From NCBI GenBank assembly GCA_030602565.1, contig JAUVZL010000014.1, positions 1 to 48,867 of the forward strand: DNA of 48,867 nucleotides, read 5' to 3'. Both the position numbers and the translations under genes were made by a program. The notes under the pieces were generated by a model, which was not told where the DNA came from, did no database searches, and saw nothing but the letters and a program-made list of their open reading frames with translations. The stretch comes from Candidatus Stahliibacteriota bacterium (lineage in GTDB: Bacteria > Hydrothermota > Tepidihabitantia > SM23-42). Positions 1 through 48,867 of the stretch are shown here, one piece after another (within the stretch, counting starts at the first letter, position 1; each line of letters starts with the position of its first letter).

Positions 1-741
1 ACATTCATACTTGAAGGTATGCCAATAAAATTTGAAGCTGGGCAGTTTGCTGAACTGACTGTACCAGGAGTTGGTGAGGCACCGTTTACACCATCATCTT
101 CGCCCTATGCAAAGGATATGGAATTCACGATTATGAAAATTGGTAGGGTTACGAATGCTCTGTTTGAGCTGAAACAAGGGGATATTGTTGGTGTCAGAGG
201 TCCATTTGGAAAACCTTATCCATTAGATGATTTTGAAGGAAAAGAGATCTATATTGTCGGCGGTGGTGTAGGTTTTGCACCGCTTCGTTCTCTATTCTTG
301 GCTCTGTTGCATAATATTAATAAGTATAAGAAGATCTATATACGTTATGGTGCACGTACACCAGACGACATAGTCTATAGAAGATTAATCCCGGATTGGC
401 AGAAGATCAAGAATGTTGACATCCTTCTGACTGTTGATGTCGGTGATGAATCATGGCAGCACACAGTAGGGGTGGTGACCGTACTCCTCGATGAAATTCC
501 GGTGAATGTAAAAAACTCGCCTACTATTGTATGTGGACCGCCAATTATGTTGAAGTTCGTAACCCAACGACTTGTTGAGGTGGGTTTTGAGCACAGGAAT
601 ATATATCTATCCATGGAGAGTAATATGTCTTGTGGTATTGGCAAATGCAATCACTGTCGAGTGGGAAAATTCTACGTATGTAAGGACGGACCAGTTCTTA
701 CCTGGGATGATGTGAAGGATATTGAGGAGCCTTTTTTATGA
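1..741 (+). CDS. FAD/NAD(P)-binding oxidoreductase subunit, 5' truncated (AsrB/HydG/FlxA family)
   Basis: The reading frame is open from base 1, and the residues before the first ATG (base 19) align with the paralogue at 31041-31988, so the gene begins outside the window; 246 residues are visible. It has a ferredoxin-reductase-like FAD domain (GQFAEL, SSSPYA), an NAD-binding segment (IVGGGVGFAPLRS) and a C-terminal [2Fe-2S] motif CGIGKCNHC followed by a fourth Cys (YVCKDG). The family transfers electrons between NAD(P)H and Fe-S subunits of sulfhydrogenases, anaerobic sulfite reductase and FlxABCD complexes. It overlaps the next gene by four bases (ATGA), so it is translationally coupled to the hydrogenase operon. 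Here it probably links NAD(P)H to the following Fe-S proteins. The family call is firm; the partner is inferred. Confidence 0.88.
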   Translation, partial: TFILEGMPIKFEAGQFAELTVPGVGEAPFTPSSSPYAKDMEFTIMKIGRVTNALFELKQGDIVGVRGPFGKPYPLDDFEGKEIYIVGGGVGFAPLRSLFLALLHNINKYKKIYIRYGARTPDDIVYRRLIPDWQKIKNVDILLTVDVGDESWQHTVGVVTVLLDEIPVNVKNSPTIVCGPPIMLKFVTQRLVEVGFEHRNIYLSMESNMSCGIGKCNHCRVGKFYVCKDGPVLTWDDVKDIEEPFL

Positions 742-2312
742 AGAAGGTTGATCCTACATTTACCACTGTTAAAAAGACGGTATGTCCATTCTGTAGTTTT
801 GGGTGTGACCTTGGTGTGGTCTTTAATGATTTCGGTATAAAAGGGGTTGAGTATATTAAGGAAGGCAGTAGTAAAGGCAGATTGTGCCCGAGGGGAAGTG
901 CGGCTGCGTTATATCTAAATCACTCAAAGCGTTTATCCATGCCCATGAAAGATGGCAAGGTGCTGGAATGGTCAAAACTTACAAAAGATTTGAAAAAAAT
1001 ATTGGACAACCCGAAAAATGTTGCTGTTACATTTGATAGAAATCTCACTATAGAAGAATATGAATCAATAATAAGTTTTTGTGATAAAACAGGTATAAAG
1101 AATATTGCCTCTACCTATTTTGAACCTGAAAGATTTTTAAAGAAATTTTTAAATAAACCTTTTTCACTTGATGAAATTGAGAATGCCAAGATGATTATTG
1201 TTCTGGGCGATCTGTTTAATCAGGCGCCCATAATTTCTAAGGCGCTCATCAATTGGAAATTACGTGACCGGGAAAATAGGTTGGTCGTAATTGATACGAT
1301 CAACTCGCATACAGCTGGTTTTGCAAGCGATTTCTTGAAATGCAAGGTTGGCACTGAGCCTTTTTTACTGTTCAGCCTTGCCCAGGAAAATATAGGAAAT
1401 ATTGATATTCCTGCAATTACTGGTATCCCTGGATCAAAAATTACAGAGATTTCAAAAAGTTATAAACAAGCTAAAAATGGTCTTATCCTTGTAAGTTTAC
1501 CTTTTGCACATACATATGATCCTCTGCTTTTGACTCAAGGGCTTGCTAAATTAAATACATTTAGTGGAAAAAAGGTTGTTCCGCTCGTTGAATTTGCAGG
1601 ATTTGAGGGTAATCAATACTTTGGCTCGATTGTGAATTTGGTCAAAAAGAAGAAGATTAAACATTTGATCAATTTTGGTGAATTGTTTCCTTTTTATTAT
1701 CCCCAAGTTTTAAAGAATCTAAAGGCATTAAATATATATTCTACTTCGACGATAAAATATAATGAGTGTACTACAATTCCTGCAGCGTTAAATCTTGAAA
1801 AAGAAGGCACAATACTTACCAACTTTGGTAAAAAGAGATTGGGCGGTAATATCAAATCGTCGAGTGGTGCTAAAACTATTAGTGAAATACTTTCACTACT
1901 TCAGGAGGTTTCTGGTAAAGTTAAACGATTAAACGTGCCGGAGTTTAAGATTGACATTAACGAGAGAGTTAAAAAACTTGTTGAAAAATGCGCATCACCA
2001 AAAAAGAAAAAGGTTTTTAAGTTGATTGGTGAGAAAATTGCCTATAATTTCCTTGGATTTTTTGAGCAGGAGATATTAAAGTTGAATCCCCATGATGCTA
2101 AGAAATTGGGTATTAAACAAAATGATATCATATCTATTAAATCAAAGCATGGAAGTGTTGATCTTGCTGCAAAATTGACAAAGGATGTGGAGAATGGCAT
2201 TGTTTCAATACCAGCAGAAACACCAGAAGTGAAAGGCCTTTTCGATTTTGAGATCGATAATAACATTGTTAATTTTATTCCAACTGAGGTGGAGATATGG
2301 CGAAAAGGATAG
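738..2312 (+). CDS. NuoG/formate-dehydrogenase-like molybdopterin-fold protein, probably non-catalytic
   Basis: This 524-residue protein starts with a molybdopterin-oxidoreductase [4Fe-4S] domain (CPFCSFGC, then GRLCPRG), followed by a Rossmann-like middle (MIIVLGDLFNQ, RLVVIDT) and a C-terminal dinucleotide-binding beta-barrel (LNPHDAKKLGI, NDIISI). It is shorter than catalytic formate dehydrogenases (about 700-900 residues). I found no Cys or selenocysteine at a recognisable metal-ligand position and no in-frame TGA. It may therefore be an electron-transfer scaffold like NuoG, or bind a cofactor without formate activity. Its place between the FAD/NAD subunit and a polyferredoxin suggests a soluble arm carrying electrons to or from the hydrogenase. 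A divergent formate dehydrogenase or FwdB-like protein is the alternative. Confidence 0.75.
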   Translation: MKKVDPTFTTVKKTVCPFCSFGCDLGVVFNDFGIKGVEYIKEGSSKGRLCPRGSAAALYLNHSKRLSMPMKDGKVLEWSKLTKDLKKILDNPKNVAVTFDRNLTIEEYESIISFCDKTGIKNIASTYFEPERFLKKFLNKPFSLDEIENAKMIIVLGDLFNQAPIISKALINWKLRDRENRLVVIDTINSHTAGFASDFLKCKVGTEPFLLFSLAQENIGNIDIPAITGIPGSKITEISKSYKQAKNGLILVSLPFAHTYDPLLLTQGLAKLNTFSGKKVVPLVEFAGFEGNQYFGSIVNLVKKKKIKHLINFGELFPFYYPQVLKNLKALNIYSTSTIKYNECTTIPAALNLEKEGTILTNFGKKRLGGNIKSSSGAKTISEILSLLQEVSGKVKRLNVPEFKIDINERVKKLVEKCASPKKKKVFKLIGEKIAYNFLGFFEQEILKLNPHDAKKLGIKQNDIISIKSKHGSVDLAAKLTKDVENGIVSIPAETPEVKGLFDFEIDNNIVNFIPTEVEIWRKG

Positions 2313-2767
2313 TTTTAGACCTTGATTTATGTTGTGGTTGTCGGTCCTGTGAGGCGGCTTGTAAAGCAGCTCACAAAGGTGAAGCATGCATCAGGCACGG
2401 TGATATTGTCGGTGAGGCGTATCTACCACTTGCGTGCAAACATTGTAAAGACCCTTTGTGCCTTGCAGCCTGCCCTGTTGACGCGATAAAAAGGGATGAG
2501 GAGACCGGTTTGGTGATAAGATCTTCACTTATTTGTATTGGTTGTAAGAGTTGTGCATATGCCTGTCCATTCGGTGTTATTGATGCGCCACTCATCAGGC
2601 ACGTTTCTCAAAAATGTAATTTATGTAATGATCGAGAAGATGGCCCTCGATGTGTAGCAGCATGTTCTTCTGGAGCTCTTCAGTTCTTAAGGGACGAAGA
2701 TATTGAAAAGCATGAGATTGGTAGGAGAATGGTTTCCAAAAATGCATTTTTCAGGAGAAACGTATGA
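2297..2767 (+). CDS. Polyferredoxin electron-transfer subunit (HycB/CooF-like)
   Basis: The 156-residue protein is rich in Cys: CCGCRSCEAAC, CKHCKDPLCLAACP, CIGCKSCAYACP and CNLCNDREDGPRCVAAC. These can bind four [4Fe-4S] clusters in the pattern of the HycB, CooF and DmsB families. It overlaps the preceding gene by 16 bases and the following one by four, so it is made with the hydrogenase. It probably wires the NuoG-like subunit to the membrane hydrogenase. No signal peptide is seen, so it should sit on the cytoplasmic side. Confidence 0.9.
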   Translation: MAKRIVLDLDLCCGCRSCEAACKAAHKGEACIRHGDIVGEAYLPLACKHCKDPLCLAACPVDAIKRDEETGLVIRSSLICIGCKSCAYACPFGVIDAPLIRHVSQKCNLCNDREDGPRCVAACSSGALQFLRDEDIEKHEIGRRMVSKNAFFRRNV

Positions 2768-3684
2768 ATATAGTGAGGATTATTTTTTCATATATTATTT
2801 TTCCTGGTTTTGTTTTCACTGCAGTGGTTGGTCTTTTCCTGACCTGGATTGACCGTAAAGTCACAGCACGAATTCATTGGAGAGTTGGTCCACCTTGGTT
2901 CCAACCCTATGCAGATTTTTTAAAGTTATTATTAAAGGAGACAATGATCCCAGAGGGCAGTTCGAAAACACTATTTCTTTTAGGTCCACTTCTTGGTCTT
3001 GTAGGAATGTCAATTTTTGCGGTGATGCTGTTTAACATGAATTTCAATCCATCAGGTTCATTTGTTGGGGATTTGATTGTTATCATATATCTTCTTGCTT
3101 TACCTCCAATCGGTATTATTATTGGTGGCTCTGCTTCTAAAAATCCTCTGGCAAGTGTTGGTGCATCAAGAGAGATGACCCTGTATTTTGCCTATGAATT
3201 ACCATTTCTGATTGCATTAACGAGTATTATATTAAAGGCAGGGGGGAGTATTAAATTCGGCGAAATTATTCTTGCCCAGCAAGCAGAAGGCCCATTTTTA
3301 TATTCAATCTCTGGAGTGATTGCTGCGGTGGTTATATTTTTGTCTATTCAGGCAAAATTGAGTTTTATACCGTTTGATATTCCTGAGGCAGAGCAGGAGA
3401 TAATGGCAGGACCATATATTGAATATTCAGGTGTTGCTTTGGCTATATATAAAATGACCAGGGCAATGATGCTTTTCCTCTTGCCGCTATTTTTGATCTC
3501 AGTATTATGGGGTGGTTTTGCCAACTGGTGGGCAATTTTAAAATTGTTATTAATAATAGTGCTAATTATCCTTGTAAAAAATACTAATCCAAGACTGCGA
3601 ATTGACCAGGCATTAAAGTTCTTCTGGGTAGGTATTGGTACATTATCAACTATTGGGTTGATTTTAGCATTTTATGGGTTGTAG
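2764..3684 (+). CDS. mbhM: Membrane anchor of group 4 [NiFe]-hydrogenase (NuoH/EchB/MbhM family)
   Basis: The 306-residue, very hydrophobic protein has about eight membrane segments. It shows family landmarks: an early basic cytoplasmic loop (DRKVTARIHWRVGPPW), SREMTLYFAYELPF, and FIPFDIPEAEQEIMAGPYIE, the conserved acidic loop near the quinone or proton entry in complex I. It forms the joint between the peripheral hydrogenase arm and the antiporter-like membrane arm. It starts inside the stop of the polyferredoxin (ATGA) and is followed by the small subunit. Family assignment is secure; mbhM is used by analogy with the Thermococcales Mbh complex. Confidence 0.93.
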   Translation: MNIVRIIFSYIIFPGFVFTAVVGLFLTWIDRKVTARIHWRVGPPWFQPYADFLKLLLKETMIPEGSSKTLFLLGPLLGLVGMSIFAVMLFNMNFNPSGSFVGDLIVIIYLLALPPIGIIIGGSASKNPLASVGASREMTLYFAYELPFLIALTSIILKAGGSIKFGEIILAQQAEGPFLYSISGVIAAVVIFLSIQAKLSFIPFDIPEAEQEIMAGPYIEYSGVALAIYKMTRAMMLFLLPLFLISVLWGGFANWWAILKLLLIIVLIILVKNTNPRLRIDQALKFFWVGIGTLSTIGLILAFYGL

Positions 3685-3695
3685 AGGAGAAGAAT

Positions 3696-4112
3696 ATGGG
3701 AAATGCTAAACTTTGGGGACTAAAAAAATCACCTTGGGTTTTTCACCTTGCCGCGGCGCCGTGTAATAATTGTGATATTGAAATATTGGACCTGATTGCT
3801 CCACGCTGGGATGTTGAACGTTTTGGTATTGTTCTTATCGGTTCGCCAAGACATGCTGATGCTTTGTTAGTGACCGGTGTTATAAACCGTAAAACTTTAC
3901 CACGGGTCTTGAGGGTTTATGAACAAACACCAAAGCCATGTCTTGTTATTGCTATTGGCGCATGCGCTTGTTCCCCGAATATATTTACGCCTTCATATAA
4001 CGTAGTAGGTCCTTATGATAAGCACATGCCGGTTGATGTTTATATACCTGGATGTCCACCAAAGCCTGAGACAATGATTATGGGGATAATTAAAGCATTA
4101 AAGAGGTTATGA
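3696..4112 (+). CDS. mbhJ: Group 4 [NiFe]-hydrogenase small subunit (NuoB/EchC/MbhJ family)
   Basis: The 138-residue protein holds the proximal-cluster ligands PCNNC, GACAC and PGCPPKP. The first pair is CxxC as in hydrogenases, not the adjacent Cys pair of complex I NuoB. It passes electrons between the active site in the large subunit and the NuoI-like ferredoxin. A strong GAGGAGAAG ribosome site lies just before ATG 3696. It sits between the membrane anchor and the NuoC-like subunit, as expected for a group 4 hydrogenase. Confidence 0.94.
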   Translation: MGNAKLWGLKKSPWVFHLAAAPCNNCDIEILDLIAPRWDVERFGIVLIGSPRHADALLVTGVINRKTLPRVLRVYEQTPKPCLVIAIGACACSPNIFTPSYNVVGPYDKHMPVDVYIPGCPPKPETMIMGIIKALKRL

Positions 4113-4600
4113 TGAAAAAAGAATATTCAAAAAAGATTTTGGATGAAATCAGTGCAAAATTTCCAGAGGTTATAATAAAGATTCATTCGCCCCGCAGAAC
4201 CTATATGACTATTTCAAGGGAAAAGGTATACGATTTTGTAGAATTTTTATATAAGGAAAAAGGTTTCAGATTTTCAATTGCCACTGGTATTGACACTCGC
4301 GATGGTATTGAGATTATTTATCATTTTTCTCATGACGAGGCAGGAACCTATTATAATATAAAAGTATTAGTGCCAAAGGATGATTTAAAAATAAAGAGTA
4401 TGACTACGCTTTTGCCAGCGACTGACTGGATTGAAAGAGAGATTCACGAATTATTAGGTGTTGATTTTGTCGGGCATCCTAATCTTGTGCCACTATTAAC
4501 TGCTGAAACCTGGCCTGCTGACCTGTGTCCTTTGCGTCGCGATTATGCTGACGAACATAAGAATATTAAAATTAAGAAGAAACTTTGGGAGGCATCTTGA
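4109..4600 (+). CDS. mbhK: Hydrogenase NuoC-like subunit (MbhK/EchD family)
   Basis: This 163-residue protein matches the 30-kDa complex I subunit: after a variable N-terminus comes the hallmark EREIHELLGVDFVGHPN and then PLRRDY near the C-terminus. It is a structural subunit that packs against the NiFe large subunit. It starts at ATG 4109 inside the previous stop (ATGATG). Its stop overlaps the likely TTG start of the large subunit. In E. coli hydrogenase 3 the NuoC- and NuoD-like parts are fused as HycE; here they are separate. Confidence 0.92.
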   Translation: MMKKEYSKKILDEISAKFPEVIIKIHSPRRTYMTISREKVYDFVEFLYKEKGFRFSIATGIDTRDGIEIIYHFSHDEAGTYYNIKVLVPKDDLKIKSMTTLLPATDWIEREIHELLGVDFVGHPNLVPLLTAETWPADLCPLRRDYADEHKNIKIKKKLWEAS

Positions 4601-5772
4601 GAAGAATAGTTCCAATTGGTCCATATCACCCATTACAAGAAGAACCTGAGTTTTTCAAATTGATTGTTGAAGGTGAAAAGGTTGTTGATTTAGAAATTAA
4701 TATTGGCTATAATCATCGCGGGCACGAATTTATCTCGCAGACATTAACTTGGGATCAAGTTTCATTTTTGGTTGAAAGAATTTGTGGAATCTGCTCAGAT
4801 TCCCACCCCTATGCCTATGTTTTGGCAGTTGAGGACATTGTCCATATAACTGCACCGCCGCGTGCTCAGTATATAAGGACAATAATTGGCGAGTTAGAAC
4901 GGATTCATTCCCATTATCTGTGGCTTGGTTTGGCAGGTCATTTTATTGGATATAATACGGTATGGATGTGGGTATGGCGTTATCGTGAACCTTTGCTTGA
5001 TTTATTTGAATTAATAATGGGAAATCGTAACCATTATGCGATAAATAAGATTGGCGGGGCACGAAGAGACATACTGCCAGAGGACTATCCAAAGATAGAG
5101 AAATATCTCGATTTGCTTGAAAAAAAGAATACCATGTTTACAAATGCGATATTAGATGATCCTGTAATAAGGGCGAGGCTTGAAAATGTTGGTGTATTGA
5201 CAAAAGAAGATGCCATTGCCTATGCGGTAACTGGTCCTACAGCGCGCGGCTCGGGCTATGCTTGTGATGTACGAAAGGATGATCCATATGATGCTTATGA
5301 TAAAGTTGACTGGAATATGGTAGTCTTTCCTGAAGGTGATGTTTTAGCAAAAGCAAAGGTCAGGTTGATTGAGTGTCATGAATCTATCAAGATTGTGAGG
5401 CAGTGTTTAAAAGATATGCCCGACGGTCCAATAGAGACAAGGGTAGATGAAATTCCACCTGGTGAGGGTATTGGTAGGCATGAGGCGCCGCGTGGCGAGG
5501 TTTTCCATTATGTGCGCTCTGATGGGTCAAACATGCCGGTAAGGCATAAGGTGAGGGCACCGAGTTATATGAATATTGCTTCAAATGTTGTTGCAGTAAG
5601 AGGTTATTCTATTGCTGATGCTGCGCTGGTTTTAGCCGCGGTTGATCCGTGTTACTGTTGTACAGAGAGAACTTTCGTGTATGAAAATGGAAAAAAGAAA
5701 TATTCTGGGCAGGACCTATTAAGGCTCTCTTGGAAAAAGACCGAAGACATTAAAAGGAGATATAAGAAATGA
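4597..5772 (+). CDS. mbhL: Group 4 [NiFe]-hydrogenase large (catalytic) subunit (NuoD/MbhL/EchE family)
   Basis: The 391-residue protein has both nickel-binding pairs: ERICGICSDSH near residue 65 and DPCYCCTER near residue 350. All four cysteines are present, so this is an active-site hydrogenase subunit and not complex I NuoD, which lacks them. About 33 residues follow CTER, the usual place where an endopeptidase trims the precursor after the Arg. I chose TTG 4597: it overlaps the previous stop as TTGA and has GGAGG four bases upstream. A TTG at 4585 is possible but would put that GGAGG inside the gene. No hyp maturation or endopeptidase gene is in the window. Confidence 0.94.
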   Translation: MRRIVPIGPYHPLQEEPEFFKLIVEGEKVVDLEINIGYNHRGHEFISQTLTWDQVSFLVERICGICSDSHPYAYVLAVEDIVHITAPPRAQYIRTIIGELERIHSHYLWLGLAGHFIGYNTVWMWVWRYREPLLDLFELIMGNRNHYAINKIGGARRDILPEDYPKIEKYLDLLEKKNTMFTNAILDDPVIRARLENVGVLTKEDAIAYAVTGPTARGSGYACDVRKDDPYDAYDKVDWNMVVFPEGDVLAKAKVRLIECHESIKIVRQCLKDMPDGPIETRVDEIPPGEGIGRHEAPRGEVFHYVRSDGSNMPVRHKVRAPSYMNIASNVVAVRGYSIADAALVLAAVDPCYCCTERTFVYENGKKKYSGQDLLRLSWKKTEDIKRRYKK

Positions 5773-5794
5773 GAAGGCAATTAGAGGTAAAAAA

Positions 5795-6997
5795 ATGATA
5801 GGACTTGACTTTTTCTTGGATCGATTTGGTGTCTTCCTTAGTGTTTTATTTGTATTTATCGGTTTAATGTCTTTTATCTATGCACTTGCAACAATAAAGC
5901 AGAAGGGACATAGATTAGAATTTTATCTTATGCTACTTCTGATCGTTGGCTCAGGAGTAGGAGTGGCACTTTCATATAACCTTTTACTCATGTTTATCCT
6001 CTGGGAGATTTCAACCTTTGCTATATGGCGAGCAGTAGGTTTTTACAGAAAAGAAGAAAATATTTATGCGGCAAACTTTACCTTTCTTATAAACTTCGCT
6101 GCGGCCGCCATTATGCTCGTAGGTTTAGTAATGCTCTATCTTGATAATGGAACCTTTAATTTCTTTGAGATCAAAATTTATAATGATCTTGCTGCAGTAC
6201 TCATCCTGATCGGTATTCTTGCAAAATCAGTAACCATTCCCCTTCATATCTGGCTTGTACCAGCATATAAATCAATACCTGCATCAATTGGCGGCTGTCT
6301 TGCGGGAGTGGCTGAAAACATTGGTGTTATTTTATTCTTGAGACTTTTTACGACTGGCAATTATTTTGCTCCGGAATTTTTTAATACTGTTGCCTGGCTG
6401 GCGATTGCCTCCTGCATCATAGGAGGGGGTGCTGCACTTATTTCGAACGATCTCAGGGATTTTCTTGCATTCTCGACGATAAGTCAAATAGGTTTTATCC
6501 TATTGGGATTTGCGGTGGGTGGCACCTATGGAATAATCGGAGGTATGTTATATATTCTTGCCCATGGACTTGCAAAAGCAGGACTCTTCTATGGGGTTGG
6601 TCTGATCGAAGATGCGACTGGCAAAAGTGACCTGAATGCGATAGGTGGCATGCTGAAATGGTCGCCGGTTTTGGGTGTCTCGATGGCATTCCTGGCTGGT
6701 TCTATTGTTGGATTTTTCCCATTGGTTGGATTCTGGTCAAAATTAGCGGTGATTATTGGCGCAGTCAGTAACTCCGCGTACTTTGGCATTGGTGCGATTG
6801 TCGCTGCTCTTTTCACCCTGCTCTACAATCTCAGATTTTATACCAAATTATTCTTTGGTCAGAATACCGGGAAGGTCAAGAGTTTAAGCTATGTTGGCTT
6901 GACTGTCGTTTTTATCCTCGCGCTCCTTTCATTACTTTTTGGCATTTTCATTTATCAACCGGTGGATTATCTAACCGCTAATGGAGGGCTTTTGTGA
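5795..6997 (+). CDS. Antiporter-like membrane subunit (NuoN/MrpD family), short form
   Basis: The 400-residue hydrophobic protein has the proton-translocating antiporter core: an early membrane glutamate (MFILWEISTFA), the lysine helix ILAKSVTIPLHIWLVPAY, and LAFSTISQIGFILLGFAVGG with ILAHGLAKAGLFY. It is about 100 residues shorter than a usual NuoM/N. It lies directly after the hydrogenase large subunit and its stop overlaps the next antiporter gene. It probably forms one ion channel of the membrane arm. Whether H+ or Na+ is moved cannot be read from the sequence. Confidence 0.88.
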   Translation: MIGLDFFLDRFGVFLSVLFVFIGLMSFIYALATIKQKGHRLEFYLMLLLIVGSGVGVALSYNLLLMFILWEISTFAIWRAVGFYRKEENIYAANFTFLINFAAAAIMLVGLVMLYLDNGTFNFFEIKIYNDLAAVLILIGILAKSVTIPLHIWLVPAYKSIPASIGGCLAGVAENIGVILFLRLFTTGNYFAPEFFNTVAWLAIASCIIGGGAALISNDLRDFLAFSTISQIGFILLGFAVGGTYGIIGGMLYILAHGLAKAGLFYGVGLIEDATGKSDLNAIGGMLKWSPVLGVSMAFLAGSIVGFFPLVGFWSKLAVIIGAVSNSAYFGIGAIVAALFTLLYNLRFYTKLFFGQNTGKVKSLSYVGLTVVFILALLSLLFGIFIYQPVDYLTANGGLL

Positions 6998-8919
6998 TGA
7001 GTATTACTATATTGGGTGTTGAATTTGAGATTTATTATCTTATTTTGCTGCTACCAGTAGTATGCGGTTTGCTTGGTTATCTTATCAATCGTCTGCGTTC
7101 TGAATTCAACTTCCTTGGTTTTATTCTGACATTGTTTTTTACGATTAAGATCTTTATTGCCACAAGAACTGGCGTGATTACCGAAATACCGACAACCATG
7201 TTTGGCATTGACTTCAGATTTTATATGGATAGTCTTGCAGGATTCATCCTTCTGTTTAACGCAATATTCGCTTTCTTGGTGTGGCTATACTGCCTGAAGT
7301 CAATGTCTAAAAAACCGGGAGAAAGAGTATACCACCTGTATATTGCCCTTACATTAGCAGCCGCCAATGGTGTGGTGATTACCGGGAATCTCATTTTTCT
7401 TTTGATCTTCTGGAACGTCCTTGTTTTTACGCTCTACGGTATTCTGCTTGTAGGTAAGAAGGACAGCTCTTTTGCGGCACGAAAAGCAGTTACGATTATC
7501 GGCGTATCAGATTTCCTTATGATGCTCGGGATCGTAATATTGTTTGTCAAGGTTGGCAATATAAATATCCCGGCAGATCCAAAGCTCTTACTCAATGGTC
7601 CCTGGATGATCACTGCATATATCCTTATAATGATCGGTGCTATTGCCAAAGCTGGAGCAATACCTCTACACACCTGGATACCTGAAGCAGCAAAGGTCGT
7701 ACCGGCTTCGACTATGGCTTTTATACCGGCAAGTCTTGATAAATTAATCGGTATATACCTTTTGGTAAGGATATCTTATTTCTTTTTTGACATAACTGGT
7801 TCAGTTCACCTCAGAATTTTACTAATGATCATTGGCTCGGTGACAATCATCGCGGCAGTAGCAATGGCTATGATTCAGAAAGAGGCGATGAGGTTACTTT
7901 CATTCCATGCGGTATCCCAGGTTGGTTATATGGTTTTAGGCATTGGAACTGGCATACCCATCGGCATTGCTGGTGGTCTTTTCCATATGCTCAATCATTC
8001 TATATATAAAGCGTGTCTCTTTTTATCGGCGGGTTCTGTTGAATACCGGGCGAGAACAACCGATCTCGATCGTTTGGGTGGCTTGGCTACAAAGATGCCA
8101 ATAACCCTGTTTACATTTCTCATTGCTGCGTTCGCTATTTCAGGAGTACCTCCCTTAAACGGATTTTTTTCAAAATGGATGGTTTATCAAGGAATTATTG
8201 AATTTGGCAAGGTGTCAAATCTCTGGCCGATATTTTTAATTGCAGCAATGTTTGGAAGTATCTTAACTCTTGCTTCATTCTTGAAAATAACCCATTCATT
8301 ATTTTTGGGTGAAAGACCAAAAGAACTCAATAAGGTGAGGGAAGCCCGATTTGAAATGGTGGTGCCAGCACTCATTCTTGCTTTGTTGTGTATTATTTTT
8401 GGTGTATTTGCCTATAAGGTGCCGCTACGCCATCTTATCTATTCTGCACTTCCTTTCAGCATTGTGGAGAGCGGATTCTGGATGCCCAGTTTGGCGACGG
8501 TGCTGATTATTATTGGAATACTTGTTGGACTGATTATCTTCTTATTTGGAACAGCGGCAAAGCCAAGGCGCAGCCGGGTTTTTATTGGTGGTGAGATATT
8601 GGATGAAGAGGCGGCGCGCATAACGGGTCCTAATTTCTATTCTTCAGTAAATGAATTAGGCATGCTGAAAAAAACATTTGAATTCGGCGAGGGTGGTGCT
8701 TTTGATTTTTACAATCATTTCCTCGGAATAATGCGCGGGTTGGCTGTGGTATTTAAAGATGTCATAAATTCCTTAATTGTTGCTGTTTATGAATATATAG
8801 GTAAGCTTATAAAAGCATTGGGTAGTTTGTTGTCAGCCTTACACACTGGTGAGTTATATAACTATGTCGGATGGATATTCTTGGGTGGAATTATCTTGAT
8901 GTTATTGCTGGTGCTGTGA
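6997..8919 (+). CDS. Large antiporter-like membrane subunit (NuoL/MrpA N-part/HyfB family)
   Basis: At 640 residues this is the longest antiporter-like subunit. It contains the channel lysine helix GAIAKAGAIPLHTWIPEAAK, LLSFHAVSQVGYMVLGIGTG and GGLFHMLNHSIYKACLFL. A long C-terminal part ends in a final membrane helix, possibly a lateral arm as in NuoL. Together with the MbhD/E protein at 9112 it is equivalent to a split MrpA. ATG 6997 overlaps the previous stop as TGATG, with GGAGGG upstream; a GTG at 6994 is less likely. The gap behind it holds a degraded repeat element. Confidence 0.9.
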   Translation: MSITILGVEFEIYYLILLLPVVCGLLGYLINRLRSEFNFLGFILTLFFTIKIFIATRTGVITEIPTTMFGIDFRFYMDSLAGFILLFNAIFAFLVWLYCLKSMSKKPGERVYHLYIALTLAAANGVVITGNLIFLLIFWNVLVFTLYGILLVGKKDSSFAARKAVTIIGVSDFLMMLGIVILFVKVGNINIPADPKLLLNGPWMITAYILIMIGAIAKAGAIPLHTWIPEAAKVVPASTMAFIPASLDKLIGIYLLVRISYFFFDITGSVHLRILLMIIGSVTIIAAVAMAMIQKEAMRLLSFHAVSQVGYMVLGIGTGIPIGIAGGLFHMLNHSIYKACLFLSAGSVEYRARTTDLDRLGGLATKMPITLFTFLIAAFAISGVPPLNGFFSKWMVYQGIIEFGKVSNLWPIFLIAAMFGSILTLASFLKITHSLFLGERPKELNKVREARFEMVVPALILALLCIIFGVFAYKVPLRHLIYSALPFSIVESGFWMPSLATVLIIIGILVGLIIFLFGTAAKPRRSRVFIGGEILDEEAARITGPNFYSSVNELGMLKKTFEFGEGGAFDFYNHFLGIMRGLAVVFKDVINSLIVAVYEYIGKLIKALGSLLSALHTGELYNYVGWIFLGGIILMLLLVL

Positions 8920-8923
8920 ACAT

Positions 8924-9095
8924 GGGAAAACAAGGGAGAACAAGGGCAAACAGGGGAAAAAGAAGACTAATGGGAAAGGGATATATGCGATTAATTCAAT
9001 CACTTGAAATCAAAAGAAAAGCGGAGGTAACATAATGTTTGATTTTATTCGCTTATTTACCCCTATTTATCCTTATTTATCCTTTTTTACCCTTT
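8924..9095 (+). pseudogene. Internally deleted copy of the four-helix-bundle (S23) element
   Basis: This intergenic stretch is a shortened copy of 10493-10984. It has a purine-rich left flank of GGG-A-rich units (8924-8960), a 21-codon open frame from ATG 8970 to TAA 9033-9035, and a pyrimidine-rich right flank (9051-9095). The frame encodes MGKGYM followed directly by RLIQSLEIKRKAEVT, that is, the first six and last fifteen residues of the intact protein at 10548-10922. The join falls at an ATG present on both sides in the intact copy, so a microhomology deletion removed about 100 codons in frame. The flank ends just before the ribosome site AGGGGGT of the next gene. Confidence 0.85.
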
Positions 9096-9111
9096 CTTGT
9101 AGGGGGTCTAA

Positions 9112-9645
9112 ATGATTGAACTCTATCTATTTCTTGCTTTCATTTTGGTTGCTGCAATAATAGCAACTGAAATAAAGGATTTACTGGCGGCGGTGATATC
9201 CTTAGGCGCGGTTGGGTTCGCTGTTGCGATCGTTTTTATTCTTGTTCAAGCCCCTGATCTTGCGATCGTTCAAATCGTTGTTGAGGTTCTTACTGTAGTT
9301 ATTTTCGTAGCCGTTATCTTACGAACCACCCATGTTGATGAAACAATTCGTAAAAAATTATCAGGCACTCAGATTTTTTCTATTGTTCTGTACGCATTTT
9401 TTGCAATTTTATTTTTGATTGTTATGTTTAGATCATTACAGGAGATGCCAGATTTTGGAAATCCAATAATGAGGGTTGCCAGTGAATATATTAAACTCGG
9501 ACTTCCTAAGACTGGAGGAGCAAACCTAGTTGCTGATGTAATTTTGGACTTTAGGGCACTTGATACATTGGGTGAAGCAACAGTGCTCTTTACTTCGGCT
9601 ATCGGTGTTGTAGCATTGATGCGTAAGTCAGGGAGGAAAAAATGA
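9112..9645 (+). CDS. Hydrogenase/antiporter subunit MbhD-MbhE-like (MrpA C-terminal part)
   Basis: This 177-residue membrane protein corresponds to the C-terminal part of MrpA. The MbhD/DUF4040-like region comes first (ATEIKDLLAAVISLGAVG, PDLAIVQIVVEVLTVVIF), then a second section ending in LGEATVLFTSAIGVVALM. In Mrp and Mbh complexes these helices lie beside MrpA/NuoL and help form an ion path. It overlaps mrpB by four bases. Its ribosome-site context (14 bases ending in the start codon) is identical to that of mrpE at 12512. Confidence 0.88.
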   Translation: MIELYLFLAFILVAAIIATEIKDLLAAVISLGAVGFAVAIVFILVQAPDLAIVQIVVEVLTVVIFVAVILRTTHVDETIRKKLSGTQIFSIVLYAFFAILFLIVMFRSLQEMPDFGNPIMRVASEYIKLGLPKTGGANLVADVILDFRALDTLGEATVLFTSAIGVVALMRKSGRKK

Positions 9646-10076
9646 AGGGAATGAGTTTGATTGTTAAAACGATAACTAATATCGTAATCGGGTTTATATT
9701 CATTTACGGTGTATACATTATTCTACATGGGCATCTAACACCTGGCGGTGGTTTTGCTGGCGGAGTTATTATTGCCGGTGCTTTTATTTTAAGATTTCTT
9801 GCATTTGGCAAAGGGGCTAAATCAGAAAAAAAATCCTCAACCACGGCTTCAATATTTGAGAGTATTGGCGGACTTCTCTTCGTCGGAATTGCGATATCAG
9901 GACTTTTATTGGCGGGTACGTTTTTCTTAAACTTTTTACCTAAAGGAGAACCATTTTATCTATTAAGTGCAGGCATTATTCCACTATGTAATATTGCTAT
10001 TAGCATTAAGGTAGGTGCTGGGTTGTTTTCCATTTTTCTCGCTCTGGCAGCAATGAAGTATGTGATGGAGGATTGA
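9642..10076 (+). CDS. mrpB: Na+/H+ antiporter subunit MrpB
   Basis: The 144-residue, four-helix protein carries the MnhB/MrpB signature GHLTPGGGFAGGVIIAGAFI after the first helix. MrpB is a small membrane subunit of the Mrp antiporter and of Mbh/Mbs-type hydrogenase complexes, where it belongs to the sodium-translocating unit. It overlaps the preceding gene by ATGA. About 70 bases follow before mrpC. Confidence 0.92.
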   Translation: MKGMSLIVKTITNIVIGFIFIYGVYIILHGHLTPGGGFAGGVIIAGAFILRFLAFGKGAKSEKKSSTTASIFESIGGLLFVGIAISGLLLAGTFFLNFLPKGEPFYLLSAGIIPLCNIAISIKVGAGLFSIFLALAAMKYVMED

Positions 10077-10078
10077 TG

Positions 10079-10120
10079 ATATTTCAGATTTCAGATTTCA
10101 AATTTCAAATTGAAAAAATC
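10079..10120. repeat. Short AT-rich tandem repeat between mrpB and mrpC
   Basis: Just after the mrpB stop lies a run of TTTCAGA and TTTCAAA units, then an A-rich stretch before the AAGGAG ribosome site of mrpC. No promoter or stable hairpin is evident. Confidence 0.5.
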
Positions 10121-10146
10121 AGAATTTTGGTATTAAGGAGCAGAAT

Positions 10147-10485
10147 ATGATCGTCTTTGCGAGTTGTATTATCCTGTTTTTGATCGGTCTTTATGCAATT
10201 GTGACAAAACGCAATTTAATTAAAATTGCAATTGGTTTTGTTCTTATTGAATACGCAATAAATCTCTTTTTTGCTCTTGTTGGTTTTAAGCGAGGTGCTT
10301 TGGCTCCAATTATAACGCAGCTCGACACACCACATAATTTTGTTGATCCAATTCCCCAGGCTTTGGTACTTACAGCAATTGTTATTGCATTAGGTACAAC
10401 AGCACTTATGCTTACTATAATTCTGCGCATATACAGTCGTTACAAGACATTTGATATTGCAGAAATAAAGAAGCTAAAGGGATGA
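10147..10485 (+). CDS. mrpC: Na+/H+ antiporter subunit MrpC (NuoK-like)
   Basis: The 112-residue protein has three membrane helices and family motifs IGFVLIEYAINLFF (with the membrane glutamate) and DPIPQALVLTAIVIALGTTA. MrpC is homologous to NuoK and sits between MrpA- and MrpD-type subunits. The start has AAGGAG seven bases upstream. The next Mrp gene, mrpD, is displaced by about 500 bases because of the inserted S23 element. Confidence 0.93.
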   Translation: MIVFASCIILFLIGLYAIVTKRNLIKIAIGFVLIEYAINLFFALVGFKRGALAPIITQLDTPHNFVDPIPQALVLTAIVIALGTTALMLTIILRIYSRYKTFDIAEIKKLKG

Positions 10486-10540
10486 CAAGAATGGGTAAAC
10501 AAGGGAGAACAAGGGCAAAAAGGGATGAACAGGGGAAAAG
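10484..10540 (+). repeat. Purine-rich left flank of the S23 element
   Basis: A series of GGG-A-rich units runs up to the start of the four-helix-bundle gene. The run GACAAGAATGGGTAAA at its beginning is repeated exactly at the 3' end of mrpG (13579-13594), and related flanks occur at 8924 and 42302. It forms an imperfect inverted pair with the pyrimidine-rich right flank at 10938-10984. Confidence 0.7.
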
Positions 10541-10547
10541 AGGACTA

Positions 10548-10922
10548 ATGGGAAAGGGATATATGAAACTGATTGTGTGGAAAAATGCCTGTGAATTACG
10601 TCGGATAATTTATGAAATTACTAAAAACTTTCCAAAAGAAGAATTACGTAGAATATCTCAAATGCGTGACAGTGCAAGATCAATAAAACAAAATATTCAG
10701 GAAGGTTATAAAAGGACATCAATCGGTATATATATTCAACATCTATCAATTGCCCAGGGTTCTTTAGGGGAACTTTCCGGCGATGTGGATGATTGTTTCG
10801 AAGATAAAATCTTAGACAAACAGGAATATAAAATGATCGATAGTTTAATTGGGCGCACTGATTATCTCTTTATGCGATTAATTCAGTCACTTGATATCAA
10901 AAGAAAAGCGGAGGTAACATAG
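10548..10922 (+). CDS. Four-helix-bundle protein (23S rRNA intervening sequence / S23 family)
   Basis: The 124-residue helical protein has family features: LIVWKNACELRRIIYEIT, MRDSARSIKQNIQEGYKR, and IQHLSIAQGSLGELSGDV. Members form pentameric helical bundles and are related to the Avd accessory protein of diversity-generating retroelements; their general function is unknown. I chose ATG 10548, which follows AGAGGAC; a longer frame from 10482 would translate the flanking repeat. The gene interrupts the mrp cluster, is unrelated to antiporters, and is flanked by inverted repeat-rich arms, so it looks like a small mobile or formerly mobile cassette. No reverse transcriptase or rRNA is nearby. 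Confidence 0.88.
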   Translation: MGKGYMKLIVWKNACELRRIIYEITKNFPKEELRRISQMRDSARSIKQNIQEGYKRTSIGIYIQHLSIAQGSLGELSGDVDDCFEDKILDKQEYKMIDSLIGRTDYLFMRLIQSLDIKRKAEVT

Positions 10923-10937
10923 TGTTTAGTTTTGTTC

Positions 10938-10984
10938 GCTTATTCACCCTTATTCACGCTTATTTACCCCTATTTACCCTTTTT
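10938..10984 (+). repeat. Pyrimidine-rich right flank of the S23 element
   Basis: Units of the type CTTATTTACCC repeat four times and end in a T run immediately before the AAAGGAGG ribosome site of mrpD. The stretch is roughly the reverse complement of the left flank and matches the right flank of the deleted copy (9051-9095). Confidence 0.7.
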
Positions 10985-10998
10985 CAAAGGAGGCGTTG

Positions 10999-12501
10999 AT
11001 GTCATTCATCCCTATGTTTTTTGCATTACCTTTGATTAGTGCTTTTCTCATTCCAATACTGGGTAAAATTTATAAGCCATTGGCGTGGCTAGTATCTACA
11101 GTTGTCTCCTTGGTGTTATTCATTCTTGCTTTATATGGTATTGCAGTTACCCAACAATTACCTATGATTGTTTACAAAATGGGTAATTGGCCACCGCCCC
11201 TTGGTATTGTAATGGCATTTGATAGTTTTTCAGCATTTATGGTCCTTATTATTTCAATTATTGTATTTACTGGCAGTCTGTTTTCTTTCCGTTACATGTC
11301 CAATTACACGGGTCAATGGAAATTTTATACACTATTTATGCTGATGACTGCAGGGATGATGGGAATTTGCATTACAGGTGATTTATTCAATATGTTTGTC
11401 TTTTTAGAAATTGCAGCGATTTCTTCTTATGCGCTGGTTGCTTTTGGAGTTGGTGCTGAAGAATTAGAGGCTTCCTTTAAATATATTGTCATGGGAGAGA
11501 TTGGCGGGTTAACATTTCTTCTGGCAATAGCTTTTATTTATGCGAAGACCTCAACTTTGAATCTTGCGGATATTTCCACTTCACTGCAGGTGATTCGGCA
11601 TACGACATTTTTCTGGATGACACTGGGTATGATGCTTTTTGCATTTTCGATTAAAGCTGCTTTGGTGCCTTTTCATTCGTGGTTACCAGATGCCTATCCT
11701 GCTGCGCCCGCTCCCATTTCCAGCCTTTTAGCCGGTATTTGTACTAAGGTTTTCGGTATCTACACTACGGCACGAATAGTTTTTAATGTTTTCGGCTTGA
11801 CACGTGCAAATGAGCCGATGGTTTTTAATATTTTAATAGGTTTAGGCTTGCTTTCCATTGCTTTTGCTGGACTAACTGCTCTTAATCAGAATGATTATAA
11901 AAGATTATTGGCTTATTCAAGCATTTCCCAGGTAGGCTTCATTATGTTGGGATTTGGCATTGGTAACTATTACGGAGTTGTTGGTGCGATTTTGTATATC
12001 TTAGCTCATGGTCTCGCAAAGGGACTGTTATTTTTAACTTCAGGCTCTGTAGTTCATGCAACCGGTACCCGCGATCTTCAGAAACTTGCCGGTCTTGGCG
12101 AGCGGATGCCTACCACTGCCTGGAGTTTTCGCATTGGTGCCCTTTCTGTAATTGGTCTACCGCCTTTGGTCGGTTTCTTTGCAAAACTGTTAATTATAAT
12201 GGGTGCGATAAAAGCAGGATTTATATGGCTTGCAATCATCGCAATCGTTCTTAGTGTTCTGTCCCTGGCATACCTTTTAAGAATCGAGAACAGCGTATTT
12301 ATGAAAAAAGGTAAGATTGATGCAAAAAAGGCACCATTCACAATGAGAATAGCAATGGTGTTTCTTGTAGTTTTGATTGTGCTTCTTGGTATTGGTTTTC
12401 AACCGATTATAGATTTCATTGTTGGTCCAGCTGCTCATGCTTTATTAAGAGGTCTCGAATATTCTCATCTGGTCTTTGGTAGTTTCACAACGAATTTCTG
12501 A
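10999..12501 (+). CDS. mrpD: Na+/H+ antiporter subunit MrpD
   Basis: The 500-residue antiporter-like subunit has MFVFLEIAAISSYALVAFG (membrane glutamate), FSIKAALVPFHSWLPDAYPA (channel lysine) and LLAYSSISQVGFIMLGFGIG. It is the size expected for MrpD and is followed by mrpE, mrpF and mrpG in the usual order. ATG 10999 has AAAGGAGG five bases upstream; a TTG directly before it is less likely. This is the third antiporter-type channel subunit in the operon. Confidence 0.93.
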   Translation: MSFIPMFFALPLISAFLIPILGKIYKPLAWLVSTVVSLVLFILALYGIAVTQQLPMIVYKMGNWPPPLGIVMAFDSFSAFMVLIISIIVFTGSLFSFRYMSNYTGQWKFYTLFMLMTAGMMGICITGDLFNMFVFLEIAAISSYALVAFGVGAEELEASFKYIVMGEIGGLTFLLAIAFIYAKTSTLNLADISTSLQVIRHTTFFWMTLGMMLFAFSIKAALVPFHSWLPDAYPAAPAPISSLLAGICTKVFGIYTTARIVFNVFGLTRANEPMVFNILIGLGLLSIAFAGLTALNQNDYKRLLAYSSISQVGFIMLGFGIGNYYGVVGAILYILAHGLAKGLLFLTSGSVVHATGTRDLQKLAGLGERMPTTAWSFRIGALSVIGLPPLVGFFAKLLIIMGAIKAGFIWLAIIAIVLSVLSLAYLLRIENSVFMKKGKIDAKKAPFTMRIAMVFLVVLIVLLGIGFQPIIDFIVGPAAHALLRGLEYSHLVFGSFTTNF

Positions 12502-12511
12502 GGGGGTCTAA

Positions 12512-12997
12512 ATGCGTTACATAATCTATTTTATAATCGGTTTCTGTTTGTGGCTTTTATTGACCTTGAGTGTTAATCTTGATCATTTGATTGCTGGTGT
12601 AATCGTTGTTTTGCTCGGAACGATCATATTTGGTGGATACTTTACTAACAAACCAGTAAAATTCTTACAATTACACAGGCTCTTCTGGTTTATTATCTAC
12701 ATACCATTTTTCATTTGGTATATGTTCAAGGCTAATATTGATGTTGCCTACCGAGTATTACACCCGGAAAGACCAATAAAACCAGGTATTGTAAAAATTA
12801 GAACAACTTTAAAAACAAATATAGCCAAGGTCTTTTTAGCAAATTCTATAACCCTGACACCAGGCACAATGACCTGTGAAATAGATGATGATTATCTTTA
12901 TATTCACTGGATCTGGGTTGAATCTACAGAAATTGAAGAGGCATCAAAGATAATCGCGAGTCCTTTTGAGAAATATTTAAGGAGGATATTCGAATGA
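12512..12997 (+). CDS. mrpE: Na+/H+ antiporter subunit MrpE
   Basis: The 161-residue protein has N-terminal membrane helices followed by a soluble domain with FLANSITLTPGTMTCEIDDD, the clear MrpE/MnhE signature. MrpE caps the membrane arm in Mrp-type complexes. Its stop overlaps the start of mrpF by four bases. Confidence 0.94.
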   Translation: MRYIIYFIIGFCLWLLLTLSVNLDHLIAGVIVVLLGTIIFGGYFTNKPVKFLQLHRLFWFIIYIPFFIWYMFKANIDVAYRVLHPERPIKPGIVKIRTTLKTNIAKVFLANSITLTPGTMTCEIDDDYLYIHWIWVESTEIEEASKIIASPFEKYLRRIFE

Positions 12998-13248
12998 ACA
13001 TTATGATAATAATCCTGGCAATTGGCGGGTTTCTATGCCTTTATAGAATTTACCAGGGTCCTTCGATCTCTGATCGAGCTGTGGGTGTGGACATAATGGG
13101 CATTCTTTTTGTTGGCATTACTGGCATCACTGCACTATTCTACGATCAATCATTTCTCATGGATCTATCGATAACACTTACGCTTTTTAGTTTTATTGGC
13201 ACGTTGGCGCTTGCCAAATATCTTGAGAAAAGGAGTCTCGATGATTAG
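12994..13248 (+). CDS. mrpF: Na+/H+ antiporter subunit MrpF
   Basis: The 84-residue, three-helix protein has the family motif YQGPSISDRAVGVDIMG between helices one and two. MrpF is an Mrp membrane subunit also found in Mbh-type hydrogenases. It lies between mrpE and mrpG, overlapping both. Confidence 0.94.
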   Translation: MNIMIIILAIGGFLCLYRIYQGPSISDRAVGVDIMGILFVGITGITALFYDQSFLMDLSITLTLFSFIGTLALAKYLEKRSLDD

Positions 13249-13594
13249 TCCTATTGGCTGGATCATAATCTGGATTGGTGTGGCTTTTGATATTCTTGGT
13301 ACTATTGGGTTGGTTCGTTTTCCTGACGTATATAATCGACTTCAGGCATCGACAAAATGTGTTACCTTAGGAACATTCGGTATTATGGTTGGTATTTTTC
13401 TATTAAAAGGCTTTACACCAATGGGGATAAAGGCATTGATCTGTGGGGTTTTCTTACTACTCACTAGCCCTGTTGCTGCACATGCTCTTATGAAAGGTTC
13501 ATTACACTTTGGAACCAAACTGTGGAAAGGGACTGTTGTTGATAAATATGGTGAAGATAAACTGGGTGGTGAACAGATAGACAAGAATGGGTAA
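13241..13594 (+). CDS. mrpG: Na+/H+ antiporter subunit MrpG
   Basis: The 117-residue protein has the MrpG pattern GTIGLVRFPDVYNRLQASTK and TSPVAAHALMKGSLHFG. ATG 13241 is preferred because AAGGAG lies just upstream and it overlaps the mrpF stop; the longer frame from 13196 would overlap mrpF widely. The last codons (DKNG and stop) lie in a repeat identical to the left edge of the S23 element, so its C-terminus was probably altered by that repeat. Confidence 0.93.
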   Translation: MISPIGWIIIWIGVAFDILGTIGLVRFPDVYNRLQASTKCVTLGTFGIMVGIFLLKGFTPMGIKALICGVFLLLTSPVAAHALMKGSLHFGTKLWKGTVVDKYGEDKLGGEQIDKNG

Positions 13595-13629
13595 ATAAGG
13601 GTGAAAACGGGTAAACAAGGGAAAAAAGG
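13579..13629 (+). repeat. Purine-rich repeat, third copy of the S23-type left flank
   Basis: The stretch opens with the same 16-mer GACAAGAATGGGTAAA as 10484-10499 and continues in GGG-A-rich units up to the AAGGAGG ribosome site of the next gene. No four-helix gene or right flank follows, so it is a solo flank. It contributes the stop codon of mrpG. Confidence 0.7.
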
Positions 13630-13637
13630 AGGTTTAG

Positions 13638-14243
13638 ATGAGGAAGCCTAAATTAAGGGAACTTGGTGAGGCGATAAGAGCAATATTTTTAGGACCATAT
13701 ACTTCAAAATTTCCATTTAAACCATCACCTGCAGCTCCGAGATTCAGGGGGATAATAGAATTCAATTTTGATAAATGTGTTCTGTGTGGTGCTTGTGTTG
13801 AGGTGTGCCCGGCATATGCACGTACTCAGGAGGATGACAAAATTAAACGGATACGCAGAGAAATTCACCATCAGGAAAGATGCATTTACTGTGGGCAATG
13901 CGTTGCTTATTGTACTACAAAAGAAGGTATTAAACACACACAGGAATATGATTTATCGCAGATAAAAAATGAAGGATATGATAATGTAATTGAGAAAGAA
14001 TTGATCCTTTGTGAAAAGTGTGGTGAGGTAATAACCACACGGGCGCATCTTCTATGGATAGCAAAAAGGGTCGGAGAATTAGCGTATGCCAATCCCAATC
14101 TGTTCTTGGTATTGTCCCAGGAATATGGTGAAGAGGCAATACCTAAAATTACTGATGCGGCACCATATCGTAGCGAACATTTAAAATTTCTGTGCCCGGC
14201 GTGCCGAAGGTCCGTTTATCTAAAGGAAATCTGGGGATACTGA
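13638..14243 (+). CDS. mbhN: NuoI-like [4Fe-4S] ferredoxin subunit of the hydrogenase (MbhN/HycF/HyfH type)
   Basis: The 201-residue protein has two [4Fe-4S] motifs (CVLCGACVEVCP and CIYCGQCVAYC) like NuoI/HycF. A C-terminal extension has two CxxC pairs (LCEKCG and LCPACRR) that could bind zinc or iron, as in HyfH/HycF. It would carry electrons from ferredoxin to the small subunit. It is the last gene of the hydrogenase/Mrp operon, and its stop codon lies in a perfect hairpin. Confidence 0.88.
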   Translation: MRKPKLRELGEAIRAIFLGPYTSKFPFKPSPAAPRFRGIIEFNFDKCVLCGACVEVCPAYARTQEDDKIKRIRREIHHQERCIYCGQCVAYCTTKEGIKHTQEYDLSQIKNEGYDNVIEKELILCEKCGEVITTRAHLLWIAKRVGELAYANPNLFLVLSQEYGEEAIPKITDAAPYRSEHLKFLCPACRRSVYLKEIWGY

Positions 14244-14262
14244 TCCGCCGGAGGCGGATCAG
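14240..14262. repeat. Perfect 10-bp-stem palindrome at the operon end
   Basis: The arms CTGATCCGCC (14240-14249) and GGCGGATCAG (14253-14262) pair perfectly around the loop GGA, and the TGA of the NuoI-like gene lies in the left arm. No T-run follows, so it is not a classical intrinsic terminator. It may be a dispersed palindromic repeat or protect the mRNA end. Confidence 0.65.
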
Positions 14263-14286
14263 CACCAAATACCAAATAAATTTCAA

Positions 14287-14853
14287 ATGAACAAAATTAA
14301 CAATAACATATTCTTCGAGCGGAGGCGAGAAGTTTCTTTTAGACTAAAAAAATTACGAGCGCGATTTGGACTCGAGCCAGATAAATATGCGGTTGTAGTA
14401 AGTATTTCCAAACAAAGACTCTATGTTATCAAGGGCAAAAAAGTAATCAAACAATATCCGGTTTCCACGTCTAAATACGGTATTGGCAACAAAGATGGTA
14501 GCTATAAGACACCTTTGGGAAAACATGTGATTTGCTCAAAGATTGGCAGACATGCACGCTTTGGTACGATTTTTCAAAATCGGCGGAATACTAAGAGGAT
14601 AGCTAAGATCGGTGACGACCGTAACCAGGATCTTATAACCACGAGGATACTGAGGTTGCAAGGTTTAGAAAAAGGGAAAAACAAAGGGAAAAGGATTGAT
14701 ACATACGAGCGTTGCATTTATATTCATGGTACTGCGGAAGAACACTTGATTGGTAAACCCGCGTCGCACGGCTGCATCAGGATGAAGAACCGAGATATCG
14801 CTGAGCTGTTCAATGAGGTGCCCCGGGGGACTTTGGTTGACATACAAACATAG
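14287..14853 (+). CDS. L,D-transpeptidase (YkuD domain)
   Basis: The 188-residue protein has a YkuD catalytic domain: QRLYVIKGKKVIKQYPVS, YKTPLGKH, then the active-site region IYIHGT and SHGCIRM with the nucleophilic Cys at about residue 160. The family cross-links peptidoglycan or attaches proteins to it in the cell envelope. No signal peptide or membrane helix is visible at the N-terminus, which is unusual for an exported enzyme. The start may be misread, but no better upstream start is evident. It is unrelated to the redox genes and separates the hydrogenase operon from the regulators. Confidence 0.88.
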   Translation: MNKINNNIFFERRREVSFRLKKLRARFGLEPDKYAVVVSISKQRLYVIKGKKVIKQYPVSTSKYGIGNKDGSYKTPLGKHVICSKIGRHARFGTIFQNRRNTKRIAKIGDDRNQDLITTRILRLQGLEKGKNKGKRIDTYERCIYIHGTAEEHLIGKPASHGCIRMKNRDIAELFNEVPRGTLVDIQT

Positions 14854-14880
14854 AAAGACTCGATTGCTTCTGTTTAATAA

Positions 14881-14908
14881 TTGACACTCTGCTATTCTCA
14901 AATATAAT
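14881..14908 (+). promoter_or_regulatory. Near-perfect sigma-70 promoter for the NtrC-family gene
   Basis: TTGACA (14881-14886) and TATAAT (14903-14908) are both exact consensus hexamers with a 16-base spacer. Transcription would start near 14915, giving a short leader with TTAGGAG before ATG 14932. Confidence 0.75.
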
Positions 14909-14931
14909 AGGTTGTTTGATTTAGGAGAATA

Positions 14932-16344
14932 ATGGACAAAGCACGCATCTTAATAGTTGATGATGATAAGGCGATAAGAGAATCTCTGAGCAGGTTGCTG
15001 ACTGACAAGGGCTATGAAGCGTTTGCCGTAGAAGATGGCTACCAAGCGATTGAAATGGTTCGGCAAAAAGAATGGGATCTGGCAATGGTGGATCTAAAAA
15101 TGCCTGGTATTGATGGCTTCGAGGTTCTGAGTAAGCTCTCCCAAATCAGTCCCAGAACCAGTGTAATCGTCATTACTGGATACGCAACAGTTGAAAGCGC
15201 AGTCAAAGCAATTAGACAAGGTGCAGTAGACTATGTTGCCAAACCCTTTACTTTCGAAGAACTGTTAATACGCGTTGAAAAGGCGTTGGAGAGTATGCGC
15301 CTTTTGGCTGAGAACATTTACTTACGCCAGGAATTGAGTGAACGCTACGCATTCAGCAATATTTTAGGTAAGAGCGGGGCTATGCAGGAGATTTTCCGGC
15401 TCATTGAGAAAGTGGCGCCAACTGATTCTACAGTCTTGATTCGTGGCGAAAGCGGGACAGGTAAGGAGCTTATCGCGCGTGCACTCCATTACCATTCCCT
15501 GAGAAAAAAAGAGAAATTCATTACAGTTGATTGCGGTGCGCTTCCTGAAACACTCCTTGAGAGTGAGTTGTTTGGTCATGTGAAAGGTTCTTTTACTGGA
15601 GCAATTGTGACTAAGCGAGGTCTTTTAGAAGTAGCAAATGGGGGGACTTTTTTCCTGGACGAAGTGGGTGACTTGAGTGTCGGTATTCAGTCCAAGTTGC
15701 TGAGAGTACTCCAGGAAAAAGAATTCAGACAAGTAGGTGGTATCAAGAGCATCAAGGTAGATGTCCGTTTGATCGCGGCAACCAACAAAAATATAGAAAA
15801 GATGATTGACAACGGTAGTTTTCGCGAAGATCTCTTCTACAGAATAAATGTCGTCCCGATTCATTTACCTTCGCTTCGAGAAAGAAAAGAAGATATCCCT
15901 TTATTAGTGCACCACTTTTTAGAGGTGTATAACAAGAAAAAAAGCAAGCAGATAAAGGGGGTATCTGCAGAGGCGATGAATCTGCTAATGGATTTTGAAT
16001 GGCCGGGTAATGTTCGGGAATTGGAGCACATCATAGAACGTTTGGTTATCATGAGCGAAGGTGATATTATTGAATCAGAGCAATTACCCATTCAAGTTGT
16101 AGGGAAAAGAGTATGTTTCAATATTACAACGCCAAAGACCAATGAAGAGTTAAAGAAACTAAGGAAGCAGCTGCGGGAAAAGGCGATTGAGAATATTGAA
16201 CATGCATTTGTCATTGACGCGCTTAAGAGAAATGAATGGAATGTAAGTAAAGCAGCACGTGATGTTGGTATGAAGCGGCAGAACCTGCAAGCCATGATGC
16301 GCAAATATAATATCCAGTCAAGTATAAAATCAACCCGAGATTGA
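14932..16344 (+). CDS. Sigma-54-dependent response regulator (NtrC family)
   Basis: The 470-residue protein has an N-terminal receiver (ILIVDDDK; phospho-acceptor Asp in MVDLKMPG near residue 54), a central AAA+ domain and a C-terminal Fis-type helix-turn-helix (SKAARDVGMKRQNLQAMM). The AAA+ part carries Walker A GESGTGKE near residue 172, the sigma-54 contact loop as GSFTGA (canonical GAFTGA) and Walker B GGTFFLDE. The family activates sigma-54 promoters from upstream sites. A -24/-12 promoter and an upstream palindrome lie directly downstream (16488-16641), so the next operon is its probable target. Confidence 0.95.
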   Translation: MDKARILIVDDDKAIRESLSRLLTDKGYEAFAVEDGYQAIEMVRQKEWDLAMVDLKMPGIDGFEVLSKLSQISPRTSVIVITGYATVESAVKAIRQGAVDYVAKPFTFEELLIRVEKALESMRLLAENIYLRQELSERYAFSNILGKSGAMQEIFRLIEKVAPTDSTVLIRGESGTGKELIARALHYHSLRKKEKFITVDCGALPETLLESELFGHVKGSFTGAIVTKRGLLEVANGGTFFLDEVGDLSVGIQSKLLRVLQEKEFRQVGGIKSIKVDVRLIAATNKNIEKMIDNGSFREDLFYRINVVPIHLPSLRERKEDIPLLVHHFLEVYNKKKSKQIKGVSAEAMNLLMDFEWPGNVRELEHIIERLVIMSEGDIIESEQLPIQVVGKRVCFNITTPKTNEELKKLRKQLREKAIENIEHAFVIDALKRNEWNVSKAARDVGMKRQNLQAMMRKYNIQSSIKSTRD

Positions 16345-16347
16345 TAG

Positions 16348-16400
16348 CCCCAGTTTTCTTCTAAAAAAGGTAGAAAAGCTTAGCATTTTCGGGGATTTTT
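16348..16400 (+). terminator. Possible intrinsic terminator after the NtrC-family gene
   Basis: CCCC (16348-16351) can pair with GGGG (16391-16394), with an inner imperfect pairing of AGTTTTCT and AGAAAAGCT, followed by ATTTTT. The stem is imperfect and the loop large, so this is tentative. Confidence 0.3.
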
Positions 16401-16487
16401 GCAAATGAATGTATTTATTATGCATGCATGACATTTATATTCAAACATAGTTATTCATAACTCTCGAAATACTGATTGTTTGTCTTT

Positions 16488-16518
16488 GCCTTATGCATGT
16501 GAAAACCATGCACAAGGC
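16488..16518. promoter_or_regulatory. Imperfect palindrome, candidate NtrC-type activator site
   Basis: GCCTTATGCATG (16488-16499) and CATGCACAAGGC (16507-16518) form an inverted repeat with one mismatch in 12 pairs and a 7-base spacer. It lies about 110-140 bases upstream of the sigma-54 promoter, the usual place for an enhancer of an NtrC-family activator. A related word, ATGCATGCATG, occurs at 16420-16430. It could instead form an RNA hairpin, but it is not followed by a T-run. Confidence 0.5.
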
Positions 16519-16626
16519 AAAATTGATTTTGGCATGGACATTTAGCGAACACCAGAATACTGAAAAACCCCTTAAATATCAATGGTTTTGACAGAAAATA
16601 CTGCTCCATACGTATGTCATATTAGC

Positions 16627-16641
16627 TGGCATGGATTTTGC
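16627..16641 (+). promoter_or_regulatory. Sigma-54 (-24/-12) promoter
   Basis: TGGCATGGATTTTGC matches the sigma-54 consensus (TGGCAC, N5, TTGC) with the invariant GG and GC exactly ten bases apart. Transcription would start near 16653, just before GGAGA (16655-16659) and ATG 16668. The 323-base gap between 16344 and this start holds only this promoter, the palindrome and the possible terminator. Confidence 0.65.
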
Positions 16642-16667
16642 GTATGAATATATTGGAGAAGCCTTTA

Positions 16668-17936
16668 ATGATTGGACAAAGAAAAGCCAAACGCTACCGA
16701 ATCATTGTTATGGATAGCGATGTGAAAACTGCAAAGCAGTTGGTTTCCGTGTTGTGCAAGGAAGGTTATCGTGCAGAGAATATTGAACAGACAAGTAGGC
16801 TTTTTGAGAAAATTCGTAGCAACTTAATCGATGTTCTAATACTCGATGTTGATGCTTGGTACAAAAGAGGATATGAACTTATTCCGATCGTGAAAAGCAT
16901 GGATAGGCTGTTGCCGATTATCGTGACTTCAGCTGACGATTCCATAGAAGTCGCAGCTAAGGTTAGGGAACAAGGCATTTTTTTCTATACGATGAAGCCC
17001 CTCGACATGCAAGAAATAAAAATAGCATTGAAAAATGCCCTAAATCGCAGGTACACAAGTCGTTATACATCAGGTTCAGGTAAACAAGAAAAACTCGGTG
17101 TGGTAGATACGAGTGAAGTCATCCGCAACAATACAGAGATGTGCGACATAAATAAGCATCTGAATTGGATTATGGCTTTCTTCGTACATGAATGCAAAGG
17201 AACTCTCGGATCGGTCATGATGAATATTAGTGCGCTCGCTGATGCGAATATATCTCAGCGCATTAGTCCTGCAAAACACAATGCAATGCTTTTGAGCTCT
17301 TTGTGTAGTCTGAGAATGTTACACGACATGATAAGAAATTATATTATTTCCTACAGGGGAGAGAACAAAAGGCTACAATGTTCGAGAAGACGCGTTGATG
17401 TGTACAAACGCTGTCTCGAGCCAGTCATTAATGAGTTCCGACCGATGCTTAAGAAGAACGAAATGAGCATAAATGTAGATATGAAAGGTAATCGTTTTTT
17501 CTATTGTGATGCCGATCTAATGAAGATCGGCATCAGTAATTTGATAAACAACGCCATCAAATATGGTACGGCATGTACTGATATAAGATGCAAGTCGTTA
17601 ACAACCGACCAGATCTTCAGACTCAGTATATGGAACGAAGGCATTGGGGTGGAACGAGAAAGGCTGGACGATATCTTTGAGAGGTTTATCAGATTTGATA
17701 AGGTAGGTATAAGCGGTACTGGGCTTGGTCTGCACGTGGTTAAGATGATTGCTAATATCCACAACGGTTCGGTTAAGGCTGAATCAGGATATCTGATTAC
17801 TGATACTTCAGTTACCTATGATGAATTTTATAGTAATCCACGTCTTGCAAAAACTGATAGAACAGACCTCAAGAAATTTGCGAGATTTATTTTTGAAATT
17901 CCCTCTAGTGGACACCAACAAAAAGGGGAGGTGTAA
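16668..17936 (+). CDS. Receiver-histidine kinase hybrid
   Basis: The 422-residue protein has an N-terminal receiver-like domain (phospho-Asp in VLILDVDAW), a divergent dimerisation region with the candidate phospho-His in FFVHECKGTLG near residue 175, and a GHKL ATPase domain (N box SNLINNAIKYG, G1 WNEGIGV, G2 SGTGLGLHVVKM). No membrane segment or sensor domain is seen, so it is a cytosolic relay. ATG 16668 was chosen because the sigma-54 promoter predicts a transcript starting near 16653, which excludes the in-frame starts at 16638 and 16644. It is followed one base later by a receiver protein and then the HdrA-NuoE operon. Confidence 0.87.
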   Translation: MIGQRKAKRYRIIVMDSDVKTAKQLVSVLCKEGYRAENIEQTSRLFEKIRSNLIDVLILDVDAWYKRGYELIPIVKSMDRLLPIIVTSADDSIEVAAKVREQGIFFYTMKPLDMQEIKIALKNALNRRYTSRYTSGSGKQEKLGVVDTSEVIRNNTEMCDINKHLNWIMAFFVHECKGTLGSVMMNISALADANISQRISPAKHNAMLLSSLCSLRMLHDMIRNYIISYRGENKRLQCSRRRVDVYKRCLEPVINEFRPMLKKNEMSINVDMKGNRFFYCDADLMKIGISNLINNAIKYGTACTDIRCKSLTTDQIFRLSIWNEGIGVERERLDDIFERFIRFDKVGISGTGLGLHVVKMIANIHNGSVKAESGYLITDTSVTYDEFYSNPRLAKTDRTDLKKFARFIFEIPSSGHQQKGEV

Positions 17937-17937
17937 A

Positions 17938-18333
17938 ATGACAGAACAAAAAACGATTCTGATTGTTGACGATGACAAGGACTTCCTGGAGGCAACAAGT
18001 ATTGTGCTGGAAAAGAGTGGTTACTCAGTTGCAACCTGTCTGTCAGCCAAGGAGTGCCTCGCTAAGTTGAAGTCTATGAAACCGGATCTAATAATCCTTG
18101 ATGTTATGATGGAAACTGATCATTCGGGGTTTGATTTATGTCGGGAGATGAAGCGATTACCCGAAACCAAGGATGTTCCAATAATCATGTTGACTGCAGT
18201 AGATCAGAAATATTCGCTTAGTTTTTCATCAGCTGCTGGCGATGAATCCTGGTTGCCAGTCGACGAATTTATCGGTAAACCGGTTGAAGCAGGTGTTCTG
18301 GTAGAATGTATTGAGAAACTTCTGGCGCGTTGA
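17938..18333 (+). CDS. Single-domain response regulator
   Basis: The 131-residue protein is a receiver domain only: acidic pocket LIVDDDKD, phospho-Asp in LIILDVMM, and IGKPVE near the C-terminus. Start ATG 17938 follows GGGGAGGTG. It has no output domain, so it may pass phosphoryl groups between the hybrid kinase and another protein or act by protein contact. Its stop overlaps the start of the HdrA-NuoE fusion gene, so it is co-expressed with redox enzymes. Confidence 0.92.
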
Positions 18334-19211
18334 TGAACATGGGACATAACGGACAAAAGGTAGGTGCCGCCCTGGTTATTGGTGGTGGCATTGGTGGTAT
18401 TCAATCGGCATTAGATTTAGCTGATTCCGGGTTCAAGGTTTACCTGTTGGAAAAAGGTCCAAGTATCGGTGGTGTGATGGCACAACTGGACAAAACTTTT
18501 CCGACAAATGATTGTTCGATGTGTATTCTTGCGCCCAAACTTGTGAGTGTTGCTCGTCATCCGAATATTACCATCATTACAAATGCAGAGATCAAAAAGT
18601 TATCCGGTGAAGCTGGCAATTTTGTTGCTACTGTGAGAAAAGAACCACGCTATATTGATGAAGATAAGTGTACTGGTTGTGGACTTTGTATGCAAAATTG
18701 TCCAGTTCGACAGATTGCCTATTTAGACAAAGAGGAAGAGAAAATAGAATTAGACTCCGAGGATCGTATCAAAATTGAGGAGATTCTAAGAGAGTATCAG
18801 ACAAAAAAGGGTAACCTCATGCCTGTTTTGCAAAGAATCAATGCAACGTACAATTACCTACCAGCCGATCTTCTTCGCTATATTGCATCAGAATTGGATA
18901 TACCGCTGAGCCAGGTTTATAATATCGCGACTTTCTATAATGCCTTCAGCCTGGTTCCTAAAGGACGACACACAATCGCCATCTGCCGCGGCACTGCCTG
19001 TCATGTACGTGGTTCATTAAGAATTCAGGAGAGGATTGAACAGAAACTGGGCATTAGTGATGGCGGCACAACCGAGGATTTAAGGTTTACTATTCAGACT
19101 GTAAGATGCATCGGCTGTTGCAGCATTGCGCCCGCAGTACGAGTCGATGAAGATACCTATGGTAACGTTAAGACAAATCAAGTATTCGATATATTAAGGA
19201 AGTACAAATGA
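18333..19211 (+). CDS. Fusion of the HdrA N-terminal part with a NuoE-type [2Fe-2S] subunit
   Basis: Residues 1-125 of this 292-residue protein are the start of an HdrA: FAD-binding VIGGGIGG, the conserved [11 protein letters not shown], and the [4Fe-4S] motif [12 protein letters not shown]. From about residue 145 it is a complete NuoE/HndA-type thioredoxin-fold protein ([32 protein letters not shown]) with four [2Fe-2S] cysteines. The HdrA part stops abruptly after the Fe-S motif. The matching remainder begins in the protein at 21139, also right after an Fe-S motif. The closest relative of the HdrA part is the N-terminus of 43891-48411. The FAD site would have to be completed by another polypeptide. 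ATG 18333 overlaps the previous stop. Confidence 0.88.
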
Positions 19212-21142
19212 AGGAAATACAGACATCGAAACTATTGGATGATATAAAAAAGGCAGGTCTAGCTACTCTCTATCCAGAAGATAGAATTAGAATAACAGTG
19301 GGTATGGCGACCTGTGGTCTTGCAACAGGTGCCGATGTAGCTTATAAGTACCTTTGTGAAAAAGTAAAAAATTCTGATTACCGCATTTCAGTAGTGCCGG
19401 TAGGATGTATAGGTTTTTGTCAAAGAGAACCACTGGTCGAGATTTTAATACCAAAATTGCCCAGGATTGCATTTGCCAATGTGAATAAAGATAAAATCAA
19501 GAAAATATTTGAAAATTTAAGCGAAAATAGGATTAGTAGCATTTCTGCTGATTGGCGGTACGATGAGGACGATTTTATAATATTCAATAAGAAAAGAGAA
19601 TTATGTAATGGAGCCCTGCCTGATGAAATTAAGTCGGTCAAGCTTTATAATGAGATACCATTTTTTAAAAAACAACTAAAGATTGCTTTAAGGAATTGTG
19701 GCTATATCAATCCTGAAGATATTGGAGAATATATTGCAAGAGGTGGTTATTATTCACTTTGTAAAGCTCTTACAGAAATGTCACCTAAAGAAGTGATAAA
19801 GGAAATAAAAAAGTCAAGTTTAAGAGGTCGTGGTGGTGCAGGATTTCCAACGGGTACGAAATGGGAGATCTGCCGAAATGTCAAAGGTGACGTCAAATAT
19901 CTTATCTGTAATGCTGATGAAGGTGATCCTGGTGCATATATGGACCGAAGCATCTTAGAAGGTGATCCCCATTCGGTGATTGAAGGTTTCCTCATCGGCG
20001 CCTATGCCATCGGAGCAACTGAGGGGCATATTTATGTAAGGACTGAGTACCCGTTAGCAATTGAGAGATTTAATAAGGCAATTAAAAAAGCCGAAGAACA
20101 TGGACTTCTAGGTGAAAACATCTTTGGAAAAGGCTTTAATTTCAAAATTAACGTCAGTGAAGGTGCGGGCGCCTTTGTTTGTGGTGAAGAAACATCACTT
20201 ATTGCCTCAATTGAAGGGCGACCACCTGAGCCGACATTGAGGCCACCATTTCCAGCAGAATCAGGTCTCTGGGGAAAGCCTACGAATATAAATAACGTTG
20301 AAACCTGGGCGAATATTCCAGTGATAATTGCTCGGGGTGGGGATTGGTTTGCAAAGATTGGTACGGAAAAGAGTAAGGGGACAAAAGTTTTCTCCTTGGT
20401 GGGTAAAATTGAGAATACTGGATTGATTGAAGTCCCGATGGGGATAAAGCTTGAGGAGATTTTAGAGATTGGTGGTGGTATACCTGAAGGGGGCACATTC
20501 AAGGCAATTCAGACCGGTGGTCCTTCAGGCGGTTGTATTCCTCAGAAACTGATTAACCTACCGGTTGACTATGAGAAACTTGCTGAGGCTGGTTCGATCA
20601 TGGGTTCAGGAGGGATGATTGTTATGGACGAGCGAACCTGTATGGTTGATATTGCGAAATACTTTCTTGAATTTTTAAAGGACGAATCTTGTGGTAAATG
20701 TACATCTTGTCGTGATGGGCTTCATGAGATGTATGAGATTGTTAAACGTATTACCGAGGGTAGGGGGATAGATGGTGATATCGAGTTACTCGAAAATTTA
20801 GGTAATGTGGTGCAGGTGGCATCAATGTGTGGACTTGGTCAGACTGCTGCCAATCCTGTGCTTTCGACGATAAAATATTTTCGAGAAGAATATGAGGCAC
20901 ACATCAAAGAGAAGTGTTGTCCTGCATTGGTTTGCAAAGAGTTAATTTCTTATGTCATTAATCCCGAATTGTGCAGCGGCTGTACTGTATGTGCCAAAAA
21001 CTGTCCAAATGAAGCGATAACCGGTGAGGCAAAAGAGATTCATAAAATTAATCAGAAAAAGTGTACAAAGTGTGGAATCTGCATTTCTGTCTGTCCACCA
21101 AAGTTTAAGGCAATAAAAATTGTTTCACCGGCTGTAACATGA
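19208..21142 (+). CDS. NuoF-type NADH-oxidising flavoprotein with extra ferredoxin domain (HndC/HydB-like)
   Basis: The 644-residue protein has a thioredoxin-like [2Fe-2S] N-terminus ([16 protein letters not shown]) and an NADH/FMN-binding core from about residue 205 ([27 protein letters not shown]). It continues with the SLBB region and the [4Fe-4S] motif [10 protein letters not shown] with the distant Cys in SMCGLGQ. It ends in a two-cluster ferredoxin ([24 protein letters not shown]). This is the layout of NADH-binding subunits of bifurcating hydrogenases and related enzymes. It should pass electrons between NADH and the NuoE and NuoG-like partners. It overlaps both neighbours by four bases. 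Confidence 0.93.
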
Positions 21143-24100
21143 GTAAACATAAAAAACAATTACAGACAAGAAAGAGGAAAATGAAGAAAAAACCGGTAAA
21201 GAAAAAGGTTGGTAAAAAGATAAAGAAGAAAACAAAGAATATGGTGTCATTAACTATTGACGGTAATTATGTAACAATAGAAAAAGGTAGAACAATTCTT
21301 GAGGCTGCACATGAGCTCAATATTGAAATTCCCACATTATGTTATCATGAGGCATTGAGTCCTTATGGTGCCTGTCGACTATGTGTGGTAGAGATTCATA
21401 AAAATGGTAGAAAGAAGATCCAGGCATCATGTCTCTATCCAGTTGAGGATGGCATAGAGGTGATAACGAACACACCAGAGTTACAAAATATCCGAAGAAC
21501 AATGATTGAACTTATTATGGCACGCGCACCTCACTCAGAAAAAGTGAAAGAAATAGCCCGAAAGCTCGGTGTTAAAGAGACAAGATTTATTCGCAGAGAC
21601 GAAGATTGTATCTTGTGCGGTTTATGTGTCAGGATGTGTCGGGAGCGAATGGGCAAAAGCGTAGTTGGTTTTAAGATGAGGGGTGATAAGCGGCAAATAT
21701 CACCACCTTTTGATGTTGAGTCGCCACAGTGCATAGTATGTGGAGCCTGTTATTCAATATGTCCTACAGCATCAGAACGTCTCAAAAAGATAAGTAAAAA
21801 AATTGCGAGGCCGCTTTTAGATGAATTTGACCAGGGACTCCGGTCAAGATCAGCAATTCGTATACCATTTCCTCAGGCAATACCCAATGTGGCAGTTGTT
21901 GATAAAGAACACTGTGTCCATTTTCTAACCGATGAATGTAAGATCTGTCAGGATCTCTGTGAAGCAAAGGCAATAAATTTTGACCAGAAAGAAGAAGTAA
22001 TCGATTTACAGGTTGGTTCAGTTATACTTTCATGTGGCTTTGAGGTCTACGATGGCAAAAAGAAGCGTGAGTATGGTAATGGACGATATGAAAATGTTGT
22101 GACATCAATTGAATTTGAAAGAATTCTGTCTGCATCCGGGCCCTTTCAAGGCCATATCCAAAGACTCAGCGATAAAAAAGAACCAAAAAAGATTGCCTTT
22201 ATTCAGTGTGTTGGAAGCAGGGATGAAGAAAACCCGTATTGCTCATCAGTATGTTGTATGTATGCGACAAAAGAAGCAGTTATTGCTAAGGAGCACTCAC
22301 CCGGGCTTGAGTGCACTATATTTTTTATGGATATCCGGGCATTTGGTAAGGGTTTTGATGAATACTATGAGAGGGCAAAGAGAAATGGGGTTAGGTATAT
22401 CAGGTGCCGCCCTTCATCAATTGATGAGGTGCCGGAATCGAAAAATTTAATTATTAAATACTCTAATGATGAAAATGGAAAAATACATGCTGAAGAACAT
22501 GATATGGTGGTTTTATCATGTGGTTTAGAGCCGTTGAGACAGATGCCTGCGCTCGCGCAAAGGTTGGATATTAAATTGAATGAATTTGGTTTCTGTCAAA
22601 CAGACACCTTTACCCCCGTTGAGTCGAGCAGAAAAGGGATATATGTATGTGGGCCATGTACTGAGCCAAAAGATATACCAGAAACAGTAACCCAATCATC
22701 TGCAGCTGCGGCTAAAACAATGGAACTATTGGCTGAAAAGAGAAATACCTTAGTTACAAAAAAAGAATACCCATCTGAATTGGATGTCGCAAATCAAGAA
22801 CCACGCATTGGCGCCTTTATCTGTCATTGTGGAATCAACATCGGTGGATATGTCGATGTGCCGCAGGTTGTTGAGTATACCAAAACCCTTCCTTATGTTA
22901 TATATGCAGAAGATAACCTATATACTTGTTCCCAGGACAGTCAAAGGCGCATTATCGAGATGGTTAAAAAGCATAAATTGAATCGTGTTGTTGTTGCCTC
23001 ATGTACACCAAGGACTCATGAATTACTTTTCAGGGAGACAATAAGAGAGGCGGGTCTAAACCCCTATCTTTTTGAGATGGCAAATATTCGTGACCAGTGC
23101 AGTTGGATACATATGATCGAACCGAAGGAGGCGACTGAAAAGGCAAAGGATTTGGTCTTGATGGCAGTGGCAAAAGCGCAATTACTTACACCTTTAAAAC
23201 GGGTTGAGATCGATGTAATTCAAAAGGCACTGGTAATTGGTGGTGGAATTGCCGGCATAGTCTCAAGCCTTTCTCTTGCCCGACAGGGTTTTGAGGTTTT
23301 TCTTGTAGAGAAAGAAAAAGAACTCGGTGGTAATTTGAGGCATATCTACTATACAATCGAGGGAGATGATGTCAAAATTTTCTTAAAAAGAATAATTAAA
23401 CAAGTGAGAAACAATAAGTTGATACATGTATTTACCAATGCGGAGATTGAATCGGTTTCTGGATTCATTGGAAATTACAAGACTGAAATTCTCATTGCAG
23501 ATGGCACAAAGGCAGAACTTAAACACGGAGTAGTAATTGTCGCTACTGGTGCCCAGGAATATCAACCTACTGAATATCTATATGGAAAAGAAAAAAGAGT
23601 AATCACCCAAAAAGAGTTGGAAGGGAAACTATCCAGCCAACCATCTGACATCAGTCATCTGTCATCTGTAGTAATGATTCAGTGCATTGGTTCCAGGGAT
23701 AATGGTCATCCATATTGTAGTAGAAGATGTTGTTCTCAGGCTATTAAGAATTCATTAAAATTACTTGAGCTAAACCCAAAGGCAAAAATATATGTTCTTT
23801 ATCGTGATATCCGTACGTATGGCTTCAAAGAAGATTTCTATACTAAGGCAAGAGAAACTGGGGTGATGTTTATACAGTATGATAATGAAAAGAGACCTTT
23901 GTTACAACACAACAACGGTTCCTTAGAAATTTCAGTATTTGAACCGGTGTTGCAAGAAAACATTGAAATTCATCCTGACCTTATAGTCCTTTCAACCGGT
24001 ATTGTGCCAGGTGATAATATAGAGACTGCCAAGATGTTGAAGGTGCCTTTAAATAGTGATGGCTATTTCCTCGAGGCCCATGTGAAGTTACGGCCAGTTG

Positions 24101-24471
24101 ATTTCGCCACCGAAGGAATATTTGTTGCGGGGCTTGCACACAGTCCCAAGTTTATAAATGAAACAGTTGGTCAGGCTGAAGCTGCTGCAGCACGAGCTGC
24201 GACAATTTTGGCAAATGAAAAATATTATGCAGAAGCAACGGTCTCTCATGTAAATGAAGATATCTGTGTTGGCTGTGGTGTCTGTAGTAGTTTATGTCCA
24301 TACGAAGCGATCGAAATTATCACCGAAGATGGAAAACGGATATCTAAGGTAAATGAGGCATTGTGTAAGGGTTGTGGTACTTGTGTTGCGGCGTGCCCTT
24401 CAGGGGCAATGGATCAGTATGGGTTTACAAAAAACCAGATCATGGCAATGGTTGAAGCAATAAAGGAGTGA
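21139..24471 (+). CDS. NuoG-like Fe-S domain fused to tandem HdrA lacking its first FAD segment
   Basis: The 1110-residue protein starts with a Lys-rich tail, then a [2Fe-2S] domain at about residues 65-105 (PTLCYHE, CRLCVVEI, ASC) and two [4Fe-4S] motifs (CILCGLCVRMC, CIVCGACYSICP), as in NuoG/HydA N-termini. After the last motif the sequence becomes HdrA (IPFPQAIPNVAVVDKEHC, GSVILSCGF, IAFIQCVGSRD) but without the HdrA N-terminal Rossmann part. A second HdrA follows: the Cys-rich FICHCGIN domain, VIGGGIAG, and two C-terminal [4Fe-4S] motifs (CVGCGVCSSLCP, CKGCGTCVAACP). No H-cluster motifs are present, so it is not an [FeFe]-hydrogenase. It is very similar to the second half of 43891-48411. 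Confidence 0.88.
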   Translation: MSKHKKQLQTRKRKMKKKPVKKKVGKKIKKKTKNMVSLTIDGNYVTIEKGRTILEAAHELNIEIPTLCYHEALSPYGACRLCVVEIHKNGRKKIQASCLYPVEDGIEVITNTPELQNIRRTMIELIMARAPHSEKVKEIARKLGVKETRFIRRDEDCILCGLCVRMCRERMGKSVVGFKMRGDKRQISPPFDVESPQCIVCGACYSICPTASERLKKISKKIARPLLDEFDQGLRSRSAIRIPFPQAIPNVAVVDKEHCVHFLTDECKICQDLCEAKAINFDQKEEVIDLQVGSVILSCGFEVYDGKKKREYGNGRYENVVTSIEFERILSASGPFQGHIQRLSDKKEPKKIAFIQCVGSRDEENPYCSSVCCMYATKEAVIAKEHSPGLECTIFFMDIRAFGKGFDEYYERAKRNGVRYIRCRPSSIDEVPESKNLIIKYSNDENGKIHAEEHDMVVLSCGLEPLRQMPALAQRLDIKLNEFGFCQTDTFTPVESSRKGIYVCGPCTEPKDIPETVTQSSAAAAKTMELLAEKRNTLVTKKEYPSELDVANQEPRIGAFICHCGINIGGYVDVPQVVEYTKTLPYVIYAEDNLYTCSQDSQRRIIEMVKKHKLNRVVVASCTPRTHELLFRETIREAGLNPYLFEMANIRDQCSWIHMIEPKEATEKAKDLVLMAVAKAQLLTPLKRVEIDVIQKALVIGGGIAGIVSSLSLARQGFEVFLVEKEKELGGNLRHIYYTIEGDDVKIFLKRIIKQVRNNKLIHVFTNAEIESVSGFIGNYKTEILIADGTKAELKHGVVIVATGAQEYQPTEYLYGKEKRVITQKELEGKLSSQPSDISHLSSVVMIQCIGSRDNGHPYCSRRCCSQAIKNSLKLLELNPKAKIYVLYRDIRTYGFKEDFYTKARETGVMFIQYDNEKRPLLQHNNGSLEISVFEPVLQENIEIHPDLIVLSTGIVPGDNIETAKMLKVPLNSDGYFLEAHVKLRPVDFATEGIFVAGLAHSPKFINETVGQAEAAAARAATILANEKYYAEATVSHVNEDICVGCGVCSSLCPYEAIEIITEDGKRISKVNEALCKGCGTCVAACPSGAMDQYGFTKNQIMAMVEAIKE

Positions 24472-24473
24472 TT

Positions 24474-24890
24474 ATGGATAATTTTAAGCCAAGGATAATT
24501 ATTTTCTGCTGCAACTGGTGCTCTTATGCCGGTGCCGACCTGGCAGGTGTATCGCGGCTACAAATAGCTCCTCATTTCAGAGTAATCAGGACAATGTGTT
24601 CAGGCAGAATTGAACCAGAGTTTGTCCTAAAGGCATTCCAAAATGGGGTTGATGGCGTGATGATCACTGGTTGTCATCCAGGCGATTGTCACTATATAAG
24701 TGGCAATTATAAAACAATAAGAAGATATTACTTCCTTAAATTATTATTGAGTGAATTTGGTGTCAATACAAAAAGATTAAAATTACATTTTATCTCGGCT
24801 GGTGAAGGTATAGAATTCCAGAAGAGAGTTAATGAATTTATTGAAGAAATAAAGAAACTAGGATCGGCAGACTACGCACAAAAGGAGTAA
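24474..24890 (+). CDS. mvhD: MvhD/FlpD-type [2Fe-2S] electron-transfer subunit
   Basis: The 138-residue protein has the MvhD pattern: CCNWCSYAGADLAG, TMCSGRIEP and TGCHPGDCHYISGN. MvhD passes electrons between a hydrogenase or NAD(P)H module and HdrA. ATG 24474 has AAAGGAG five bases upstream; a GTG at 24468 lies in that site. Placed between the NuoEFG-HdrA genes and hdrC, it likely joins them. Confidence 0.93.
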   Translation: MDNFKPRIIIFCCNWCSYAGADLAGVSRLQIAPHFRVIRTMCSGRIEPEFVLKAFQNGVDGVMITGCHPGDCHYISGNYKTIRRYYFLKLLLSEFGVNTKRLKLHFISAGEGIEFQKRVNEFIEEIKKLGSADYAQKE

Positions 24891-24894
24891 AACC

Positions 24895-25344
24895 ATGGAG
24901 ACAAAAGAAGGTAAGATTAATATTAACGAAATGGATTTCAAATTCGCTGAAGAAGTGATATCGTATCCAGGGGGTGAGCATTTAAGGAAGTGTTTTGCCT
25001 GCGGTACGTGTACTGCTGGATGTCCAATTAGTGAGATCGATGAAGCCTTCAGTCCGCGCAGAATTATTCGTCAGATCCTATTCGGCATGCGTGAAGAGGT
25101 ATTAAGCTCGCCGGCCATCTGGTTTTGTCTTATCTGTTATCGTTGCTATGCACACTGTCCACAGAACGTCAATTTCCCGGATCTCATGCGTGTTTTACAG
25201 TATCTCGCAATTAAACAAAACTATGTAACATCTGATATCCTTGATCGTATTAAAGAAATCGATAAACGACTGCAGATACTAAGGCATGATCTCATAAAAT
25301 ATGATGTTGATAAGCAAAAACAACTACACCCAGTCAAAAAATGA
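24895..25344 (+). CDS. hdrC: Heterodisulfide reductase subunit C
   Basis: The 149-residue protein has two [4Fe-4S] motifs, CFACGTCTAGCP and CLICYRCYAHCP, with the family text EAFSPRRIIRQILFGM between them and a helical C-terminus. HdrC relays electrons from HdrA to the disulfide-reducing HdrB. No hdrB follows here, which is unusual; the only hdrB in the window is at 43013. This HdrC may share that HdrB or serve another acceptor. Confidence 0.93.
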   Translation: METKEGKININEMDFKFAEEVISYPGGEHLRKCFACGTCTAGCPISEIDEAFSPRRIIRQILFGMREEVLSSPAIWFCLICYRCYAHCPQNVNFPDLMRVLQYLAIKQNYVTSDILDRIKEIDKRLQILRHDLIKYDVDKQKQLHPVKK

Positions 25345-25383
25345 TGGAAATATTTTATATGTTAAAAAAGATAAAGAGCAAAT

Positions 25384-28300
25384 ATGAAAGAAATGAATAG
25401 CCATAAGAAAGTGATGGTTATAGGCGGTGGTATTGCCGGAGTCCAGGCCGCTTTGGATTTGGCCGATTCTGGTGTTGAGGTCTATCTTATTGAGAGGTCA
25501 CCGAGCATTGGCGGCAGAATGGCACAACTTGACAAGACCTTTCCAACAAATGACTGTTCATTGTGTATCCTTTCTCCGAAACTTGTTGAGGCAGGTAATC
25601 ATCCTTGTATCAACATCATCACTAATGCTACGGTCGAAAAAGTTAAAGGAGACGCACCACACTTCAAAGTAAAGATAAAGAAAGAACCCCGTTATGTGGA
25701 TGAGGCGAAGTGCACAGGCTGCGGCATCTGTATGGCAAAATGTCCGGTCAAAATACCCGATACATATAACATGGGATTATGTGATACAAAGTGTATCCAT
25801 ATTCCTTTTCCTCAAGCAGTTCCGGCAGTTGCACTAATAGATAAAGACCACTGTATTTATTTTAGACGAGGTAAATGCCGTATCTGCGAAAAATTCTGCG
25901 AGCCAAAGGCAATAGACTTCAATCAGAAGGAAAAATATATTGATCTTGAGGTCGGTAGTATCATTCTTGCTGTAGGTCTTACTGAATTTGATGCTGTACT
26001 GAAAGACGAATATGGCTACAAAATCTATCCAAATGTTGTAACAAGCATGGAATTTGAACGCATCTTGAGTGCCTCAGGACCAACTCAGGGGCATGTGTTA
26101 AGACCATCTGATGCTAAAGAACCGAAAAGAATCGCATTTATTCAATGTGTAGGTTCACGGGATACACAAATCGGCAATGAGTATTGCTCAGCTTTCTGCT
26201 GTATGCAGGCTGCTAAGGATGCAATAATTATCACGGAACATCTATCCGACGTTGAAATTTCAGTTTTTGGTATGGATATCCGGGCATATGGAAAAGATTT
26301 TGACAAATTTATTGAGCGAGCCGAAAATGAGCATAATACACGCTTTGTCCGTGTCCGCGTTTCGTCAGTTGATGTTGATCCTGTGAATGATAATCCCATA
26401 GTGCACTATGAAGAAGATGGTCATGTTAGAAAAGAAGCATTTGATCTATTAATACTTTCGGTTGGCTTAAGGTCGACTCCACAACTGCGGCGTCTCAGCG
26501 CAAAGCTTGGTATTAAACTCGATGAGTCTGGATTTGTCCATACTACTCCATTCGCCCCAATAAGTACATCGCGTCCAGGCATATTTGTATGTGGTACTTT
26601 TTCGGGTCCGAAAGATATTCCTGAATCAGTCATTGAAGCAAGCGGTGCAGCGGGTTCGGCAGGTGTGATATTGAGCGGATTTCCGAACAAGGAAATTGTA
26701 GTAGAATATCCGTCAGAGATACCAATCAACGATGGTGATCGTCCGAAAGTCGGTGTTTTTGTATGTCATTGTGGAATAAACATCGCAGCAACAGTTAATG
26801 TTAAACAGGTTGTAGAGTATATCGCCACTCTCCCATATGTAGTTCACAGCCAGGCAATGCTGTTCGCATGTTCGCAGGATGCACAAAAGCTGATAACTGA
26901 GAAGATCCATGAACTTGGGCTCAATCGTGTTGTCGTTGCAGCTTGTACACCACGGACCCATGAACCGCTGTTTCAGGAGACCCTTAAAAAATCAGGGCTT
27001 AATCCCTATCTTTTTGAATTTGCCAATATTCGTGATCAGTGTTCGTGGGTTCATCAAAAGGAGCCTGAAAAAGCGACTGAAAAAGCAAAAGACCTTGTTA
27101 AGATGGCGGTTTTTAAGGTAATAAACCTTGAACCGTTGAGTAAGATGAGGTTGAGTATTAACAAAAATAGTCTTGTAATCGGTGGTGGTTTAGCAGGTGT
27201 GACCGCAGCCCTGGGCCTTGCAGAGCAGGGGTATCATGTCGACCTCGTTGAAAAGGAGAGCGAGCTTGGTGGTAATCTGAGACACATTCCTTATACGCTT
27301 GAAGGAGAAAAGACCGGACCTTTCCTCAAGTCTCTTATTGAAAGGGTCAATGCGCATCCTCTGATTGCCGTCAATTGCGGGGCAGAAATTGAGGAAATAA
27401 ATGGGTTTATTGGAGATTATAAAACGACGATAAAATTTAATACAAATAGCCAGAAATATCAATATTCAGAATTGGGTATGATAGAGCCTAAAGAACGAAA
27501 ACAGATTGAACATGGTATTATCATCGTTGCCACTGGTGCTCAGGAGTATCAGCCCACTGAATATTTTTACGGCGAGGACAAAAAGGTAATTACACAACGT
27601 GAGTTGGAAAAGATACTTGCACAAGTGAACCCACTCCGCCAAGCGGGGCCGAGGAAGTTAAAAGTGGCAAACGGAAAACAAAGTGATAATCTGATAGCGG
27701 ACATCGATCATCTGTCATCTGTAGTAATGATCCAGTGTGTTGGTTCAAGAGATGACAAAAATCAATACTGTAGCAGGGTGTGTTGCAGTACTGCAGTAAA
27801 AAATGCTTTGATGTTAAAACAGCTTGCTCCGCGTGTAAAGGTATTTATTCTTTATCGCGATGTTAGAACGTATGGAATGAAAGAACTTTATTATAAAAAG
27901 GCGCGTGAATCGGGGGTGATTTTTATACAGTATGACAAAGACGAAAAACCCGAGGTGATAAGAAATGAAAATTCCTTATGTGTTGAGGTGAAAGAAAAAA
28001 TAATGAATAAAACGTTACAATTTACACCTGATTTACTTGTTCTGAGCACTGGTATCATTCCTAACAGCGATAATAAGTTTTTATCACAAACCTTAAAAGT
28101 GCCGTTGGGTACTGATGGATTCTTTCTCGAGGCGCACGTTAAGTTGAGACCAGTAGATTTTGCCACTGATGGTGTTTTTGTCTGCGGTCTTGCTCATTAC
28201 CCAAAAGATATTAGCGAAACTATTGCACAGGCAAAGGCGGCAGCCTCGAGGGCACTCACCGTGTTAAGTAAAGATGAAATTGAGGCTGAGGGTAAAGTTG

Positions 28301-28515
28301 CATATATTAATGAAACGCGATGTAGCGGCTGTGGATTATGTGTTGACATCTGTGCATACAGAGCGATAGAGCTCGACCCTGAAAAGAATATTGCGGTGGT
28401 GAATGAAGCACTATGTAAAGGCTGTGGGACTTGTGCCGCTTCCTGCAGATCATCGGCAATAAATCTTAAAGGTTTTAAAGATGAACAAATCTTAGCAACA
28501 TTAGCTGCAATATAA
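25384..28515 (+). CDS. hdrA: Tandem HdrA-like flavoprotein, uninterrupted form
   Basis: The 1043-residue protein is two HdrA units in one chain. Unit one has the FAD segment VIGGGIAG (about residue 12), NDCSLCILSPKL, CTGCGICMAKCP (about 110-120), a third Cys group CRICEKFCEPKAIDF and IAFIQCVGSRD. Unit two begins near residue 455 with the Cys-rich domain FVCHCGIN, then VIGGGLAG near 595, IQCVGSRD, and ends with two [4Fe-4S] motifs (CSGCGLCVDIC, CKGCGTCAASC). HdrA is the flavin bifurcation centre of heterodisulfide reductases; single HdrA is about 650 residues. A low-complexity insert with a GC-rich core lies before VVMIQCVGSRD of unit two. It is followed by FlxDCBA, a probable NADH module. Confidence 0.92.
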   Translation: MKEMNSHKKVMVIGGGIAGVQAALDLADSGVEVYLIERSPSIGGRMAQLDKTFPTNDCSLCILSPKLVEAGNHPCINIITNATVEKVKGDAPHFKVKIKKEPRYVDEAKCTGCGICMAKCPVKIPDTYNMGLCDTKCIHIPFPQAVPAVALIDKDHCIYFRRGKCRICEKFCEPKAIDFNQKEKYIDLEVGSIILAVGLTEFDAVLKDEYGYKIYPNVVTSMEFERILSASGPTQGHVLRPSDAKEPKRIAFIQCVGSRDTQIGNEYCSAFCCMQAAKDAIIITEHLSDVEISVFGMDIRAYGKDFDKFIERAENEHNTRFVRVRVSSVDVDPVNDNPIVHYEEDGHVRKEAFDLLILSVGLRSTPQLRRLSAKLGIKLDESGFVHTTPFAPISTSRPGIFVCGTFSGPKDIPESVIEASGAAGSAGVILSGFPNKEIVVEYPSEIPINDGDRPKVGVFVCHCGINIAATVNVKQVVEYIATLPYVVHSQAMLFACSQDAQKLITEKIHELGLNRVVVAACTPRTHEPLFQETLKKSGLNPYLFEFANIRDQCSWVHQKEPEKATEKAKDLVKMAVFKVINLEPLSKMRLSINKNSLVIGGGLAGVTAALGLAEQGYHVDLVEKESELGGNLRHIPYTLEGEKTGPFLKSLIERVNAHPLIAVNCGAEIEEINGFIGDYKTTIKFNTNSQKYQYSELGMIEPKERKQIEHGIIIVATGAQEYQPTEYFYGEDKKVITQRELEKILAQVNPLRQAGPRKLKVANGKQSDNLIADIDHLSSVVMIQCVGSRDDKNQYCSRVCCSTAVKNALMLKQLAPRVKVFILYRDVRTYGMKELYYKKARESGVIFIQYDKDEKPEVIRNENSLCVEVKEKIMNKTLQFTPDLLVLSTGIIPNSDNKFLSQTLKVPLGTDGFFLEAHVKLRPVDFATDGVFVCGLAHYPKDISETIAQAKAAASRALTVLSKDEIEAEGKVAYINETRCSGCGLCVDICAYRAIELDPEKNIAVVNEALCKGCGTCAASCRSSAINLKGFKDEQILATLAAI

Positions 28516-28526
28516 GGAGATAATCT

Positions 28527-29009
28527 ATGAAACAATCGGACAATAAGACGATCAGACGATCAGACGATAAGACTAATTATGAACCTAAAATAGTGGCTTT
28601 CTTGTGCAATTGGTGTTCTTATGCTGGAGCAGATCTTGCTGGAGTAAGTAGATTTCAGTATCCGCCCAATATCAGAGTTATCAGGGTACCCTGTTCAGGA
28701 CGTATTAACCCGTTATATATAATTAAGGCATTACAAAGTGGTGTAGATGGAGTTTTGGTTTCTGGATGTCATCCTGGTGACTGTCACTATATAAGCGGAA
28801 ACCTTTTTGCCCGTAGGAAATTTGCCTTGATGAAAAAATTCTTGGATTATTTGGGTATTGAGCCAGAGAGGGTACAGTTTTCATGGGTTTCGGCTGCAGA
28901 AGGCGCACGATTTGCCGAGATAATTAAGAAAGTAACGAATGATATAAAAAAACTTGGTCCACTTACATATTTTCGTAAGGACTTTGAGAAAACAGGAAAG
29001 GTATTATGA
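28527..29009 (+). CDS. flxD: MvhD-like subunit (FlxD)
   Basis: The 160-residue protein has the MvhD signature (LCNWCSYAGADLAGVSRF, VPCSGRINP, SGCHPGDCHYISGN). Compared with the copy at 24474 it carries about 14 extra N-terminal residues encoded by a GACGATCA/GATAAGAC repeat, so the extension probably arose from repeat DNA. The partner genes downstream form the FlxCBA set. The ATG has AAGGAGAT upstream and the stop overlaps the next start. Confidence 0.9.
   Translation: MKQSDNKTIRRSDDKTNYEPKIVAFLCNWCSYAGADLAGVSRFQYPPNIRVIRVPCSGRINPLYIIKALQSGVDGVLVSGCHPGDCHYISGNLFARRKFALMKKFLDYLGIEPERVQFSWVSAAEGARFAEIIKKVTNDIKKLGPLTYFRKDFEKTGKVL
28534..28573 (+). repeat. GACGATCA/GATAAGAC repeat within the flxD start
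   Basis: Three near-repeats of a CGGACAATAAGACGATCA-type unit encode the N-terminal tail of the MvhD protein. A related repeat lies inside the HdrA gene at 47511-47601. Confidence 0.6.
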
Positions 29010-29989
29010 GGCAGATAGAATATGAGATAATCAATACTGTTGAAAAACTTTTTGCCGATAAGAAAATTGATATCTTCATAGGTTATAAAAAAGGTACTCT
29101 TTCTTTGCAGACTTCACCATATTTTTTATCTGAACAAGATGATGTTCGTAAACTTGTCTGGAATAGTTTCTGTTCAAATAATCTCGCGGTGTTCATACCG
29201 CGTATTATACCAAATAGTAAAAGTAAGGAATCCAAGCCAGTCGGAATTCTTTGTAAGGGGTGTGATAGCCGTTCGCTTGTTGGTCTTATTAAAGAAAAAC
29301 AGATAAATAGAGATAATCTCTTTATTATCGGTATATCCTGCCCAGGTATTGTTGATAGAAGAAAAATATTATCTCGATTAGATGGCAAAGAGATTATAGG
29401 TATTGATGAAGATGCCGATAGTATTGTAGTTAAACTTAAAGATGGTGAGAAGAGATTCGAAAAGGAGGAGTACCTCTGTGAATCTTGCCTCAACTGCGCT
29501 CATCCAACACCGAGCATATATGATGTATTGATACGTGGAGCAGTATATTCTCTTCAAGCCATTACACCCGACCCAATAACAAAGGATTTTAGCTCAAAAC
29601 CACGTGAAGAGAGATGGAAAATATTTGAGACTGAGGTTTCAAAGTGTATTCGATGTTACGCGTGCCGAGATGCATGTCCAAATTGTTACTGCAAAGAGTG
29701 TTTTGCAGAACAGACAAAGCCGCAATGGCTTGGGGTATCAAAGGGCCTTTCTGAAGTCATCTTTTATCACATTGTTAGAATATTACACCAAGCAGGAAGG
29801 TGTGTCGATTGTGGGGCATGTGTTCGCGCCTGTCCAATGGATATAAACCTCAGACTCTTTACGCGCGTTATGGTTGATGAGGTGAAGGAGCGTTTTGGTT
29901 ATGAACCTGGTATATCTCTTAAAGATACACCACCACTTGCGACATTCTCAGCTGATGATAAACAGGAATTTATGACTGAGCCGGAGTGA
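29006..29989 (+). CDS. flxC: Iron-sulfur subunit with FdhB/FrhB-like N-terminus (FlxC)
   Basis: The 327-residue protein has an N-terminal region with CKGCDSRSLVGLI and YLCESCLNCAHP, then two ferredoxin motifs: CIRCYACRDACPNCYCKEC (about residues 214-232) and CVDCGACVRACPMDI (about 271-285). This resembles FdhB/FrhB-like iron-sulfur subunits found with HdrA and Flx proteins. It starts at ATGA overlapping flxD and precedes flxB and flxA, matching the flxABCD set in reverse order. The exact flx letter rests on context. Confidence 0.82.
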   Translation: MRQIEYEIINTVEKLFADKKIDIFIGYKKGTLSLQTSPYFLSEQDDVRKLVWNSFCSNNLAVFIPRIIPNSKSKESKPVGILCKGCDSRSLVGLIKEKQINRDNLFIIGISCPGIVDRRKILSRLDGKEIIGIDEDADSIVVKLKDGEKRFEKEEYLCESCLNCAHPTPSIYDVLIRGAVYSLQAITPDPITKDFSSKPREERWKIFETEVSKCIRCYACRDACPNCYCKECFAEQTKPQWLGVSKGLSEVIFYHIVRILHQAGRCVDCGACVRACPMDINLRLFTRVMVDEVKERFGYEPGISLKDTPPLATFSADDKQEFMTEPE

Positions 29990-30000
29990 AGAGGAGAATA

Positions 30001-31044
30001 ATGCTAAAAGAAAAAAGGAATCTAATGCTTTATAAGCAAGATTTCGAAAAATTCTTTAGATTATTGTCAGAAACATTTACAATTTTTGGCCCGTCAAAAA
30101 CAGATGGCAGTCGTAGTTTTACCAAAATCGATGCATCCGATGAAATTGCTTTTGACTATGAGAATACTAAAATGTCTCTAAAGGAGTTTTTCTTTCCCCA
30201 GACAGAGACGCTTTTCTTCTTTGATACCGAAAAGAATGAAGTAAAACAAACAGATGTCGAAACGAATAAACATGATAAACAAAATATTTTATTTGGTGTG
30301 CGGCCATGCGATGCAATGTCAATTTCTTTTTTAGATAAGGTATTTAATGCAAATAACCCACAAGACCTCTACTATACAAGAAGAAGAAAATCAACAAGAA
30401 TAGTTTCATTTGCATGCACTAATCCCGCTTCAACCTGTTTCTGTACTTCAGTGGGGTGTGGGCCAGATTCTGAGACTGGCGCTGATATTATTTTCTTCGA
30501 ACTGAATGGTCGCTATTTCATAAAGACGGTGACGCCGGAGGGCGAAAAGACTATAAAAAGTGCGGAAAAATTATTGAATCCTGCTACCAAAAATGATATC
30601 GAAGAGAAAGTACATTTGATGAAGACTGCGAATAGTAATCTTAAAAAGATATTTGATAGTGGAAATCTACAAAAGAAACTCGATAATTTCAATGCACCGT
30701 ATTGGGGAAAATTGCACCGAAAATGCCTTGGCTGTGGTATCTGTACTTATCTCTGTCCAACCTGTCACTGTTTTGATATTACAGATGAAGTTATTAAATC
30801 TAACGGAAGACGAATAAGGACATGGGACTCTTGTATGTTTTCACTCTTTACACTCCATGCATCAGGACACAACCCTCGACCTACCCAGAAGGAGAGGATG
30901 AGACAGCGTATTATGCACAAGTTCAATTATGCACCAAAATACTATGGTAAGACATTTTGTGTTGGTTGCGGAAGATGTGTTATATACTGCCCGGTCAACA
31001 TGGACATTCGCGATGTGATGAAAGAAATCATGGAGGAAAGATGA
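30001..31044 (+). CDS. flxB: AsrA/HydB-like iron-sulfur subunit (FlxB)
   Basis: The 347-residue protein belongs to the sulfhydrogenase-beta/anaerobic sulfite reductase A family: FGVRPCDAMSISFLDKVF, CTNPASTCFCTSVGCGP, then two cluster motifs CLGCGICTYLCPTCHC and CVGCGRCVIYCPVNMDI. It moves electrons between the FAD/NAD subunit and its partners. ATG 30001 follows GAGGAG; an in-frame GTG at 29986 is less likely. The stop overlaps the start of flxA (ATGA). Confidence 0.9.
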   Translation: MLKEKRNLMLYKQDFEKFFRLLSETFTIFGPSKTDGSRSFTKIDASDEIAFDYENTKMSLKEFFFPQTETLFFFDTEKNEVKQTDVETNKHDKQNILFGVRPCDAMSISFLDKVFNANNPQDLYYTRRRKSTRIVSFACTNPASTCFCTSVGCGPDSETGADIIFFELNGRYFIKTVTPEGEKTIKSAEKLLNPATKNDIEEKVHLMKTANSNLKKIFDSGNLQKKLDNFNAPYWGKLHRKCLGCGICTYLCPTCHCFDITDEVIKSNGRRIRTWDSCMFSLFTLHASGHNPRPTQKERMRQRIMHKFNYAPKYYGKTFCVGCGRCVIYCPVNMDIRDVMKEIMEER

Positions 31045-31988
31045 ACAATCCATACGTGCCAATGCCCGTGAGAATTTCGGATATTATTACAGAAAATGAA
31101 GCAAGAGACATAAAGACCTTTAAGCTGATCTTTGAAAATAAAGAGGATGAAAAAAAATTTTCATTTTTACCCGGCCAATTTGCTGAACTTTCAATACTCG
31201 GTTTTGGTGAATGTCCCATCGGTATAGCCTCTTCACCAACTGAGGATGGTTTTCTTTTATTTACCGTGAAGAGGGCTGGAGTAGTAACGACACGATTACA
31301 TCGTGCTGAAATAGGAGAGACTATAGGAATAAGGGGACCACTGGGAAACACCTATCCAATACAAGACATGGAAGGGCACAATGTCTTAATAATTGGTGGC
31401 GGATTTGCTTTTACTACTTTAAGATCAACGATTAAATATATTCTTGAAAAAAGAAACCGAGGTAGTTTTAAAGACTTAACCGTCATCTATGGTGCGCGCA
31501 ATCCTGGTGAGCTCATTTACAAAGACGAACTCTGGCAATGGGAAAAACAAAGTGGTATGAAAACATATATTACGGTTGATAAGGGGGATAAAAATTGGAA
31601 TCCCCTCACCCTTCCCTCTCCCAGATGCCCCCCACCATATCCTCCCCCCACAAGTGGGGGAGGACAAAGGAGGGGGTATTATGTGGGGGAGGGATTAAAG
31701 GAAGGGGGAAGATATGAGGGATTTGTGCCAACAATCTTGAAAGAAGTGGCACCGAGTCCGAAGGATACAATCGCCTTAATTTGTGGACCCCCAATTATGA
31801 TAAAATTTACGTTGCCCATTCTGACTAACCTTGGGTTTGTGCCTGAATCGATATTTCTGTCGCTCGAGATGCGAATGAAGTGTGGTATTGGAAAATGTGG
31901 GCGTTGCAATATCGGGCATAAATATGTCTGTAAAGATGGCCCGGTCTTTGCCTATGCAGAGTTACAAAGGTTGCCTAATGAATATTAA
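31041..31988 (+). CDS. flxA: FAD/NAD(P)-binding subunit with in-frame repeat insertion (FlxA)
   Basis: The 315-residue protein is a full-length paralogue of the truncated gene at 1-741: FAD part (PGQFAELSI, IASSPTEDG), NAD part (IIGGGFAFTTLRS, YGARNPGELIY), LICGPPIMIKF and the [2Fe-2S] motif CGIGKCGRC with YVCKDG. Between residues of the DKGDKNW and GFVPTILKEV segments it carries about 40 extra residues rich in Pro and Gly, encoded by a GC-rich palindromic element (about 31599-31714) absent from the paralogue. The reading frame survives. It probably supplies NADH electrons to the Hdr complex through FlxBCD. Whether the insert harms activity is unknown. Confidence 0.9.
   Translation: MNNPYVPMPVRISDIITENEARDIKTFKLIFENKEDEKKFSFLPGQFAELSILGFGECPIGIASSPTEDGFLLFTVKRAGVVTTRLHRAEIGETIGIRGPLGNTYPIQDMEGHNVLIIGGGFAFTTLRSTIKYILEKRNRGSFKDLTVIYGARNPGELIYKDELWQWEKQSGMKTYITVDKGDKNWNPLTLPSPRCPPPYPPPTSGGGQRRGYYVGEGLKEGGRYEGFVPTILKEVAPSPKDTIALICGPPIMIKFTLPILTNLGFVPESIFLSLEMRMKCGIGKCGRCNIGHKYVCKDGPVFAYAELQRLPNEY
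31599..31714 (+). repeat. GC-rich palindromic element inserted in frame in flxA
   Basis: The core CCTCCCCC (31641-31648) pairs perfectly with GGGGGAGG (31656-31663). Outer arms are C-rich on the left and G-rich on the right, forming a longer imperfect palindrome. Base composition is far from the AT-rich surroundings. It adds about 40 codons without a stop. Confidence 0.75.
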
Positions 31989-32101
31989 ATATTACAGAAA
32001 ATTAAAAAAAATAAATTTTTGTTATTTTGTGAAGCGATTAACAATAGAGAATATGAAGGCAGTAATCAACAGTACAATCAATACAAGAAAAGGAGGGTAT
32101 A

Positions 32102-32362
32102 ATGAAAGCCTCCTCTAATGGAGTAAAAGTTAAGGGAGAAATCTTTGTCATAAAAGATAGGTGTAAGGGATGTGGTTTCTGTATCACTAATTGTCCGAGG
32201 GATATTTTAGAATTATCTGCAGAGTTGAATGCAAACGGATATCATTTCCCGGTTGTCAAGAATCCAGATAACTGTAATAATTGCGGTTTATGTGAGATGA
32301 TTTGTCCAGATTTTGCTATTTGGTCGGTTAAAAAAGAAGAAAGGCGAGTGGTTGAAGTTTAA
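32102..32362 (+). CDS. korD: KorD-like two-cluster ferredoxin, copy 1
   Basis: The 86-residue protein has CKGCGFCITNCP and CNNCGLCEMICPDFAIW, the delta-subunit pattern of 2-oxoglutarate:ferredoxin oxidoreductase (KorD). AGGAGGG lies before the ATG. The upstream 113 bases hold no clear promoter. It precedes a KorB-like gene by a few bases. A very similar copy is at 38566. Confidence 0.93.
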   Translation: MKASSNGVKVKGEIFVIKDRCKGCGFCITNCPRDILELSAELNANGYHFPVVKNPDNCNNCGLCEMICPDFAIWSVKKEERRVVEV

Positions 32363-32369
32363 AGAAGAG

Positions 32370-33143
32370 ATGGTAGAGAATACCAGAAAATTGCATCCTG
32401 CTGATTACTTTTTATACACAGATTCAATTCCTTCTATTTGGTGCCCGGGTTGTGGTATTGGTACGGTTGTTAATACCTTTATTCAGGCTGTCGAGAAGTC
32501 AAAGATTGATTTTGAAAAGATATGTGTGGTATCTGGTATTGGCTGCACTGGGAAAGTTGCCGAATACTTAAATTTTATGTCTTTTATGACAATCAATAGT
32601 AATGTATTTAACTTTGCAGCAAATATTAAGTCAGAGAATGTTGATTTAAAAGTAGTGGTTTTCTCAAATAATGCTGATTTTCTGGTATCTGGAGCAGCTG
32701 ATTTTATTGAAATTACAGAAAAAGGCGTAGATCTTATTGTAATACACACAAATAATATTCTATATACGATCACAGAACATGGGGTTATTCCAGCTACGCC
32801 ATTTGTGCGTATTTCAGTTGATCAAAATTTCCAACTACCATTTAACATTCCTCATTTGGCAGAATCATACGGTGCGAAGTATATCGCAAGATGGACACCA
32901 TACCGTGCAGGATGGTTAATGTACTCTATGATAGATGTTTTCTCGAAGAAAGGTCTTTCTTTGATCGAAGTTATCTCGCCTTGTTTAATATATCATGCGA
33001 GTAATGATAGAATGGGAGATTCTGTCGAACGAATGAAATTCTATGATAAATATTCAGTAATAAGACAAGGCGAATGCACAGAAAATCTTGATATCAGGGC
33101 TCATAATAAAATTATATTAGGAAAATTTGTGAATAAAAAATGA
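32370..33143 (+). CDS. korB: KorB-like subunit with eroded thiamine-diphosphate site, copy 1
   Basis: The 257-residue protein has the KorB start SIWCPGCGIGTVV and GIGCTGK, but the thiamine-diphosphate/Mg motif, normally GDGD, reads NNAD (VVFSNNADFLVSG). The later NNxxYGMTGGQ region reads NNILYTITEHG. The family beta subunit binds thiamine diphosphate and a [4Fe-4S] cluster and, with KorA, oxidises 2-oxoacids. No KorA is in the window, so this is probably not a normal 2-oxoacid oxidoreductase. ATG 32370 is taken as the start (MVENTRKLHP aligns with copy 2). It shares a 107-base identical tract with 38832-39614. Confidence 0.85.
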   Translation: MVENTRKLHPADYFLYTDSIPSIWCPGCGIGTVVNTFIQAVEKSKIDFEKICVVSGIGCTGKVAEYLNFMSFMTINSNVFNFAANIKSENVDLKVVVFSNNADFLVSGAADFIEITEKGVDLIVIHTNNILYTITEHGVIPATPFVRISVDQNFQLPFNIPHLAESYGAKYIARWTPYRAGWLMYSMIDVFSKKGLSLIEVISPCLIYHASNDRMGDSVERMKFYDKYSVIRQGECTENLDIRAHNKIILGKFVNKK

Positions 33144-33370
33144 AGGTTAAGATAAATATAATAGAGCAAAGATGTAAAGGTTGTAACATATGTACAGAAA
33201 TTTGTCAAGCTGGTGTTTTAGAAGTATCTCAAGAACTTAATAGCAACGGCTATCATCCCCCTCGTGTCAAGAATCTAGACGATTGTATATATTGTGGAAT
33301 GTGTGAGATGTTCTGTCCTGACTTTGCTATTTGGGTTACAGCAATGAAGAAAGAGGAGATTGACATATGA
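33140..33370 (+). CDS. korD: KorD-like two-cluster ferredoxin, copy 2
   Basis: The 76-residue protein has CKGCNICTEICQAG (the usual Pro after the fourth Cys is Gln) and CIYCGMCEMFCPDFAIW. It lacks the short N-terminal tail of the other two copies. It overlaps the KorB-like stop (ATGA) and the nfnA start, so it is co-translated with an NAD(P)H module rather than with another KorB. It may hand electrons to the Nfn pair. Confidence 0.9.
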   Translation: MKVKINIIEQRCKGCNICTEICQAGVLEVSQELNSNGYHPPRVKNLDDCIYCGMCEMFCPDFAIWVTAMKKEEIDI

Positions 33371-34227
33371 CAGGTAGAATTATAGTTAAAAAAGATTTAG
33401 GTGGTGAAAATTATTTAATCGAGGTTACGACACCACAGATAGCTAGCAGATTTAAGGCAGGGCAGTTTGTAATAATACGTATGGATGAGAAGGGTGAGCG
33501 AATTCCTTTAACAGTAGCAGATTATGATTCTGGTAAAGGTACGATAACATTAATATTTCAAGCGGTAGGTAAAAGTACCCGTCAATTAGCGACTTTAAAT
33601 GTAGGCGATACAATTCTCGATTGCGTAGGACCTTTAGGTAAGCCGAGTGAAATTGGGGAGTTTGGTCGGATTATATGCCTTGGTGGTGGGACAGGAATTG
33701 CGTGTATCTACCCGTTAATAAAAGCATTAGTGAATGCTAAAAACGAAGTTATATCGATAATTGGCGCCCGGACTGCATCTCTGTTATTATTGGAAGACGA
33801 AATTAGCGCGTTGAGTCTTCGAACCTGTGTTGCAACAGATGATGGTTCGAAAGGGCACCATGGCTTCGTAACTGAGGTACTTATGAATCTTTTAGACGAA
33901 TACAAAAATTCTGATGGTGTCCAAAGAGTTGTTGCCATTGGGCCTCCCGTGATGATGAAAGCAGTAGCTGGCATAACAAGGCCACACCATATTAAAACTA
34001 TAGTCAGTTTGAATTCTATTATGTTAGATGGGACAGGGATGTGTGGGTCTTGTCGTGTCTTTATTGATGGTGAAATGAAATTAACTTGTATCGATGGTCC
34101 AGAGTTTGATGCCCACAAGGTAAATTTTGAGGATCTAATTAGTCGCCTTGAGATGTTTAAAGAAAAAGAATCTGAGGCACTGAAACATTATTTAAATATA
34201 AAAGGAGTTTCAAAATGCTCGAGATAG
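33367..34227 (+). CDS. nfnA: NfnA-type FAD/[2Fe-2S] subunit (NADH-dependent ferredoxin:NADP oxidoreductase, alpha)
   Basis: The 286-residue protein has a ferredoxin-reductase FAD domain (FKAGQFVIIRM, ERIPLTVADYD), an NAD-binding segment (LGGGTGIACIYPLI) and the C-terminal [2Fe-2S] motif GTGMCGSCRV with LTCIDGPEF. In Nfn this subunit exchanges electrons with NADH while NfnB handles NADPH and ferredoxin. PyrK-like proteins share the fold, but the adjacent nfnB decides the call. It overlaps nfnB by 13 bases. Confidence 0.92.
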   Translation: MTGRIIVKKDLGGENYLIEVTTPQIASRFKAGQFVIIRMDEKGERIPLTVADYDSGKGTITLIFQAVGKSTRQLATLNVGDTILDCVGPLGKPSEIGEFGRIICLGGGTGIACIYPLIKALVNAKNEVISIIGARTASLLLLEDEISALSLRTCVATDDGSKGHHGFVTEVLMNLLDEYKNSDGVQRVVAIGPPVMMKAVAGITRPHHIKTIVSLNSIMLDGTGMCGSCRVFIDGEMKLTCIDGPEFDAHKVNFEDLISRLEMFKEKESEALKHYLNIKGVSKCSR

Positions 34228-35603
34228 GGGGTAAGCGTATAGCTATGAAAGAACAGCGACCTAAGCAGCGAATAAGAAATTTTCGCTCAGTACCATGTGG
34301 CTATACCAAAGAAGAGGTGATTGCTGAAGCACAAAGGTGCATTCAATGTATTCATGCTCCTTGTGAAAAAATGTGTCCTGTTCAAATGGAAATTAAATCG
34401 ATGATAAGAGAAATTGTTGAAGGCAATTTTAAACAGGCTTTTCTCATTGCTAAAAAGGACAATGCAATACCAGCTATATGCGGACGGGTATGCCCTCAAG
34501 AAGAACAGTGCGAAGGGGTTTGTCCATTAGCGCAAACAGGTAATGGTATAAATATCGGTAAATTGGAGGCTTTTATCGCCGATTGGGCAATGGAAAATGG
34601 CGTAAAGGAAGAATTCCATATAAAAGAAAGACTTGAGAAAGTTGCAGTAATTGGCTCAGGACCCGCAGGCATAAGTTGTGCCGTAGATCTACGTAGATAT
34701 GGCTATCAGGTGACCGTGTTTGAAGCTCTTCATATGGCTGGCGGTGTATTGCAGTATGGTATACCGGCCTTCAGACTTCCTAAAAATATTGTGGATTATG
34801 AAATATCATATCTTACTGAGATTGGTGCAGATCTTAAGTTGAATCATATCGTTGGACAGAACATAATGTTTGATGAATTGCGCGAGAAATTTAGTGCAAT
34901 CTTCATTGGTACAGGTGCTGGTGCGCCTCAATTTCTGGGTATTGAGGGGGAAAGACTCAAAGGACTTTATTCAGCAAACGAATTCCTCTTTCGGACGAAT
35001 TTAATGAAAGCTTATAAATTCCCAGAATATGATACGCCGATCGTTTGCGGCAACGCTATTGGAGTTATCGGAGCCGGGAATGTAGCCATGGATGTGGCAA
35101 GGTGTGCTCTTAGACTTGGTGCCAAGGATGTATATATACTTTATCGAAGAACCAAAAGAGAAGCACCAGCAAGGGCAGAAGAGCTTCAACATGCTCTTGA
35201 AGAAGGTGTAGAATTTATGGAATTGGTAAACCCCAAGCGCGCAATTGGTGATAAAGATGGGTGGGTTACTGCTATTGAAATGTTTAGAATGAGACTCGGT
35301 GAACCCGATAAAAGTGGCCGTCCCAGACCAATAAAAATTGAGGGCAGCGAGTTCATTATGAAATTGGATACAGTTGTCGAATCTCTCGGGACTAAACCTA
35401 ACAGGCTTTTTCTCGATATGACTCCTGAATTAGAAACAACTAAATGGGGTACGATTAAGGTTGATGAGGATTTAATGACCAAAATTGAAGGAGTGGCCGC
35501 AGGTGGTGATGCAATAAGAGGTAATGCAACCGTAATTCTCGCACTCGGGGATGGCAGAAAAGCCGCAAAATCGATTCATGAATATCTTTTAAGGAGGCAA
35601 TAA
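34215..35603 (+). CDS. nfnB: NfnB/GltD-type NADPH flavoprotein (NfnAB large subunit)
   Basis: The 462-residue protein has the N-terminal Fe-S domain (CIQCIHAPCEKMCPV, ICGRVCPQEEQCEGVCPL), an FAD-binding segment (VIGSGPAGISCA, PAFRLPKNIV) and an NADPH-binding segment (GVIGAGNVAMDVARCALRLG). It is the size of NfnB/SudA and glutamate synthase small chain. With NfnA it would couple NADPH to NADH plus ferredoxin by flavin bifurcation. The same fold is inserted in the giant HdrA at 43891. AAAGGAG precedes the ATG. Confidence 0.93.
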   Translation: MLEIGGKRIAMKEQRPKQRIRNFRSVPCGYTKEEVIAEAQRCIQCIHAPCEKMCPVQMEIKSMIREIVEGNFKQAFLIAKKDNAIPAICGRVCPQEEQCEGVCPLAQTGNGINIGKLEAFIADWAMENGVKEEFHIKERLEKVAVIGSGPAGISCAVDLRRYGYQVTVFEALHMAGGVLQYGIPAFRLPKNIVDYEISYLTEIGADLKLNHIVGQNIMFDELREKFSAIFIGTGAGAPQFLGIEGERLKGLYSANEFLFRTNLMKAYKFPEYDTPIVCGNAIGVIGAGNVAMDVARCALRLGAKDVYILYRRTKREAPARAEELQHALEEGVEFMELVNPKRAIGDKDGWVTAIEMFRMRLGEPDKSGRPRPIKIEGSEFIMKLDTVVESLGTKPNRLFLDMTPELETTKWGTIKVDEDLMTKIEGVAAGGDAIRGNATVILALGDGRKAAKSIHEYLLRRQ

Positions 35604-37595
35604 ATGAAGAAGATAGGGGTGTTTATTTGTCATTGTGGTAGTAATATTGCTGGAACAGTTGATATTGATAAGGTAAACGAAGAAATTAATAAATACCCTG
35701 GAGTCGTATATGCAGAGGATTATGTATATATGTGCTCTGACCCAGGGCAGAAATTAGTCGAGAATACTATTAGAGAGAAGAAACTGGATAGTGTGGTTGT
35801 GGCTTGTTGTTCGCCCACCTTGCACGAAGTCACTTTTCGTACAACCTGTGAGTTAGCTGGTCTTAATCCATATCAATGTGAGATTGCAAACATCCGTGAG
35901 CAATGTAGTTGGGTTCATGAAGATAAGAAAAAAGCTTCAGAGAAAGCTATTAAGATAATCAAAACTATAATTGAGAAAGTAAATCAGAATGAATCGCTTA
36001 AGCCAATTAGTATTCCTATCACAAGGCGCGCTCTTGTTATAGGTGGAGGAATAGCCGGAATTCAGGTCTCTCTTGATATTGCTAATGCAGGATATGAGGT
36101 CTTACTTGTTGAGAAGAATCCTTCGATAGGCGGCCACATGATTCAATTGTCAGAAACCTATCCTACGCTTGACTGTTCGCAGTGTATTTTGACTCCCAAG
36201 ATGGTGGAGGTATCACGACATTCAAAAATAAGGTTGTTGACATATAGTGAAGTTCAAGAAGTTACAGGTTATGTAGGTAATTTCAATGTGAAAGTATTGA
36301 AGAAACCAAGATATGTGATCGAGGATAAATGTACACTTTGCAATAAGTGTGTAGATGTCTGCCCTATAGCTACAGCGAGTGAATATGATAGGAATCTTGC
36401 GGCTCGTAAGGCTATATATCTACCATTCCCCCAGGCAATTCCAGCTACCTATACGATAGATGCCGAAAAATGTCCGGGTTTTTTACCAATAGCTTGTGGT
36501 AAGTGCGCAGAGGTATGTGAACCTAAGGCTATAGATTTTGATATGCAGCCTGAGATAATAGAAGAGAAGGTTGGAGCTATTGTAGTAGCGACAGGATACG
36601 ATTTGTATTCTGTGAAGAATCTTCCTGAATATGGTGGTGGAAAATTGGAAGACGTAATGGATGGTTTGCAATTTGAGCGTCTTTTATCAGCAACTGGACC
36701 AACAGGAGGCGAGATTAGAAGACTCTCTGATAATAAAGTGCCTAAGAGAGTAATATTTGTAAGTTGTGTTGGGTCAAGGGATACAGAAAAGCATTTGCCT
36801 TATTGTTCAAAAATATGCTGTATGTATGTGGCGAAGCATGCGATGCTATATAAACACAAGGTCCCGGATGGCGAAGCGATCATTTTTTATATTGATGTTA
36901 GAGCAGGTGGAAAAGGTTATGAGGAATTTGTAACAAGGGCTCAGAAAGAAGATGAAGTTATCTATATTCGGGGAAAGGTATCGAAGATTTTCAGGGATAA
37001 TGGTAAGATTGTGGTTATGGGTGCGGATACTCTTATCGGTAAACAGATTGAGGTTGAGTGTGATATGGTAGTTCTTTCAACGGCGATGGTTCCGAATAAA
37101 GATATTAAGGATTTACTGTCTAAACTTAAAATTGCTGCTGACGAGTATGGATTTTTGTCAGAGGCACATCCGAAATTGAGGCCTGTTGAGAGTATATCTG
37201 CCGGTTTCTTCGTTGCTGGAGCTGCGCAAGCACCTAAGGATATACCTGAAGCTGTGGCTCAGGCGTCCGGTGCTGCGAGTAAAGTAACTGATTTATTCTC
37301 ATCAACTGAATTAAAACACGAACCTGTAGTAGCATGCGTGAATGAAGACATTTGCAGTGGTTGTGGTATTTGTATTCCGCTATGTCCTTACGGTGCTCGG
37401 GAATTAGAAATTGTCGATGAGAGACGTATTGCTAAGGTAAATGACGTGTTGTGTGAGGGATGTGGCTGTTGCATAGCAGCGTGTCCTACAGGGGCAACTG
37501 GTCAGTTTAACTTCATGGATAGACAGGTATATAACATGATAAATGCAGCACTCACAGTGAGAGAGGACGAGAGAACTAATGGAAAAATCAAATAG
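35604..37595 (+). CDS. hdrA: HdrA, standard single-unit form
   Basis: At 663 residues this is the normal HdrA length. It begins with the Cys-rich domain FICHCGSNIAG, MCSDPGQ, CCSPTLHE and REQCSWVH, then has the FAD segment VIGGGIAG (about residue 149), DCSQCILTPKM, CTLCNKCVDVCP, CAEVCEPKAIDF, VSCVGSRD and two C-terminal [4Fe-4S] motifs (CSGCGICIPLCP, CEGCGCCIAACP). HdrA bifurcates electrons at its FAD. It follows nfnB directly behind AAGGAGG, so Nfn may feed it. It is more diverged from the three tandem forms than they are from each other. Confidence 0.94.
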   Translation: MKKIGVFICHCGSNIAGTVDIDKVNEEINKYPGVVYAEDYVYMCSDPGQKLVENTIREKKLDSVVVACCSPTLHEVTFRTTCELAGLNPYQCEIANIREQCSWVHEDKKKASEKAIKIIKTIIEKVNQNESLKPISIPITRRALVIGGGIAGIQVSLDIANAGYEVLLVEKNPSIGGHMIQLSETYPTLDCSQCILTPKMVEVSRHSKIRLLTYSEVQEVTGYVGNFNVKVLKKPRYVIEDKCTLCNKCVDVCPIATASEYDRNLAARKAIYLPFPQAIPATYTIDAEKCPGFLPIACGKCAEVCEPKAIDFDMQPEIIEEKVGAIVVATGYDLYSVKNLPEYGGGKLEDVMDGLQFERLLSATGPTGGEIRRLSDNKVPKRVIFVSCVGSRDTEKHLPYCSKICCMYVAKHAMLYKHKVPDGEAIIFYIDVRAGGKGYEEFVTRAQKEDEVIYIRGKVSKIFRDNGKIVVMGADTLIGKQIEVECDMVVLSTAMVPNKDIKDLLSKLKIAADEYGFLSEAHPKLRPVESISAGFFVAGAAQAPKDIPEAVAQASGAASKVTDLFSSTELKHEPVVACVNEDICSGCGICIPLCPYGARELEIVDERRIAKVNDVLCEGCGCCIAACPTGATGQFNFMDRQVYNMINAALTVREDERTNGKIK

Positions 37596-37679
37596 AATAA
37601 CCTTATTTTATAAGTGGATAGGAATTCCTGGGAGAGTATCAAAAACATTAGGATGTTTTATACAAAACAGGAGGAAAAA

Positions 37680-38459
37680 ATGAAAGAGCTAAAAATTTTG
37701 ATAATCGACGATGAAGAGGCAATTTGCGATGCCTGTTCCCAGATATTCACTAAAGATGGATATTTGGTCGAGACATGTCGTGAAGGAACATCCGGTTTGC
37801 AAAAAATTGATAACTTTAAACCTGATGTTGTTCTTGTGGACTTAAAGATGCCTGGTATGAGTGGCATGGAAGTTCTAGAGAAAATAAAAAAGAAGGACAA
37901 AAATGTGGTGCCCATTGTTATAACTGGTTATGGAACAATCGAATTGGCAGTCGAATCAATGAAAAATGGTGCAGTTGATTTCTTACGTAAACCGCTCACC
38001 GCAGAAAAACTGAAGAGCGTAACGAGAAAAGCATTGAAAGAGAGAAAAGCTTCAGTTGAGGTTCAGCCTTTACGAGATAATGAAGCAGGCACTAAACGTG
38101 ATCATTACACTCACATTGCGGATCTTGTAGTTTTTGTAAAACCACTTGATTTACCACCTTCGCTATATCCATTTGCCAAATGCACAGGTTGGCAAGAGAG
38201 TATGACTGCTGAACAAGATGTCCGTTTTTTAATTTTGAAAATCAGAGGAACAGTTGATTCATATCATGCGATTGTTGTCAAAAACAATATGGATATAGAA
38301 CAGGTAGAAGAGAAAATCCATAAAGACTTAGGCATTGTTAAACTTTCTAATGCAACACGGGATAAGCTAAAAGAACTTTTGCAAAAATTTCGCAGTGGAG
38401 AATTTACATATTTCGTGAGACACCAAATTAACAAAGCGACATTTCCACATAGGCACTAA
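37680..38459 (+). CDS. Response regulator with an unassigned C-terminal domain
   Basis: The 259-residue protein has an N-terminal receiver (ILIIDDEE, VLVDLKMPGMSG, VITGYGT, LRKPLT) to about residue 125, then a domain I do not recognise (HIADLVVFVKPLDLPP, CTGWQESM, FLILKIRGTVDSYHAIV, HRH at the end). No helix-turn-helix is evident. The receiver is nearly the same as that of the kinase at 40250, even at DNA level, so one arose from the other. ATG 37680 follows AGGAGG; a longer frame from 37614 is unlikely. It lies between hdrA and the second korD-korB-korC set. Confidence 0.85.
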   Translation: MKELKILIIDDEEAICDACSQIFTKDGYLVETCREGTSGLQKIDNFKPDVVLVDLKMPGMSGMEVLEKIKKKDKNVVPIVITGYGTIELAVESMKNGAVDFLRKPLTAEKLKSVTRKALKERKASVEVQPLRDNEAGTKRDHYTHIADLVVFVKPLDLPPSLYPFAKCTGWQESMTAEQDVRFLILKIRGTVDSYHAIVVKNNMDIEQVEEKIHKDLGIVKLSNATRDKLKELLQKFRSGEFTYFVRHQINKATFPHRH

Positions 38460-38565
38460 TGAAGATGAATAACAATGGAATCGGCAGTACCTTCGTTATT
38501 GATGGTCGGAAATAACGTTACAAGATTGTGAAAGAAATTGCAATTAGTACAAAAAGGAGGAGGTA

Positions 38566-38829
38566 ATGAAAGTTTTCCTTAATGGTTTAAAAGTAATAAA
38601 GGGAGAGGTTTTTATCATGAAGGATAGATGTAAGGGATGTGGTTTTTGTGTGACATGCTGTCCTATGGATGTTTTGGAAGTATCTAAGAAGTTTAATGTA
38701 AATGGGTATCATTTTCCAGTTGTTAAGAATCCAGATGACTGTATTAATTGTGGTTTATGTGAAATACTCTGTCCGGATTTTGCCATTTGGTCTGTTTTAA
38801 AGGAAGAAAGACAAGTAGTGGAGGTTTAG
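38566..38829 (+). CDS. korD: KorD-like two-cluster ferredoxin, copy 3
   Basis: The 87-residue protein has CKGCGFCVTCCPMDV and CINCGLCEILCPDFAIW and is close to copy 1 over its whole length. Start ATG 38566 follows GGAGGAGG. The 106 bases upstream contain a small 7-bp inverted repeat (CGTTATT at 38494, AATAACG at 38511) but no clear promoter. KorB copy 2 follows two bases after its stop. Confidence 0.93.
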   Translation: MKVFLNGLKVIKGEVFIMKDRCKGCGFCVTCCPMDVLEVSKKFNVNGYHFPVVKNPDDCINCGLCEILCPDFAIWSVLKEERQVVEV

Positions 38830-38831
38830 AG

Positions 38832-39614
38832 ATGGTAGAGCACACTGATGAATTGCATCCGTCTGAGTATTTTTTACAGGCTGGTTCGATTCCTTCTATT
38901 TGGTGCCCGGGTTGTGGTATTGGTACGGTTGTTAATACCTTTATTCAGGCTGTCGAGAAGTCAAAGATTGATTTTGAAAAGATATGTGTGGTATCCGGCA
39001 TCGGCTGCACCGGGAAAGTCGCTTATCACGTAAAGTTCAATTCCTTCCAAGCAGTGTACCGTAATCCTATCAAACGCGCCTCAGAGCTAAAACTAAAGAA
39101 TCCAAACTTGAAGGTGGTTGTTTTCTTGAATGATGTTGATTTTATGACATCTGGAGCAGAGGGTTTTATTGGGGTTGGCAAGAGAGGAGTAGCTCTCTGT
39201 GTTATATATGTCAATAATTTCATTTATCGCATATTTATTGAACACAAAGCCCTATCAAGAACACCTTTCATCGGGACCACAGTCGAGAATAACATTGAGT
39301 CGCCTTTTAACATTCCCCATTTGGCAAAGTCATGTGGTGCTCAATATGTGGCAAGATGGACACCATTGCATGCTCGCAGGTTAATGTATTCTATGGCTGA
39401 TGCTCTGCAGAAACCGAGTTTTTCACTAATTGAAGTTATCTCACCTTGCTTAATGTATTATGCAAGCAATGGCATAATTGGAAGAAGTCTCGATAGAGTA
39501 AGTTTTTTCTACGATAATTCAATAATAAAACATGGTGAGCCTACAGAAAATCTTGATATAAGGCCACCAAATAAAATTATTGTAGGGAAATTTGTAGATA
39601 ATATAAGAGAGTGA
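38832..39614 (+). CDS. korB: KorB-like subunit with eroded thiamine-diphosphate site, copy 2
   Basis: The 260-residue paralogue of 32370-33143 has SIWCPGCGIGTVV and GIGCTGK, while the GDGD position reads NDVD (VVFLNDVDFMTSG) and NNxxYGMTGGQ reads NNFIYRIFIEHK. Both aspartates of GDGD are kept but the glycines are lost, so thiamine diphosphate binding is doubtful. ATG 38832 follows GGAGG; the longer frame from 38787 overlaps korD. It is followed by a KorC-like gene but no KorA, suggesting an electron-transfer or sensory role with Hdr proteins. Confidence 0.85.
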   Translation: MVEHTDELHPSEYFLQAGSIPSIWCPGCGIGTVVNTFIQAVEKSKIDFEKICVVSGIGCTGKVAYHVKFNSFQAVYRNPIKRASELKLKNPNLKVVVFLNDVDFMTSGAEGFIGVGKRGVALCVIYVNNFIYRIFIEHKALSRTPFIGTTVENNIESPFNIPHLAKSCGAQYVARWTPLHARRLMYSMADALQKPSFSLIEVISPCLMYYASNGIIGRSLDRVSFFYDNSIIKHGEPTENLDIRPPNKIIVGKFVDNIRE

Positions 39615-39616
39615 AA

Positions 39617-40213
39617 ATGTCTTTCAGATATGAGTTTAGATTGAGTGGTTCTGCAAGTCAAGGATTGAATCTCGCAGGAAAAATTCTTACTGAGGCTCCA
39701 GCAATTTATGATGGCAAAAATGCTACATGTTGGCAATCTTACGGTTCGGAAGCCAGGAGCAGTTTATGTCGCTCAGAAGTTATAATCTCAGATGCATTGA
39801 TAGAGTATCCAAAGGCGGTGCGTGTCGATTTCCTGCTCGCCTTTATGCAAGAAGCATTTGATAAATATTATAAAGACGTAAAACCGAATGGCGTTATATT
39901 AGTTGATTCTGTTTATGTTACTGATATTCTAAATAGTAACTCTAACATATATTCTTTACCTATAACAAAAATTGCAGAAAAAGAGGGTAGTAAAAAATTA
40001 ATCATCCCCATAGCCGCTTTAGGTATGATTACAGAAATTGCCAAAGTTATCTCAAAGGATGCAATAAAATCGGCAATTCTTTTACATGGTCCAAAGGGAA
40101 CGGAAGAAATCAATTTAAAAGCATTTAAAGTCGGTATAAATGCGGTGCAGAGATTGAAGTACAAACGGAATAAAAGTTATGTTTTGGAGTTTGGGGGCAG
40201 CGGTGTTTCTTGA
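39617..40213 (+). CDS. korC: KorC-like (gamma) subunit of 2-oxoacid:ferredoxin oxidoreductase
   Basis: The 198-residue protein matches the gamma-subunit fold: RLSGSASQGLNLAGKIL corresponds to the family GxGGQG motif with the second and third glycines changed, and QSYGSEARSS to the SYGxExRGG motif with the GG replaced by Ser. NGVILVDSVYV and AALGMITEIA fit the rest of the family. It follows KorB copy 2 closely; ATG 39617 is taken over GTG 39611. Like the KorB copies it keeps the fold but has lost consensus residues. Confidence 0.85.
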   Translation: MSFRYEFRLSGSASQGLNLAGKILTEAPAIYDGKNATCWQSYGSEARSSLCRSEVIISDALIEYPKAVRVDFLLAFMQEAFDKYYKDVKPNGVILVDSVYVTDILNSNSNIYSLPITKIAEKEGSKKLIIPIAALGMITEIAKVISKDAIKSAILLHGPKGTEEINLKAFKVGINAVQRLKYKRNKSYVLEFGGSGVS

Positions 40214-40237
40214 TTTTGCAGCATTTTTAATTATAAT
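40210..40237 (+). promoter_or_regulatory. Candidate promoter with near-leaderless start
   Basis: TTGATT (40210-40215) and TATAAT (40232-40237) are spaced 16 bases. Transcription would begin near 40244, only about six bases before ATG 40250. No Shine-Dalgarno sequence is present, which fits a leaderless or very short-leader mRNA. Confidence 0.4.
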
Positions 40238-40249
40238 TATTTATAAATT

Positions 40250-41392
40250 ATGGATATAAATAAACCCAAAATTTTGATAATCGACGATGAAGAGACAATT
40301 TGCGATGCCTGTTCTCAGGTGTTCATCAAAGATGGATATTTAGTTGAGATAAGTCTAGAAGGGACATCGGGTTTAGAAAAAATTGATAATTTTAAACCGG
40401 ATATTGTTCTTGTTGATCTAAAGATGCCAGGAATAAGTGGTATGGAAGTTTTGGAGAAGATAGCTGAAAAAGATAGGAATATTGTGTTGATTGTTATAAC
40501 TGGTTATGCTTCAATTGAATCTGCGGTTGAATCTATGAAAAGAGGAGCGTTTGATTTTTTAGCTAAACCATTTACTCCAGACGAGTTGAGGATTATAACC
40601 AGAAGGGCATTGGAAAAGAGAAGGGCTTCGCTAGAAGCAGAACGCTTAAAAAGGGAGAAGGAAAGGATGAGACAGAATTTTATTTCGCTGGTATCACATG
40701 AATTGAGGACACCTCTGGTTGCAGTAATGCAGTATTTAGAAGTCTTAGGCGGCGGTATTTCGGGTGAAGTTTCCAAAGAACAATCGAAGATTATTAATAG
40801 AATGAAAATCCGCCTAAATGAACTTCTCAAACTCATTGACCGATGGCTGAAACTTTCAAGGATTGAGGAACTGAAATTGAAAGAGGGGTTTCAAGATTTT
40901 TCTCTCTCTTCGGTAATTGGCGAAGCCATTGATTTAGTTAAACCTCTTGCCTATGAAAGAAATGTGAATCTTAAAGTGAAATCTATCGCCAATAATATAA
41001 TAATAAATGGTGATAAAGAGATGATTAAAGAAATTTTTACAAATCTCATCAACAATAGCATTAAATATAATCGAGAAGGTGGAAGTGTTATGGTTGAATC
41101 AAGGGAGCACGAAGATTTCTGGGTGATTGATGTTAGCGATACCGGCATCGGCATTCCTGAACAGGAAATTGCTCATATCGGAGAAGAATTTTATCGCGTA
41201 AAGAGAGAAGGAAATGCTGCCGGTTCCGGTCTTGGTCTGGCAATCGTAAAGAAGATATTGGATGTACATAATGGAAAATTGGAGATAAAGAGTAAACTGA
41301 ATCAGGGTAGCACATTTAGTGTTTATTTACCAAAAGTAAAAATAGCAAAGGGGAAAGAAGGCTTAAGAGGGCTCGGAGAAGGCAATAAATGA
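40250..41392 (+). CDS. Receiver-histidine kinase hybrid
   Basis: The 380-residue cytosolic protein has an N-terminal receiver (ILIIDDEE, VLVDLKMPG, FLAKPFT), then a full HisKA motif with phospho-His in SHELRTP near residue 150, and a GHKL ATPase domain (NLINNSIKYN, DTGIGIPE, GSGLGLAIVKKIL). The receiver is almost identical in text to that of 37680. Its last ten residues (KEGLRGLGEGNK region) are encoded by a purine-rich repeat of the S23 flank type, so the C-terminal end may be repeat-derived. Confidence 0.93.
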   Translation: MDINKPKILIIDDEETICDACSQVFIKDGYLVEISLEGTSGLEKIDNFKPDIVLVDLKMPGISGMEVLEKIAEKDRNIVLIVITGYASIESAVESMKRGAFDFLAKPFTPDELRIITRRALEKRRASLEAERLKREKERMRQNFISLVSHELRTPLVAVMQYLEVLGGGISGEVSKEQSKIINRMKIRLNELLKLIDRWLKLSRIEELKLKEGFQDFSLSSVIGEAIDLVKPLAYERNVNLKVKSIANNIIINGDKEMIKEIFTNLINNSIKYNREGGSVMVESREHEDFWVIDVSDTGIGIPEQEIAHIGEEFYRVKREGNAAGSGLGLAIVKKILDVHNGKLEIKSKLNQGSTFSVYLPKVKIAKGKEGLRGLGEGNK

Positions 41393-41480
41393 AAAAAAGG
41401 GCAACAGTGCAATGAAAGGCAGTACGATAGTTACTTTAATAGCCTTTTTAAGCCATTTGTTAGCCTTTTTGAGCCTTTTG
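41357..41480. repeat. Purine-rich and pyrimidine-rich arms of an apparently emptied element
   Basis: The purine-rich arm (41357-41390, GAAGGCTTAAGAGGGCTCGG and following) is nearly the same as 42302-42335. A short spacer follows, then a pyrimidine-rich arm (41438-41480) of TAGCC-T-rich units that is its rough reverse complement. The layout is like the deleted S23 copy at 8924-9095, but no coding remnant was recognised in the spacer. Confidence 0.55.
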
Positions 41481-41501
41481 TTTTTTTAAAAGGAGTGTAA
41501 A

Positions 41502-42293
41502 ATGAAGAAAACGAAAATCTTATTTGTTGATGATGACCCAGATTTTTCTGAGGCGAGCAAGACAGTTCTTGAGCAAGCGGGTTACGAAGTTATTCATGCT
41601 CAAAATGGAAAGAAGGGATTGGAAAGCGCAAAGAAAGATAAGCCAGATTTAATAATTCTTGATGTCATGTTGCCGGACATAAATGGCTTTTCTGTTTGTC
41701 GAGAATTGAAAGAAACCCCAAAGTATTCTTCGATAGCCATTATCCTCTTAACGGCGATTGGTGCCACGCCGGAGAGTTATGCAGAGAATATTGCAAAAGA
41801 ACATAAGGCTGATTGTTATCTTTCTAAACCTGTAGACACACAAAAAATGATTGAAACGATAAATGATCTATTAATAAAAACAAGACCTGCGCCAAAGAAG
41901 GAACGAGCAAAAGCTAAAATTCTACTTGTTGATGACGACCCTGATTTTATTGAAGCAACGAAACAAATTTTAATTGCCAGCCAATATGATGTGGTAACCG
42001 CAAAGGATGGCGATGAAGGAATTGCCAAGGCAAGGCATGAAAATCCCGATTTGATTCTTCTTGATGTCATAATGCCGGGAAAGGATGGGTATACAGTCTG
42101 TTACGAATTGCGGAAAATCGCACAGACAAGGCCAATACCAGTTATAATGCTTACTGCAGTCGGTCAGCAATTCTCAAAACCTGAATATGGTGTTGACATT
42201 GCTATTGATCATCTGGCGGATGATTATATTGATAAACCAGTAAACACATCGACTCTCCTCAAGAAAATCGAAAAGCACCTTCTCTTTAGATAA
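41502..42293 (+). CDS. Double-receiver response regulator
   Basis: The 263-residue protein holds two receiver domains in tandem: ILFVDDDPDF with LIILDVMLPD (Asp near residue 54), and ILLVDDDPDF with LILLDVIMPG (Asp near residue 190), joined by a Lys/Pro-rich linker. There is no output domain, so it probably works as a phosphorelay hub or by protein contact. AAAAGGAG precedes the ATG. Imperfect inverted repeats (41438-41480 and 42302-42335) lie on both sides. Confidence 0.93.
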   Translation: MKKTKILFVDDDPDFSEASKTVLEQAGYEVIHAQNGKKGLESAKKDKPDLIILDVMLPDINGFSVCRELKETPKYSSIAIILLTAIGATPESYAENIAKEHKADCYLSKPVDTQKMIETINDLLIKTRPAPKKERAKAKILLVDDDPDFIEATKQILIASQYDVVTAKDGDEGIAKARHENPDLILLDVIMPGKDGYTVCYELRKIAQTRPIPVIMLTAVGQQFSKPEYGVDIAIDHLADDYIDKPVNTSTLLKKIEKHLLFR

Positions 42294-42301
42294 AGGATGT
42301 A

Positions 42302-42366
42302 GAAGGCTCAAAGATGGCTCAAAGAAGGCAATAAAAGGGAGAAGGAGGAATAAGGGCAAAAAAGGG
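42302..42366 (+). repeat. Purine-rich GGCTCAAA / GGG-A-rich repeat
   Basis: Three spaced GGCTCAAA-like units are followed by GGGAGAAGG and AAGGGCAAAAAAGGGG units up to the hdrC start. It is a direct match of the arm at 41357 and a rough inverse of 41438-41480. Confidence 0.6.
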
Positions 42367-42376
42367 GATACGAATA

Positions 42377-42871
42377 ATGGAAAAACTTTCACCAAAATTC
42401 AAATATGAGGTAGCCCAAGAGCCAGGTGGTGAAGATATAAAATTATGCTTTGCCTGCGGAATTTGTACTGCCAGTTGTCCAATAAGGGAGATCGATGAGG
42501 GATATAACCCACGCAGGATTATTCGAATGGTTCTTTTGGGAATGAAACAAAGGGTTCTGAGTAGCGATTTTATCTGGTTTTGCTCAAGTTGCTATGCCTG
42601 CACTGAAAGATGTCCTCAAGGTGTACGATTTACTGATGTAATGAACGCAATAAAAAATCTGGCCGTGAAACAAGGTTATATACCGGCTTCATTCACACAA
42701 CAGATAGATATCCTAAAACGATTTGGCAGATTATATGAGATCGATGAGTTTGATAATAAAAAGAGGGTAGGGTTTGGTCTCCCAAGAGTCGAAAAGGCTA
42801 AGGGATTTACAAACAAGATTATGGTATTGACCGAGCTTGATGAAATTATCTTGCGGAACAATGAAAAATAG
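42377..42871 (+). CDS. hdrC: Heterodisulfide reductase subunit C
   Basis: The 164-residue protein has the two cluster motifs CFACGICTASCP and CSSCYACTERCPQGV separated by the HdrC text EGYNPRRIIRMVLLGM. It is a clear paralogue of 24895-25344 with a longer C-terminus. hdrB follows after a 141-base gap containing a strong hairpin. It would link HdrA to HdrB. Confidence 0.94.
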   Translation: MEKLSPKFKYEVAQEPGGEDIKLCFACGICTASCPIREIDEGYNPRRIIRMVLLGMKQRVLSSDFIWFCSSCYACTERCPQGVRFTDVMNAIKNLAVKQGYIPASFTQQIDILKRFGRLYEIDEFDNKKRVGFGLPRVEKAKGFTNKIMVLTELDEIILRNNEK

Positions 42872-42935
42872 ACTATCAGAATATCAGTATATCAGAGGGG
42901 AGGAATTCAGGATATTAGGGCATCAGGGAATTTTT

Positions 42936-42995
42936 AATATCTTGGTAACAGGCTGTTCTGATATCCGCTTCCTGATATCCTGTTACCAAGATATT
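42936..42995. repeat. Perfect 17-bp inverted repeat between hdrC and hdrB
   Basis: AATATCTTGGTAACAGG (42936-42952) and its exact reverse complement (42979-42995) flank a 26-base loop. GATATC-type words also occur before it. A T-rich stretch follows, so it could attenuate transcription, or be a mobile palindromic repeat. No ribosome site is visible between it and the hdrB ATG. Confidence 0.75.
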
Positions 42996-43012
42996 CTTAT
43001 TTAATTTTTATC

Positions 43013-43894
43013 ATGAAGTATGCCCTTTATCCTGGTTGTACAGTCTTAGGCAGGGGAAGAAACTATGAGATGGCGGCAAGAGAGGTCGCCAAGGCATTTG
43101 GAATTGAGTTTGTTGAGTTGGATGATTTTGAATGTTGTGGTTTTCCAGTAAAGTCAGTCAACTACGAAACATTTATGATGATGGGTGCCCGGAATATCTT
43201 TGCTGCCGAAGAAAAGGGGTTGGATATTTGTACATTATGTAGTGCCTGTACAGGTTCACTTACTGAGGTGAATAAACATCTCATTGAACACTTTGATGAG
43301 AAAACAAGAATCATCGCGCGATTGAAGAGGAACGGCATTAATTACCGGATGGGTAGAGATATTACTATTAAACATTTTACTAAGATTCTTTATGAAGACA
43401 TTGGGGTTAGTGAAATTGAAGAACAGATAGAGAAGAAACTTTCAAATCTCAATATTGCAGCACACTATGGCTGCCACTATTTAAAACCTACTGATATCTA
43501 TGACAATCCTGAAGATCCTGAGAATCCCCATTCTTTGGATGAGCTTATTATGGTAACTGGTGCAAATTCGGTTGATTACAATGAGAAGATGAGATGTTGC
43601 GGTGCAGGAGTTCTTGCAATTAGTGAGGATTTAGCATATTCAATTGTCCGACCAAAACTCCAGGAGTTATCAAAGAATTCAGTCGATGCAATGGTTTTAC
43701 ATTGTCCCTTCTGCAGTGTGATGTATGATGATAATCAGAAAAAGATTGAGCAGAAATTTGAAGAGAAATATAATCTACCTGTCCTCTATTATCCTCAACT
43801 ACTCGGCTTGGCACTGGGAATTGATGCGAAGTTATTAGGTCTTCGAATGAACAGGGTATCTACAAGGGCTTTTTTAGAGAAGGTGGGGATATGA
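43013..43894 (+). CDS. hdrB: Heterodisulfide reductase subunit B (two CCG domains)
   Basis: The 293-residue protein has two complete CCG-type cysteine sets: GCTVLGRG, ECCGFPVKS and CTLCSAC in the first, YGCHYLKP, RCCGAGVLA and HCPFC in the second. In methanogens these bind the noncubane [4Fe-4S] clusters that reduce the disulfide CoM-S-S-CoB. Bacteria lack that substrate as far as is known, so the acceptor here is open. It is the only hdrB in the window. It overlaps the giant HdrA gene by four bases. Lack of a Shine-Dalgarno sequence is odd. Confidence 0.94.
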   Translation: MKYALYPGCTVLGRGRNYEMAAREVAKAFGIEFVELDDFECCGFPVKSVNYETFMMMGARNIFAAEEKGLDICTLCSACTGSLTEVNKHLIEHFDEKTRIIARLKRNGINYRMGRDITIKHFTKILYEDIGVSEIEEQIEKKLSNLNIAAHYGCHYLKPTDIYDNPEDPENPHSLDELIMVTGANSVDYNEKMRCCGAGVLAISEDLAYSIVRPKLQELSKNSVDAMVLHCPFCSVMYDDNQKKIEQKFEEKYNLPVLYYPQLLGLALGIDAKLLGLRMNRVSTRAFLEKVGI

Positions 43895-46800
43895 GAGGTC
43901 AGAGGATGTCAAATAGCATTGACGGAAAAATCGGTGCAGTACTCGTTGTCGGTGGGGGAATTGGTGGTATCCAGGCAGCCCTTGATTTAGCCGATTCTGG
44001 ATTCAAGGTTTATCTGCTGGAAAAGGGTCCAAGTATTGGCGGCGTGATGGCACAATTGGATAAGACTTTTCCAACAAATGACTGTTCGATGTGCATTCTT
44101 GCACCCAAACTTGTAAGCGTTGCTCGACATCCAAATATCGAGATCATTACCAATGCAGAGATCGAGAAATTATCTGGTGAACCTGGTAATTTTATTGTAT
44201 TTGTAAAGAAAGAGCCACGTTATATTGATGAAGAAAAATGCACTGGATGTGGTGATTGTGTCAAAGTCTGCCCGGTCCAATTGCCTGATGAATTCGATGA
44301 ATGCCTTTCTTTGAGAAATGCTATTTATCGTCTCTACCCACAGGCAGTTCCTAATGCATTTAAGATTGACAAACAGGGTGTACCACCTTGTAAGGATGCT
44401 TGCCCTGCTGGTCTATCTGGTCAGGGATACTCCTCTTTTATTGCCAAAGGGAAATTCAAAGAGGCGCTTGAATATATTAGGGGTGTTCTTCCGTTCCCAT
44501 CAATATGTGGTCGAGTTTGTCATCATCCATGCGAAGAGAATTGTAATAGAAAAGACATCGACGAGTCTGTATCTATAATGCGTCTAAAAAGATTCGTTGC
44601 TGACTTTGCAAGAAATAATGGTGATGAACCTGTTGAAAAAATAAAAATAACGCAAAAAGAAAAAATTGGCATAATTGGTGCAGGACCAGCTGGTCTTACC
44701 TGCGCCGAGAAATTAATAAAGATGGGTTATCCAGTAACAGTATTTGATTCTTCTCGTATCCCTGGTGGGATGATGACATCTTGTATTCCAGAATATCGTC
44801 TACCTGAAGAAAGTGCACTCTATGATATAAAGAGATTGCTTGATTTGGGAATCGAATTTAAAGGTGGTGTAACTTTTGGGAAAAACAAGTCCTTGGAAGA
44901 TTTAAAGAATGATGGTTATAAAGCAATTTTTATTGGGATCGGTGCGCAGAATGCGAAGAGATTAAAGATTGAAGGGATTGAAAATAGAGGTGTACACTAT
45001 GGTATTCCATTTTTAAAGACTGTTAAGGCAAGTCAAGATATTGAAAATTTTGGCAAAAAAATTATTGTCATTGGTGGTGGAAATGTTGCAATTGATTGTG
45101 CCCGGACTGCGCTTCGTTTAGGTGCTGAACAGGTTCATCTGGTCTGTCTTGAAACAAGGGATTTAACATCAAAGGATCGAATGCCTGCCCATGAGTGGGA
45201 AATCTTAGAGGCAGAGGAAGAAGGAGTAATAATTCGTTCTTCATTAGGGCCCGAAAAAATAATTACAAAGGACGGCAAAATTTTTGGACTCGAAACTATT
45301 GAATGCATTTCAGTTTATGACAAGGACGGAAAATTTAATCCAGGATTTAAGAAAGATTCTGAACCAACAGCAATTAACGGTGATACAGTTATTTTAGCAA
45401 TTGGTCAAGAACCCGATGTTTTAGGGTTCGAAAAACTGGAGTGGAATCCCTGGAAAACATTGAAAGTAGATTCCTTGACCCTGAGGACTAATATTCCTGG
45501 TATATTTGCTGGTGGAGATATTGTTAGAGGTCCAGCATCAATTATTGAAGCGGTCGCAGACGGAAATGAGGCAGCAATCTCTATAGACAGATTTTTGAGG
45601 GGCGAGGATATAAAACAAGGAAGAGAAAAACCTGACATAGAAATTGCCAAAAAACCTGAAAAGGAATTTGAAAAGAAACCTCGACAGCAAACAAAGACAT
45701 TAAACCCAGCGGTTCGAAGAAATTCCTGGGATGAAATTGAGTTTTGTTTTACTCAAGAGCAGGCAATAGAAGAGGCAAAACGGTGCATGGAATGTAGTGT
45801 GTGTGCTTCTTGTTATCTTTGTGTTGATACCTGTAAAGCAGAAGCAATCGATCACATGATGCGCGAAAAGATTTTGGAATTGAACGTTGGTTCGATCATT
45901 CTATCACCAGGGTTTGATGAATTTGATGCAAAAAAGAAGAGCGAATACGGGTATGGACGGTACGAGAATGTTGTTACATCAATAGAGTTTGAAAGAATCC
46001 TTTCTGCTTCAGGTCCTTTTGAAGGTCATGTCTTGAGACCTGGTGATAAAAAGGAGCCAAAAAGAATTGCCTTTATTCAATGTGTGGGTTCGAGAGACCC
46101 ACAAGCAGGTAAGAGTTATTGCTCATCGGTCTGTTGTACATATGCTATCAAAGAGGCAATCATTGCCAAGGAACACGCCAAGAATGGTCTTGAAACAACA
46201 ATTTTTTGCATGGATATAAGGACATTTGGTAAAGGATTTGAATCTTATTATGAACGGGCAAAGAATGAATATGGTGTTAGATTTATCAGGGCAGGAATCT
46301 CGAAGGTTGATGAAGTTTCAGAGACAAAGAATCTAATAGTACACTATGAAAGTGAAGCTGGTGAAATAAAACAAGAAGAATTTAATATGGTTGTTCTTTC
46401 GGTTGGTCTTGTACCCAAAGAAGGGACAGCTCAGTTAGCAAAGAGATTACGGGTCAATCTGAATGAACATGGCTTTTGCCGAACCTCAGAGTTTATGCCG
46501 GTTGATACTATTAGAGATGGAATATATGTCTGCGGTGCATTTGCCGGGCCAAAGGATATCCCTGAGACAGTAACTCAGGCATCCGGTGCAGCAGCAAAGG
46601 CTATGAGTCTTCTGGCTACAGCAAGAAATACCTTAATAACAAAGAAGGAGTATCCTCCTGAATTGGATGTTTCAAATCAAGAACCGAGGATTGGTGTTTT
46701 TATCTGCCACTGCGGGATAAATATTGGCGGGTATGTTGATGTGCCGAGCGTAGTTGAATACACAAAGGATTTGCCCAATGTTGTCTATACTGAAGATAAT

Positions 46801-48411
46801 CTATATACCTGTTCTCAGGATACACAAGAAAGAATAGTTGAAATGATCAAAGAGCATAAATTGAATCGTGTTGTTGTTGCTTCGTGTACACCCAGGACCC
46901 ACGAGCCCCTTTTCCGCGAGACAATAAGAGAGGCAGGTTTAAACCCATATCTCTTTGAGATGGCAAATATTCGGGATCAGTGCTCTTGGATTCACATGAA
47001 CGAGCCAGAGGAAGCGACTGAAAAGGCGAAAGACTTAGTAAGGATGGCAGTTGCCAAAGCACGATTACTCATACCTTTAAAACGGGTCGAGATTGATGTT
47101 ATTCAAAAGGCATTAGTAATTGGTGGTGGAATTGCCGGAATGGTCTCAAGCCTTTCACTTGCTGAACAGGGTTTTGAAGTCTTTCTGGTTGAGAAGGAAA
47201 AGGAACTGGGAGGCAATTTAAGGCATATCTATTACACAATTGAAGGAAGAGATGTCCAAAGATTTTTAAGAAGAACTATTGAGAAGATAAAAAATAACAG
47301 GTTGATAAGGGTATTTACTAGTGCAAACATCGAATCAATTTCAGGATATATTGGAAATTACGAGACTGAGATTTCACTCACTAACGGCACAAAAGAGGAG
47401 TTTAAACACGGTGTAGTGATTGTTGCTACCGGTGCTCAGGAGTATAAGCCTACTGAGTATTTATATGGTAAAGACAAGAAGGTCATTACACAGCGGGAAT
47501 TGGAGGAAAGAATATCAGGATATCAGGATATCAGACTATCAGGCAATCAGACTATAAGACCATCTGACAATCCGACTATGGGTCTATCCGACTATAAGAC
47601 TGTAGTTATGATCCAGTGTATTGGTTCAAGGGATGATGACCATCCGTATTGTAGTAGGATCTGCTGTTTCCAGGCCGTAAAAAATGCATTGAAGCTTCTG
47701 GAAATAAATCCCGAAGCAAATATCTATGTGCTATATCGCGATGTAAGGACATACGGCTTTAAAGAAGATTTTTATAGGAAGGCAAGAGAGGCAGGCGTTA
47801 TCTTTATCAGATATGATAATGATTCAAAACCTCAGATACAAAGCAGTAATGGTAAGTTAAATATCTCAGTATTTGAGCCAATTCTAAGAGAGAAGATCGA
47901 GTTTTCCTCTGACCTTTTAGTTCTTTCAACTGGGATTGAGCCAAAAAAAAATAATGATGTTCTGGCAAAAATATTAAAGGTGCCTCTTAATGATGAAGGA
48001 TTTTTCCTGGAGGCGCACGTTAAATTAAGACCAGTTGATTTTGCTACTGAAGGTGTTTTTGTGGCAGGGATGGCGCATAGTCCAAAATGTATTGATGAAG
48101 CGATAAGTCAGGCTGAGGCTGCTGTAGCAAGGGCAGCGACGTTCATCGCCCATAAAAAATATTATGCCGAGGCTGCAATTTCCCATGTTAATGAAGAACT
48201 CTGTGCTGGTTGTGGTGTCTGCAGTAGTTTGTGTCCTTTTGAAGCAATTGAAATTATAACCGAGGATACTAAACGGAAATCTGAAGTGAACGAAGCATTA
48301 TGCAAAGGATGTGGTACGTGTGTTGCTGCGTGTCCTTCAGGTGCAATGGAACAATACGGCTTTACAAAACAACAGATTTTGGCAATGGTTGAGGTGCTTT
48401 CTGCTCCTTGA
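43891..48411 (+). CDS. hdrA: Giant tandem HdrA with an inserted NfnB/GltD-like NADPH module
   Basis: This 1506-residue protein starts as Hdr[32 protein letters not shown] (about residues 117-128) and LYPQAVPNAFKIDKQG. From about residue 164 it becomes a GltD/NfnB-like unit (PPCKDACPAG, ICGRVCHHPCEENC, IIGAGPAGLTCA, VIGGGNVAIDCARTALRLG) to about residue 630, then returns to HdrA (CYLCVDTCKAEAID, GSIILSPGF, IAFIQCVGSRD). A second HdrA unit follows: FICHCGIN near 936, VIGGGIAG near 1076 and two C-terminal [4Fe-4S] motifs. A repeat-encoded insert lies at about residues 1207-1237. It likely couples NADPH to HdrB via HdrC. It is the closest relative of the split HdrA at 18333/21139. Confidence 0.93.
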   Translation: MRGQRMSNSIDGKIGAVLVVGGGIGGIQAALDLADSGFKVYLLEKGPSIGGVMAQLDKTFPTNDCSMCILAPKLVSVARHPNIEIITNAEIEKLSGEPGNFIVFVKKEPRYIDEEKCTGCGDCVKVCPVQLPDEFDECLSLRNAIYRLYPQAVPNAFKIDKQGVPPCKDACPAGLSGQGYSSFIAKGKFKEALEYIRGVLPFPSICGRVCHHPCEENCNRKDIDESVSIMRLKRFVADFARNNGDEPVEKIKITQKEKIGIIGAGPAGLTCAEKLIKMGYPVTVFDSSRIPGGMMTSCIPEYRLPEESALYDIKRLLDLGIEFKGGVTFGKNKSLEDLKNDGYKAIFIGIGAQNAKRLKIEGIENRGVHYGIPFLKTVKASQDIENFGKKIIVIGGGNVAIDCARTALRLGAEQVHLVCLETRDLTSKDRMPAHEWEILEAEEEGVIIRSSLGPEKIITKDGKIFGLETIECISVYDKDGKFNPGFKKDSEPTAINGDTVILAIGQEPDVLGFEKLEWNPWKTLKVDSLTLRTNIPGIFAGGDIVRGPASIIEAVADGNEAAISIDRFLRGEDIKQGREKPDIEIAKKPEKEFEKKPRQQTKTLNPAVRRNSWDEIEFCFTQEQAIEEAKRCMECSVCASCYLCVDTCKAEAIDHMMREKILELNVGSIILSPGFDEFDAKKKSEYGYGRYENVVTSIEFERILSASGPFEGHVLRPGDKKEPKRIAFIQCVGSRDPQAGKSYCSSVCCTYAIKEAIIAKEHAKNGLETTIFCMDIRTFGKGFESYYERAKNEYGVRFIRAGISKVDEVSETKNLIVHYESEAGEIKQEEFNMVVLSVGLVPKEGTAQLAKRLRVNLNEHGFCRTSEFMPVDTIRDGIYVCGAFAGPKDIPETVTQASGAAAKAMSLLATARNTLITKKEYPPELDVSNQEPRIGVFICHCGINIGGYVDVPSVVEYTKDLPNVVYTEDNLYTCSQDTQERIVEMIKEHKLNRVVVASCTPRTHEPLFRETIREAGLNPYLFEMANIRDQCSWIHMNEPEEATEKAKDLVRMAVAKARLLIPLKRVEIDVIQKALVIGGGIAGMVSSLSLAEQGFEVFLVEKEKELGGNLRHIYYTIEGRDVQRFLRRTIEKIKNNRLIRVFTSANIESISGYIGNYETEISLTNGTKEEFKHGVVIVATGAQEYKPTEYLYGKDKKVITQRELEERISGYQDIRLSGNQTIRPSDNPTMGLSDYKTVVMIQCIGSRDDDHPYCSRICCFQAVKNALKLLEINPEANIYVLYRDVRTYGFKEDFYRKAREAGVIFIRYDNDSKPQIQSSNGKLNISVFEPILREKIEFSSDLLVLSTGIEPKKNNDVLAKILKVPLNDEGFFLEAHVKLRPVDFATEGVFVAGMAHSPKCIDEAISQAEAAVARAATFIAHKKYYAEAAISHVNEELCAGCGVCSSLCPFEAIEIITEDTKRKSEVNEALCKGCGTCVAACPSGAMEQYGFTKQQILAMVEVLSAP
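47511..47601 (+). repeat. ATATCAG/GACTATAAG repeat inserted in frame in the giant HdrA gene
   Basis: Five or more short near-repeats (GGATATCA, AGACTATCAG, ATCAGACTATAAGAC, ATCCGACTATAAGAC) encode about 30 polar residues between ITQRELEE and VVMIQCIGSRD. The paralogue at 21139 has a far shorter linker at this place. Related words occur at 28534-28573. Confidence 0.7.
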
Positions 48412-48435
48412 CATTATTATCATTTTTGATAACAT
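48408..48435 (+). promoter_or_regulatory. Candidate promoter with internal operator-like palindrome
   Basis: TTGACA (48408-48413) overlaps the end of the HdrA gene and is followed after 16 bases by TAACAT (48430-48435). Between them TTATCA and TGATAA form a perfect 6-bp inverted repeat around TTTT (48417-48432), a possible repressor site. The -10 box is weak. Confidence 0.4.
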
Positions 48436-48441
48436 AAACAT

Positions 48442-48867
48442 ATGAAGATTTCATTGAGGACTAAACTGATTGTGAGTTTAGTGTTGGTTGTCTTTATAAG
48501 TGGTATTATAAGCATGATCATTGGTGTGAGATTGATTGGTAATGGGATAATCAGACAGGCTCAAGATAAAGTAAGGCTCGATTTAAACTCTGCACGAGAA
48601 GTATATCTAGAAGAAGGAAGAAATATTAAAAACCTAGTGCGTCTAACTGCTATAAGATTTTTTATAAAAGATGCAATATTAAAGAACGATAGAAAAAAGT
48701 TAAATGAAGAATTACAAAAAATTAGGAAAAATGAATCCTTAGATATACTGACTTTAACCGATAAGACAGGTCGTATTCTTGTCAGAGCACGTAATCCAGC
48801 AATCTATGGTGATTGGTTAAATGATACTATAGTAAATTATGTATTATTGAAAAAACAACCAATAGCA
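48442..48867 (+). CDS. N-terminal part of a membrane sensor protein (histidine kinase or chemoreceptor), 3' truncated
   Basis: The frame from ATG 48442 stays open to the end of the window (142 codons). It starts with a basic tail (MKISLRTKL), one membrane helix (IVSLVLVVFISGIISMIIGV), and then a helical extracytoplasmic region with LTDKTGRILVRARNPAIYGD, the pattern of Cache-type sensor domains in kinases and chemoreceptors. The output domain is beyond the window. Neighbouring genes include several receivers that could be partners. Confidence 0.8.
   Translation, partial: MKISLRTKLIVSLVLVVFISGIISMIIGVRLIGNGIIRQAQDKVRLDLNSAREVYLEEGRNIKNLVRLTAIRFFIKDAILKNDRKKLNEELQKIRKNESLDILTLTDKTGRILVRARNPAIYGDWLNDTIVNYVLLKKQPIA

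What the first reader, a model, noticed from the sequence alone, without database searches (positions are those of the whole stretch)
16488..16641. Sigma-54 promoter and enhancer-like palindrome before the HdrA-NuoE operon
A -24/-12 match with exact GG/GC spacing lies 109 bases downstream of a 12-bp palindrome, right after a gene for an NtrC-type activator. This predicts phospho-relay control of the regulator genes and probably of the whole split-HdrA operon.
Basis: partly seen in the sequence, partly recalled or inferred. Interest (0 to 1): 0.6.

Follow-up and report, generated by a model that had tools for sequence, protein, structure and literature searches.

The report
Sigma-54 promoter with activator sites
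A bacterial on-switch lies directly in front of a large electron-transfer (Hdr) operon; comparing nine related genomes shows that the switch and the landing sites of its dedicated activator protein are conserved together, so it is very probably real, though of a familiar kind.

Summary
At 16627-16641 lies a perfect -24/-12 core (TGGCATGGATTTTGC). It is one of only 11 exact matches in a 2.7-Mb genome that has rpoN. The palindrome is the window's only inverted repeat with 15-nt arms (at most one mismatch, loop up to 12). Nine genomes of one WOR-3/Stahlbacteria family carry the same NtrC-type activator (61% identity or more). All nine have a -24/-12 site and TGCATA-type dyads between activator and kinase, the proximal dyad 114-129 bp upstream of -24. 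A composite dyad-plus-promoter pattern matches 7 of 147 genomes of the phylum, only activator carriers, with no control matches. Two genomes with the kinase but no adjacent activator lack the sites. Elsewhere the dyad falls almost only in coding DNA without a promoter, so this looks like a dedicated, single-target activator of the kinase-regulator-HdrA/NuoEFG operon. The phosphorelay step is unproven: the kinase has lost its sensor region here and its catalytic residues in two relatives. New member of a known kind; nearest precedent: DVU2394 of Desulfovibrio.

The parts
14932..16344 (+). NtrC-type response regulator (REC - AAA+ sigma-54 interaction domain - Fis-type HTH), the proposed enhancer-binding activator; GSFTGA loop
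   Evidence: Pfam hits PF00072, PF00158, PF02954; orthologues at 61-80% identity in 8 related genomes; REC Asp/Thr/Lys and HTH conserved in 9 of 9
16406..16424 (.). distal activator dyad 1a, TGAATG-TATTTAT-TATGCA
   Evidence: one mismatch to TGCATR-N7-YATGCA; equivalent adjoining dyads at about 209-212 bp in G002, G020, G021
16425..16443 (.). distal activator dyad 1b, TGCATG-ACATTTA-TATTCA
   Evidence: one mismatch; centre 194 bp upstream of -24, matching distal dyads at 190-201 bp in relatives
   Evidence: arm extensions absent in relatives
16494..16512 (.). proximal activator dyad, TGCATG-TGAAAAC-CATGCA
   Evidence: conserved with its position (114-129 bp upstream of -24) in relatives
16627..16641 (+). 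sigma-54 -24/-12 promoter core TGGCATGGATTTTGC; predicted start of transcription near 16652-16653
   Evidence: exact match; site present in all 9 orthologous intergenic regions
16668..17936 (+). REC - histidine kinase (DHp-like FFVHECKGTLG - HATPase), first gene of the controlled operon; ribosome-binding site GGAG at 16655-16658
17938..18333 (+). single-domain response regulator
18333..19211 (+). HdrA N-terminal part fused to NuoE
   Evidence: Pfam 2Fe-2S_thioredx plus FAD/Fer4 motifs; stop/start overlap with the preceding gene
19208..21142 (+). NuoF-like subunit
21139..24471 (+). NuoG N-terminal part fused to HdrA
24468..31988 (+). rest of the tightly packed redox operon: MvhD/FlpD (24468-24890), HdrC-like (24895-25344), HdrA (25384-28515), MvhD-like (28527-29009), 4Fe-4S proteins (29006-29989, 29986-31044), FAD/NAD oxidoreductase (ending 31988)
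   Evidence: membership of one transcript inferred from gene packing only

Best explanation
The 323-bp gap between the activator gene and the kinase gene is a sigma-54 (RpoN) promoter region. The activator encoded immediately upstream, a response regulator of the NtrC type, binds as dimers or oligomers to two or three TGCATA-N7-TATGCA dyads about 125 and 190-215 bp upstream of the -24 element. DNA looping brings its AAA+ domain to RNA polymerase-sigma54 at 16627-16641 and ATP hydrolysis opens the promoter. Transcription starts near 16652-16653 and runs through kinase, receiver protein and the HdrA-NuoE/NuoF/NuoG-HdrA/MvhD/HdrC genes, so the redox complex and its own signalling proteins are made together. 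The activator is dedicated to this one promoter. Shown by computation: the sites, their conserved geometry, co-occurrence with the activator, presence of RpoN. Inferred: which protein binds, the start of transcription, operon length, activation by phosphorylation, and the kinase that does it.
For: Exact promoter core, 1 of 11 in the genome. rpoN with an RpoN box, SRRTISKYRD. A -24/-12 site in all 9 orthologous gaps. N7 dyads with 11 or more of 12 matches: 11 observed, none at most other spacings (5 at N11 and 2 at N13), shuffle mean 0.04 and maximum 1 in 300. Proximal dyad at 114-129 bp and distal at 190-201 bp in relatives. Composite pattern in 7 of 147 genomes of the phylum, all activator carriers, controls 0. 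Activator orthologues (61% identity or more) only in the nine genomes, the next matches being 52% paralogues. G095 and G051 have the kinase but no activator beside it, and no dyad-plus-promoter. REC Asp, Thr and Lys and the HTH region VG(M/L)xRQN conserved in 9 of 9.
Against: No experiment was possible. G006, G017 and G021 have weaker -24 elements (8 or 9 of 11 positions), and the second half of the proximal dyad is degenerate in G020 and G021. G004 has an imperfect distal dyad. GSFTGA differs from canonical GAFTGA, and G006 has GSFTDA, although such variants are listed among the activators of D. vulgaris (PMC4641369).
Confidence: 0.92

Rival explanations
1. The palindrome is an RNA stem-loop (terminator or 3'-end stabiliser of the activator mRNA), not a protein-binding site.
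For: In the window the stem-loop is stable: -23.8 kcal/mol, z -4.3.
Against: No T-tract and no terminator call at this place. The equivalent sites in relatives fold weakly or not at all: z from -2.3 to +1.5, four of the eight positive. Conservation is of the TGCATA halves and N7 spacing, not of stem extension, and two or three copies occur per promoter.
Confidence: 0.04
2. The dyads are bound by another protein, for example the HTH_17 domain inside the longer kinases, and the activator uses other sites.
For: Kinase orthologues outside this genus carry an HTH_17 domain of a DNA-binding type.
Against: This genome and G002 lack that domain but keep the dyads. G095 and G051 keep long kinases but lack the dyads. 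Dyads track the activator gene.
Confidence: 0.05
3. The operon is transcribed mainly by read-through from the activator gene or from a sigma-70 promoter, and the sigma-54 site is minor.
For: Same strand, 323-bp gap, no terminator found on the + strand after the activator gene; sigma-70-like matches occur.
Against: The sigma-70-like matches are poor (9 of 12), and one of the two on the + strand overlaps the -24/-12 core itself. The -24/-12 site and dyads are conserved although most of the gap has diverged.
Confidence: 0.1
4. The control is as described, but the kinase made by the operon is not the activating kinase of the activator; it acts as a phosphatase or antagonist (feedback), and another kinase supplies the phosphate. 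This is a variant of the best explanation, not an alternative to it.
For: The kinase is in the target operon. It has lost its PAS and HTH_17 parts in this genus. In G020 and G021 the H-box His is Arg (FFARES) and the N- and G-boxes are degraded, while the activator keeps its phospho-residues.
Against: The window kinase keeps H, N, G1 and G2 motifs, and adjacency usually implies a cognate pair.
Confidence: 0.3

Closest known systems
DVU2394 and the DVU2405-2397 alcohol dehydrogenase/heterodisulfide reductase operon of Desulfovibrio vulgaris (PMC3333781, PMC4641369)
   Same: Two-component sigma-54 activator, also with GSFTGA, that controls an Hdr energy-metabolism operon
   Different: DVU2394's validated site is a direct repeat and it has further targets; here the site is an inverted repeat TGCATA-N7-TATGCA, the activator has one recognisable target, the operon begins with kinase and receiver genes and encodes HdrA-NuoE and NuoG-HdrA fusions. 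Orthology of the two activators was not tested.
NtrC-family enhancer-binding response regulators in general
   Same: REC-AAA+-HTH_8 order, paired dyads 100-200 bp upstream of a -24/-12 promoter (from general knowledge of the family)
   Different: Own site specificity; GSFTGA loop
Flx-Hdr (FlxABCD-HdrABC) NADH dehydrogenase/heterodisulfide reductase
   Same: HdrA/HdrC/MvhD with an NADH-oxidising module, presumably flavin-based electron bifurcation (from general knowledge)
   Different: Here the NADH module is NuoE/F/G-like and fused to HdrA parts

Membership tests
sigma-54 (RpoN) promoter | GG and GC dinucleotides with exact spacing in a TGGCAYG-N4-TTGC context | tested here: met
   16627-16641, 11 of 11
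sigma-54 (RpoN) promoter | RpoN encoded in the genome | tested here: met
   PF04552 E 2.7e-48, RpoN box SRRTISKYRD
sigma-54 (RpoN) promoter | conserved before the same gene in relatives | tested here: met
   9 of 9 orthologous gaps
sigma-54 (RpoN) promoter | transcript starts about 12 nt after the -12 C and needs RpoN | not testable with these tools
   no transcript data
NtrC-type enhancer-binding response regulator | REC + sigma-54 interaction AAA+ + Fis-type HTH | tested here: met
   PF00072, PF00158, PF02954
NtrC-type enhancer-binding response regulator | GAFTGA loop | tested here: inconclusive
   GSFTGA in 8 of 9, GSFTDA in G006; GSFTGA and GAFTDA-type variants are listed for D. vulgaris activators (PMC4641369)
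NtrC-type enhancer-binding response regulator | phospho-acceptor Asp, Thr and Lys in REC | tested here: met
   9 of 9
NtrC-type enhancer-binding response regulator | upstream dyad sites that the protein binds | tested here: inconclusive
   dyads present and co-occurring with the gene; binding itself not testable
DVU2394-type regulator of Hdr operons | direct-repeat binding site | tested here: not met
   conserved sites are inverted repeats; DVU2394 site is a direct repeat (PMC3333781)

The most novel reading that the evidence does not exclude
A dedicated sigma-54 activator is conserved around an Hdr/NADH complex while its operon-borne kinase is decaying: sensor lost in one genus, catalysis lost in two species of another. 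The kinase may then have become a feedback modulator or scaffold, and the activating signal would come from elsewhere.
Probability: 0.3. Interest if true: 0.5.

Novelty: new member of a known kind. Interest (0 to 1): 0.38.

Why it matters
It gives an uncultured phylum (WOR-3/Stahlbacteria) a concrete, comparative-genomics-backed regulatory circuit: a named activator, its binding motif, its promoter and a single target, the presumed electron-bifurcating Hdr/NADH complex. Control of an Hdr operon by a sigma-54 activator was documented in Desulfovibrio; here a regulator with a different kind of site appears to do a similar job in a distant phylum. The circuit can be tested in a heterologous host.

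Tried and rejected
RNA stem-loop/terminator reading of the palindrome: clearly stable in the window only. The palindrome as a regulon-wide box: the 35-nt palindrome is unique in the genome with up to 3 mismatches. Dyads elsewhere: those inspected in this genome and its relatives lie in ORFs apart from one exact copy (L204) without an ORF, and none has a -24/-12 site at the right place. A second -24-like element at 16530 (TGGCATGGACATTTA): no GC at -12 and absent in relatives. HTH_17 of the kinase as binder: contradicted by its loss in two genomes that keep the dyads. In one search the end of the G004 activator was misplaced; correct it. A literature search for enhancer-binding proteins with heterodisulfide reductase found nothing more.

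Full report
Observation. The promoter core TGGCATGGATTTTGC (16627-16641, + strand) matches every specified position of TGGCAYGNNNNTTGC. It is one of 11 exact matches in the 2.74-Mb genome; with one mismatch allowed there are 126 matches against 32 for the reversed pattern, so the genome is enriched for such sites. Of the 11 exact sites 9 lie outside ORFs, against 2 of 19 one-mismatch sites, so an exact match here is a good predictor of a promoter. The genome encodes RpoN with a recognisable RpoN box, SRRTISKYRD. The palindrome has 15-nt arms (16485-16499, 16507-16521) with one mismatch and a 7-nt loop. It is the only repeat of that quality in the window and nearly absent from shuffles.

Phylogenetic footprint. 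The kinase gene downstream and the activator gene upstream were traced through 199 and 293 related genomes. Activator orthologues at 61-80% identity occur in eight other genomes of the same family; the next matches, at 52%, are paralogues. In all nine genomes the order is activator - gap - kinase - receiver - HdrA. Some contigs correspond by length to named records: G002 to JAUWGT010000038 and G009 to DAOVBK010000030 (both Stahlbacteria), and G020 probably to CP070686 (WOR-3 bin65). In every gap a -24/-12 site lies just before the kinase start (8-11 of 11 positions). In every gap there are also TGCATA-type half-sites arranged as dyads with a 7-bp spacer: TGCATA-N7-TATGCA. A spacing scan gives 11 dyads with at least 11 of 12 matches at N7; smaller counts appear at N11 (5) and N13 (2) and none at other spacings from 0 to 19. 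Perfect dyads (12 of 12) occur at N7 only, eight of them. Shuffled gaps give a mean of 0.04 and at most 1 at the 11-of-12 level. The proximal dyad sits 114-129 bp upstream of the -24 GG (123-125 in six genomes) and the distal dyad 190-201 bp, in several genomes with an adjoining further copy. The outer parts of the palindrome arms are not conserved.

Specificity. A composite pattern (dyad, 95-125 bp, -24/-12) was sought in 147 genomes of the phylum. It matches seven, once each, always at this locus and always in activator carriers; the reversed control matches none. The pattern was written from the nine known gaps, so its hits there are expected; the informative part is its absence from the other 138 genomes. 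The remaining two carriers (G020, G021) have the sites in degenerate form. Exact dyads elsewhere in 20 genomes are few (0-2 per genome). Those inspected fall in ORFs with one exception (L204) and have no -24/-12 site at the right place. The kinase occurs without an adjacent activator in G095 and G051, packed behind HdrC, and there neither dyads nor promoter are seen. The activator is therefore best read as a dedicated, single-target regulator, and the sites follow its gene.

Mechanism. The activator is a REC-AAA+-Fis-HTH protein with GSFTGA in place of GAFTGA. Its phospho-acceptor Asp, switch Thr and Lys are conserved in all nine, as is the HTH region VGxxRQN(L/F)Q. With RpoN, paired upstream dyads and a -24/-12 site this is the standard enhancer-binding arrangement (established knowledge of the NtrC family). 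The predicted start is 16652-16653, 15-16 nt before the kinase ATG at 16668, which has GGAG at 16655-16658. From there the genes to 31988 follow with overlaps or gaps of at most about 40 nt, so one transcript covering the HdrA-NuoE, NuoF, NuoG-HdrA, MvhD, HdrC and HdrA genes is likely but inferred.

The phospho-relay. Adjacency suggests that the kinase acts on the activator, but three facts make this less certain. Orthologous kinases of other genera read REC - HTH_17 - PAS - DHp - ATPase (domains scanned in the G005 protein, the others by alignment), while this genome and G002 have lost the HTH_17 and PAS parts. In G020 and G021 the catalytic His is Arg and the N- and G-boxes are degraded. The REC domain of the kinase lacks the acceptor Asp in six of nine. 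The activating kinase is therefore open.

Rivals. An RNA stem-loop explains the window's palindrome but not the relatives, and no terminator is called there. Binding by the kinase's HTH_17 is contradicted by its absence here. Read-through from the activator gene cannot be excluded as an addition.

Comparison. The closest documented case is DVU2394 of Desulfovibrio vulgaris, a two-component sigma-54 activator with the same GSFTGA loop that controls DVU2405-2397, alcohol dehydrogenase and heterodisulfide reductase (PMC3333781, PMC4641369). Its binding site is a direct repeat and it has other targets, so the present circuit is alike in kind but not shown to be the same regulator. A paper on WOR-3 metabolism reports Hdr-Mvh complexes but, in a term search, no regulation of them (PMC12542636).

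Verdict. The finding is real, well supported by comparison and correctly interpreted in the main. It is a new member of a well-known class of control systems.

Noticed in passing
16641-16668 and the equivalent places in G002, G004, G005, G006, G017, G020, G021 (L142-L150): In seven relatives the kinase start codon lies only 14-18 nt after the -12 C, so the predicted sigma-54 transcript would have a 5' leader of about 3-7 nt (nearly leaderless); the window has about 15 nt with a ribosome-binding site.
   Followed up: partly
16668-17936; L142-L150: Kinase orthologues have an HTH_17 DNA-binding-type domain and a PAS domain with conserved cysteines (CYRVSHRS..PCDE..CP) between REC and the catalytic part; both are lost in this genome and G002. 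G020 and G021 look like pseudokinases.
   Followed up: partly
L003 (genome contig C28, about 8751-10296): A second activator-promoter pair in the same genome: an NtrC-type activator (GAFTGA) followed by an exact -24/-12 site and a 358-aa Cys-rich protein whose C-terminal part looks like GcvH by eye.
   Followed up: partly
18333-19211; L033-L049: The HdrA(N-terminal)-NuoE fusion is found in widely separated phyla (Stahlbacteria, Desulfobacteraceae, Thermoplasmatota, Spirochaetales, Fermentibacteraceae) at 48-65% identity.
   Followed up: no
10482-10922: An ORF resembling four-helix-bundle (S23-type) proteins lies inside the antiporter-like operon between subunit genes; recognised by eye only.
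   Followed up: no
16530-16538 and 16627-16635: TGGCATGGA occurs twice; the upstream copy has no -12 GC and is not conserved.
   Followed up: yes
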